A stretch of DNA of 64,000 nt from Panopea generosa (lineage: Eukaryota; Mollusca; Bivalvia; Adapedonta; Hiatellidae), in the NCBI GenBank assembly GCA_029582155.1, contig CM055899.1, forward strand, positions 55,695,853-55,759,852. The letters run 5' to 3'. Position numbers and translations under genes: made by a program. Of the stretch, positions 1-64,000 are shown piece after piece (positions within the stretch are counted from its first letter, which is position 1; every line of letters begins with the position of its first letter). The notes under the pieces were generated by a model, which was not told the origin of the DNA, did not search any database, and was given only the letters and a program-made list of their open reading frames with translations.

Positions 1-1129
1 AAAATAACATACATCTGTTAAAATCCAAATATAAGTCAATGCTTAACACCAGTTATGTCTTATTGCACTGTATGCAACTCAAACCAATCCGAAAATATTT
101 TGATTCAAATTACATACAAGTAGGACTTGTTTAGTGCAATAATCCTGCTACCGTCGCTAAAAAGGGGACGCAAAATTAGCTATATATATATATTAAAGCT
201 AGAGCTTTGTTATTTTCGTGTTTACTGTAAATGTTGTTATGGTTCGGTGACATTTCTCTCTATCTATCGGTTTTCGTTCATTTGTACTTGATACGGTTTT
301 CGGGGGAAATGATCAGTCTAGTTTTTGTTGTTAAATGGTATTTAACGATAGGAAATCAGTTTTGTGTGTTCAATTTTTATATATAACTAATGAATTTACG
401 ATACATTACAGGTAAAGTACAGGTAAATTGATAAAAGTGACAAAGGGAACTGTTAAAAAATTTATGGCAGTCGGTTATATATGTGTGCACTGCCGCTTTA
501 AATGCGAAACACAAAATAAAATATTGTAGTATGCATGTCAACAACATACATAACATACCCTTCAAGACAAAGAGCTAAATTTGAGTGGTGAAACGGGCAA
601 ATTTGGTTATACGAAATTGCCATTTTCATAATTAATACCACTTGATTTAAATAAAAGATGAACGTTATTGTACAGTGGGAATACGATTAACCTGAAGAAC
701 GAATACGAACAGCTACTCATGATAATGGAAATTACTATATCGATATGATCAAACAAATAGGCGTTCCGGTGACAAACTCCGCTCTCTGTCATTATCTAAA
801 ATTACTTCACGCTAAATCTCAGATAAGTTTTAAATAGACAACTCTTCTGATATAGTTCTGATCCATAAAGAAATTTAGTACTTATATTAGCTACAATTTG
901 AAAATATATGTTATGTTTTGAGTTGATATATCATAGAGAATTCACAATTATTTTTTTATTTTTCATACTTTTACAGTAAAAACATGAAATGGTATTTTTT
1001 TGTTTTCAATAGTAAATTTATAAAAAAAGAATAGATGTCCAAGTGCTGCAACGTCGATCCCGCCAGTATAAATATGTATTGAACGTTGATTATGTAGAAC
1101 ATTTTAGGCACATTATTTTTTTATATGAC
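1..1129. other. no gene seen
   Basis: AT-rich sequence with only short chance ORFs on both strands. None has flanking splice signals or a recognisable protein motif. A short TA run lies at about 181-193. Confidence 0.6.
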
Positions 1130-1400
1130 AATGATTTACAAGATAAGAAGTGGACACACAATTTTGTATCTATTTCTGGTCTAAAACCAAGTGTGACCTT
1201 AACCTCTGAGCTACAGAACTGGGTCTTTGGTGCGACTCATCGTTTGATTATGATGAACAATAATTTTGTGACATGATATTTCTAAATCGGTTAAATGGTT
1301 ACATGATATGGAGCAGACACGAAACTATGTACATGTTTCTGACCTTAAACCACTGTGTGACCTTGACATTTTAGATATAGACATTCGTAAGTCTTAAGAT
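1130..1400. repeat. bivalve dispersed repeat fragments (GTGACCTTGACCT type)
   Basis: The stretch contains phrases typical of a very common bivalve repeat: GTGACCTTAACCTCTGAGCT near 1193, GGGTCTTTGGTGCGACTCAT near 1223, a GATTATGATGAACAAT segment, then ATGGAGCAGACACGAAACTA near 1308 and GTGTGACCTTGACATTTTAG near 1354. It reads as a diverged fragment. The 77-residue ORF over it is incidental. The family is recalled from general familiarity with bivalve genomes, not from a search. Confidence 0.6.
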
Positions 1401-1512
1401 TTTCGATCGAAACAGATGTAGCACATAGGAACGTATTATCTACGCAGTTTTATTTCAAATTTTAAAATACAACATATTTTTACAAGTTTTACGAAAGTTC
1501 CAAAAATTACAT

Positions 1513-1991
1513 AAGCGTAAGTCCATCATTGGTTTGTGTTCTTTATTTTATAGTAAAATTAATAATAAAAGTTTGAAGGCTTGTCATACATATACAGACC
1601 CAAATGAAAGAGATAGAAGTAACATTTTATTGTTTGTCAACTTCTGCATAACTTATTATGGTGCAAAAAGTAGTGATTATGTGTCATATAAGAGCTTTTT
1701 TCTTATCAGAGTGTACACTGTTGACAAAGTGAAAGAAGACAATACCCAATACCCTAATTTCTAATTCTCATATTTGTTTTTAGATTCTCAATTCAAAAAT
1801 GACAATGCACTGGAAATGTTCAAAATACATGTACACCAATAATGTCATTCAAATGAAAAATGAGCATTAAATTAAGGAAAATGCATTTTTAAAGAAGAAA
1901 CAATGACTTTTTATAACCGCCATTATCCGACTTTTCAACGGAATCAGTTCCTTTTTTCCATTTTTCCAATGGTGGTACTACATGTATGCCT
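1513..1991 (-). mobile_element. MITE-like DNA element, diverged copy
   Basis: This stretch is the reverse complement of the element at 23913-24372. Shared pieces, read as reverse complements, include the CAATGGTGGTACTA end near 1968, the AAAATGCATTTTTAAAGAAG segment near 1880, and the GTGTTCTTTATTTTATAG segment near 1537. The other copy has a clean insertion boundary, so this one is the same non-autonomous family in the opposite orientation. It is older, judging by mismatches and a small insertion in the terminal repeat near 1980. No coding capacity is seen. Confidence 0.65.
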
Positions 1992-2493
1992 ATAAGCAAA
2001 TCACTAAATGAATTTCCCGCCTTCTTTTCGTAATTTCAAATTTTACACCTAGATGTTCTAGGGTCTGGATCTGACGTGCGAAACTTCGTCTCAATAGATT
2101 GAACGTTAATGCTACCTGATGAATATATGATATTTAAGTATTAAATGGACATTATCGATATAAATCAAAAGTTCTAGACACAGTTATTAACTATCATGGG
2201 AAGACAAGGCGCCACGTAAACTAATTTGACATTACTATTAGTTAACACTCAAAGTTGTAATTATGATATAGTTCACTTCAGATTGATTCAAAGCGTGGCC
2301 ATAGTCGATAGCTCATGCCGGGTATGAGGCGATCCCGATTATAAAGAAAGTTAAGTCTTCAAACAGGTTGATGTATTATTTGAAATAAGAAATGCACTGA
2401 ATGATGAATTCGGTTGCTTTATATATTTATTGATTACGTGTAGTTTATTATACAGACACTAACACATAATTAATTTATGTCGATTTAGTTTTA

Positions 2494-2812
2494 GACCGCA
2501 GCGTGGTCTGGTGGTAGAGCGTCCGCCTCGCATGAGGAAGGTCGTGGTTTCGATCACCGGCCGGGTCATAACAAAGACTTTAAAAATGGTACTAGAAGCT
2601 TCCTCGCTTGACGCCGCTCAGCATTTAGAGGAGAGTTCTAGATCTGGTCAGCTCTGTGTCAGTATAATGTGACTAAGTGGGGCATCATACCATGTGTCTG
2701 CGGCATGATACTTCAGTGTAACAGCGCTAAGAATACTGCCTCAAGTAGACACTGTCGCGATATGACTGAAAAAATCATTATTGAAGCAAGACATTCCACC
2801 CATTATTAACCA
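2494..2812 (+). mobile_element. tRNA-derived SINE (molluscan Meta-SINE type)
   Basis: The 5' head is tRNA-like, with a box A-like stretch TGGTCTGGTGGTAGAGCG at about 2505 and a box B-like GGTTTCGATCACC at about 2546, about 40 bases downstream, carrying a one-base expansion. The body contains GTCAGTATAATGTGACT and TCTGCGGCATGATACTTCAG, then GACACTGTCGCGATATGACT, phrases shared by abundant bivalve and gastropod SINEs. The 3' end is near an ATT-rich tail at about 2810. It supports a molluscan host. Full length or nearly so; target-site duplications are not clear. Confidence 0.85.
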
Positions 2813-3334
2813 TTTTGACTATATTTTTAACACAATTACATAGGACTCTATTTAGCACAAGAACCATGCTACTGTTACAAAAGGAGGGCAACAGTGTAGT
2901 AAGACGATATTAGTCTATTATGCTTTGAACCATTGGAGGGACATGTTTACATAGTACTTGTAATATATTACTGATTTAGTGTTTATTTTTTAAACGTTAT
3001 ACAGCTTGAAGTAGATAAAAGTCTAAAATACGACACTATTTATAATCAAATTTATTAAATTAATCTTCATTTTTAACACTTCTGGACATAAACAGATATA
3101 TGGAAACATCAGTTTCTAAACAAATGCTTCCTCTATCTGAAACCTGGTATTGAAATAACGCGGGGCAATGTAAAGTAAAATGTACCGTTACAAATTTTTA
3201 ACGCCATTTTCATCATATTTTAGATAACAAATTGCATATCCAGCTTAAGTGTAAGAAGATCTCTGAATGAATCTGAGTACAACCACTGTCTTTTCGCAAG
3301 TAACTGGCAAACTTTCTCACATAAAGTTTATTGA

Positions 3335-3425
3335 AGATAACAGGACTCGAACCTACGACCTTAACGACGATAGTTAAGAGATATTTAGACGGCGCATTAT
3401 ACCACTCTGCATCGAAGGACCCCAT
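3335..3425 (-). mobile_element. tRNA-like (type II) sequence, SINE head or tRNA pseudogene
   Basis: Read on the minus strand, a 90-base stretch starts GGGGTCCTTCGATGCAGAGT and ends in a perfect box B-like GGTTCGAGTCC at 3343-3353. The extra length between anticodon region and T arm is as in Leu- or Ser-type tRNAs. The acceptor ends do not pair well, so this looks like a SINE head or a pseudo-tRNA, not a working tRNA gene. Confidence 0.55.
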
Positions 3426-3429
3426 TACA

Positions 3430-4487
3430 AAAAAACATAAAAACAATATGCAAATAGTACAGTGAAAGGTAAGAGATGTGAAAATATGAAACTAAATTAT
3501 AATAATGTAATATACATTATGTAGAATTATAATAGTTGTAGTTACAACTTAAGAACGAGAAAACACTTTTTAGTATTATTATAACACGGGGAAATAGCAC
3601 AGTCTAACTTATAAAATGAATATAGACGCTGTTACAGTAAAAATAACATAATGATAGCTAATGGGACATAAGTACGAGGTGTAACCAATGCATTTTAACT
3701 TTATATAAGCTGCATGATGAAATATACCCTGTAGATATGCACACTGTTGCATATTTAATTGCGTGTCATATAATGGTTAAATTCCTATAGTCTATAACAA
3801 ACACTATTATTATACACATATAATATAAAATAATAGTATACAATAATTTCGTTCAGTACTATACCGCAAATGGAAAAAGACACGAATTCGTATTTTTAAA
3901 GACTTTTCACTCATATTCAGAAATCGAGCGTGACATCACCACCATTTTGTGTAAATAGTTATTGTTTAATATGAAGCCTCAGACACTAATATCTAGAGAT
4001 GAATATGTCTAACTGATAACATTTATTGATGTAAGGATTGAATAAATGTACGAGCATAAAAATAAATCACGTTCAACATCGCCGTATGTCTCATTTTGTA
4101 TATACTACCGCAAACTCAAACTATTTGTTCACATGTTATAAAGTTGTGGTTACTTTAAATATGTTTGGAATGATTAGGCGTTTTCTCATATATGCATGTA
4201 TGCATCATTTGTGCTCTATCAGACATCTATACAGTATTCGTCATTATTGATATACTACTATGCGTATCATTGGCATTCGTCTCTCAAAGTTGATTCAAGT
4301 GGGAATGTCAACAGTTACTTATAGAGATGGATGAGCTCGAGTATTGTTTAACCTTCCAGGATCCCTGGAAAAAGTGGTTAGATGATTATAACTGTTTGTC
4401 TGTTAGGTATCTATGGCATAATACCGACGCTAAATATTCAAAACAGTAACGCATTACCGTCGAATAGACAGTAGCTTTAATGTCAAT
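3430..4487. other. no gene seen
   Basis: AT-rich sequence without a convincing ORF, splice-bounded open segment or recognised repeat. Confidence 0.5.
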
Positions 4488-6125
<1,638 letters not shown>

Positions 6126-9049
6126 TTTTCAGTTCCACTCACAACTAACAACTCACTGTAATAAATTTATTACAGTGTTATGTAAGACCCTTAATTACAT
6201 ATGCACGTAAGGGGCTGGTGTGTGAAAAACAAAGTGAAGTAGATTATTATGATTTTTGTTGTTTTTGTTTGTATATTATGGTTATGCTATTGCTATTATA
6301 TACGCTGTGTAACAACGAAAGGAAGAATTCAAACACTTATTGCAATTACAAAGTGTACTTTCGTATTTTACTTCCGAAATGAAAATAGTGTTATTAAATA
6401 TATACATTTCTTTCTTTCATAAATTCTCCCAAATAGTAAATTTATCATATATTCCATGCACGTATATCACATCTTTATCACATAAAGTAATTTCAGCATA
6501 ACTACCATTGACAGTATACCCACAAATACTATTTTCTACATGCAGGCGCCCAAAACGCTATTATTTGTATGTAGCCGCATTTCAACACGCAGAATATACG
6601 ACTAAGCCGTTCAATAGACTTCTCCCATATCGATCTTCAGCTAGGCATTTTTAACTTCCCTGTCGTAAATACAAGAATTTATGTACAGCAGCGTAGTTAA
6701 CCGACAGAGTGTAACGTATTTCAATACAGTGTGTGGCATCTGTTTTAAAGTGTGAGTAATTATTTCATTTACTGATTTATTAAAAAATGGAAACGTGTAT
6801 AACATATACAGTATATAAATGACATTTATTCGTGCTAAGTTTCGGTTTGTGTTACTGTGTACATAAAATTGTCAAGGTTCATAAACATCAATTGTTCTTA
6901 GTATAATGTTTGAGCTAATTTAAATTGTCTATTACATGTTTAAACATATGTTTATAGTGGTTTATTTTCATTAGTTTATTTTTCCATATATTAAGTATTA
7001 TTTCATGTGTAATATTTTTAATCTTCAGTTCCGTTTTTTATGTTCCTACTTTTATAAACAAAAAATACACAGCTTTGACATTTTATTTAAGAGTTCAAGG
7101 CTCTATGATACCTATCAATTGATTGGTACTTCGAAATAAACTCCCACACTTCCAAAACACATTGAGGGAATGGTGATATGGGAGTCTTACATAAAAGCCC
7201 AGCTGTCCTCATAACGAACTTGCCAATATAATTCAGTACCTGTGGCTCGTTGTTTTGCGCTTTAAGTAGTATCTAAACCTATTCCCCAGCCCTGTTGTCC
7301 TCATGTCACAACGGTGGGAGGGGAGGGGGGTGCTTTGTGGGAAGATAATACAAGTTATGTGTCTTGTTTACTTACTATTTGGGTTTAAATATTGAAAATC
7401 ATTGAAGCGACCGACTGATTTATAAATAACCCTTAAACTTGATTTTCGTGTACAAATGAACAAAGAATAGCTTTACATAATGCAGTGTACGCCATGATTT
7501 AACGTGTATGTAATTGTTGAATTTATTGATTTTTGAAGATATTTGAAAGGAGTATTGCACATACAGTACAAACATACCATTGACTTCTACTAAGATCCGA
7601 TGTGTACTAGTGTGTACATTCTTATTCTTATCTAAATTAACCTATAGTTTTATTATATATTTTATTTCTAATAATGTGTTAATTATAGTAATTTTGTCAA
7701 ATAGCCATTATTTTCGTTTTCATGTATTGTGAATTGATTTATGTGTGACAGTTCCGTGTCATTTTAGCTCGACTTTTCAAAGATTGAACTTTACGTTATG
7801 TTTTTTTATTTTAATGTTTTATATACTGTAGTTGAGTAAATACAATTAAAAATACATATGCTACTATATTGAATATTACACATTGACGATAGACTGGATA
7901 CAAGTAAAACACTATAAAGTCACCAGTATGCATGATGTATCTCAGAATGTTTTTTCTATATAAGGAAGTTGTATAACCATAATAGCTTGGACGTGTTCTT
8001 GAACAGGTACAATGAAAAATTCACCAAAATATACAAACAAATATATAATCATAAGATCTCGCTCACATTCTGGTATAGTCGTAGAAATAATGTCAAGTTT
8101 AGCCATTGAATTAAATGCATATTCTATAAATCCTAGTTGAGTATTTAAGTAATACGCTGCTTATAATTCGTATTTATATTGTTACAGTATATATTATAAC
8201 TGATAAATTTATCTTTGGTAGACTTGTTTTATGTCGCAACTTTAGAAAGAAAACTCCCTGTGTAAAAGTATCCACCCATTCGTAACACATTTTACCAACA
8301 ATAACATGTTTGAGTGGTATCCTTTGATAACCAATGTGAAACAGCACTGCAAGCAACTTGACTTGTTTCAAACATTTTAATTTACTTGATTTATACATGT
8401 CACCTGTCTATATTAAGAAATGCTAGATGTTTTATCACGATAGTATTATAGCAATAAAGTGTGTGTCATCTCCATTAATATGACATGAAGATTTATGTAA
8501 GCTCATCGTTTAAACAAAAAATGCGTCGTTTTCATTCGTGTCTGTGCGATTGCTGTGAAACACACCGACCTGCTTCTTTGTTTGTTGTTTTTTTAATCAG
8601 AATGTGTAATTAACTTTATTTCTAGAGTCAAACTGTTTCAATCTAAATCTAAGTTTTACTTACATTATTAGAATTGTAGACAATAACTTAACGGATTACC
8701 TGCAAAATAAATAGTCGAACGCTTATATGATGTCATTTCGTCTTTTGGTAAGCGCGATATATCAAGCGTTGATATATAAAATCATTGGCCTTGTAATGCC
8801 TTGCAAAGAGTATAGTTATCGTTATTTGCACAATTACAACTGATATAAGCACTGTGTTGCAATCGCAACCGTTTTGTTGCACTAAGGAGTAATATATGAC
8901 ATATTGTTGCAATATGTAACTACATTTCAGAAATCAACTTCTCTATTATATCTTTACATATGATGGCAAATTACACAATTTATACACTTTATCATTATAT
9001 GAGAGTTTTATGTTGTTGATGCAAGTGCCTTTAAATGGGGTATACAGTG
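6126..9049. other. no gene seen; diverged internal duplications
   Basis: No splice-bounded coding segment is visible. Weak, diverged similarity exists between blocks near 6730-7330, 7500-7620 and 10170-10330; for example, phrases around CCCAGCCCTGTTGTCCTCAT near 7280 resemble CCCAGGCCTGTTGTTTTTAT near 10305. This suggests an old repeat. ORFs here are short and unremarkable. Confidence 0.45.
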
Positions 9050-9262
9050 CTACCGTCGTACTGTCCGTTCGTCCGTGTCACCGTTACTAAACATATCAAT
9101 TAGCTGTCAACACTCTACCAGCGTCATTTTCCATCCGATTCAAGTTGATAAAACTTCTCACAGATGTTCGGAACAGATATACTTCGGATGCGTTTGCGTA
9201 TCACGAGTTAATGGGTCAAGGTCAATGTCATCATTACAAAAAGTAGAATTTTACCGCTACCG
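9050..9262. repeat. bivalve dispersed repeat fragment
   Basis: Contains CTGTCCGTTCGTCCGTGTCA, then AGCTGTCAACACTCTACCAG with TTTTCCATCCGATTCAAGTT, and GGGTCAAGGTCAATGTCATC, an order of phrases common in dispersed bivalve repeats. The 66-residue ORF over it is judged non-coding. Confidence 0.5.
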
Positions 9263-9764
9263 ATGTTTCAGTTAATGTTTTATTTATTTGCCATTGTTTA
9301 TTTTTCTGCCCAAAAGTATATCCACATCAAACTTATTTCGTTACACTAACAGTTGGTGTTAGAAATAACCCTAAATATAATAAAAAAATACCTTGTCAGA
9401 GATATGAAGTGAAATAAATTTAAATTTAAATAAGATTCATAATTTTATATCAGATTGCAGATTTATTTACTGGTTTTTAAGAAGAGTTTGAGATGAAAAT
9501 TGTCTACTTACTTTACAATAATGCTTTTTTGTTTATATAACACTAAGTAATAATGTTATAAGTAATGTTCCAAAATGACACAATAAATTTGATAATAAAT
9601 TGCGACGTCAACCTACCTTGAAATCAATGCTTTTGTAACGATGTTGATAAAATGAAGCATATTTTTAGAACCAAAATAAAACAAGATTAAGCTATGTCAC
9701 TTTCAAGAGTTGATAATCTGATAAAAGAAGATAACAAGTGGTGACTGACAAATCAAGTATGTAT

Positions 9765-9902
9765 ATTTTATTTTGTTTCACTTATGGTTGCTGTTATGAT
9801 CAAAATTGCTGTTGTTACACTAATGGTTGCGGTTATGAACAAAATTGATTTCGTTACACTTATGGTTGCTGTTACGAACAAAATTGATTTTATTGCACTA
9901 AA
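9765..9902. repeat. 39-bp tandem repeat, about 3 units
   Basis: CTTATGGTTGCTGTTATGA-like units begin at 9781, 9820 and 9859, an exact 39-base spacing, each followed by a CAAAATTG segment and a GTTACACT join. Copy number is low and the units differ by a few bases. Confidence 0.85.
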
Positions 9903-11550
9903 AGTTTTAGTCACACTTAGGTTTCCACAAAGCACTGAACAAATACTTCATCAAGTAAATTAATAGATATACCACATATGGCAATTTATAATAAACTCGG
10001 TTTTTCACTAAATGTTGATGTTACAGTATACGCAAATCAGAATTTGTTGCAAAATATCTGAATGTATGTTGTGTTTGACTTTGCTCGTACATTTTATTGT
10101 TGTAAAAGTAGTTTATTAGACTAGTAAGTGATCAGTTTTTATTTACATGTACCACTAATACAGATGGATCTCTTTTTCTGATTTATTTACATGTTTAAAC
10201 TACTAAAATTATGTTTATAAAATGCAAACTGTTGTGGGCTGAAACAACCACTCAGATAAGTAGGCCCTGCTGTGACTTTTTGTCATTGACTGTTAAAGGT
10301 AAATCCCCAGGCCTGTTGTTTTTATCCTCGCCATTAACAGTTGGAATAGGGAGGGAACATGAACAGTATAATTATTATAATGAATAGGTTATGTTTTTTT
10401 TCAATATCAATAAAGCTTTTCACTTTGTATACAGAGACATGTTAAATATTAATTACTCTTCTTATTTAGTGTATTAGTTCGATCACCTGTGTACGGATTA
10501 CTGACAACGTAACAAAGTCGTTTAATTGTGAAATATGAGTGAAATGACAATGTCGATATGTACACAATTTTGACCTTTGGGTTCAATACCACAATTGTAT
10601 ACTATCAGCTTTACTATATGATGATGATGTCCTGTTCCTAGCTGGTTCAGAAGGAATTTCACAACATATATGGTATATATTACAAAATTGATGCGGAAAA
10701 GGAAGAGTATTTATAAACAATTTCATGTGGAAACTCCAGAAAATCTCACCGAAACAGGAGTAATCGTGTATCTATAGAAACGAGATAATATACAAATGAC
10801 ATAAAAACATATATAGAGGGATTATACATCACGAAAAGCAAGAGTTGACATACTACTGTGATACTTTAGATATCACATGGGATGATCCGGTTCGCGGTTA
10901 CTCGCACCCGTGAAAATATCAATCAAAACAGATACCAGAAGTAAACTGAAATGATTTCAATGTAACATTGACATTCGTTTAATTATCACATTGATACTAT
11001 TTTGGTAAATGATCCTAAACCTGAAATCAAATAACCGAGTAAACGTGACCCGTCGGGCGATTATGCAGAATCCGTATTTCTTCGTATAAAATGCTCCGGT
11101 TCTGTCTATATTTCATTGTTTATTTGTGTTTTTGTTTCGAGTTAATAGTGCCAATAGTCCATATAGATTGCAGAATCAGTTGCTTCATATTATAAAACGT
11201 ACATTTACATATAAAGCACATGTATCTGAAACTTATCACTCAGAAGAGTCACACAGGTGTCAATATAAAAAGCTATCGGTTCTTGTCTGTGTTACTTGGT
11301 TGTCTTTCTCAGAGTGTATACAACAACAGGAATAATAAAGTCATGACAAATGTACTGAATCGAACAGCTAACTCGCCACCTGACATTTTACGTACTTGCC
11401 ATTTTATATATGTTCTCAAAAGTACCAAAGCAGTTTAGACTATGTAAAAAAACATTGTCTGTTAATGGCATATATAACTTTTAATAGCGCTTCTACATAT
11501 TTTGACGAAGTTATTGGAAAACAGAAGTGAACGGTTAGCTGTTACGTTCA
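9903..11550. other. no gene supported
   Basis: No recognisable protein or clear exon was found. Two overlapping ORFs near 11126-11438 have no motif and no splice context. This stretch would be upstream of the candidate promoter. Confidence 0.45.
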
Positions 11551-11551
11551 G

Positions 11552-11560
11552 TATATAAAG
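11552..11560 (+). promoter_or_regulatory. candidate TATA box
   Basis: TATATAAAG lies about 35-45 bases before the first ATG of a hydrophobic small ORF (11595) and about 240 bases before a second candidate start (11799). It is placed where a core promoter for the downstream exon chain would be expected. TATA-like strings are common in AT-rich DNA, so position is the main support. Confidence 0.35.
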
Positions 11561-11594
11561 ACTTGTTAAAAAAGCAACCACATCGGACACTGGT

Positions 11595-11714
11595 ATGATA
11601 AACTACAAGGCGATGTTACTGATTAGTACAATAATTGTCGTTCTTTGCTATACTGCAAGTTTCATATGGATAAGATTATCATTCATGAAGTTATTTTTTC
11701 TACTTCCAGGTTAA
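11595..11714 (+). CDS. small hydrophobic ORF: leader exon or upstream ORF
   Basis: A 39-codon ORF starts MINYKAM, continues through a strongly hydrophobic stretch (LLISTIIVVLCYTASFIWI) and ends LFFLLPG before TAA. It could encode one membrane segment. The CAG|GTTAAA at 11707-11715 can be read as an acceptor for the segment holding the 11799 start (a pyrimidine-rich TTTTTTCTACTTCCAG precedes it). It can also be read as a donor leaving the ORF in phase 1, the phase of the exon at 16768. So it may be an alternative first exon adding a signal anchor, an upstream ORF, or chance. It has no family assignment. Confidence 0.3.
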   Translation: MINYKAMLLISTIIVVLCYTASFIWIRLSFMKLFFLLPG

Positions 11715-11798
11715 ACACTCAAATATCAAGAAAATTACGAAAAAGGAGAAGCATACAAACTGATTGAGACAATATCTTTAAAAACAGTTTTTGACGAA

Positions 11799-11814
11799 AT
11801 GGCGGAATCTGATG
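11799..11814 (+). CDS. candidate first coding exon (MAESD...)
   Basis: ATGGCGGAATCTGATG is followed by GTCAGTAAGAA. The start context is good (GAAATGG, purine at -3 and G at +4). With the donor at 11815 the exon ends in phase 1 after MAESD plus one base, which would join to the phase-1 exon at 16768 to give a glycine codon. The stronger donor GTAAGA four bases later would leave in phase 2 and not fit. An acceptor-like TTCTACTTCCAG lies about 90 bases upstream, so the ATG would sit in a second transcribed exon. It is supported only by start context and phase agreement. Confidence 0.4.
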
Positions 11815-11829
11815 GTCAGTAAGAATCCC

Positions 11830-13389
11830 AATCATGAATCATTTTATGCTTTTTTTTATCACTGTGTAAATATGCCTGTCCAACGTGTACTTGCCCAAGA
11901 TGTTTTTGGAATAAATACTCACTTTGAGTTTATTTAGATAATGGTAACATGGTCCATTGGAGCCCATTAATTGGACTAGTATAGTACTGACTGTCTTTGT
12001 CGGTATGACGACGCAAACCTTGATCCCAAATAGGGGTTTGGCATTAATGAAAGATAGATATATAATTAGTTACATAATACCATGAATTGTATGATATAAG
12101 TTATTCTACATTATGGTCATTGCGACCATCTTTCTAAAATCACTATGTAATGCACATATCACTTCCCAAACACGTATGCACTGCTCGTATGTCTGTATAC
12201 GTGTTTATCGTACTTTATGGATAATTGACATTGTATCGTTGTCTAGTCGTTTGCTAAGAGATAGTCTGAGCTATCTCTGAACATTTATACTTACTTTTTA
12301 GAGATACTGTATAGGCCTTTTGGTTCATAAACCTAGGTCATTAACCCTGGATAGGAAGCTACTATCAATATTTAAAAATGCTTATTCCACTACAGAAAAC
12401 CCGACCAAGCTAATAATGTGTAGGCAAGTTATCATGAAGTGGTCATATCCGCTTGTGTCTCATAAGGTGTCTCGTGGCACCACGTCATTGCAGTTATATG
12501 TGTAAAAAATGTATGTTTTTCTGAAAAAACGTCACGCACAATAATCAGGAGAAAAATTGACAGAAACATTTCAAGAACTATAACAAAACATATCTTAGCC
12601 CAGCTTTGATATCTCACAAAGTATTTCTAATTTTGTATTCTATATCGTGGTCATTTTTTAATTCTTTAGAACGAAAAATAACGCATTAAATATTTTGTAG
12701 AGCCAGTTTTTGGATTTATTTTCTGTAGTCGCAAATTAGTCTAAGCTAGATAGAGGCATTCAAACATAACTGTGTAGTTTTAACACATTTTATTCCAAAC
12801 CATTGTCATCATCGTACACTCTTATTGACATATATCAGCTATAATTACATTTTGTGACACTGGCACTGACTGTCGCGTACAGTGGTCAATAGTTGCATAA
12901 TATAACATACTACAACGCATATAATTATGTAATCTTACTTCTATCACATTACACATATAAATATATAATACATTAACAAACATAAATAGTGAATAAAAAA
13001 GAGATGCTCTTTACAGAGCTATGATGAACTGATTGCTATTTATCCATAATGATGTAATTGGAGTCAGCAACATTATATTCAAATCAAAACATAATTTCAG
13101 CAGTCAATTAGACTTAACTGGATTATTCATCTAATTTCTATTAAAATACATTTGTAAAGTACCAGAATATGAAAAAGTAAGATACAGTTCTGAATATATA
13201 AAAAGTTTAAGTTTTTATTATACATTTAAATCAATTATATAATAAATATTTCTACGTTTTTAAATTCAAAGGCAGATTTTTACAAATAATTTGATCTTTA
13301 TCTCATATTGACAGATTAACATAATTATATTACAACTGTAACACTGTCGTTAAATTTTTAATATCAGTGTTTTCCTTACTTATTTTATC
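11830..13389. other. no gene seen (candidate intron)
   Basis: AT-rich sequence. The two overlapping opposite-strand ORFs near 12320-12617 show no motif or splice context. If the gene starts at 11799, this is first-intron sequence. Confidence 0.45.
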
Positions 13390-13600
13390 AAATCATTGTT
13401 GGCTTATATCATCATATATTAGACAACATAGTAATAAATGTTCTACATTTGCAATAGTATTTACATTTTCTCTCTTCAGTGGGTAATCGTTCATAACGTC
13501 CATTTTCTATACGAATTGGAGCTACTCCGCATCGAAGTTTTAAATGAGATCTACGAAGAGATCAAAGCATTGCACATTTAACAAAAATCTTCAACTTTAT
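13390..13600 (-). mobile_element. LINE C-terminal remnant
   Basis: On the minus strand the segment reads LKLRCGVAPIRIENGRYERL followed by PTEERKCKYY and a Cys-containing stretch. This is the RLG-x-x-x-L-x-I-E-x-GR-x-x-x-L-x-x-E-x-R-x-C pattern of the C-terminal part of non-LTR retrotransposon ORF2 proteins. In-frame stops follow after about 50 residues, and no reverse transcriptase core is nearby, so it is a dead fragment. Confidence 0.7.
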
Positions 13601-14039
13601 ATTTAGTTTCTTGTAGTAACCTTAGTTTCTACCTACCGCTGCCTTCACGTGCATTTTCTCTTCTAATGTCATTAGTCATTTTTGATTGTTCAGATTTAAA
13701 AATACTGATTAACTCTTTTTAATAAGTCCACAATATAGTAAGTGATACAATGTAATTAAAATTTACTTCCTCAAACACATGATTAGCAATAACGTTCCAA
13801 CTGTTACATTTTCCCCAGTATTTGAAGCTGATTATTGGTTGTTATTTTGTTTAAAGTTTTTGTTTACCCTTCAACTTTGCACTAGGCATTTAAAGCAACA
13901 CAATATAATTAGTTATCAACCAGGCAGCATCGGCAGAGTCGCTCTCCTGATACAGCACCAATGGTTGCAAAAGGGGCTTACGTAGATTCGTCGACTTGAT
14001 TAATTCGTCGTATATGGTAGTTGTGGATTTAAAATATTG

Positions 14040-15330
14040 TAGATTTCTTGTAGTCGCTAATTATTAAATTCGCTTATTCTTGAATTCGATGGTTATTCAA
14101 GTTATTCATTATTGTTATAGTCGTTTATTCTTGTGTTCGATGAATATTTAAGTCATTGATTCGTGTAGTCGATGATTTATTTAAGTCGTCAATGTTGTAG
14201 TCGATGATTATTTAAGTCGTTGATTCGTGAAGTCGATGATTATTTAAGTCATTGATTTGTGTAGTCGATTAATATTTCAGTCGTCGATGTTGTAGTCGAT
14301 GATTTTTTAAGTCATTGATTCTTGTAGTCGATGATTATTTAAGTAACTGATTCGTGTAGTTGATGATTATTTAAGTCGTCGATATTTGTAGTCGATGATT
14401 ATTTAAGTCGTCGGTTTTTGTAGTCAATGATTATTTAAGTCGTTGATTATTGTAGTCAATGATTATTTAAGTAACTGATTCGTGCAGTCGATGATTATTA
14501 AAGTTGTCGATATTTGTAGTCAATGATTATTTAAGTCGTCGATTTGTGTAGTCAATGATAATTTAAGTCGTTGATTCTTGTATTAGATGATTTTTTAAGT
14601 AACTGATTCGTGTAGTTGATGATTATTTAAGTCGTCGATATTTGTAGTCGATGATTTTTTTAAGTCGTTGATTATTGTAGTCGATGATTATTTAAGTAAC
14701 TGATTCGTGTAGATGATGATTATTTAAGTCGTCGATATTTGTAGTCGATGATTATTTAAGTCGTCGATTTTTGTAGTGAATGATTATTTAAATCGTTGAT
14801 TATTGTAGTCAATGATTATTTAAGTAACTGATTCGTGCAGTCGATGATTATTTAAATTGTCGATATTTGTAATCGATGATTATTTAAGTTGTCGATTTGT
14901 GTAGTCAATGATAATTTAAGTCGTTGATTCTTGTAGTCGATGATTTTTTAAGTAACTGATTCGTGTAGTTAATGATTATTTAAGTCGTCGATATTTGTAG
15001 TCGATGGTTATTTAAGTCGTTGATTCTTGTAGTCGATGATTATTTAAGTAACTGATTCGTGTAGTTGATGATTATTTAAGTCGTCGATATTTGTAGTCGA
15101 TGATTATTTAAGTCGTCGATTTTTGTAGTCAATGATTATTTAAGTCGTTGATTCTTGAAGTCGATGATTTTTTTAAGTCATTGATGCGTGTAGTCGATGA
15201 TTATTTAAGTCGTCGAATTTTGTAGTCGATGGTTATTTAAGTTGTTGATTTTTGTAGTCGATGATTATATGATTATTTAAATCGGCGATTTTTGTAGTCG
15301 ATGATTATTTAAGTCGTTGATTCTTAATGT
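14040..15330. repeat. 32-bp satellite with higher-order structure
   Basis: The monomer is about 32 bases, resembling GTAGTCGATGATTATTTAAG followed by TCGTCGAT or TAACTGATTCGT. The variant TAACTGATTCGTG recurs at about 14344, 14472, 14600, 14697, 14825, 14953 and 15049. Those spacings (128, 128, 97, 128, 128, 96) show that monomers are arranged in groups of four, four and three. The array fades into unique sequence at both ends. Confidence 0.92.
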
Positions 15331-16767
15331 ATGGTGATTAATGAAGTTTCCAATCACCGCTAAACTCCGAAGGTGAGTATGGCCAAAATGCCGTATTGGT
15401 AACCGCTGGTTTGTGATACGTTGGTTGACATAAAAAAAACTCCTGCCTAGGGCCACGTTATGAACTTATTTAGATTTAGAACGTCTCATCCAACATTGAT
15501 AATCGTGGTAATCGACGTGTGGTAGCGGGCTATACCTATTTTATCGCCGTAACCACGTGTATCAGAGGCGACAGTGATTCACTTCTAAATACTGGAGTGG
15601 AGGTGCACTTCAACAGTCGCTTGAAAAATGACCGATTGTGTTAAACCACTTAAATATTACTATCCCGGGGTCATCACTAAGTTCCCTTGATTTGATGGTT
15701 GATACATCACGCCGAAGATAGATAACAAATCTCCAAAAGTATCCCTTTTACGACAGTGTATTCCTAACAGTTGTTCATACAAGTTGTACAATAAAGTGTA
15801 TGAAAATGATAAATGTAAGAGTTCATTAACAATAACAACAACAATAACAACAATAACAATATATTTATTCACACAGACCATAAAACATGACACCATGAGG
15901 TGATGCATCATTACAAATATGTTAAGGTTCATATATAATAAGGTTGTTAGTAGCTGTATTTGCTTGTTAAGCAATGCATATTAATATTTGTTGATACTTT
16001 TCCAAAATTTAGTGGGAGAGTTCCATGAAATATAACCATCCGAGGTTTTATTATCCTGTTCATATAAGTACACATATATGTACACATACTAGACTTATGC
16101 ATATACATGTACACACACAAATATATATATTTTGAGAAAAAGTAGTTATTACTGATTATCAGTTTGATCAATTCACATTTTGTTTTATACTGAGCTTTAT
16201 CTGATATGATCATACGCTTTTAAATTTAAGTATATTTGGTCATACGTAGTACGTTTTTTTAAGAACGTTTTTGCTCGCAAACAGAAGATATTGTATGAAA
16301 TTAATGGTACAATAACAAATATTGAATGGACACATTTATTTATAGTCTAAATATGCTCAGATTAAATGATTAACTGTAAATGGCCGGAACTGTTGCTACG
16401 AACATGCAACATACTCGGATTAACATAAATTGTTGTATGGTAGTAATTTACATTGTTTAGATTAGTTTATATCCGGCTTTTAGCGTTTTAAAATTTAAAT
16501 TTGCCGATCAACCGATTATCGGTAGACTGTCACTAGCAGTATAAATGTACTGTTAATAAAAATGGCTTTAGTAAAACTGATATGAGTACATACTCTTTGG
16601 CTCTTAAAATTATTATATTGTGAATTGGTTCAGAAAGAGTAAAATTACTTTTCAGCATTATGTATTTTTTAGTATGAGTTTGTTTTAATATATGTCCATA
16701 CATGTTATAATACAAAATATGAAAAGACATTAAATAGGTGTTCATTATATGTCTTGTCTATCCGCAG
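15331..16767. other. no gene seen (candidate intron)
   Basis: A short CAACAATAA simple repeat lies near 15830-15860. Several minus-strand ORFs are present but they are low-complexity and carry no motif. Confidence 0.45.
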
Positions 16768-16818
16768 GTACACCGTTAAAAGATGGAAACCGAGAGACCA
16801 ATCCAAAAACAAATCGTG
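16768..16818 (+). CDS. candidate 51-base exon of the microexon/GTPase gene
   Basis: TCTTGTCTATCCGCAG precedes the segment and GTAACTAC follows it. The 51 bases are a multiple of three and open in phase 1, reading TPLKDGNRETNPKTNR after a split glycine codon. It is shut in phase 0. Entering and leaving in phase 1 matches every downstream microexon and the GTPase exon. It would supply a short polar, probably disordered N-terminal segment. The ORF is short, so splice sites and phase carry the call. Confidence 0.5.
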
Positions 16819-17099
16819 GTAACTACTAATTATCAATATTTTGACACATTTATATGCAAAACCTTTACGATTAGTCAATATATTGATTTATTACGATAGA
16901 ATTATTCGCACTTCATGTTACAGTCGGTATTGGAATATATATAAATACATCAAGTATAGTTCATATCGCTTCATATAAATAAACATCGTTCACCGCCTTG
17001 AATGTATTCCCTGGGTTATACATGTTTTATTCGTTTTCCGTTACCAACTGTTGGTATTATACTGTACCAATATGGATGTTTTGTAAATGGATTTTTTTT

Positions 17100-17300
17100 T
17101 GTGGAATAAATGTCTGCTTTACAATAAAAAACTCAAATGCGAAGAAAGCTCAGAATTTATATGAATCGCTTTATGGTCTGTTCTTGGATAGAGTGTTACT
17201 TTAAGATGCATTGGATGAAGCTGGGAACCGAACCCGCAGAATACGGCATGAGTGGTCAACACTTTATATACTACACTATCTTCCCGACCATCCGCTACAG
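17100..17300 (-). mobile_element. tRNA-derived SINE, minus orientation
   Basis: On the minus strand the right end reads as a tRNA head: an AGATAGTGTAGTATATAAAG box A-like stretch, then a perfect box B GGGTTCGGTTCC near 17222-17233. The body continues to the left through a GCTTTCTTCGCATTTGAG segment near 17133. Related copies lie near 46130-46330 and, shortened, near 55900-56060, each followed by the same AGGTCTGAAC-containing flank. That shows 17.0-17.4 kb shares an origin with blocks of the downstream cassette array. Confidence 0.7.
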
Positions 17301-17520
17301 TATAGCCCCGTTTGAAATCGTAGGATTTTCACATGTACAGAGAGAGGTCTGAACTTCGATAAAGGTAGTTTCGATGACAATTGCAATCTGTTCACTTATA
17401 CATTTTAAAAAAGATTACTTTGATATATTTGTAAAATAGATACTTGACATGTATACATATTGATCGATTTTGAAGGTGAATTTAAACATTTTATTGGACA
17501 AAATATTTCTGTTGTATATA

Positions 17521-17770
17521 ACATGAATTTTAATGCACTAAGAACGTTTAGATATATTTTCCGCATGATTTCTAACGACAATATTAATGGACCTGGACAT
17601 ATATCTATACAGTAAGGATTCCAATATTTATAGATTTTCCACAGTCCTTACAAGCTCAGATATTATTTTTTTAATTTTGAGTAACCATAATCATGGTTAC
17701 CCGTTTATTTATATTTTCACATACAGCATATAAATACATTTTGAATAATAAAATAATTTGTATATCAGAA
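17521..17770. repeat. inverted copy of the block at 24540-24760 and 32280-32470
   Basis: Read in reverse complement, this stretch matches the block carrying AAGCTTGTAAGAAGGACTGC, TCCATTAATATTGTCG and AACGTTCTTAGTGTATTTAA. It is the outermost recognisable piece of the left side of a large inverted structure. On the plus strand of the right-hand copies a weak LINE-like reading exists (KKLSKLVRRTAKSINIGRL), so the block may be transposon-derived. Confidence 0.7.
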
Positions 17771-18009
17771 GACATTAGTATGACCATGGTTGGTTTACTT
17801 GTAACGAAGTCGTCAAATCAATCCTTATAATTATTCTCAACAGTACTGTGTATTCTTCTGTGCTTGATTATTAAATCACTGAGATGGTCAATGATAACAA
17901 ACTGTGTGTACAATTGCTATATATGGTATACTTTTTTTTCTCACTTGAATATGTTGGCATGTTTTTTATGTGACATTGAAGCTTGGGATTGCTTGTGAGC
18001 TCAATAACA

Positions 18010-18600
18010 ATGACAATGTAACAATACAGGACGATGTTGTCCTTTGGTACGCGCGTCGCTGCTTTGGAGGAACTTGTCTCCGTTGATGTCAACAAGAATG
18101 TTGTTGATCTTGTACATCATGGAGAGCCGGTTGTGTTTTCGACGCTGTTCAAGGGGCTCCCAGTTGAGTTCTTTTAGCATATTGGATATACACCCTGGAG
18201 TCTTAGTAGAATAGTCGTTGAAAACAAAGCGGGCCGCTCGACGCTGAACCTGCTCAATAGCGTGACGTGATTTAGCTGGTATGGGTCCCAGACGGTGGCG
18301 GCATTCTCGAGTTGGGGGCGGACCATGGCCTTATAGGAAGCTTTATTGAGGTGGCGTGTATTCTCTCAGGTTTCTGCGAATGAACAGCAGAGTCCGAATG
18401 GCATTGCTCGTGATGTTGTATATGTGTTTCTCCCAGTCTCCCAGGTGATCGAGAACGACCATGACAGACAGCTCCTCCAGGAAGATTTCACGACACTAGA
18501 AAAGTAGGAAGTGACATAGCAGATGAGCTTCAACCCTAATAAGTGCACTGTCATCAGGATCGCCCCTCGATGTCGGAAAACCATTGACACCACTAACAGT
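18010..18600 (-). mobile_element. LINE reverse transcriptase C-terminal fragment (jockey/CR1-like)
   Basis: On the minus strand, VLDHLGDWEKHIYNITSNAI is followed after frame breaks by IEQVQRRAARFVFNDYS, CISNMLKELNWEPLEQRR and HNRLSMMYKINNILVDI. This order (tethering helix, VQRRAARFV, LGW-x-x-L-x-x-RR, L-x-x-x-YKI) is the C-terminal end of jockey/CR1-type ORF2 proteins. At least one in-frame stop and a frameshift lie near 18340. GC content is clearly above the surroundings. It interrupts a repeat block shared with 22570-22760 and 30810-31010, so it is a later, truncated insertion. Confidence 0.85.
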
Positions 18601-18734
18601 TTCCATCATTTTTGCATATTGTCCTCCTTGCAGTAAAAATATTTTGGAGAAAAGCGTTTTTTGGAAAGAAGTTATTTATATCAGTACAACTTATATCACA
18701 TTCGAAAATAAGGTTACCGCTATAGTGTTTTAAT

Positions 18735-18885
18735 TGATTTAGGTATATTTTCTTTCCACACACTTGTGCTATTGTTCATTATTCACTTGATCTAACTTGC
18801 TTTAAGAGAAAATATGATTTGTTCCAAGTCCAGCATTTTTAGTCCCCCTTCCTCAAATTGTTATATGAGAGTAGATCGTTTGGTA
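18735..18885. repeat. inverted copy of the block at 23000-23130 and 31245-31375
   Basis: The reverse complement contains GATCTACTCTCATATAACAA, then ATTTGAGGAAGGGGGACT, AATGCTGGACTT and TTAAAGCAAGTTAGATCAAG. These match the right-hand blocks in the same order. It belongs to the left arm of the inverted structure centred near 19.98 kb. Confidence 0.8.
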
Positions 18886-19480
18886 CCTACATTACAAAAG
18901 ACGATTGCTACCTGCATGATAAGCACATTCTTGGTACTTAAAGTATACAAGACAAACACCATATGCATGATAAAGACACGTTTGGTACATAAATTAAACA
19001 ATTAAAACACCAACGCTATGAGAACCACACGTTCGATAGCTAAATAACACAAGACAACCCTTAAGCACGTGTATGGTACTTAAATTACACAAGATGTGCA
19101 TCAACCGCAAAAGAAAACCGCATGTTTAATATCTAAAATACCCAAAGACAGGCACCTACAACATGAGAACCACACGTTTGTTATTTAAATTACAAAAGAC
19201 AAGCGCTAATGCATGATAAGCACGTGTTTGGTACTTAAATTACACAAGACAAGCACCAACTGCAGGAGAAACACACGTCTGATACCTAATTTACACAAGA
19301 CAGGCTTTAACGCCATGAGAACCACACGTTTGGTACCTAAATTACACATGACAAGCAGCAACGGCATGGAGACCCCGCGATAAGTATCTAAATTATACAA
19401 GACAAGCATAAATTTGATTAAGAGCACACGTTTGCACCTAAATTAAACATGACAAGTGTTAAAGGGTACCGCATGTCAGA
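18870..19480 (-). repeat. GGTACC minisatellite, inverted arm
   Basis: TTTGGTACCTAAATTACACA and close variants recur about every 50-60 bases with CAAGACAAGC and CATGATAAGCACACG segments. This is the reverse complement of the array at 20430-22490. The two arrays flank the palindrome symmetrically, though this arm is shorter. Confidence 0.9.
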
Positions 19481-19529
19481 AAATAAATGGCTATTTATCG
19501 TTAAATAGACAAGTAAATAACAAAAGTAT

Positions 19530-20440
19530 CAACAAATATTAAATGAACGAAATTCATCAAATAAGAAAAATGATATTAATCACATGATTTCAAGCGTTTC
19601 CTAAATATTATGGGCGCCGCAATCTTATAGCTCTTCTATGTTGGAGGTTTTCTGTGACGTCATAGAATCACTTCCGATCTAGTTCTCGCGAAAATGTTAT
19701 TGTGTCGTCAATGACTGCTCTCTACTAAAACTCTTATGTATATACACTAATTAACTATCCTGTCACAATTAAATGGCTTTTGTTTGTATTTTAATAATAA
19801 TTGTTTGATACCATGTCATTTTCACACCTAAGTTTTGGCATTAACCTCTTCTTTTTATTGTTTATTGGATTATCGCACTTGTTTAATCAGCATGCAATTA
19901 ATATAACATTGTGAAAGTTTGCTATATTAATTTCGCAGTATTTTGGAAGAGTAACGCCAATGCATGGTACGCTTCATTCTGCAATCTTAGGTCCTACCCC
20001 CAAAGTATATAGGTGTTTTGCGCGTGACTTCACCAGAAGCTTGATATGAGGCATTGTGAAATCTCATATTAGGAAAACTAAACACAACGCTGCCTACAAA
20101 ACATATCGCATTACATTGGGTTAAGTCCTTCAATTCAGGAACGTTTTTGCGTTTAATTGTCTTCCTTCGATGTTCACTAATGCACTGTATATCTATCTAT
20201 AAACTGTTTACGTTAATTAGTGTATATACATAAGAGTTTCAGTAGAGAGCAGTCATTAACGACACAATAAAATTTTCGCGAGAACTTAAAAGGAAGTGCT
20301 TCTATGACGTCACCGAAAACCTCCAACACAAAAAAGCTATAAAATGGCGGCGCCCATAATATTTAGGAAACGCTTAAAAACATGATATTAAATATCGTTT
20401 TTCTCATTTGATAAATTACGTGTCATCAATTGTGTCATCC
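19530..20440. repeat. palindrome with promoter-like motifs
   Basis: The left arm (about 19530-19752) and right arm (about 20209-20440) are inverted copies around a spacer of about 455 bases. Shared pieces include GTATATACATAAGAGTTT, AGTAGAGAGCAGTCATT, and the CCTAAATATTATGGGCGCCG end with its partner near 20345. Both arms hold a perfect CRE, TGACGTCA (19655-19662 and 20305-20312), and a TCTCGCGA-like element (19684-19693; mirrored at 20275-20284). The right arm also has AAAATGGCGGCGCC, a YY1-like site (20341-20354). No ORF or known transposon end is seen in the spacer. Confidence 0.85.
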
Positions 20441-22490
20441 AGGTACCAATAGTGTGCATGGAATGACGTTGGTGCTTTTTTTTATAATTTAGATACCAAA
20501 CGTGTGGCTCTCATGTTGTTGGTGCCTGTCTTTGGGTATTTTAGGTATTAAACATGCGGTTCCCTTTTGCGGTTGTTGCCTGTTTTGTGTAATTTAAGTA
20601 CCATACACGTGCTTATCATCCAGTTAATGATTGTCATGTGTAATTTAGCTATCGAACGTGTGGTTCCCATAGCGTTGGTGTTTTAATTGTGTAACTTAAG
20701 TACCAAATATGATTGTGTTTTTCATGAATATGGTGTTTGTCTTGTATACTTGAAGTACCAAAAATGTGCTTATCATACAGGTAGCGCTTGTCTTTTGTAA
20801 TTTAGGTACCAAACGTGTGGTTTTAATGTTGTTGGTCCTTTAAGTGTGTAATTTAGCTACCAATCGTGTGCAAATCATACAGTTGGTACTTGTCTTGTGT
20901 AATTTAGATACATGTACCAAACTGCGGTTACCAAACATGTGGTTCTCATGCTGTTGGTGCGTTAACTGTGTATTTTAGGTACCAAAAAGGTGTGTATATT
21001 AGGCAGCAAACGTGTGCTTCTCCTGCAGTTGGTGCTAGTCTTGTGTAATTTATGTACCAAACACGTGCTTGTCATGCAGGTAGCAATGGTCATTTGTAAT
21101 TTAAGTACGAAATTCGTGGTTCATATGTTCAACTTGTTGGTGCTTTAATTGTGTATTTAAGGTACCAAACGTGTGCTTATCATGCAGTTGGTGCTTGTTT
21201 GGCGCAAATGAGGTACAAATGCGTGTTTCTCATGCAAATAATGCTTGCTGTGTGTATTTTACGTACTAAACGTGTGAATCTCATGTCGTTGTGTAATTTA
21301 GGGACCAAATGTGTAGTTCTTAAGCAGTTGGTGATTGTCTCGTGTAGTTTAGGTACCAAACGTGTGGATCTCATGTCGTTAGTACTTGTCCTGTGTAATT
21401 TAGGTACCAAACGCGTTGTTCTCATGCCGTTGGTGCTTGTCGTATGTAATATACGTACTTAACGTGTGGTTCTCATTCCGTTTGTAAGTTATTTGTGTAC
21501 TTTAGGTACCAAACGTGTGCTTATCATGCAAGGTGTGCTTGTCTTATTAATGTAGATACCAAACGTGTGGGTCTCATTAGGTTGGCACTTTTATTGTGTA
21601 GTTTAGGTACTAGATGTGTAGTTCTCAAATAGTTGGTTCTTCTCTTGTATAATTTAGGTACCAAACACGTGCTTATCATGCAGATTGCGCTTGACTTATG
21701 TACTAAACGTACCAAACGTTTGATTATTATATCATTGATGCGTGTGCATATCATGCAGTTGGTGATTGTCTCATGTAGTATAGTTATCAAATGTGTAGAT
21801 CTCACGTCGTTGATGTCTGTCTTGTGTATTTTATGTACCAAATGTGTGCTAAGCATGCAGTTTGTGCTTGTCTATTGTAATGTAGGTATCAAACGTGTTG
21901 TTCTCATTCTGTTGGTACTTTTATTGAACAATTTATGTACCAAATGTGTGAGTATCAAGTAGTTGGTTCATGTCTTTTGTAATTTAGGTACAAAACACGT
22001 GCTTATCATGTAGATAGCGCTTTTCTTATGTAATAAAGGTACGAAACGTTTGATTCTCATGACATTGATGCGTGTCCATATACTTTGTGCTTGTCTTATG
22101 TAATAAAGGCACAAACCGTGCGATTTTCATGTCGCTGGTGCCTGTCCTGTGTATTTTAGGTACCAAATGTGTGATAAACATGCAGTTGGTGGGTGTCTAG
22201 TGTAATTTAGGCCGTTACTACTTGCCCATTGTAATTTACGTACTTAACGTGTTGTCCTCATGTCGTTTATGCTTCGATTATATTACTTAGGTACCAAATG
22301 TGTACTTAGTGTGCAGTTTGAGCTTGTGTTATGTTATATAGGTACCAAACGTTTGTTTTTAATTCCGTTGGTGCTTTTATTGTGTAATTGAGTTGGTTCT
22401 TGTCTTGTGTAATTTAAGTACAAAACATGTGTTTATCATGCAGGTAGAGCTTGTCTTATGTAATTAAGGTACGAATGATAAATTTGCTTT
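20430..22490 (+). repeat. GGTACC minisatellite, right arm
   Basis: Units resemble TTGTGTAATTTAGGTACCAA followed by ACGTGTGGTTCTCATG and GTTGGTGCTTG. Successive TAGGTACC-like sites such as 20804 and 20854 are about 50 bases apart, with variation up to about 60. The several ORFs across it on both strands, rich in LVPKLH or LGTKRV-like motifs, are products of the repeat and not genes. Confidence 0.93.
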
Positions 22491-22569
22491 CTCTTGCAGT
22501 TTCGATGTAAACAGATGTATACAAATTCTCATATTTTATATAAAAGTACATGTTCATGTGGAAATTTTT

Positions 22570-23400
22570 TCTCTTTTTATGTGCTTAATTATTAAATCAC
22601 TGAGACGGTCAATGATAACAAACTGTGTGTACATTGTTATATATGGTAAACTCGATTTTCTCACTTGAATATGTTGATATGGTCTTTCTGTGAAATTGAA
22701 GCAGCTTGGGATTGCTCGTGAGCTCAAAAACAATGACATTGTAATTGTTGGCTGTATTGAAAATAACTATTTTTATGAAAAAGCCTTTTGTGGTCGTATT
22801 AAGAAACAATTTGGGGTTCAAGAATTGTCAATAATATGTTCGTATGTTTGTCAGCCCCATCGTCAATATTCAATGAATAGAGCAAGAATGAAATCAAAAA
22901 AGAAAATGTAGCACAATCTCTTTCCTGTATTGTACACATCTGTAACAGAGTAATAGAGTCGTGATTGTCGTTTAATGTTACCATTACGTATCTGAGCTTG
23001 TAAGAAACGATCTACACTGATATAGCAATTTGAGGAAAGGAGACTTAGAATGCTGGACTTAAAGCAAGTTGGATCAAGCGAATAACGAACAATTAAACAT
23101 GTTTGTGGAAATAAATATATCTTAATGTGTTATTTGGAACAATTAACAACAAAATAAGTTTTATAAAGGATGGTTTTGACAAAGGGGCAAAATATTTTGA
23201 ACATATAGATTGAAAACGTTTTACACTTTTGACTACTTTTCATACTTATATGATATGGAAATAACAGATTATCTCAAGTATTTATCACTTATATCGTGTA
23301 TTGCAAAACACTTTAAATCTAAATTATACAATTACCAACTTCATAAGTAATCTACCTACATAAACACACAACAACACAAATAGAAAAAAGAATTTCAAGA
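22570..23400. repeat. repeat block shared with 30810-31600 and partly 17860-18028
   Basis: It begins near AATCACTGAGACGGTCAATG. The plus strand holds a short open reading (IARELKNNDIVIVGCIEN) that has diverged and broken in the copies. The first 170 bases also occur at 17860-18028, in direct orientation, although neighbouring blocks there are inverted. It may be a mobile element; I do not recognise the family. Confidence 0.6.
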
Positions 23401-23499
23401 TGCAATTATTGACTGGAAATATATTTATATAGTATAGCATTAAAATGTATAATTTCCACTAAACAATGCAATTTTCAATATAAATATATAGTGAGAATA

Positions 23500-23905
23500 G
23501 TTACTAGAAATGTGATTTATGTGTTATGAATACAGAAACCGGGAACCATTTATTTTGGAAATGTGTTCATATACAATCATTCTGGTCAAGTTTACAAATA
23601 CTTTTGCGTATATTTGTCATTGGATTTAGTTAACATACATGTAACTTTAGGATACTCAGCCAATTATACAAAATTTGTATAATGATATCAGCAAAATATT
23701 ATATTTACCTAAACAAATGTAGAAAAAAATATTCCTAATGCCATTGGATACAAGGTTTACTTATTTAAATGTATGGAAATTAATAAAAAATGCATTTACA
23801 TAATTGAAAAATTAATGGAGATATCTTATCGATTATTTTTTTTAATTAAAATCATTTTGATATATTTATGTTGTTTATGGGATGATGCAAAAAAAAAAAT
23901 TCTAT
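23500..23905 (+). mobile_element. LINE 3' tail, copy A
   Basis: The plus strand reads CVMNTETGNHLFWKCVHIQS followed by FWSSLQILL. This is the C-x-x-x-E-x-x-x-HLFW-x-C-x-x-x-x-x-FW zinc-knuckle pattern at the C terminus of LINE ORF2 proteins. A further AKYYIYLNKCRKKYS-like piece follows near 23690, broken by stops and indels. The same tail recurs in copy B. No reverse transcriptase core is attached. Confidence 0.65.
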
Positions 23906-23912
23906 CATATTG

Positions 23913-24372
23913 GCATAGTACCACCATTGCAAAAAGGAAGTGCTTCCGTGGGGTAATCGCATAATGGCGGTTTTAAATAATCCTCATTTCTTCTTCTTTA
24001 AAAATGCATTTTCCTTATTTTAATGCTCATTTTTTTTATTTGAATGGCATTATTGATGTATTTTGAACATTTTGACAGCATTGTCATGTTTGAATTGTGA
24101 ATTTAGAAAAAAAAATTGATGCTTGGAAATTTGGGTATGAATACATGATTTCGGAAGTCTACTTTCACTTTGTACACACTGAGCAGAAAAAAAATCTCTT
24201 ATATGACACATGACCCATACTTTTCTCATCATATTTTGATAGTGCAGCGGTTGACAAACAGTAAAATGTAAGTTTCACTTCTTTCATTTTGGTTTCTCTA
24301 TGAATGTCAAGCCTTCAAACTTTTATTATTTACTATAGAATAAAGAACAAAAATCAATGGTGGGATGACACC
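23913..24372 (+). mobile_element. 460-bp MITE with 5-bp target duplication
   Basis: The element starts GGCATAGTACCACCATTG and ends CAATGGTGGGATGACACC, giving imperfect terminal inverted repeats (13 of 18 positions match). It is flanked by TATTG at 23908-23912 and 24373-24377. Copy B has the empty site with a single TATTG (CATATTGCATTGC near 32139), which proves insertion after the duplication. A second copy lies at 1513-1991. There is no coding capacity, so it is a non-autonomous DNA element of undetermined superfamily. Confidence 0.9.
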
Positions 24373-24408
24373 TATTGCATTGCATTATACTTCTTTACAT
24401 GTATGGCT

Positions 24409-24520
<112 letters not shown>

Positions 24521-25460
24521 ACAATACAAACACATTTTATTATGTTTGATTAAAAATGTATGTATATGCTGTATGTGAAAATGTAAATAAACGGGATACC
24601 AAAATTAAAAATAAAACTTAAGCTTGTAAGAAGGACTGCAAAATCTATAAATATTGGGATCCTTACTGTATATATTTATGTCCATGTCCATTAATATTGT
24701 CGTTAAAAGCATGCAGAAAATATATCTGAACGTTCTTAGTGTATTTAAATTCATGTTTTAAATGAAAGAAAATTGTGCATTTAATTTGATTGCTCATACG
24801 GAAAGTATGCTCCCAGCATCAATATAGCATTCATCGGTTTGATAATTCTATATAACAAAAAGTCATGATATTACAATTTTAATAATAACGTCCTGTATTG
24901 GGAATATATGTAGTAATGTTGAGCTTTTCGTTTAATGTTAGAATTATACGTATCTGGGCTAGTAAGAAACACAGTGAAAAATATATTAATATTGGAATAT
25001 TTAGAAAGATATTTCCAGGTTTATAAATGTTGTAATTCAAACCATCAATAGAAATACAAATATGTTTATACTTAGTTCTAACTCCGGAAGAATACTTCGC
25101 ACTGCTAAAAGCAATGAACCAATGTGCTATGTTCATCACATTGGTCTATTTTATGGTGGTTGGAAAATCGCATTGCCATTTGTAAGTTAATCCGTACTTT
25201 CCTATGACTGTGTCCTTTCTTTAACAGCAGTTGCATATTGCAATTTCAATATAACGTTACATTTTATAACAACAAAATATCAATATGTTATGCACAACAC
25301 CATTATCCGTAGCTTAAAGTTCAATGTCACACAACTCCAAAAAGAAATATATTGCAAATGCGTTTCGCCAAAGCAACATATATTTAGTATTGAAATTGTT
25401 TTATATATATATTTATATGACACGGCACTGTTTTACGTTTGAATTGTATTTACTTTTCAG

Positions 25461-25484
25461 ATTCGACGATGGAAATGTTGGCTT
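25461..25484 (+). CDS. 24-base microexon, copy A of the segment
   Basis: TTTACTTTTCAG precedes and GTAAGACTTGTTTTGTA follows, the same flanks as every other microexon in the window. The exon has 24 bases, a multiple of three. In phase 1 it reads STMEMLA after a split first codon. It ends in T instead of the usual G, so joining to the next exon gives a tyrosine codon if spliced to 33176, but a stop codon if spliced to an exon beginning AA. This limits which exons it can join. It is less certain than the later copies. Confidence 0.5.
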
Positions 25485-25699
25485 GTAAGACTTGTTTTGT
25501 ATTTACATAAACATCACATAATGAATTCAGCTCGAAATTGGGGAAGTTACATTGAATTGAAATTGTATCATGAAAGATGGAGATTTGTGTACTAATCACA
25601 TATTTTAGTGCATCAAGCATGTGTCAGTTAAATATACAGTACGCTATTGTGGATCTGGAATAAACGACAATACATTGAATTTAATAATAACAACATATC

Positions 25700-25890
25700 A
25701 GGGGCCGGTTGTTCAAAGAAGCGTTAACTTTAACGCTATGTTAAGCTAACGCTGGGTCAAATTCCTTAACCTAGCATAAGTTAACGCTAGCTAAAAAAAG
25801 TGTTGTTCAAAATAATTTAACGCTGTCGATAAAATTTAATTCCAACGTTAAGTCTGACTGTCACAATTTATCGCTAGCGTTAAATGTAAA
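25700..25890. mobile_element. terminal-repeat-like segment of a Harbinger-type element, copy A
   Basis: GGGGCCGGTTGTTCAAAGAA begins a stretch of nested short palindromes (GCGTTAACTTTAACGC, GTTAAGCTAAC, GCTAGCGTTAA). Such starts are typical of ISL2EU/Harbinger-like termini. The matching opposite end was not found nearby. The same segment is at 33411-33590. Confidence 0.45.
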
Positions 25891-25919
25891 ATTCATCGTT
25901 TAATTAAAAAGTACAGTGT

Positions 25920-26510
25920 GTTGGACAAACGAATCAAAATGTATCAAAACGTATGAATAGTCACCGTTTTGATATAAGAAGTTCCTCAGATCCAACGTTT
26001 TCATCTAATGTCGCAACGCATTTTAACACCGATGCTCATTCAATAGAAGATTTTTCATTGATGCCATTCGATACTGTTAGTAATAACGTTGATCGTTTGT
26101 GTGAGGAAACTTATTGGATTCACAAATTACAAACATTGTATCCATTTGGACTAAATGCAAAACAGCTATATGATATGTACAGATGCTTTCATTGAACAGT
26201 TATATGTACCATCGTTGGTTCCTATTTCTCTTTTTTACTACTATTTATAGGAATTTAAGTATCGTTTCGAGCCGATATTTCTACACTTGTGTTTGCGACA
26301 ATATTCTATATGAGCCTCGTCTTGTTGCGTGTTTGGCTCCTGGATGAATAATTCTTTGAGTCGAATTTCGCGCGACGCGGCTCATTTGTTTTTCCCGCTA
26401 TTTTAACGTCACGTGATGTGACGTGACTTCCTGTGTTTATTTATTTATTATACCATGATTAAGTCGATATGCCGAAACGTCGGTATTAAATTTTAACTAA
26501 CGGTTTTTAC
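25920..26510 (+). mobile_element. Penelope-like element 3' end (GIY-YIG tail), copy A
   Basis: The open segment 25953-26195 reads NSHRFDIRS, then VATHFNTDAHSIEDFSLMPF and ETYWIHKLQTLYPFGLN. HFN-x-x-x-HS-x-x-D-x ... ET-x-WI-x-KL-x-T-x-x-P-x-GLN is the C-terminal part of the GIY-YIG endonuclease of Penelope-like retroelements. Near 26470 the motif GATATGCCGAAACGTCGGTA, typical of the 3' non-coding end of such elements, follows. Only the 3' end is present: a 5'-truncated copy, older than the duplication. Confidence 0.7.
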
Positions 26511-26620
26511 GTGTTGGTGTTTTTTTTGTTTTTTGTTTTTTTAACTGTATTATCGTTTAATTATGTTAATTTGCACTTTCCAAAATATATTGCAATTATA
26601 TCTCAATTCCTTCAACAACA

Positions 26621-28815
26621 ATGGCCGAGTTATTATCTGCTACATCTGCTGCATCATCTTCTCAAAGAAGAAAAAGATCTTCAAACTGGAACAGAGATGA
26701 AGTTCTTAGGTTAGAGGAACTAATGACAATGAAATAAAACCTTGATCTGCTATCAACAAAATTCTCCTCTACTGTGACCAACAGACACAAGAACGAACAT
26801 TAGGAAGCTATAGCTGTGGAGGTTTCTGCTGTTTGAGTTTTCCACAGAACTTCTGCAGAATGTTCCAGCAAGTGGCAAAATTTGAAGAGGGAGGCAAAGA
26901 AAGCATCTATAGAGGACAAAATGGAGATGAGAAAGACGGGTGTGGTCCAAAGAAGAGTATTCTATCTGAACAACATGCCAGAATCATTGACGTCTTTGAA
27001 GAGACAGCCTCCTATTTTGGAATTATTGGTGGCACAGGCAGTGGTGAACTGGGTATGTGTTAAACTAGAGATATAACAACTTAAACATGATATCTTCTGG
27101 TTAGTATATTATTTAAAGAGTCATTCATGGAACAGTGCTGCAATCCGACATTCGAACTCGAAGACAAATAGGATGGGTTGGGTGGAGGGGTTGTTATCGT
27201 ATAGCTCTATTGTTATTAAAAAGATGTTTATCTTTCTAAAATCTTGTAAACATATATTTTGAATATTTCAGCGTTTCATTAGTTTTTATAAAAAAATATG
27301 TGTTTTACTAACGCTTTTAATGTTGTACATCAATGTCGCCTGTTGTCGAAGTGAATTTTCCGAAGAAATGGATTATTGCTATAAATAGAAATAAGGAATT
27401 CCGTCTGAAAAACATTTGCGTCGGTTGTCCTGTCTATATCTAGAACTTCGATTGTATACATTTAACAAGTGAAACTTACTTGGTAGAAAATTAACTGACT
27501 GTGAAATTATTTAATATCAGCAAAATAATAATTTGAAAATATTTGCTCCTGTACGCAGAGTAAACAAAACTTCCGTTTATGCCATGTCGCTTATATCAAT
27601 TAATTGTGTTTGGGTGTATTCGTTTTTTTTACTGTTACTCGAGTATCAATTGATTACTTTAGTCAATACAGGACTAAGTTACCAATAAATTATTCGCATC
27701 GTTTGTAAGCACTCCCTTTTTTATATACAATTGTCTTTGCTTTGTCCAGAATGTATAATTAATCGGGAAAAAAGAAGATAGACGTTTTCTTTTAATTGAG
27801 TCGATTTTAAAGTTGAAATCTACTTACAAAAATAATAAAAAATAGTTTCTTTCGATGAGTTGTTATTGAAATGAGAAAATAGAGCATTATATTGTGGAAA
27901 CGCAAATTATTTCTGTATGTCATTTTAGGGAAGGGGGTCATTGTATCATTGAATTCAGATAATCTGTTGTTCTACCATTCATATTGTTCTACCATTATAC
28001 CATTTTCATTTCAGATAGAAAAAGCTTCATCCCGAATTTGCCAAAAGAGGAAGCAGAAGAAGGTGTCATTGCTAAACTAGATATAACTCAGCCTGGACCA
28101 TATGCCAAAACTACTGCCTTCAAAATGAAGTTAAATGAGCACAAATATATCACATTTCTTTTATTTTAACTATTGTGCTATAAAATCAAACATATTTGCA
28201 AAAGGAAGAACACCTCTCGCGTATTAAGAGGGGTCAGCTAGGGTATCTCGACCCTGCCCCGGGATTTTAAAGTCCTACCAAGGATAACATCAAAATATTA
28301 TGACGTCATGACGTATCTTATTTTCATTATATGGTCCTTGAAAATATAACTATTAAAATAGTATTATAAAAAAATTTATATTACACTGAAAAAAATATTT
28401 ATTTGGTGGGCTCCGACCTAGGTAGGCAGCTATTTTTTGCCAAATTGTAAATCTATTATAGTCATTTTAAAGAAAAATCATGAAATCATGAATATTCTTT
28501 GGGTTTAAGTAAGTAGATAGGAGCACGGCAAACACTTTTTTTTCAGTACGGCCTTTATATACTGGGTGTCTTGAAGAATCATATTTTAGCACGGCTAGTT
28601 CATATTCCTAATTGATTGTATTTCGTATTCAGAAAAACAAAGGAAAGAAAAATATCTCAGGAAGATTTGGGGGCTGTTCAAATGAGATATTTTGAAGGCG
28701 AAATGGCAAACCAGGCACTCATTACCGAAAAAACACAAGATACAGATAAAACTTTTGGGGCGTATCATCGGGATGTAAAAGACGAAACATTATCTGCACA
28801 GGAGCTGTTTGTGTT
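26621..28815 (+). pseudogene. Myb/SANT-like (NAIF1/Harbinger-type) gene, dead, copy A
   Basis: Three exon-like blocks are readable. Exon 1 (26621-27052) starts MAELLSATSAASSSQRRKRS and carries a Myb/SANT trihelix domain (NWNRDEVLRL, FSSTVTNRHKNE, SSKWQNLKREAKK), followed by SILSEQHARIIDVFEETAS. Donor GGTATG. Exon 2 (28015 to about 28144) reads PNLPKEEAEEGVIAKLD and PGPYAKTTAFKMKLNEHK; its donor GT is lost here (ACAAAT) but kept in copy B. Exon 3 (28633 to about 28815) reads ISQEDLGAVQMRYFEGEMAN. Exon 1 has three in-frame stops (TAA, TAG, TGA) and a frameshift, so it is non-functional. Such proteins pair with Harbinger transposases or are domesticated as NAIF1-like factors. Confidence 0.8.
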
Positions 28816-29234
28816 ATTGCCCTTTCTATCGCAGCAAATCGTTTTTTCTTTCCTCACTACATTTTTGAATAATAAAAAAAAATCTTTTTAAAATTATACA
28901 TTTCATATATCGAATAAATGTACTGATATATTTAATCTTGTTTATGTTTAAAAAAATCAATAACAATTAAGAAAAATGCAAAAATACAAAGGTGAAAATT
29001 CCATCGGATCCAACTTTTGTGTAATTACTTTATTTTTTATTTGTATCATTGTGGATTTTAAATAGAAAAATAACAATTAGTCTCTCATAGCTCTGTAAAG
29101 AGCCTCTCTTAACTTCACTATTCATATTTGTCAATGTTTATACATTTATGATTGTAATGTGATAGAGGTGAGACTATAATAAAATACATGTTATGTTATG
29201 TTTATGTTATGTTATATAATCATTATTTTATGCA

Positions 29235-29796
29235 CCCCCCCCCCCCCCCCCAATTTTTTGGTGGTGGCATATAGTTTTCGCAGTGTCCGTCTATCCGTCC
29301 GTCCGGTATTTCGTGTCCGGCCTGTTACTTTGTCATGCAAAAATGGATTTTATAAATACTTGCTTCAAATGATTAACTTTAGTGTAAAAAAAAATTGTGT
29401 GTCTAGTTTGAAGCATCAGACTTTGACTCTTGATATTCACGGACACATCGCTACCTATTATAAAATATATCATTATTTTACAGACCATTTGGGGGGCATG
29501 CGACACTTACTAGTGAATTTCTTTTTTTGTGATTTTTTTATGTTCCCTCCCCACCCCCCCCCCCCCAAACCCCCCCCCCCCCTCTCCAAAATATAGTGGC
29601 ATATAGTAATCGCAGCGTCCGTCCGTCTATCGATCCTTCAGTCCGGTATTTCGTGTCAGGCCTTTAACTTTGTCATGCATTGATGGATTTTGTTAATACT
29701 TGCTATAAATGATCACCAAAACATGGCGACGTCTTTCGAATAAGAAACACACTCGTACTTCAAAGGTCAAGGTCACATTTTGAGTTTGTTTGACAA
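29235..29796. repeat. bivalve GGTGGCATATAG repeat, two fragments, with C-tracts
   Basis: C-tracts at 29235-29252 and about 29556-29582 each precede GTGGCATATAG with CGTCCGTCTATC, GGTATTTCGTGTC and CTTTGTCATGCA. The second copy also has AAGGTCAAGGTCACATTTTG near 29762. These phrases mark a highly abundant dispersed bivalve repeat. The 132-residue ORF across it is non-coding. Confidence 0.75.
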
Positions 29797-29799
29797 ACT

Positions 29800-30725
29800 T
29801 GTCCTGTGTAACTTAGGTACCAAACGCGTTGTTCTCATGCCGTTGGTTCTTGTCGTATGTAATTTACGTACTTAACGTGTGGTTCTCATTCCGTTTGTAA
29901 GTTATTTGTGTACTCCAAACGCATGCTTACAATGTATCATGCAAGGTGTGCTTGTCTTATTAATGTAGATACCAAACTTGTGGGTCTCATTAAGTTGGTG
30001 CTTTTATTGTGTAGTTTAGGTACCAGATGTGTAGTTCTCAAATAGTTGGTTCTTCGCTTGTGTAATTTAGGTACCAAACACGTGCTTATCTTGCAGATTG
30101 CGCTTGATTTATGTACTAAACGTACCAGACGTTTGATTATTATGTCATTGATGCGTGTGCATATCATGCAGTTGGTGATTGTCTCATGTAGTATAGGTAC
30201 CAAACGTGTAGATATCACGTCGTTGACACATGTCTTGTGTATTTTATGTACCAAACATTTGCTTAGCATGCAGTTTGTGATTGTCTAATGTAATGTAGGT
30301 ATCAAACGTGTTGTTCTCATTCCGTTGGTACTTTTATTGAACAATTTATGTACCAAATGTGTGGGTATCAAGTAGTTGGTTCGTGTCTTTTGTAATTTAG
30401 GTACAAAACACGTGCTCTCATGTAGATAGCACTTTTCTTATGTAATAAAGGTACGAAACGTTTGATTCTCATGACATTGATGCGTGTCCATACACTTTGT
30501 GCTTGTCTTATGTAATTAAGGCACAAAACGTGTGATTTTCATGTCGTTGGTGCCTGTCTTGTCTATTTTAGGTACATTTTAAAAGTGTATTTTAAACGTT
30601 TCTTTCTAATTCCGTTGGTGCTTTTATTGTGTAATTGAGTTGGTTCTTGTCTTGTGTAATTTAGGTACAAAACACGTGTTTATCATACAGGTAGAGCTTG
30701 TCTTATGTAATTAGATACGAATGAT
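29800..30725 (+). repeat. GGTACC minisatellite in copy B
   Basis: Same unit as at 20430-22490 (TAATTTAGGTACCAAACACG with CTTATC and GTTGGT segments). It corresponds to the last part of that array only, so the duplication breakpoint lies inside the minisatellite. ORFs on both strands are repeat artefacts. Confidence 0.92.
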
Positions 30726-31719
30726 AAATTTGCTTTCTCTTGCAGTTTCGATGTAAACAGATGTATACAAATTCACATATTTTTTATAAAAGTACATGTT
30801 CATGTGAAACATTGTTTCTTTTTTATGTGCTTAATTATTAAATCACTGAGATGGTCAATGATAACAAACTGTGAGTACATTGTTATATATGGTAAACTTT
30901 ATTTTCGCACTTGAATATGTTGACATGTTTTTTGTGTGAAATTGAAGCTTGGGATTGCTCGTGAGCTCAATAACAATGACATTGTAATTGTTGGCTGTAT
31001 TGAAAATAAATATTTTTATAAAAAAGCCTTTTGTGGTCAGATTAAGCAACAATTTGGGGTTGAAGAATTGCCGATAATATGTTCGTATGTTTGTCGGCCC
31101 CATCGTCAATCTTCAATAAATAGAGCAAGAATGAAATCAAAATAGAAAATATAGTACAATCATATTCCTGTATTGTACACATCTGTAATACAGTAATAGA
31201 GTCGTGATTGTCGTTTAATGTTACCATTACGTTTCTGAGCTTGTAAGAAACGATCTACACCGATATAGCAATTCGAGGAAGGGGGACTTAGAATGCTGGA
31301 CTTAAAGCAAGTTGGATCAAGCGAGTAACGAACAATAAAACATGTTTGTGGAAAGAAATATATCTAAATGTGTTATTTGGAACAAATAACAACAAAATAA
31401 AGGTGTAAAATATTTTGAACATGTAAATGGTTATAGATTGAAAACGTTTTTCACTTTTGACTACTTTTTATACTGATATGATATGAAAATAACAGATTAT
31501 CTCAAGTTTTATCACTTATACCGTGTATTGCAAAACACTTTAAATCTAAATTATACAATTACCAACATCATAAGCAACCTACCTACATTAACACACAACA
31601 ACACAAATAGAAAAAAGAATTTCAAGATGCAATTATTGACTGGAAATATAGTTATATAGTATAGCATTAAAATGTATAATTTCCACTAAACAATGCAATT
31701 TTCAACATAAATATATAGT

Positions 31720-32095
31720 GAGAATAGTTACTAGAAATGTGATTGATGTGTTATGGATACAGAAACCGGGAACCATTTATTTTGGAAATGTGTTCATATA
31801 CAAACATTCTGGTCAAGTTTACAAATACTTTTGCGTATATTTGTCATTGAATTTAGTTAACATACATGTAACTTTAGGAGACTCAGCTAATTATACAAAT
31901 ACAGCTGTGATTATTGGTATAATGATATCAGCAAAATATTATATTTACCTAAACAAATGTAGAAAAAAATATTCCTAATGCCATTGGATACAAGGTTTAC
32001 TTATTTAAATGTATTGAAATTAATAAAAAATGCATTTACATCATTGAAAAATTAATGGAGATATCTTATCGATTATTTTTTTAATTAAAATCATT
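31720..32095 (+). mobile_element. LINE 3' tail, copy B
   Basis: Counterpart of 23500-23905, reading VMDTETGNHLFWKCVHIQ, then broken, and AKYYIYLNKCRKKYS. It has the same truncated C-terminal zinc-knuckle pattern and retains a few bases near 31900 that are missing in copy A. Confidence 0.65.
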
Positions 32096-32178
32096 TTGAT
32101 ATATTTATGTTGTTGATGGGATGATGGAAAAAAATCTATCATATTGCATTGCATTATACTTCCTTACATATATGACTG

Positions 32179-32179
<1 letters not shown>

Positions 32180-32241
<62 letters not shown>
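32180..32241. repeat. (TCTG)n microsatellite, shorter allele of the duplicate
   Basis: About 15 units against about 28 in copy A. The flanking sequence is otherwise alike. Confidence 0.97.
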
Positions 32242-32242
<1 letters not shown>

Positions 32243-33175
32243 TGCACATTACAAATACATTTTATTATGTTTGATTAAAAATGTATGTATATGCTGTATG
32301 TGAAAATGTAAATAAACTGGAAACCAAAAAAAAATTATCTAAGCTTGTAAGAAGGACTGCAAAATCTATAAATATTGGGAGGCTTACTGATATATGTCCA
32401 TGTCCATTAATATTGTCGTTAAAAATCATGCGGAAAATATATCTGAACGTTCTTAGTGTATTTAAATTCATGTTTTATATAACAGAAAAATTGTGTATTT
32501 AATTTTATTGTTCATACGGAAAGTATGCTCCCTGCATCAATATAGCATTCATCGGTTTGATAATTCTATATAACAACAAATAATGATATTACAATTTTAA
32601 TAATAACGTCCTGTATTGGGAATATATGTAGTAATGTTGAGCTTTTTGTTTAATGTTAGCAGTACGTATCTGGGCTAGTAAGAAACATAGCGAAAAATAT
32701 ATCAATATTGGAATATTTTGAAAGATATTTCCAGGTTTATAAATGTTGTAATCCAAACCATCAATAGAAATACAAATATGTTTAAACTTAGTTCTAACTT
32801 CGGAAGAATACTTCGCACTGCTAAAAGCAGTGAACCAATGTGATATGTTCATCACATTGGTCTATTTTATGGTGGTTGGAAAATCGCATTGTCATTTGTA
32901 AGTTAATCCGTACTTTCCTATGACTGTGTCATGTCTTTTACAGCAGTTGCATATTGCAATTTCAATATAACGTTACAGTTTATTACAACAAAATATCAAC
33001 ATGTTATGCACAACACCATTATCCGTAGCTTAAAGTTCAATGTCACACAACTCCAAAAAGAAATATATTGCAAATGCGTTTCGCCAAAGCAACATATATT
33101 TAGTACTGAAATTGTTTTATATATATTTTATATGACACGGCACTGTTTTACGATTGAATTGTATTTATTTTTCAG

Positions 33176-33199
33176 ATGGCAAGGTGTTAAAGTTATATG
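33176..33199 (+). CDS. 24-base microexon, copy B of the segment
   Basis: TTTATTTTTCAG precedes and GTAAGACTTGTTTTGTA follows. Open in phase 1 as GKVLKLY after a split aspartate or tyrosine codon, and closed by TAA in phase 0. It ends in G, so the junction with an exon starting AA gives glutamate. It aligns in position with 25461-25484 but differs strongly in its own bases, while the flanking introns are nearly identical. That suggests the exon itself has changed faster than its introns. Confidence 0.55.
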
Positions 33200-33410
33200 G
33201 TAAGACTTGTTTTGTATTTACATAAACATAATGAATTGAGCTCGAAATTGGAGAAGTTACGTTGAATTGAAAATGTATCATGAGAGATGGAGATTTGTGT
33301 ACTAAACACATATTTTAGTGCATCAAGCATGTGTCATTTTTCTATACAGTACGCTATTGTGGATCTTGAATAAACGACAATACATTGAATTTAATAATAA
33401 CAACATATCA

Positions 33411-34205
33411 GGGGCCGGTTGTTCAAAGAAGCGTTAACTTTAACGCTATGTTAAGCTAACGCTAGGTCCAATTTATAAACCTAGTGTAAGTTAACGCTAA
33501 CTTAAAAAAGTGTTGTTCAAAATAATTTAATTCCAACGTTAAGTCTTACTGTCACAATTTAACGCTAGCGTTAAATGTAAATGTCATCGTTTAATTAAAA
33601 AGTACAGTGTGTTGGACAAACGAATCAAAATGTATCAAAACGTATGAATAGTCACCATTTTGACATAAGAATTTTTTCAGATCCAACGTTTTTATCTAAT
33701 TTCGCAATGCATTTTAACACCGATGCTCATTCAATAGAAGATTTTTCATTGATGCCATTCGACACTGTTAGTAATAACTTGGATTGTTTGTGTAAGGAAA
33801 CTTATTGGATTCACAAATTACAAACATTTTATCCATTTGGACTAAATGCAAAACAGCTATATGATATGTACAGATGCTTTCATTGAACAGTTATATGTAC
33901 TATCGTTTGTTCCTATTTCTCTTTTTTACTACTATTTACAGGAATTTAAGTATCGTTTCGAGCCGATATTTCATGTACTTATGTTTGCGACAATATTTTA
34001 TCTGAGCAGCGTCTTTTTGCGTGTTTGGCTCCTGGATGAATAATTCTTTGATTCGAATTTCGCGCGACGCGGCTCATTTGATTTTCCCGCTATTTTAACG
34101 TCACGTTATGTGACGTGACTTCCTGTGTTTATATATTTATTATACCATGATTAAGGCGATATGCCGAAACGTCGGTATTAAATTTTAACTAATGGATTTT
34201 ACGTG
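33411..34205 (+). mobile_element. Harbinger-like terminus and Penelope-like 3' end, copy B
   Basis: GGGGCCGGTTGTTCAAAGAA near 33412 is followed by a shorter palindromic stretch than in copy A. Then 33644-33886 holds the GIY-YIG tail (NFAMHFNTDAHSIEDF, ETYWIHKLQTFYPFGLN) and near 34150 the GATATGCCGAAACGTCGGTA motif. Both remnants pre-date the duplication. Confidence 0.65.
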
Positions 34206-34310
34206 TTGGTGTTTTTTTTTTTTTTTTTTCTTAACTGTATAATCGTTTTATTATGTAACTTTGCACTTTCCAAAACATATTGCAATTATATCTCAATTCC
34301 TTCAACAACA

Positions 34311-36475
34311 ATGGCCGAGTTATTATCTACTACATCTGCTGCATCATCTTCTCAAAGAAGAAAAAGATCTTCAAACTGGAACAGAGATGAAGTTCTTAGG
34401 TTAGAGGAACTAGTGACAATGAAATAAAACCTTCATCTGCTATCAACAAAATTCTCCTCTACTGTGACCAACAGGCACAAGAACGAACTTTAGGAAGCTA
34501 TAGCTGTGGAGGTTTCTGCTGTTTGAGTTTTCCCAATAACTTCTGCAGAATGTTCCAGCAAGTGGCAAAATTTGAAGAGGGAGGCAAAGGAAGCATATAT
34601 AGAGAACAAAATGGAGATTGACGGGTGTGGTCCAAGGAAGAGTATTCTATCTGAAAGACATGCCAGAATCATTGACGTCTTTGGAGAGACAGTCTCCTAT
34701 TTTGGAATTACTGGTGGCACAGGCAGTGGTGAACTGGGTATGTGTTAACTAGAGATATAACAACTTAAACATAACATCTCTTGTTTAGTATATTTAAAGA
34801 GTCATTCATGGAACAGTGTTGCAATCCGACATTCAAACTCGAAGAAAAATAGGATGGGTTGGGTGGAGGGGATGGTATCGTATAGCTCTATTGTTATTAA
34901 AAAGATGTTTATCTTTCTAAAATCTTGTAAATATCTATTTTGAATATTTCAGCGTTTCATTAGTTTTTTATAAAAAAATATGTGTTTTACTAACGCTTTT
35001 AATGTTGTACATAAATGTCGCCTGTTGTTGAAATGAATTTGCCGAACAAATGGATTGTTGCTATAAATAGAAACAAGGAATTCCGTCTGAAAAACATTTG
35101 CGTCGGTAGTCCTGTCTTTATCTAGAAATTCGATTGTATACATTTAACAAGTGAAACTTACTTGGTACAAAATTAACTGACTGTGAAGTTCTCTAATATC
35201 AGCAAAATGATAATTTGAAATTATTTGCTCCTGTGCACAGAGTAAACAAATCTTCCGTTTATGCCATATCGCTTATATCAATTAATTGTCTTTGGGTGAA
35301 GTCGATTTTTTTACTGTTACTCGAGTATCAATTTATTACTTTAGTCAATACTGGATTAAGTTAACAATAAATTATTCGCATCGTTTGTAAGCACTCCCTT
35401 TTTTATATACAATTGTATTTGCTTCGTGCAGAATGTATAATTAATCGGGAAAAAAAAGATAGACCTTTTCTTTTAACTGAGTCGATTTTAAAGTTGAAAT
35501 CTACTAACAAAAAATAGTTTCTTTCGATGAGTTGTTATTGAATTGAGAATATAGAGCATTATATTGTGGCAACGCAAATTATTTCTGTCTGTCATTTTAG
35601 GGAAGGGGGTCATTGTATCATTGAATTAAGATAATATGTTGTTCTACCATTCATATAAGTATTTTTGTTTAAGATAGAAAAAGCTTCATCCCGAATTTGC
35701 CAACAGAGGAAGCAGAAGAAGGTGTCATGGCTAAACTAGATATAACAAAGCCTGGACTATATGCCAAAACTACTGCCTTCAAAATGAAGTTAAATGAGCA
35801 CAGGTATATCACATTTCTTTTATTCTAACTATTGTGCTATAAAATCAAACTTGTTTGCAAAAGGAAGAACACCACTTGCGTATTAAGAGGGGTCAGCTAG
35901 GGTATCTCGACCCTGCCCCGGGATTTTAAAGTCCTACCAATGATAACATCAAAAGATTATGACGTCATGACGTATCTTATTGCCATTACATGGTCCTTGA
36001 AAATATAGCTATTAAAATAGTATTATAAAATCATTTATATTGCACTGAAAGAAATATTTATTTGGTGGGCTCCGACCTAGGTAGGCAGCTATGTTTTGCC
36101 AAATTTTGCATCTTTTATAGTCATTTCAAAGAAAAATCATGAAATCATGAAAAAATGCTTTGGGTTTTTAGTAAGTAGATAGGAGCACGGCAAACAATTT
36201 ATTTTTCAGTACGGCCTTTATACACTGGGTGTCTTGAAGAATCATATTTTAGCACGGCTAGTTCATATTCCTATTGTAATTGATTGTATTCCGTATTCAG
36301 AAAAACAAAGGAAAGAAAAATATCTCAGGAAGATTTGGGTGCTGTTCAAATGAGATATTTTGAAGGCGAAATGGCAAACCAGGCACTCATAACCGAAAAA
36401 CACAAGCTACAGATAAAACTTTGAGGCGTATCATCGAGATGTAAAAGACGAAACATTATCTGCGCAGGAGCTGTT
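34311..36475 (+). pseudogene. Myb/SANT-like (NAIF1/Harbinger-type) gene, dead, copy B
   Basis: Exon 1 (34311-34737), exon 2 (35674-35803) and exon 3 (36301 to about 36475) correspond to copy A. The three in-frame stops of exon 1 are shared with copy A, so the gene was already dead before the segment was duplicated. Exon 2 keeps the donor CAG|GTATAT that copy A has lost. Exon 3 reads QEDLGAVQMRYFEGEMANQA and LITEKHKLQIKL before a stop. The block shows which ancestral splice sites were in use. Confidence 0.8.
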
Positions 36476-37351
36476 TGCGTTATTGCCCTTTCTATCGCAG
36501 CAAACCGTTTTTGCATTCCTCACTACATTTTTTGATAATTACTTTATTATTTATTTGTATTTTTGTGGATTTTAAACGTATACTTGTAGAAAAATAACAA
36601 TTAGTCTCTCATAGCTCTGTAAAAAGCCTCTCTTAACTTCACTATTTATATTTGTCAATGTTTAATACATTTATGATTGTAATGTGATAGAGGTGAGACT
36701 ATAATAAAATATATGTTAGGTTATGTTTATGTTATGTTATCATTATTTTATGCACCCCCCCCCCCCCACACACACACACAATATTTTGGGGGTGGCATAT
36801 ATTTATCGCAGCGTCCGTCTATCCATCCGTCCGGTATTTTGTGTCCGGCCTGTAACTTTGTCATGCAAAAATGTTTTTTATAAATACTTGCTTCAAATGA
36901 TTAACTTTATTGTAAAAATAAAAATTGTGTGTCTAGTTTGAATTAAAAATAAACCTATGTTTAAACTTAGTTCTGACTTCGAACAAGTATTCCGCACAGA
37001 TAAAGGTGTCGATGTGCTATGTTCATCACATTGGTCTATTTAATGGTGATTGTAAAATTGCATTGCCATTTTTTTGTTAATCCATACTTTCCTATGACTG
37101 TGTCCTGTCTTTAAAATCAATTTGCAAATTGCCATTTCAATATAAACATGCAGTTTATTACCACAAAAATACAACATTCTATGCACTACACCATTGTCTG
37201 TAACTTAAAGTTCTAGCTCACACAACTCCCAAAAGAAATATATTGCTTATGTATTTCGCCAAAATAATATGTATTTATAATTGAAATTGTTTTATAAAAT
37301 TATTTTATTTGACTCGGTACTGTTTTACGATTGGATTTATTTATTTTGCAG

Positions 37352-37375
37352 AAGAATTAACGGAACATCTGAGGG
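37352..37375 (+). CDS. 24-base microexon (E-ELTEHLR)
   Basis: TTTATTTTGCAG precedes and GTAAGACTTCTTTTGTA follows. In phase 1 it reads a split glutamate, then ELTEHLR, and leaves one G for the next split codon. It is the first microexon of the unduplicated array and keeps the eight-codon length of the two to its left. The acidic and basic residues with leucines suit an amphipathic helix. Confidence 0.7.
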
Positions 37376-39912
37376 GTAAGACTTCTTTTGTATTTAAATG
37401 AAAATCACGTAATGAATTGAGTTCGAAATTGGGGAAGTTTTGTTGAATTAAAATTGTATCATGAAATATTGAGATTGGTATAGTAAACATGCTTCCCATC
37501 TTGCTTCAAACATACGTTAGTTATGAATATTGAAATATATAGACACCATGTCATGGCGTGCTTTAACATGAAATCAAGTTGATATACGTTTATATTGGAT
37601 TAAAGAAATATACAGATTTACACATTTATATTATAATAGCAATTTTGATTAAGTAAAACGCTGGCGAAATAGTTCCTGCTTTTATCGTCAAAGTATTTAG
37701 GTTGCAACGAAATACACGAAATTATTTGAAAAAACATTACTATTCAAATCTATTTAAAGACTTAATTGCGTTTGTTTTAGTGCTTAAATGCAGCCCCACT
37801 CTAAATCGTATGCTTTACGTTTATACTTATTTATTTTAATTTGAATGCTTAGAACGTATAGGAACCGATCTATATTCTGCTTCCTAGATAGATCTGAGTT
37901 CTTAGTGTTATTTTAGTAACATCGAGATAAGCTGGTAATACAACCGGAATGCCGTTGTATATCTATTCTTAAGAACTAAAATGTAGTACTGTTCTGCATT
38001 CACATTTAAGTTGTACACGGCAGCGAGGCATGAAACGTAATTAACAACGGAAGGTGTATATTCTATCACGCATTCAGACTATTAATACAACTCATTTCTC
38101 ATGGCATATGTACGGTAATGTCCTGTTTTGATGAAATAGAACAGACGGAAACAATTTAATGTGGTGCATTAAAATGTTATTGAAATGAGCATACAGATCT
38201 CGCATACGAGTCTCCATGCAAGTTGTAGCTTGCGCAATCAAAATCATTTTAATCAACATTTAGGTTTCCTCTCTACTTCTTGGAGACTTTAGAAAACGTA
38301 ATGGATATATTTTCTACTGTGATACATGTGTAGAGATTTAGGGCAAATGTTTTAAACTTTCCATCCGACGTAGAAAATGGTATCTTAAATTCAATTCTCC
38401 TTTGGGAACGTTATTATTATCGATGCAGCTACGTCGTTTTGTAATGAACACGAAACGATTCAAATAGAAATATCCGATCATTTTGATAATTTAGCACATT
38501 CGGTACATCACCTCCACCCATGTGTCAACCATGTAGTTATTTCTATTTATATATCCGTAAATTCACGATTAACTTAAATAAATTGCCACTATTTCATATA
38601 CATAAAACAACCATAACCACTACGGTAATCATATTATTCTTTATTCTATATTATTAATTCATTTTCATATACGTACTGATCAATAAGTTTACTAATTACC
38701 ATAAAAGTGTAATTCATAAAACGATAAAGAGAATGATTTCATAAGCATTATGTTTCCGTTTTTATCCTTATTCTATGATTGTATATACCAGCTACCATAA
38801 AGTATATATAAATAAAAATAAAACTATGTTTAAACTTAGTTCTAACTTCGAACGAGTACTCTGCACAGATAAAGGTGTCAATGTGCTTTGTTCATCACAT
38901 TGGTCTATTTAATGGTGGTTGTAAAATCGCTTTGCCATTTTTATGTTAATCCGTACATTTCTATGACTATGTCCTGTCTTTAACATTAATTTGCAAATTG
39001 CAATTTCAATATAACCATGCAGTTTATTACCACAAAATAACAACATTCCATGCACAACATCATTGTTTGTAGCTTAAAGTTTATTCTCTATTATTAATTT
39101 ATTTTCATATACGTATTGATAAATAAGTTTACTATTTACCATAGCATGGTACTTTTTAAAACGATAATGAAATTGATGTCAGAGACTGAGTTACGTATGT
39201 GTAAGTAGCTGTGTATTTATTCCTAAATGCAGAACTAGTCTGAAATCGCATTTTACTGTAAGCTGTACTTTCTGAAGGTGATTGCTATTTGTTTATTTAT
39301 TTTTTCATTTTTTTTAAATGTTATTATCTTCATTAAGTAATGTATATATATACTTGGTGAGTATGAAAAAACAAACTTTTATTATACAACGTAGTACAAC
39401 ACTTTTTTATATAAACTGTATCCACTTATTTAAAACAAACTGCATTTTAGCAGTTTGGGTATAGCCAGCAATATATAAAATTCACACAATATCCCATAAA
39501 CAGACTTTGTGGAAATTATTTTATTAGTATATTATTATTATATATGTGTAAAACGATATACTTATACTTTGTATTACGATTATATTACATTCAAACTTCA
39601 TTTTTCAATTAATACATACAATGAAAGAAAATCCTAAATTCACCATGACTTTAATACATTGATTATGATAGTTTTGTTTGTGGTGCAAATATATTACTAC
39701 AATTAACTTTAATTTTTTACGATGTATGTGCAACATTTTATGCACATCACCATTGTCCATAGCTTAAAGTTCCGAGTCACACAACTACCAATAGAAATAT
39801 ATTGCATATGTAATTCGTCAAAATCAACATGTAATCAATCTTTGGAATTGTTTAATAACTGTGTTTCATTGGACACGATACCGTTTTAGGAATGAATAGC
39901 ATTTACTTTGCA

Positions 39913-39933
39913 AAATGTGGAAAGTTCGGAAAG
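39913..39933 (+). pseudogene. dead microexon copy: acceptor lost
   Basis: The body aligns with the 21-base exons (MWKVRK after a split codon) and the donor GTAAGATTTGTTTTGTA is intact. The acceptor reads TTTGCAAAATG where the others read TTTGCAGAAATG, so the AG is missing. With no AG directly before it, the exon should be skipped. Its length is still 21 and it carries no stop. Confidence 0.75.
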
Positions 39934-40667
39934 GTAAGATTTGTTTTGTATTAACATGGGTATGACATGTAATTAATTGTGTAGTAAACATGCCGTACAT
40001 CTTTGAGTGCTTCAACCATGTGCGAATATGAGCATTGCAAAGGAATATACACCATGTCTTTTTGGTCAGGAATAATCGACAATACATTTAATTTAATAAT
40101 AGCAACTGATAAGGTAAATTTTGTTTTTTTTTAATAATGGAGCTAATTTCAGGATCAGTTTTTTTCCCGGTGTTAAAATTTGCGTTGCTTGAATATATGT
40201 GAACTTTAAGACACTGCCTTAAAATGCTTTTGATGTGGAGAAGTAGGTATCTATCAATATTGAAATCATCGTAATACTTTACTTATGCAGTTAAAATGCG
40301 ATAATCTGAGTGAATTATGATAGCGATGTTGTTTATTTAGTTTTATTTTCAAACGTCCTTTAACATTTATATACGTTTATCTTTGATTAAAGAAATGTAC
40401 AGATTTACACTTTTATAATGCAATAGCAATTGTGATTAAGTAAACCGTAGGCGAAAATATTTCGCTGGTTTCTAATCTACAAAAAAAATTAGTTGTAATA
40501 ATACTTCATGATATTTTTATTTTCATTTGCCAAGAAATAAAACAGTCGAAAACCATTAAAAGTGCGGTATTGATTATTTTATTGAAATCTGTATACAGAT
40601 CTCGCATACGAGTCACCGTGTCAACTGTATTTCGTTCAATCAGAAGCATTTTAATATATATATTAAT

Positions 40668-40790
40668 ATGAGTTTCTCCTCTTTACCTGTTGGACTTCAA
40701 CTGAAGGGATTTATTTTTAACTGTAACACTTATGTAGACGCAAGGCATGTTTTTTTTACTCTCAGTCTTACTAAGAAAACAGAATCTTAA
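40668..40790 (+). other. recurrent 40-codon ORF block, copy 1
   Basis: An ORF beginning MSFSSLPVGLQLKGFIF and ending LTKKTES before TAA. Related blocks lie at 47586-47708 and 50813-50935. Broken forms lie near 43446, 52526 and 54230, and shorter relatives end in a DAR|GTAAAT-like junction at about 45850, 49400 and 55600. No family is recognised. It may be a fossil exon or part of the cassette carried along passively. Confidence 0.4.
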
Positions 40791-41648
40791 ATTACATTAT
40801 TTTTTGAGAACATAATTTTGACGTTGCCTCGAGTAATCGAATTTCCGATGTATCAACATACATGTAGTTTTATAAAAGAACAGGAAACACTTCAAATAGA
40901 TATATCACATATTTTTGATAGTATAGCACAATCGGTACATGACCTTCCCCCACCTTTGTCTCAGCCATGCATTTATTTCCATTGTTCAATCTGCAAATTC
41001 ACGGTTGATTTAAAAGAAAAATGTCAATAAAACATAAAATTGTGCATCAAACAATTATAACGACTACGGTAATTACATTATTTTTAATTCTTTATTTTAA
41101 TGTATTTGATATACATATTGATCAATTAGTTAATTACTTACTATTTACCATAAAAGTGTTCTATAAAAAACGATAAAGTCTTAGAGATCAGCAATATTGT
41201 TTTCACTTTTATTATTTTTCTATGATTGTATATACCTGTTACCTTATAGTATATATAAAGAGAAGTAAAACTATGTTTAAACTTAGTTCTAACTTCGGAA
41301 GAATATTTCACATCACATTGGTCTATCAAATTGGAGTTGGGAAATCGAATCGCTATTTGTATGTTAATCTGTGCTTTCATATGACCTTGTCCTGTCTTTA
41401 ACAGCTATTTGCAGGTTACAATATTAATATTACCTTGCAGTTTATTACCACAAAATAAACAACATTTAATGCACATCAACATTGTCCGTAGCTTAATTTT
41501 CAAAGTCACACAACTTCCAAAAGAAATATATTGCATAAGTAATTCGTCAAAATCAACATATAATCAATCTTTGAAATTGTTTAATAACTGTGTTTTTTTT
41601 GGACACGATACTTTTTTATTATTGAATTGAATTGTCTTTACTTTTCAG

Positions 41649-41669
41649 AAACAAAGGAAGCTCAGAAAG
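41649..41669 (+). CDS. 21-base microexon, heptad ETKEAQK
   Basis: Preceded by TTTACTTTTCAG and followed by GTAAGACTTGTTTTGTATTA. Exactly seven codons in phase 1, entering with AA after an upstream G and leaving with G. It is highly charged and polar with the conserved alanine at position 5 shared by all intact 21-base copies. Confidence 0.78.
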
Positions 41670-42698
41670 GTAAGACTTGTTTTGTATTAACATGGGTATC
41701 ACATATAATAAATGGTGTAGTAAACATGCCGTACATCTTTGATTGCTTCCACCATGTGCTATTATGAGCATTGAAATGTATAGGCACCATGGCATGGCTG
41801 GTCAGGAATTATCGACAATACAGTTATGTTAAAACATGTCATAGCAACTGATCAGGTTAGTTTTGGGTTTTTAATGATGGAGCAAAGTTCAGTATCAGTT
41901 TTTTCTGGTGTTAGAATTTGCGTTGCTTGAATATTTGTGAACTTTTAGACACCGTCTAAAATATTTTCGATGTTGAAAAGTAGGGATTTATTGATATTGA
42001 GATCATCGTAACAAAATTTAGAACAATATTGCATAACCATATTGATTGAACAAATAATATGGTGGAGTGTTGCAGTTATAGACACTTGATCAAGGGGGAT
42101 ACCAATATTGCAATTATTGTTATTGCTAATATGTACACCATTATTGGGCGTTCAAAAACTGAGTTTTGTCAATAAAATGTTATAAGTTGTAAACATTTAG
42201 AAAAGTAAATATTTTAATAATTAATGCATTTCGCATAAACACTTTTGAATAACGATGCAATAATTTCAATATATTCGTTAATATAGTTTAAATGAGACTG
42301 TATTCGGAGCAAAGTCCCGGCATAAAAACGTACATACACAAATGCAATACTTAATTGGAAAACTATTTCACATCACATTAGTCTATCAAATTGGAGTTGG
42401 GAAATCGAATCGCCATTTGTATGTTAATCTGCACTTTCATATGACCTTGTCCTGTCTTTAACAGCTATTTGCATTTTACAATTTCAATATAACCTTGCAG
42501 ATTATTACCACAAAATAACAACATTTTATGCACATCACCATTGTCCGTGGCTTAAAAATCAAAGTCACACAACTCCCAAAAGAAATATGTTGCATATTGA
42601 ATGCGTCAAAATCAACATGTAATCAATCTTTGAAATTATTAAACTGTGTTTTATTGGACACGATACCGTTTAACGATTGAATTGTGTTTACTTTGCAG

Positions 42699-42719
42699 AA
42701 AAAATGAAAGCTGCGGAAG
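42699..42719 (+). CDS. 21-base microexon, heptad EKMKAAE
   Basis: Preceded by GTTTACTTTGCAG and followed by GTAAGACTTGTTTTGTATTA. Phase 1, seven codons. The exon sequence is identical to those at 50062 and 51776, although its cassette lies 7.4 kb away with other heptads in between. Confidence 0.82.
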
Positions 42720-43517
42720 GTAAGACTTGTTTTGTATTAACATTGGTTTCCCATATAATAAATGGTGTAGTAAACATGCCGTACATCTTTGAGTGCTTCC
42801 ACCATGTGCTATTATGAGCAATGAAATGTATAGACACCATGTCATGGCGGTTAAAGAATAATCGACATTACAGTTAATTTAATGATAGCAACTGATCATG
42901 ACAATTTTGTATTTTTTTCAATCAAGATCAGTTTTTTTTCCGGTGTTAGAATTTGTGTTATTTATATATATGTGATCTTTTACACGCCGCCGTAAATGTT
43001 TTTGATGTTGAGAAGTAGGAATCTATCGATATTCAGATCATCGTAATACTTAACTTATGCAGTTAAAATGCGATAATCTGAGCGAATATGATAGCGATGT
43101 TGTTTATTTAGTTTTATTTTCCAACGTCTTTTAACATTTATTCAAGTTGATATACGTTTATCTTTGATTAAAGAAACGTACAGATTTACACTTTTATAAT
43201 GCAATAGCAATTTTGATTAAGTAAACCGTAGTCGAAAATATTTCTCTGGTTTCTAATCTACAATTAACTTAGTTTTAATACTAATTCATGATATTGTTTT
43301 TTTTTCATTTGCCTAGAAATAAAAAAAAAAAATTTAAATTGCGGTATTGTTTATTTTATTGAAATCAGTATACAAATCTCGCTTACAAGTCACCGTGCCA
43401 ACTGTATTTCGTTCAATCAAAATCATTTTAATATATATGTTGTTATGAGTTTATCCTCTTTACCTGTTGGACTTCAACTTAATGGATATATTTTCTACTG
43501 TAACGCATATGTAGATG

Positions 43518-44101
43518 TCACCACCTTCTCCCCTTGCCCTCAATGGGCTGGATCCGGTAGAACAATTTATAGGATATTTAGATACATTGAACACATATCG
43601 AGTTTCCAATAGTTTTATATCTCTCCAATCATTCCATATATATATTCAGTGATCTATCATGCATTCTGAAACAAACATTAGAAACAATAAATACTATGAT
43701 ACATACAATAAAACAATCAATATACAACTTGTTCGGTGATGGTGGCTTACACAATGACAGTTCAATATAACATTTACAAATATCTGATTCACTTATAATA
43801 TTAAACAATTCGAATGGTTCCAATTATACAAAACAATATGTTGCTGATTATTGGAAAATATAACACAATATAATTACCTGTAGTTATAATAAATATTTCT
43901 CACATTTGTGGTTATCATCGCACAAACAAATGAATATGTCTTATTTCAACAATGTGAAAGTCACATAATGAGTGTAAAATCTGTGCACTGTTTTAGTTAT
44001 ATTTAGATCATAGACCTAAAGGGAAGTAATGAATGTACCAAACTAACTAAGCTACTGTTTTTACTTAAAGCTACCTACTCTGTATATAACATACTATGAC
44101 A
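43518..44101. mobile_element. 584-bp insertion with candidate 6-bp target duplication
   Basis: The 40-codon ORF block is split here: sequence matching the other copies stops at TATGTAGATG (43517) and resumes at TAGATGCAAAGCAAATG (44102). TAGATG flanks both sides. The insert begins TCACCACCTTCTCCCCTTGC and ends TATATAACATACTATGACA, with no poly(A), no clear inverted ends and no coding motif. Family unknown. Confidence 0.7.
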
Positions 44102-44995
44102 TAGATGCAAAGCAAATGTTTTCGACTCTCAGTCTTACTAAGAAGACAGTACTTGAATTCCATTTTATTTTGAGAAAATGATTTTGACGTTGACTCGAAT
44201 AATCGAATTTTTCGATGTATCAACATAGTTTTATAAAAGAACAGGAAAATTTCAAATAGATATATCACATATATTTGATAGTATAGCACAATCGGTACAT
44301 GGCCTCCTCCAACGTTGTCTCAGCCATGCATTTATTTTAATTGTCCCATCTGCAAATTCACGGTTGATTTAAAGAAATTGTCAATAACACATATGCATCA
44401 GTCAGTTATAACGACTACGATAATTATATAGTTTTAAATTCTCTGTTATTAAAGTATTTTGATATACATGTTGATCAATTAGTTAACTATTTACTGTTTA
44501 CCATAAAAGTGTTATATATAAAATGATAAAATCTTAGAGATAAACATTATGTTGTCGCTTTTTTTTACTTTTTCTATGATTGTATATACCTGTTACCATA
44601 TAGTATATATAAAGTGAAATAAAACTATGCTTAAACTTGGTTCTAACTACTAAAGAATATTTCACATCACATTGGTCTATCGAATTGTAGTTGAAAAATC
44701 GCATCGCCATTTGCATGTTAATCCGCACTTTCCTATGAACTTATCCAGTCTTTAACAGCAATTTGCATATTGCAATTTTGATATAACCTTGCAGTTTATT
44801 ACCACAAAATAACAACATTTTATGCACATCACCAATGTCCGTAGCTTAATGTTCAAAGTTACACAACTACCAAAAGACATATATTGCATATGTAATTCGT
44901 CAAAATCAACATGTAATCAATCTTTGAAATTGTTTAATAACTGTGTTTTATTGGACTCGATACCTTTTTATGATTGAATTGTATTTACATTGCAG

Positions 44996-45016
44996 AAATG
45001 GGAAAAGCTCGGGAAG
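44996..45016 (+). CDS. 21-base microexon, heptad EMGKARE
   Basis: Preceded by TTTACATTGCAG and followed by GTAAGACTTGTTTTGTATTA. Phase 1, seven codons. It differs from the EKMKAAE type by a one-position shift of the methionine, while alanine 5 is kept. Confidence 0.82.
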
Positions 45017-46129
45017 GTAAGACTTGTTTTGTATTAACATGGGTATCACATATACTAAATGGTGTAGTAAACATGCCGTACATCATTGTGTGCTTCCACC
45101 ATGTGCTATTATGAGCATTGAAATGTATAGGTACAATGGCATGGCGGGTCAGGAATAATCGACAAAACATTTATGTTAAAACATGTAATAGCTACTGATC
45201 AGGTTAGTTTTGGTTTTTTAATGATGGAGCAAAGTTCAGTATCAGTTTTTTCGCCGGTGTTAGAAAGTGTATTGCTTGAATATTTGTGAACTTTTAGACA
45301 CCGCTTATTTAAACTCGAATGCGAAGAAAGCCAAGAAGCAGGAAATCGAATCCGCAACATGTCGTTGTGTATTTATTCCTAAGAACTAGAATGTAGCACA
45401 GGTTGAAATCAGACTTTACATGTACATGGTAGCGAGGCATGGAACGGAATTAACAACGGAATGTGTATATTTGAACACGCATTCAGACTATTAATACTAA
45501 ATTCTCTTGTCATTTACAAAGAACCTATTGGCACTATATATCAATATAATTGCATTGTTATTATTTATTTATTATTATATAATATATACAATAAAATATT
45601 ATAAAATTACTTTCATTGATCCTGGCATGTGGTATCTTTTTGGTGAAATAAAACAGACGGAAACCATTTTAAGGGCGGTATTGAAATTCTCTTGAACTGA
45701 CCATCCATATCCTGCATACGAGACTCAGTCCCAGTTGTGGTTTGCTCAATAAAATCATCTTTTGACAAATATTCTAGTTTAATCTCGGCTGCTGTTGGTG
45801 TTTGGAAATGTAACGATCACATTTACCACTGTAACAAATATAGAGACGCAAGGTAAATGTTTTCAACTTTCCATTTGACTAAAAAAACAGTATCTTATAA
45901 TACAATCGCTATATGTTTCCCTTTAAAATTATCTCAACCATGCAATTATTTCTAATGTTCCATTCGCAAATTCAAGGTTAATTTAAAGAATTTGTCAATA
46001 TCACATATCCATATAACAAATACAAACATGCCATACATCTTTGTGTGTTTCCAGTATGGGTTACCAATTTAGTTACAACGAAAGGCACGTTTTTTTTCGA
46101 AAACATTATTTCCATCCGTTTAATTCGGT

Positions 46130-46330
46130 GCTTTACGTTTATACTAATTGGTTTTTACTTGAATGCAAAGAAATCTCAGAACATATATGAACCGCTCTAT
46201 TTCCTAGAAATCACTGAGAACTTCGTGTTTTATTTTTGTGGCATTGGGTCAAGCTGGAATTCGAACCTGCAACATGTGGCATGAGCGGTCAACACTGTCA
46301 CAACTACACTATATCCGGTAAAGTACCATC
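46130..46330 (-). mobile_element. tRNA-derived SINE, minus orientation
   Basis: On the minus strand: CCGGATATAGTGTAGTTGTG with a box A-like TAGTGTAGTTGTGA, then TGTTGACCGCTCATGCCAC and a perfect box B GGTTCGAATTCC at about 46255-46266. The body extends left to about 46130. It is the best-preserved head of this family in the window; the copy near 55900-56060 has lost the head. Confidence 0.75.
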
Positions 46331-47585
46331 CCGCTTAACATCGCAGGATTTCAACTTGTACACGGCAGAGAGGTCTGAACATCGATAACGGTAGTTTTTG
46401 ATGGCCATTGCAATCTGTTTATTAACAGGATTTCAAAAGGATGATTATCGTTGATATTTATGTAACATGTCTATGCATCTCTACCTTCTTGCATGTATTT
46501 CAGAATCAAATAATGACACAAGCATAGTCTGGATAGTAATTTGCATTCTGAAGTAAAATTATGTCATTTTTGTAGTCTATATATTGCATTTTCTTACGTT
46601 AATTGATTTATTCTTCTGTTTGTGTGTAAACTAATGTTAAACGTAAACATCATAATATTGCTCTGTTAACAACCTACATGATAAGTTGTAAACATGCTAA
46701 TAACACATAATAAAACGAGACTGGAAAGAATGGAGGGTAGTTATTCAACAGACTCTCGTCTGATTTTAACACCATACTAATATACCTGTATAATATTTTG
46801 AACATATATATTTACCATAAAAAATATGACAAATCATTTTTGTACATGACACTGTTTAACAATTCTGATAAAAAGCGTCAGTCGAAGAAAATATATCTCG
46901 GTCGAATATCGTATAACACAGTCGAAAACCTGAGAGCTAGTATCGAGTAACATATTGGTACATCCACTGTATTTATTGAAGGACAATGAATGTTTTCTAC
47001 AGCACTAGATAACTTTGAATGATATTTGCTGTCATAAACGTAAAGTAGTATAGAGTATTTTGTGTTTTAATATTATCCTTTAAATGATTTTAATATATAA
47101 AGAAAGTTCATGGACTTCTGGAATAGGCATCATAGTGTTATATTGGTAAAGCAAACATCTGGCCAAGTAGAACCCATTTGCTTTACGCATGACATAAATA
47201 TATAATTTCGTGTTTTGCAGCATTAGACATTTTAAATTCCACAAAAGTATTATATTATTGCAAACAACTCATGCTAATTGTTGTTTTTGTAACTAAACAC
47301 TTGTTTTCGATAATTATGCATTACTAGCTAAATATCAATGTTTATTTTCTGCATTTAAGACAATCTCAATAAAGAAACGAAGTTTGAAAAATACGTTACA
47401 ATTTTCAATTTAACAAATGTTTATCGTAATTTATGATATTTTTTTTCATTTTGACTAGAAATAAAACAGTTGAAAACTATTTAAAGTGTGATATTGACAA
47501 GTTTATTGAAATTAGTATACAAATCTGGCAAACGAGTCACCGTGCCAACTGTATTTCGTTCAATCAAAATCATTTTAATATAAAA

Positions 47586-47708
47586 ATGAGTTTCTCTTCT
47601 TTACCTGTTGGACTTCAACTTAATGGATTTATTTCCTATTGTAACACATATGTAGACGCAAGGCAAGTGTTTTTGACTCTCTGTCTTACTAAGAAAACAA
47701 TATCTTAA
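47586..47708 (+). other. recurrent 40-codon ORF block, copy 2
   Basis: Reads MSFSSLPVGLQLNGFISYCN, then TYVDARQVFLTLCLTKKTIS and TAA. It is intact. The conserved core across the copies is N-G-x-I-x-x-CN-x-x-VD-x-x-Q-V-F. A donor-like AGACGCAAGGCAAGTG lies inside it, where related blocks have AAGGTAAATG, so it may once have been an exon ending at DAR. Confidence 0.4.
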
Positions 47709-48556
47709 ATTCAATTCATTTTTAGAACAGGATATTGATGTTGACTCGAAAATTCGAATGTTCGATGTATCAACATCTATTTATAAAAGAACAGGAAACA
47801 CTTCAAAAAGATATATCACATATTTTTGATAGTATAGCACAATTGGTACATGGCCTCCTCCACTGTTGTCTCAGCCATGCATTTATTTTCATTGTTCCAT
47901 CTGCAAATCACGGTTGATTTAAAGAAATTGTCAATAACACATATGCATCAAACAATTATAACGACTACGGTAATTATATAGTTTTTAATTCTCTATTATT
48001 AATGTATTTTGATATACATATTGTTCAATTAGTTAACTATTTACCACAAAAGTGTTCTAAATAAAACGATAAAGTCTTAGTGATACATGTAAGTATTATG
48101 TTTTCGTCTTTATCCTTATTCTATGATTGTATAAACCTGTTACCATCCATAAAGTATCTATAAAGAGAAATAAAACTATGTTTAAACGTTCTAACTTCTT
48201 AAGAATATTTCACATCACATTGGTCTATCGAATTGTAGTTGGGAAATCGCATCGCCATTTGTATAGTAATCCGCACTTTCCTATGAACTTGTCCAGACTT
48301 TAACAGAAATTTGCATATTACAATTTCAATATATCCTTGTAGTTTATTACCACAAAATAACAACATTTGATGTAGATCAACATTGTCTGTAGCTCAAAGT
48401 CCAAAGTCGAAGTTCAAAGTCACACAACTACCAAAAGAAATATATTGCATATGTAATTCGTCAAAATCAACATGTAATCTATCTTTGAAAGTGTTTAATA
48501 ACTTTGTTTTATTGGACACGATACCTTTTTATGATTGAATTGTATTTACATTGCAG

Positions 48557-48577
48557 AAATGGGGACAGCTCGGGAAG
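48557..48577 (+). CDS. 21-base microexon, heptad EMGTARE
   Basis: Preceded by TTTACATTGCAG and followed by GTAAGATTTGTTTTGTATTA. Phase 1, seven codons. The closest relative is EMGKARE at 44996, in a cassette of matching layout, which supports a local duplication of the longer cassette type. Confidence 0.82.
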
Positions 48578-50061
48578 GTAAGATTTGTTTTGTATTAACA
48601 TGGGTATCACATATAATTAAGGGCGTAGTAAACATGTGTGCTTCCACCATGTGCTATTATGAGCATTGCAATGTATAGGCACCATGGCATGGCGGGTCAG
48701 GAATAATCGACAATACATTTAATTTAATACATGTACTAGCAACTGATCAGGTTAATTTTTGTTTTTTAATGATGGAGCAAAGTTCAGTATCAGTTTTTTT
48801 CCGGTGTTGTAACTTGCCTTGCTTGAATTTTTGTGAACTTTTAGACACCGCTTATTTAAACTCGAATGCTAAAACAGCCCAGAAGTGGGAAATCGAATCC
48901 GCAACATGTCGTTGTATACTTTTCCTAAGAACTAGAATGTAGCGCAGGTTGAAATCATATTTAATTTGTACATGGTAGCGAGGAATGGAACGGAATTAAC
49001 AACGGAATGTGCATATTTGAACACGCATTCAGATTATTAATACTAATTTCTAATTTCTTGTCATTTACAAAGAACCTATTGGCACTATATATCAATATAA
49101 TTGCATTGTTATTATTTATTTAATATCAAATAATATATACAATAAAATATTATTAAATTAATTTCTTTGATACTGGCATGTTGTATCTTATTGGTGAAAT
49201 AAAACAGACGGAAACCATTTTAAGGGCGGTATTGAAATTCTATTTAACTGACAATGCATATCCTGCATACGAGACTCAGTCCCAGTTGTAGCTCGCTTAA
49301 TAAAATCATCTTTTGACAAATATTCGAGTTTACTCTCGGCTGCTGTGGGCGTTTGGAAATGTAACGATCACATTTACCACTGTAACAAATATAGAGACGC
49401 AAGGTAAATGTTTTCAACTTTTTATTTGACTAAAAAGACAGTTTCTTATAATACAATCGATATATGTTTTCCTCGAAAAATTATCTCAACCATGCAATTA
49501 TTTCTAGTGTTCCATCCGCAAATTCAAGGTTAATTTAAAGAAATTGTCAATATCACATTTCCATATAACAACTACAAACATGCCATACATCTTTGCGTGC
49601 TTCCAGCATGTGTTACCATTTTAGTTACAACGAAAGGCATGTTTTATTTCGAAATCATTTTTTCCATTCGTTTAATTCAGTGCTTTACGTTTATATTAAT
49701 TCGTTTTTACTTGAATGCAAAGAAATCTCAGAACATATTGGTCTATCAAATCGGAGTTTGGAAATTGAATAGCAATTTGTAAATTAATCTGCATTTTCAT
49801 ATAATCTTGTCCTGTCTTTAACAGCAATTTGCATAATACAATTTCAATATAAAATTGCAGTTTATTACCACAAAATAACAACATTTTATGCACATCACCA
49901 TTGTCCGTAGCTTAAAAATCAAAATCACACAACTACCAAAATATATATATTGCATATTTAATTCGTTAAAATCAATATGCAATCAATCTTTGAAATTGTT
50001 TAATAACTGTGTTTTATTGAACACGATACCGTTTTACGATTTAATTGTGTTTACTTTGCAG

Positions 50062-50082
50062 AAAAAATGAAAGCTGCGGAAG
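50062..50082 (+). CDS. 21-base microexon, heptad EKMKAAE
   Basis: Preceded by GTTTACTTTGCAG and followed by GTAAGACTTGTTTTATATTA. Phase 1, seven codons, identical to the exons at 42699 and 51776. Confidence 0.83.
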
Positions 50083-50812
50083 GTAAGACTTGTTTTATAT
50101 TAACATGAGATTCCCATATAATAAATGGTGTAGTAAACATGCCGTGCGTCTTTGACTGCTTCCACCATGTGCTATTATGAGCAATGAAATGTATAGACAC
50201 CATGTCATGGCGGTTAAAGAATAATCAACATTACATTTAATTTAATGGTAGCAACTGATCATGTAATTTTTTTTTTTCAATCAAGATCAGTTTTTTTTCA
50301 GGTGTTATAATTTGTGATGTTTTAATATATGTGAACTTTTAGACACCGCCGTAAATGTTTTTGATGTTGAGAAGTAGGAATCGATCGATATTGAGATCAT
50401 CGTAATACTTAACTTATGCAATTAAAATGCGATAATCTGAGTGAATTATGATAGCGATGTTGTTTATTTAGTTTTATTTTCCAACGTCCTTTAACATTTA
50501 TTCAAGTTGATATACGTTTATCTTGGGTTAAAGAAATGTACAGATTTACACTTTTATAATGCAATAGCAATTTTGATTAAGAAAACGGTAGTCGAAAATA
50601 TTTCTCTGGTTTTTAATCTACAAAAATAAATTAGTTGTAATACAAATTCATGATATCTTTTTTTTCATTTGCCTAGAAATAAAACGGTCGAAAACCATTT
50701 AAAGTGCGGTATTGTATATTTTATTGACATCAGTATACAAATCTAGCTTCCGAGTCACCGTGCTAACTATATTTCGTTCAATCAAAATCATTTTTATATA
50801 TATGCTATAATT

Positions 50813-50935
50813 ATGAGTTTCTACTCTTCACCTGTTGGACTTCAACTTAATGGATATATTTTCTACTGTAACACTTTTGTAGACGTAAAGCAAGTGTTTT
50901 CGACTATCAGTCTTACTAAGAAAACAGTATCTTAA
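50813..50935 (+). other. recurrent 40-codon ORF block, copy 3
   Basis: Reads MSFYSSPVGLQLNGYIFYCN, then TFVDVKQVFSTISLTKKTVS and TAA; intact. The next copy near 52524 has lost one base in the CTGTAACAC stretch and is out of frame, and the copy near 54230 ends early. Confidence 0.4.
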
Positions 50936-51775
50936 ATTACATTTTTTTTTTGAGAACATGATTTTGACTTTGACTCGAATAATCTAATTTTCGATGTATC
51001 AACATTGATTTATAAAAGAACAGGAAACACTTAATATAGATATATCACATATTTTGGAAAGTGTAGCACAATCTGTACATGGCCTCCCCCACTGTTGTCT
51101 CAGCCATGCATTTATTTCCACTGTTCCATCTGCAAATTCATGATTGATTTAAAGAAATTGTCAATAGCACATCCGCATCAAACAATTATAACGACTACGG
51201 TAATTATATAGTTTTTAATTCTGTATAATTATTAATGTATTTTGATATATATATTGATCAATTCGTTTACTATTAACTGTTTACCATAGAAGTGTTTATA
51301 TAAAACGATAAAGTCTTAGAGATAAGCGTTATTGTTTCCGCTTTTATTATTTTTATATGATTTTATATACCTGTTACCATATAGTATATATAAAGAGAAA
51401 TAAAACTATGTTGAAACATTGTTCTAACTTCGGAGGAATATTTCACATCACATTGGTCTATCGAATTGTAGTTGGGAAATCGCATCACCATTTGTATGTT
51501 AATCTGCATTTTCATATGACCTTGTCCTGTCTTTAACAGCTATTTGCATGTTACAATTTCAATATAACCTTGCAGTTTTTTACCACAAAATAACAACATT
51601 TTATGCACATCACCATTGTCCGTAGCTTAAAAATCAAAGTCACACAACTACCAAAAAAATATGTTGCATATTTAATTTGTCAAAATCAACAAGTAATCAA
51701 TCTTTGAAATTGTTTAATAACTGTGTTTTATTGGACACGATACCGTTTTACGATTGAATTGTGTTTACTTTGCAG

Positions 51776-51796
51776 AAAAAATGAAAGCTGCGGAAG
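51776..51796 (+). CDS. 21-base microexon, heptad EKMKAAE
   Basis: Preceded by GTTTACTTTGCAG and followed by GTAAGACTTGTTTTGTATTA. Phase 1, seven codons. Exactly 1714 bases after the previous identical exon, in a cassette that is nearly the same throughout. Confidence 0.84.
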
Positions 51797-53483
51797 GTAA
51801 GACTTGTTTTGTATTAACATGGGTTTCCCATATAATAAATGGTGTAGTTAAGATGCCGTGCTTCTTTGAGTGCTTCTACCATGTGCTATTATGAGCATTG
51901 AAATGTATAGACACTATGTCATGGCGGTTTAAGAATAATCGACATTACATTTAATTTAATGATAGGAACTGATCATGGAAAAAAATCTATTCCAATCAAG
52001 ATCAGTTTTTTTCCAGTGTTAGAATTTGTGTTGTTTATATATATGTGAAATTTTAGACACCGCCGTAAATGTTTTTTATGTTGAGAAGTAGGAATCTATC
52101 GATATTGAGATCATCGTAATACTTAACTTATGCAGTTAAAATGCGATAATCTGAGTGAATTATGATAGCGATGTTGTTTATTTAGTTTTATTTTCCAACG
52201 TCCTTTAACATTTATTCAAGTTGATATTCGTTTATCTTGGATTAAAGAAATGTACAGATTTACACTTTTATAATGCAATAGCAATTTTGATTAAGAAAAC
52301 CGGTAGTCGAAAATATTTCTCTGGTTTTCTAATCTACAAAATAAATTAGTTGTAATACAAATTCATGATATCTTTTTTTTTCATTTGCCTAGAAATAAAA
52401 CAGTCGAAAACCATTAAAGTGCAGGTATTGTATATTTTATTGAAATCAGTATACAAATCTAGCTTCCGAGTCACCGTGCTAACTGTATTTTGTTCAATCA
52501 AAATCTTTTTTATATATATACTATTATGAGTTTCTACTCTTCACCTGTTGGACTTCAACTTAATGGATATATTTTCTACTGTACACTTTTGTAGACGTAA
52601 AGCAAGTGTTTTTGACTATCAGTCTTACTAAGAAAACAGTATCTTAAATTACATTTTTTTTTGAGAACATGATTTTGACGTTGACTCGAATAATCTAATT
52701 TTCAATGTATCAACATAGATTTATAAAAGAACAGGAAACACTTAAAATAGATATATCACATATTTTAGAAAGTATAGCACAATCTGTACATGGCCTCCTC
52801 CCACCGTTGTCTCAGCCATGCATTTATTTCCATTGTTCCATCTGCAAATTCACGATTGATTTAAAGAAATTGTCAATAGCACATCTGCATCAAACAATTA
52901 TAACGACTACGGTAATTATATAGTTTTTAATTCTCTATTATTAATGTATTTTGATATACATATTGATCAATTCGTTAACTATTTACTGTTTACCATAGAA
53001 GTGTTTACATAAAACGATAAAGTCTGAGAGATAAGCGTTATTGTTTTCGCTTTTATTCTTGCTCTATGATTTTATATACCTGTTACCATATAGGATATAT
53101 AAAGAGAAATAAAACTATGTTGAAACATAGTTCTAACTTCGGAGGAATATTTCACATCACATTGGTCTATCGAATTGTAGTTGGGAAATCGCATCACCAT
53201 TTGTATGTTAATCTGCATTTTCATATGACCTTGTCCTGTCTTTAACAGCTATTTGCATGTTACAATTTCAATATAACCTTGCAGTTTTTTACCACAAAAT
53301 AACAACATTTTATGCACATCACCATTGTCCGTAGCTTAAAAATCAAAGTCACACAACTACCAAAAAAATATGTTGCATATTTAATTTGTCAAATCAACAA
53401 GTAATCAATCTTTGAAATTGTTTTATAACTGTGTTTTATTGGACACGATACCGTTTTACGATTGAATTGTGTTTACTTTGCAG

Positions 53484-53504
53484 AAAAAATGAATGCTACG
53501 GCAG
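53484..53504 (+). CDS. 21-base microexon, heptad EKMNATA
   Basis: Preceded by GTTTACTTTGCAG and followed by GTAAGACTTGTTTTGTATTA. Phase 1, seven codons. Relative to EKMKAAE, three residues changed although the surrounding cassette is nearly identical to its neighbour at 51776. All changes are single-base and keep the frame. Confidence 0.83.
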
Positions 53505-54745
53505 GTAAGACTTGTTTTGTATTAACATTGGTTTCCCATTTAATAAATGGTGTAGTTAACATGCCGTGCGTCATTAAGTGCTTCCACCATGTGCTATTAT
53601 GAGCATTGAAATGTATAGACACCATGTCATGGCGGTTAAAGAATAATCAACATTACATTTAATTTAATGATAGCAACTGATCATGTAATTTTTTTTTTCC
53701 AATCAAGATCAGTTTTTTTTCCGGTGTTAGAATTTGTGTTGCTTGAATATATGTGAATTTTAAGACACCGCCTTAAAATGTTTTTGATGTTGAGCAGTAG
53801 AAATCTATCGATATTGAGAACAACGTAATACTTAACTTATGCAGTTAAAATGCGATAATCTGAGTGAATTATGGTAGCGATTTTGTTTATTTAGTTTTAT
53901 TTTCCAACGCCCCATGACATTTATTCAAGTTGATATACGTTTATCTTGGATTAAAGAATTGTACAGATTTACACTTTTATAATGCAATAGCAATTTTGAT
54001 TAAGTAAACCGTAGTCGAAAATATTTCGTTGGTTTCTAATCTACAAAATAAATTATTTGTAATACAAATTCATGATATTATTTTCATTTGCCTATAAATA
54101 AAACAGTCGAAAACCATTAAAAGTGCAGTATTGATTATTTTATTGAAATCAGTATGCATATATCACATACAAGTCACCTTGCCAACTGTATTTTGTTCAA
54201 TCAAAATCATTTTAATATATATGTTGTTATGAGTTTCTACTCTTTACCTGTTGGACTTCAACCTAATGGATATATATTCTACTGTAACAATTTTGTAGAC
54301 GCAAAGCAAGTGTTTTCGACTCTCAGTCTTATATGACAGTATCTTCAATCCAATTATTTTTTGAGAACATGATTTTGACGTTGACTCGAATAATTTAATT
54401 TTTGATGTATCAACATAGATTTATGAACAGGAAACGCTTCAAATATATATATCACATATTTTTGTTAGTATAGCACAATCGGTACATGGCCTCCTCCAAA
54501 GTTGTCTCAGCCATGCATTTATTTCCATTGTTCATTCTGCAAAATCACGGTTGATTTAAAGAAATTGTCAATAACACATATGCATCAGTCAATTATAACG
54601 ACTACGGTAATCATATAGTTTTTAATTCTCTATTATTAATGTATTTTAATATACATATTGATACATTAGTTAACTATTTACTTTTTAAAACTGTGTTTTA
54701 TTGGACACGATACCGTTTTACGATTGAATTGCATTTACTTTGCAG

Positions 54746-54766
54746 AAAAATTGAAAGCTGCGGAAG
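54746..54766 (+). CDS. 21-base microexon, heptad EKLKAAE
   Basis: Preceded by CATTTACTTTGCAG and followed by GTAAGACTTGTGTATTAC. Phase 1, seven codons. Its cassette is shortened on the left: the upstream intron block joins directly to AAACTGTGTTTTATTGGACA near 54688. It is the last microexon before the GTPase exon, 3.3 kb away. Confidence 0.83.
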
Positions 54767-54999
54767 GTAAGACTTGTGTATTACTATGGGTTTCCCATGT
54801 AATAAATGGTGTAGTAAACATGCCGTACGTCTTTGAGTGCTTCCACCATGTGCTTTTTTGAGCATTGAAATGTATAGGCACAATGGCATGGCTGGTCAGG
54901 AATAATCGACAATACATTTAATTTAATACATGTAATAGCAACTGATCAGGTTAATTTTGGGTTTTTAATGATGTAGCAAAGTTCAGTATCAGTTTTTTC

Positions 55000-57470
55000 T
55001 GGTATTATAATTTGCGTTGCTTTAATACTTGTGAACTGTTCGACACTGCTTATTTAAACTCGAATGCGAAGAAAGCCCAGAATTGGGAAATTGAATCTGC
55101 AACATGTCGTTGTGTTGTTATTCGTAAGAACTAGAATGTAGCACAGGTTGAACTCGTACTTTACTTGTACATGGTAGCAAGACATGAAACGGAATTATCA
55201 TTGGAAGGTGTATATTCGAACACGCATTCAGACTATTAATACTTATTTCTCTTGTTATTTACTAAGCACCTTTTGGCACAATATATCAATATAATTGCAT
55301 TGTTTTTATTCATTTAATAGTATGTAATATATACAATAACATATTATTAAATTAGTTTCATTGATATGGGCATGTGATATCTTTTTTTGTGAAATAAAAC
55401 AGACGGAAACCATTTGAAGGGCGGCATTTACGTTCTATTGAACTGACCATGCATATCCTTCATACGAGACTCCGTCCCAGTTTTAGCTCGCTCAATAAAA
55501 CTCATCTTTTGACAAATATTCGAGTTTACTCTCGGCTGCTGTGGGGCGTTTGGAAATGTAACGATCACATTTACCACTGTTACAAATATAGAGACGCAAG
55601 GTAAATGTTTACAACTTTCCATTTGACTAAAAATACAGTCTCTTATAATACAATCGCTATATGTTTTCCTCTAAAATTATCTCAACCATGCAATTATTTC
55701 TAATGTTCAGTCCGCAAATTCAAGGTTAATTTAAGGAAATTGTCAATATCACATATCCATATAACAACTACAAACATGCAATATATATGTGTGTGCTTCC
55801 AGCATGTGTTACCAATTCAGTTACAACGAAAGGCACGATTTATTTCGAAAACATTATTTCCATTCTATTCGCATACTCAATTTCGTTTAATTCAGTGCTT
55901 TACGTTTATACTAATTCGTTTTTACTTGAATGCGAAGCAATCTCAGAAGATATCTGAATCGCTCTATTTTCTAGAAATAACTGAGAACTTCATGTTCATG
56001 TTTGGTGGCATCGCGTCAAACTGTAATTTGAACGGTACAGTACCAACCCGCTTAACATCACAGGATTTCAACTTGTACACGGTAGAGAAGTCTCTTCCTC
56101 GATAACAGTAGATTTTGATGACACTTGCAATCTGGTTATTTATAGGTTTTAAAAAGAAATGTTATTGTTGATGTTTATGTAAAATGTATATGTGTCTCAG
56201 TATTTCAAAATCTTACATGTATAATGACACAAGCATACATGTAAATAAACATAATTTGCATTTGGAGGTCAAATTATGTCATTTTTGTAGTCTGTATATC
56301 GCATTTTCTTACGCCAATTGATTTATTCTTCTGTTTGTATGTAAATTGATATAAAAATTAAACATCACGATAGTGTCCAGTTAACAACCTAAATGATTAG
56401 TTGGAAACATACATATTACACATAATAATACGAGCTTGGAAAGCATGGAGGGTAGTTATTGAATTGGCTCTCGTCTGATTTTAGCAATATATTAAGATAA
56501 CTGTATAACATTTTAAATATATATATTAACCATAAAAAAATATGACTAATCATTGTTGCACATCACAAAAGTTGGCAACTCTGATAAAATGCGTCAGTTG
56601 AACAAACTACATATCGGTCGAATATTGCATAACACGGTCGAAACCTGGGAGCGAGTATCGTCTCGGTCGAAAACATCTTGGTACATCCACTGTGTTTATG
56701 GAAGGCCAATGAATGTTTTCTACAGCACTAGGGTTTATACCAATCGATTGTACAGACACGGTCTATCAATCAAACAAGTCGATAAACCAACAAGCGGTTG
56801 CTATTGGTTGATATATGCGAACCTTCTCTAAGTAAACACTACACTGTATAACATTGTATTTAATTGAACAACCAACTCTACGTGGTCAGTGGACATTATA
56901 TGCTTTAACAAATTCTGCATATGGGGTTAAGCGATGTTCAAGAATATTTTAGTCATATCGCGACAGTGTCTTCTAAAAACGTTGAAACACATTTCAAACA
57001 AAATTAAGTTAAAAATTTATTAAATGTAGAAAGTAATAGGATTATTTAATTTACATTTGGTTTTCATCATTTAAGTTAATTGAAAGAATTTGGTCCAGAG
57101 GGTTTGTTATACAACTTTACATCGATTATACGCAAATATGAACATGTAAATATCATCATTGATTTTTGTTTTTAGATAAAGAGTTTGACTCCGATAATGT
57201 GACCAGATGATTTCAATGATGTAATATAATATAACATTAAACTCAATACCATAATAAGTAAATAACAACTTTGGATAGATTTTTGCGGTCATAAACGTAT
57301 AGTAGTATAAAGTATGTTGTGTTTTAATATTATCGTTTAATTATTTTTACACAAAAAGAAAAGCATAACTTGCTAAATAGCACTGTTTATTTTCTGCATT
57401 TAAGACTATCTCAATAAAGAAACGAAATTTGAAAACTACATTACGGTTTTCCATTTAACAAATACTTATC
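55000..57470. repeat. distal cassette sequence, parallel to 45240-47460
   Basis: Matches 45240-47460 in order, including the WKCNDHIYHCN-type block (near 55550), a headless SINE (55900-56060), ATTTTTGTAGTCTGTATATC near 56282 and CATTTAAGACTATCTCAATA near 57400. No microexon follows it; instead the sequence turns unique before the GTPase exon. ORFs here are not supported as genes. Confidence 0.75.
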
Positions 57471-58037
57471 GTAACACAAATTCATGATACTATTTTTCAA
57501 TTGTTTAGCTTCATTAAAATGATATACCGTCATGTCGAATGCATTGACATGGACCATTAAATGATGTGTGGAAGTTTTGTACATATGATTTTTTTTTAAA
57601 TTATAATACTTTGGTGAATTTCACTTAACGGGCATTTAACCATTTTGTTATTTGTCTTGTGTAATTATTTAATTATTAGTACGTTTTACAGCTACACATC
57701 AAAGAATGCGTCGTATTTATAAATTACACTATTCTGTTCACTGAATTACAATCTATATATACCATGAGGTTTGATATTTATAAATATTGCTTACATCTCA
57801 GTCTGTTGCGAGGTAGTTGTTTTGGTTAAATATAAAGTTAGTGTTGTTGTATGATATTAAATCATAACATCAAACGTTGTTTTTAACCTATTTCAATTTG
57901 ATTACATAGTACGTCATATTATACAAATGAAAATATACTTCTATAACATCTCATTAAATAATCTAAATAACTCATTTGGTCTTGGAATTGTAGTATATCA
58001 TGTTATATATTTAAGGATATATATTTTTTTCATTAAG

Positions 58038-58301
58038 AATTACTACCAAAAGAGATACAACGTATGGATGCGAAGTCTATAGACATATATAAGCAAGCAC
58101 TTACTGAGGGAAAAGAAAAAGTTCACAACATCCGGGTCATGGTTGTCGGACATTTCAATGTAGGAAAGACGTCACTAACAAAACGAATGCTAGGGGAATC
58201 TGTTGATATCAATTCCGAGGAGAGCACAAATGGCATACAAGTGTATATGAGAAAATGCAAGGTTTCTTTACAGGATGGAATGTGGATCAAGTTAACAAAA
58301 G
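58038..58301 (+). CDS. Roc-like small GTPase exon (P-loop, switch I)
   Basis: Preceded by TATTTTTTTCATTAAG and followed by GTATTGATA. The exon has 264 bases, enters in phase 1 (AA after an upstream G) and leaves in phase 1. It reads ELLPKEIQRMDAKSIDIYKQ, a helical linker, then VHNIRVMVVGHFNVGKTSLT with a perfect P-loop (GHFNVGKT), KRMLGESVDINSEESTNGIQ with the switch-I-type T-x-GI, and RKCKVSLQDGMWIKL. This order fits the N-terminal half of Roc-type GTPase domains, found in large bivalve families and ROCO proteins. The Walker B (D-x-x-GQ) part must lie downstream, outside the window. An in-frame ATG at 58064 could serve as a start if the microexons are not used, but the frame stays open to the acceptor. 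The protein would bind and hydrolyse GTP; partners and location are unknown. Confidence 0.88.
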
Positions 58302-59576
58302 GTATTGATATAATGCTATTCCTATAAATAATCGGTGAAAAGAACAATGTCATGTTAACGAATCACTTTTCATTGAAATCAATTTTCAAATTGTTAGTTA
58401 TGGTTTATTTGCAGTTCAATTAAAGATAATATTAATGATATATCTAGCATTCTGTGAAGTTTCCATTTTAAATTAAATCTTACAATGTCGCAACGTTTGC
58501 TTATTGACACTGCCTTGTCAGGTGATACCGGGTCACTTCCGGTAGTAACGAATCGCGCATATTTTATGATGGGGCACGTCCGATGGCTGTTGAAAAAGTA
58601 CTTTGCAATATATAAGTATCAACTTTACAATAATTACCACCTAATAGTTAAGAAATTGGTGTTTTCCTCCCTTTTTTTTGATTGAAGAAGTAAGTGAAAA
58701 GATGATAAATTCGGCCTTAAAAATATCTTCATTAATGCGATAATTGCCCAGTAAATGTTTAAATTGTAGGTTCTATGCTTATATAAAATACTTCAACCTT
58801 GCATTAAATGAACAGTCAATATACTAAAATATAATCCTTTCAACATGTCACTGTAATATATGTACATTATGAGTAACATCATACACATGCAATGACAAAT
58901 TACTGAATTAAATGTACATTTTTTGCAACTCAACTCTGCATCAAATATTTTCTTTGGCACAACAGACACCACAATGTGTAATAATATAAAGTGTTCAGCT
59001 ATACATGATATAATTACAAGACACTATAACACTTTTGTCTTCAATATTGGTGTATTTGCGGTCTACAATCAACACAAACTGGTGGTCTCACTTGAATGCA
59101 TGGAAGCATTTTATTACACTATTATTCACATAGACTGTTTATGTAGGTACATGTACCGTCTTTTTCGAATAAAGAGTTCTCTCTTCATTAAACACATCAT
59201 GTGTTTTATTGAACTGTTACATAGTATAACTGTACTGCACATACTAGAGTAGACATAATTTATATGTGCTCATAGTTAACAAAATGACCATCAGAGACTG
59301 AATGATTATATTGACGACAAACAAAGACTAATCTCTGTAATCTCATGAATGTACATTACTTCATATAGAGTAAAATAAAACATGAAAGAGCTGTCTTTAG
59401 AATACGAATTATTGACAGGTGACAGGCATGAACAATAGACAAATTATCACGACAAAAACTTCATTTGACAATGCTCGATAGTGCTAAAATAAATTATGCA
59501 ACTTCTTCCAAATAAATTAATATGTCATTGACTATTTGTTTATGGTAATATAGCAAAAGGAATAGAAGCACTATAT

Positions 59577-59769
59577 TTATGAGAATTTATGACAAACAAA
59601 TAGTATATCACCATCAATTGCAACTGTATCAAAACCAAGTGGAACATAATCTTGATCAATCCATCCCTGGTATTCATCACATACATGTAGTCCAGCCACT
59701 GCCAAGATGAATATCCTGGTCCTCCAAATACGTCACAACCAATGCACTGAACAACATTTCCAGATGATA
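59577..59769 (-). pseudogene. minus-strand coding-like terminal exon fragment, unknown family
   Basis: On the minus strand GTTTTCAG precedes a segment reading SSGNVVQCIGCDVFGGPG and YSSWQWLDYM. Then, in another frame, it reads VCDEYQGWIDQDYVPLGF and DTVAIDGDILFVCHKFS before TAA. Both halves look like real protein (Cys, Trp, Asp/Gly-rich) and meet end to end, so a small indel near 59685 probably broke one terminal exon. No family is recognised and no partner exon was found on that strand. It lies inside the intron of the GTPase gene. Confidence 0.45.
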
Positions 59770-60651
59770 CTGAAAACACAACAGTATATTGCAACTGTTT
59801 GGTTTAAGACATTAATCAAATTTGAAAGCGAACAATGTGTGGCACTGTTTTTTGTAGCGACTTGTAGGCACTGAGTACCATCTTGTTATTCTGAACACTG
59901 TCTTAACATGAAATATGAAACAAGCACTTTTTAAGGCCTATGTTGAATAACAGAAGCCCACGCATGTCGTAAACCAACAAAGTCACTCCTCAGATCAAGT
60001 TGCTCATTTGCACAAAGAAATCTAAAACATTTTGAACACCCATCATCACTTGCCCTATTTGCATAACTGATTCGCTACTCCTGGAAAGACAGTAAATGCA
60101 TAAAAGTGCTTTTTTACAGGAACATTTATCGGATTATTTTCTTTTTTGTGGTGTGGTTAGAACATAAAAAAATGCATTATTTTAAGATGTTTACTGAAAC
60201 TGATAACACTTCAATAACCTAGATCACAAATGTTCTTAATGCCTTTGTTTTAACTTGACTGGTCTGTTTTCTATGTGAGTACCTGCCCGAACACAACCGA
60301 GCCCCTTATCCCACATTTTTTTTGTTTTCAAGTTAGTTTACTTTCTGTAGTAAAATCATAAGATAATGGGTAACCCTTATCAACTTCAGTACCGGCCATG
60401 CTCATCATCACATAAACACCCAGCACACCACTCTGTCATTTTTGTATTAAATAAATCACTCTGTCTTATTTCAATTGTGTTACCGATCCAAAAAAAATCA
60501 TCTTCTCAGTCCCGCCTCCCATTTTTTTAAAACAATGTTTCATATAAAAATAAATACCCGATCCTACAAGGACATCGCATTCGCAACCCCAATCCATGTT
60601 TAGAGGTTGTTTGTTTAAATTAAACTATATCCCAGTTTTGTTACAGGCCCA

Positions 60652-60654
<3 letters not shown>

Positions 60655-60696
<42 letters not shown>
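60655..60696. repeat. (CT)n microsatellite
   Basis: About 21 CT units, followed by a short ACACAC and ACGCA-rich stretch to about 60740. Confidence 0.97.
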
Positions 60697-60700
<4 letters not shown>

Positions 60701-61117
60701 TCACACACACGCACGAACGCAGACACATAAAACACACACTCAAGCATCATCCCATTTTACTTTGATTTTTTTCTGCCTTTTTGAAGATATCCGAGATCCA
60801 GAATCCAAACATTTTGTTGACTTTATTTATTGATTAGGTCAATATAATTATAATATAAAATCCTAGCAACATAAGTGTGTCAGTATAAATCATTACTCGA
60901 CAAAAATGATTGACTCGACATACTTCCTATGACTTTAAAATACATTTTTTTGTGAATACAGTAAATGAGACATTGGATTATTTATTGTTAAACAAGAACT
61001 GATATGATATTTTAATTAATCTGAAAGAAAATCAATTGATGTCTATAACTATAGATTTTAAAAAAAAAACACATGACAACTAATGTAAATCATAGTATTA
61101 TTTTAAATACATTTCAG

Positions 61118-61312
61118 ATGAAATAACAAATGGAACCTCCAAGCGTCTCGTTAATTCGTTGAGTAATTACAAACAAAGCAAAGATACAGATGTTATTGAG
61201 CCCTTTACTGATAGTTCGTATAAAACTGATGCAGCTACATCTTCAACTTTGGAATCCTCAGAAGTTATTTATACAAGAGAACGACCAGACGAAAATATCG
61301 TGTATGATGATG
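61118..61312 (+). CDS. second exon of the GTPase domain: variable insert
   Basis: Preceded by AATACATTTCAG and followed by GTATATTTT. The exon has 195 bases (65 codons), phase 1 to phase 1, open throughout. It reads EITNGTSKRLVNSLSNYKQS, then KDTDVIEPFTDSSYKTD, a Ser/Thr-rich stretch, and YTRERPDENIVYDD. Roc-like GTPases of bivalves often carry a long polar insert between the first strands and the Walker B motif, beginning with a segment like TSRLVN, and this fits. It has no catalytic motif of its own. Confidence 0.75.
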
Positions 61313-61740
61313 GTATATTTTTATTTCACTAGATACATTGATGTACATGTTACTGATAAATCAAGTAACTCATTATAATATCTCAATTGTATACGACCCA
61401 ACGACATGTTGTGGCTTGAACCGGTCACATTGGGTCAGTGTTAAGCGAATACGTCTGAATCTGCAAATTGAATAAAAGTAACGCAGTGAGAAACATTGTA
61501 GCTTTAAAAAGATATTCATATAATTTAATAATGATATATGAATGGTAATCATTGAATGCCGGATGTGCTTGTCATCAGATTGATGTTTATGCTAGATAAT
61601 TTTAAAGTTAAATCAGTACAAACTTCCAAAACAAAACAAAATATGTACAATGTACTGGTATATTTTTACGATGGATTGACAAATGGATTTACAATGAAAT
61701 CAATTTGTGTAAAATACATGATTGTAAATAACTTAGCAAT

Positions 61741-61872
61741 CGGAATGACGCGAGATAACGCGGTGTCACTCGGAGGATGCGAAGTCTGTTCACGTCTCGA
61801 TATAACTATGATGCGCCGATTTGCGTCCATGCGCGGAGAAAAGCGTTTTAACGAAAACCCGCGCAAAGAGTA
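61741..61872. other. GC- and CpG-rich patch in intron
   Basis: GACGCGAGATAACGCGGTGT, GATGCGCCGATTTGCGTCCA and ACCCGCGCAAAG-like phrases stand out in AT-rich, CpG-poor surroundings. ORFs on both strands cross it but lack splice sites of suitable phase. It may be a repeat fragment or a regulatory element. Confidence 0.4.
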
Positions 61873-62188
61873 GACTGATGGTGTAAGGTGGCGCGTACTG
61901 TACGTTTAAAGTGTGTCATAATATATAAGTATCCACACAGAGAAGCCACAGTTCGGCAGAATCTTCTACATGTAGTAAACAATTTACAATTTAATGTATG
62001 TAAATAAAGATTCAACAATTCGTTGTAGTAATTCGTGTTTTCAAATGGAAATTTTTTATATTGATTTAAATTAGTGCACTTCCATTCATGAGGCTCAGTT
62101 TCTCATAAGCAAATTCATATCTTAATGTTATAATAATGATTATAGCTAAGAAAACATACTATTATATCAAATGTCTGTACTCTTACAG

Positions 62189-62262
62189 AAGAAGAGCGTG
62201 TTGTCAAACCGTCAGAAGATGTCGATTCTGACAAACTGCAAACCTTTTTGGAAGATATCGAG
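62189..62262 (+). CDS. third exon of the GTPase gene
   Basis: Preceded by GTACTCTTACAG. Phase 1 entry gives EEERVVKPSEDVDSDKLQ and TFLEDIE. Two donors compete: GAG|GTAGGT at 62263 (leaving in phase 0) and GTAG|GTAGGA at 62267. The second makes the exon 78 bases and phase 1 to phase 1, like all other exons here. It is an acidic segment that continues the polar insert before Walker B. The gene runs on past the right edge. Confidence 0.65.
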
Positions 62263-62269
62263 GTAGGTA

Positions 62270-64000
62270 GGAAATATTTTTATATATAATTGTGTTAACA
62301 TTTCACCAGCTACCCACATATTCCAGGCGATGGACTTTTACAAGAGGTATTTAGAAATCATTATGTGCCTTGACCGAACCACTTAATGATTACTTTCAGT
62401 GTTTCATATTTACATGTATCTTTGGACATTTGTTGTGATACAATCAGCGTTTCCGCGATGTAACTATTGATTATACAGTAACGGTTAGCAATGTCACTAA
62501 CAAACTTGTTAACACGAAATGGCTTTGCAAGAGGCATGACCGTGCATGTTCTGTTAAGGTCTCACTGAACAATTACCTCCCTTGCATGACGGTAGAAAGA
62601 TTATTACGCCCAAGAAATTAGAGCTGTGTAAAGCGGTTGGGTAATTTTTTTTTTAAAAATGCATAAAATGTCATATTTCTTTGTGCATATGGGAACATTG
62701 GAACATTTTCATGATTTCTGCAAAGTTTGGGTGACCCTGGGAACTGTTTGATGATGCTATAACAGTTTAAATATGCGTAGTGATACACTGCAACAAATGG
62801 GCAGAATTGTCAAAAATGAAGGGGTGCCATCAAACCATCGGAATTGTGAAAAAGCAACCTGGTCAACCCCATGTTTTTCTCTGCATATTTGGACCAACAG
62901 AGGACTATCTATGGGAATAAGGCACTTTTAGAACCATTGGTAATGTATCCAGTGTTCCAGAAGTGCATGTCTTTATATGAAGAACAGTACAAAATTAATT
63001 GGTGTGTGAGACGTTAACCGAACAGGCTTGCAAAGAACTAAACTCGGAGATAACATTACTTTGCACTTGCTAGGTGAAGATCATATCTAAATAGTATTAA
63101 ACTTGTTAAAGCAAAATCTTCAATATGATCATCGAGTAATGGATTTAAACTCAAGTGTAAACTAAAAAATAGCATTGATTATATTAAATATATACATGTA
63201 CGTACATGTCCAAAAACAGGCAATTACATCATGAATCCAGCATATACCGATAACATATGTTTGTTGACCCTCGTAAAATCAGTAGCCAATGTTAGAGAAA
63301 AGTAGCGTTAATGTACAAATAAGTATAGTTGCAATTCACTTTGGTTTGTATGTACGTTTGTCGGTTTTCGGTTATTATCTTAAATATTGATATATCACTT
63401 ACTGTGTTTTTAGTAATTCCATTGTGTTTGGAAATGATAGCTTAGATTGTTTAAACAAATCGGATATGATTGTTCCAACAAATTGTAATGACTGTTTTCA
63501 AGAGAAAATTTATACAGACCTGTATGCATCTCAATTCACACATATAACATTAAATGTGCTTGCGGTACTCCTATCGATTTTTTACATCTAGCATAAATTA
63601 TCAACATTCTGTACACGTGTCCTATACACTCTCATATTTCTTTTGAGCTTTGTTCCTTTAATACAGTACCGCAGTTTCTCGTTAACTGCTATTCGTAGCG
63701 GCACACATTTTTTCACCGATTTACCCTTATAAAATTATCAAAATTAATTTCAGATCGTTTCTAGTAACATTTTTAGATTACATAATTTATTTCATGTGAT
63801 AAGATTGTAACTTTAATTCCGATGATATGCACCGGAGTTCATTTAAACGCGATATTAAAAACAACCAATGTTGAACATTCAAGACTGATTGCACAGGACA
63901 AAGTCATGAATTTTACATATTTTAAATTTTATGCAAATTACAATAATATGACCGAATAAAAAAAGAAAGTGTTGTTCATACTATTTCTTTTCATTAACTC
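62270..64000 (+). other. intron to the window edge; no exon supported
   Basis: AT-rich sequence. Two loosely similar blocks near 62660-62720 and 62865-62900 (CTTTGTGCATATGGGAAC and TTTCTCTGCATATTTGGACC) suggest an old repeat. The Walker B exon is not present. Confidence 0.5.

Follow-up and report, generated by a model that had tools for sequence, protein, structure and literature searches.

The locus analysed is a stretch of 64,000 nt, hereafter the window, from the bivalve Panopea generosa (Bivalvia; GCA_029582155.1, CM055899.1, 55,695,853-55,759,852, forward strand). It contains an array of 21- and 24-base microexons upstream of the first exon of a predicted Roc GTPase (Table 1). The array was originally predicted to comprise eight 21-base segments, a 24-base relative at 37352 and a dead copy at 39913, entering the Roc exon in a shared phase. 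Each element of this layout is borne out: the eight segments each possess a CAG acceptor and a GTAAGA donor, all (8/8) have an open phase 1 and carry Ala as their fifth residue, and the acceptor phase of the Roc exon matches that of the microexons. Moreover, a motif scan of the window permitting ≤3 mismatches returned exactly those eight exons, versus 0 in 100 shuffles. The array starts ~12 kb earlier than originally described, owing to the 24-base exons at 25461 and 33176, whose flanks are similar to those of the known microexons. If joined to 25461, exon 33176 would acquire Tyr as its first residue. A 12-unit profile detected no further copies in the 160 kb upstream or 40 kb downstream of the window; a splice-site search of both strands recovered the eight heptad exons, one of the three octad exons and nothing else, and no Rfam model reached its gathering score within the window.

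Table 1. Microexons, coding exons and duplicated units within the window
Feature	Position	Strand	Remarks
24-base microexon, DSTMEMLA	25461..25484	+	phase 1; last base T not G; missed in the original prediction
24-base microexon, DGKVLKLY after a G	33176..33199	+	phase 1; missed in the original prediction
24-base microexon, EELTEHLR	37352..37375	+	phase 1
Dead copy, EMWKVRK	39913..39933	+	acceptor AG lost; Val replaces Ala5
21-base microexon, ETKEAQK	41649..41669	+	
21-base microexon, EKMKAAE	42699..42719	+	
21-base microexon, EMGKARE	44996..45016	+	
21-base microexon, EMGTARE	48557..48577	+	
21-base microexon, EKMKAAE	50062..50082	+	
21-base microexon, EKMKAAE	51776..51796	+	
21-base microexon, EKMNATA	53484..53504	+	
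21-base microexon, EKLKAAE	54746..54766	+	last found before the Roc exon
Tandemly duplicated units bearing 21-base exons	39731..56731	+	self-BLAST; limits approximate
First Roc exon, P-loop GHFNVGKTS	58038..58301	+	264 bases; phase 1 in and out
Next predicted coding exon	61118..61312	+	phase 1 at both ends; belongs to an open three-exon chain
Next predicted coding exon	62189..62262	+	phase 1 in, phase 0 out

Neighboring 21-base exons are spaced 1.05 to 3.6 kb apart within units that self-BLAST aligns to one another, e.g. 51440-54687 with 49725-52992 (92.7%) and 47653-49738 with 44102-46186 (88.8%). The conserved intron flanks of the original prediction are indeed present, and their conservation is explained by the tandem duplication of these units. 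Among five copies, the flanks diverge by ~8-14% between -880 and +149 (binned, with the innermost bin overlapping the exon) and by 16-20% beyond; a marked dip occurs only at the donor site (3.6%).

The first Roc exon scores 27.4 bits against the Pfam Roc model and the segment L025:800-1102, past the window, 36.1 bits (cut-off 27). The G3 motif DFAGQ is read in this Roc exon beyond the window, to which exon 62189..62262 would join in frame (L025:800). The Roc linker and P-loop match PDB chains 4wnr, 3dpu and 6hlu, among 12 matches; we take these three to be Roco proteins. A partial COR-A match lies in one exon (22.5 bits, E 1.1e-4, below the curated cut-off of 35.3), and a Death domain was found at L026:9394-9699 (38.8 bits, cut-off 22.6). 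Four of the nine pieces scanned contain Roc, COR or Death matches and five matched none; kinase, ankyrin, LRR and TIR parts were absent from the pieces scanned, the region upstream falling outside the scan. By its predicted domains the gene is a ROCO-type GTPase, comprising Roc, a partial COR-A and, within the same predicted gene, Death. The DAPK1-type ROCO protein also places Roc-COR in a cell-death context, and DAPK1 also features a Death domain. A first coding exon was found neither with the microexon profile over 264 kb nor with the splice-site search nor in the ORF lists. Scanning 85 kb for first exons gave six candidates, none convincing among the four listed.

The gene in the window belongs to a 2.7 Mb cluster with ten similar Roc exons, which share 91-100% identity and are all open and phase-1 compatible; nine paralogues have a Roc exon of 267 bases versus 264 at 58038. 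The original prediction had proposed that the same layout be sought at related GTPase loci, and at least one microexon lies upstream on the same strand in 10/10 of these close paralogues, as assigned by position alone. In an unbiased search, only splice and intron flanks were fixed and exon length was free from 12 to 42 bases. This search identified 67 exons, all on this chromosome, and its backward-pattern control none. Their lengths (46 of 21, 20 of 24 and one of 27 bases) are all multiples of three (67/67), and none of the 47 distinct exons contains a phase-1 stop where 18.7 would be expected after shuffling; in phases 0 and 2, by comparison, 27 and 16 of the 47 have stops. The layout is one repeat per exon, always in the same phase (67/67 lengths, 47/47 open in phase 1). 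Across three search patterns, 70/72, 67/67 and 71/73 matches are confined to C6 at 54.9-57.6 Mb (backward-pattern controls: 0, 0 and 1), and a union set of 98 exons comprises 76 of 21 and 21 of 24 bases. Over a span of six exons, two cluster blocks are letter-for-letter identical to others, possibly as duplicates introduced in the assembly; the exon counts are therefore not independent. A mobile element carrying the exon was considered and dropped, with only 0 to 2 matches per pattern lying outside one cluster.

These data suggest that the array probably consists of translated, diversifying phase 1-1 microexons of a clustered ROCO-type gene, forming a variable segment before Roc. The exon ends are near-uniform, with G as the end base in 66/67 and A as the first base in 65/67 exons of the unbiased search, so the junction codon is Glu or Asp for nearly any joined pair. 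Such frame- and junction-neutral ends render exon gain, loss or skipping harmless to the frame and to neighboring exons. The same properties would permit an alternatively spliced recognition repertoire, wherein cells or tissues pick different subsets of exons, since nearly any subset remains in frame. This proposal is compatible with the reading above, and the brown-algal precedent splices same-phase repeat exons alternatively (PMC11378527). Constitutive inclusion is equally consistent with the DNA, and we regard the repertoire as plausible at somewhat less than an even chance.

Rate comparisons within the array point to faster change in the exons than in their flanks. The first test, a two-part model of eight copies, was not significant (ratio 1.6, LR 2.7, 1 df), its four-part version giving LR 10.0 on 3 df; it had aligned a non-homologous stretch upstream of copy 54746, and with this stretch masked (eight copies, 296 columns) the ratio is 2.7 (LR 11.05, p 0.0009). 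With flanks extended to +650 in seven copies, the ratio is 1.3 (p 0.34), and 1.6 for codon positions 1+2 (p 0.11). Past ~+320, divergence is 35-43% and between-subclass BLAST pieces stop at ~+300 to +360; columns beyond this point were therefore judged non-homologous and shared segments used instead. On shared segments the ratio is 2.26 for seven copies (p 0.006), whilst in five copies (41649, 44996, 48557, 51776 and 53484) the exon outpaces 1041 aligned flanking columns 3.55-fold (LR 16.4, p 5e-5). Codon positions 1+2 in the five-copy test change at 4.5 times the flank rate (p 3e-5) and position 3 at a non-significant 1.9 times. Copy 54746 was excluded from the +650-flank and shared-segment tests and the dead copy 39913 from all, and because several versions were run these p values are exploratory. 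Away from the exon, only 2/1024 windows are equally variable. The faster change lies between subclasses only; among the four EKMKAAE-type copies, the commonest subclass, acceleration is absent (ratio 0.87).

Genome-wide, nearest-neighbor differences among the exons give an N:S of 60:5 on 34/46 tree edges, or 59:5 without codons 1 and 5 (p 0.02 to 0.0005). The corresponding omega of 3.1-4.6, depending on the assumed kappa (p 0.008 to 0.0001), is inflated by third positions at bases 2, 14 and 20 that are nearly or wholly fixed, perhaps due to splicing, and that lower the synonymous counts. The Roc exon has an approximately neutral N:S of 29:9, with no constraint on the partner domain apparent. 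The pattern is consistent with diversifying selection on the repeat exons, an exploratory reading qualified by the subclass structure and the third-position constraint. The fast exon change might instead be an artefact, either of gene conversion or recombination homogenising the flanks or of misaligned compensating indels; the restriction of acceleration to between-subclass comparisons and the unit mosaicism seen in self-BLAST both fit this account. A conversion tract would not be expected to end just at a 21-base exon, and the genome-wide nearest-neighbor differences also count against an artefact, which we consider unlikely.

Within the peptides, Glu1 and Ala5 are retained (28/29 and 27/29 distinct exons of the unbiased search), and residues 3, 6 and 7 are the most changeable. 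Residue 3 is hydrophobic in 29/47 and residue 6 in 22/47 distinct heptads, and Pro or Gly is present in 9/47. Some class differences resemble paired indels rather than point changes. Of the 24-base class, 11/18 distinct members begin D-G or D-R and by eye resemble strands more than helices. The original prediction saw in the array a device that adds one heptad per exon to a coiled-coil stalk, and thereby tunes or diversifies its length: the exons would be interchangeable spacers, with selection acting on the number of heptads before the Roc domain. The 21-base class, with 76 of the 98 union exons, does encode exactly seven residues, the number of microexons does vary from gene to gene (between 1 and 13 across nine loci, as lower bounds), and the constancy of Glu1 and Ala5 also suits a repeated stalk element. 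Against this, the 24-base class adds eight residues and shifts the register, and with 3/11 intact copies in the window of this class, heptads are not continuous through the array. Residues 3 and 6, the presumed a and d positions in the best register, are among the most variable, unlike those of a passive coiled coil. With the hydrophobic counts at these two residues and the Pro- or Gly-containing heptads, coiled-coil character appears weak or mixed. The evidence speaks for sequence diversification no less than for length tuning, and a pure stalk-length device appears improbable. That the array is an untranslated by-product, i.e. a repeated intron segment with old splice sites upstream of a start at the in-frame ATG at 58064 inside the Roc exon, would accord with the missing 5′ coding exon and the one dead acceptor, and is made very improbable by the uniform divisibility of exon lengths by three, the lack of phase-1 stops and the acceptor phase kept in 10/10 close Roc exons.

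The reading as translated, diversifying microexons takes together features observed in the DNA itself: exon anatomy, frame conservation, cluster confinement, the tandem spread of introns with their exons, and coding acceleration between subclasses. The segment that the microexons would encode, immediately ahead of the Roc linker, would vary in both sequence and length. It would occupy the position where LRR-type ROCO proteins have their LRRs, and with every one of the 11 intact copies included it would reach 80 residues in this gene. Its likeliest role would be in recognition or oligomerisation, with a tendency towards helix in the 3′ part and a fixed Glu1/Ala5 frame that presents variable residues 3, 6 and 7. 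Changes in this segment would alter the choice of partner or ligand of an immune-type GTPase that signals via its Death domain. The array looks like a means of giving an immune-type switch protein a variable front end. More tentatively, this could be an animal immune-type receptor system that builds its diversity one heptad at a time. Each ROCO-Death gene would then take the code for N-terminal recognition or pairing from a hypervariable germline array of 7- or 8-residue microexons, which tandem duplication can expand and splicing can combine, given that nearly every junction is neutral for frame and residue. Should transcripts confirm the array, we know of no smaller diversifying recognition exon module. 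If true, one could test how an intracellular switch is diversified in an invertebrate that lacks rearranging receptors, and such regions could be hidden wherever gene prediction ignores exons shorter than 25 bases.

Several known systems share parts of this design. Like schistosome micro-exon genes (MEGs), the array places very short exons amid long introns and is a proposed source of protein variation; MEGs are described as encoding proteins that are secreted and have hardly any conserved motifs (PMC10526429), whereas the exons here form one repeat family in one phase, tandem-duplicated with their introns in a large ROCO-type gene. This gene is not built mainly from micro-exons, since it continues with normal-sized exons for Roc, COR-A and Death. 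Troponin T TNNT3 also features same-phase 5′ exons, which are alternatively spliced, but in a single-copy gene, and the passages of PMC2447309 consulted mention neither a recent tandem array nor diversifying selection. In Aplysia, ROCO domains occur in TLR-like, MyD88-like and TIR proteins, a similar immune or cell-death context for Roc-COR, and no microexon array is mentioned in the portion of PMC9334734 available. The closest precedent appears to be the brown-algal LRR-ROCO genes, in which an array of same-phase exons, one LRR each, precedes the ROC-COR GTPase; PMC11378527, wherein Zambounis et al. 2012 is cited, describes repeat-exon shuffling, diversifying selection and alternative splicing in these proposed immune receptors. 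The original claim that such an array had not been described must be limited accordingly; among the open-access titles listed, none concerns an array of heptad microexons ahead of a ROCO GTPase. The algal exons are 72 bp, phase 2 and LRR-encoding, whereas those of Panopea are 21/24 bp, phase 1 and encode seven or eight residues and no LRR, and a Death domain follows in the Panopea gene. Both systems comprise a gene family with one-repeat, same-phase exons before a Roc GTPase and signs of diversifying selection. If transcripts confirm it, the Panopea array would be an animal parallel to the brown-algal arrays, at the corresponding position within the same GTPase family.

The microexons of the original prediction are present in the window: each of the eight 21-base exons has a CAG acceptor and a GTAAGA donor, the 24-base relative is found, and the dead copy has lost its AG. 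Alignment added two further 24-base exons (the first two in the table), and a profile search of 160 kb upstream of the window and 40 kb downstream returned no more units. Self-comparison of the window shows that the microexons are carried on tandemly duplicated units. A large direct duplication, one piece of which matches at 92.4% along 3.6 kb, bears the two added exons and their surroundings. The 51-base repeats have consensus units at 19 kb and 21 kb that appear, by eye, to be mutual reverse complements. The paired ORFs are perhaps a retroelement relic, with a weak T5orf172 match in the first (E 0.06, below cut-off).

Predicted exons and other features of the window
Feature	Position	Strand
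24-base exon	25461	
24-base exon	33176	
24-base exon	37352	
Dead copy	39913	
First Roc exon	58038-58301	
Downstream predicted exon, joins in open frame	61118-61312	+
Downstream predicted exon, joins in open frame	62189-62262	+
Direct duplication	25049-28873; 32765-36539	
51-base repeat arrays	18913-19456; 20796-22211; 29798-30357	
Perfect GTCT run, 28 copies	24410-24520	
Perfect GTCT run, 16 copies	32179-32242	
Paired 95-residue ORFs	25908-26192; 33599-33883	

The genome (1.47 Gb, 39 contigs), in which the window occupies C6:55695853-55759852, was searched with two patterns. The first held the intron flanks fixed and admitted any exon of 12 to 42 bases, a range of 31 lengths, 11 of them divisible by three. 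All 67 matches fell on contig C6 (control, 0), and their lengths were 21 (46 exons), 24 (20) and 27 bases (1). None of the 47 distinct exons contains a phase-1 stop, where 18.7 would be expected from base-shuffled exons; read in phase 0, 27 of them are interrupted by a stop, and 16 when read in phase 2. The second pattern, a heptad motif needing no intron sequence past the splice sites, gave 73 matches, 71 of them inside the cluster of ten close Roc paralogues on C6 (control, 1). It requires exons that open with AA, carry GC in codon 5 and close with G, and such features were therefore judged from the first set only, where a final G occurs in 66 and an initial A in 65 of the 67 exons, with Glu1 in 28 and Ala5 in 27 of the 29 distinct heptads. 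The union of the first-pattern exons, the cluster matches of the second and the window exon at 37352 comprises 98 exons (66 distinct), again with no phase-1 stop. Because the copies share ancestry, these counts are not independent trials, but they are not what an untranslated repeat should show.

The Roc-like GTPase exon, likewise predicted, scores barely above the Pfam Roc cut-off (27.4 against 27) and matches 12 PDB sequences, led by 4wnr ('Leucine-rich-repeat protein', E 1.8e-6) and including 3dpu and 6hlu; these three we take to be Roco proteins, and the remainder are other GTPases. Farther downstream, outside the window, another Roc piece carries DFAGQ and scores 36.1 bits; COR-A is matched there in part, at 22.5 against a cut-off of 35.3, and a Death domain scores 38.8 against 22.6. 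Five of the nine pieces scanned matched none of Roc, COR-A and Death. A Death domain next to Roc points to an animal genome. Together with the downstream exons that join in open frame, these matches lead us to call this a ROCO-type GTPase gene with a Death domain, its exon joins being predicted and its COR part only partly matched. Between the gene's exons, ORFs at L025:2991-5831 (assembly DNA outside the window) resemble, by eye, the reverse transcriptase and tyrosine recombinase of DIRS-type elements; the one piece scanned has no Pfam match.

A protein search returned 44 matches in all, comprising ten Roc exons at 91-100% identity (C6 55.08-57.61 Mb) and more distant ones elsewhere. All ten are open and compatible with the phase of the microexons, as predicted for the window's copy, which is three bases shorter than the others with its frame kept. 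Each has at least one same-strand microexon upstream. With assignment by position alone, nine upstream intervals hold at least 1 to 13 microexons and the tenth at least 29, but this last takes in other blocks too, one on the minus strand. In nine of the ten, the distance from the last microexon to the Roc exon is 2.4 to 6.8 kb; in the other, a single microexon was found, 43.5 kb upstream. Six microexons are letter-for-letter identical between C6 57.153-57.168 and 55.950-55.965 Mb, and six between 57.586-57.605 and 56.607-56.627 Mb, a pair that differs farther along; recent segmental duplication or uncollapsed haplotypes (assembly duplicates) are possible origins. Other related Roc exon groups (58-75% identity) occur on C12, C18 and C19 (stretches L039-L048); ten were read by eye, of which five (L040-L044) also seem to be phase-1. 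The second pattern, which detects this heptad motif only, has no match close to other Roc groups or anywhere on these three contigs.

The main new result is a diversification signal in the microexons. Across five copies the exon changes at 3.55 times the rate of its flanks (p 5e-5; flanks of 1041 aligned columns, exon and splice sites excluded), with codon positions 1 and 2 at 4.5 times (p 3e-5) and position 3 at 1.9 times (not significant), and seven copies over 512 columns give a ratio of 2.26 (p 0.006); these p values are exploratory, because two prior versions of the test were not significant. Among 1024 stretches of 21 columns from the rest of the unit, two are at least as variable as the exon, both near +210. 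Acceleration is absent among the four EKMKAAE-type copies (ratio 0.87), and the evidence for selection rests on differences between subclasses. Among 47 distinct 21-base exons of the union, nonsynonymous to synonymous changes number 60:5 (34 of 46 minimum-spanning-tree edges, up to three differences each), for an omega of 3.1 to 4.6 (p 0.008 to 0.0001) depending on the assumed transition bias. The count becomes 59:5 without codons 1 and 5 (p 0.02 to 0.0005), 83:10 with edges of up to four differences, and 39:4 in the 29 distinct 21-base exons of the first pattern (20 of 28 edges; p 0.09 to 0.006). Bases 2, 14 and 20, all third positions, are wholly or nearly fixed, which may depress synonymous change; the intron comparison is independent of that. 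The Roc exon, at 29:9, is near neutral expectation, and its sequences diverge by 3.3%, with 14% in the preceding and 2.4% in the following intron.

Nonsynonymous changes concentrate at residues 3, 7 and 6 of the heptad, whose general form is E-x-x-x-A-x-x. Of the 47 distinct heptads, 29 have a hydrophobic residue 3 and 22 a hydrophobic residue 6, a spacing that could represent a and d of a helix; it is clearest in a group at 56.98-57.02 Mb (EQLKALT, ERLNALK) and weak in others, and nine heptads contain Pro or Gly. Eleven of the 18 distinct 24-base exons start with D-G or D-R, their hydrophobic residues chiefly at 4 and 7. EKQKKAAE (C6:56289257) is a 24-base member of the 21-base family, seemingly a heptad made octad by insertion of one codon. 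Of seven blocks holding both lengths, five have the 24-base exons 5' and two have them interleaved. The original prediction envisaged a stalk adjusted by whole heptads; each 24-base exon moves the register by one residue, so this picture applies, at most, to the 3' part. The underlying observation is confirmed and extended, and its interpretation partly supported.

Read from the DNA, the exons before this ROCO-type GTPase are coding-like, frame-neutral, duplicating and diversifying. We propose that they would form a variable segment where LRR-type ROCO proteins have LRRs, that its variable residues would determine the partner or ligand choice of the GTPase switch, and that the switch would signal via the Death domain. 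The open-access literature, to which our search was confined, yielded no title on a comparable microexon array. Immune proteins with ROCO domains have been reported in Aplysia (PMC9334734). Schistosome micro-exon genes (PMC10526429) share the exon size but not the single repeat family or the GTPase. Brown-algal ROCO genes are reported to have 72-bp phase-2 LRR exons with exon shuffling, diversifying selection and alternative splicing (PMC11378527); the units described here differ from these in phase and organism, encode seven or eight residues without an LRR, and precede a GTPase with a Death domain.
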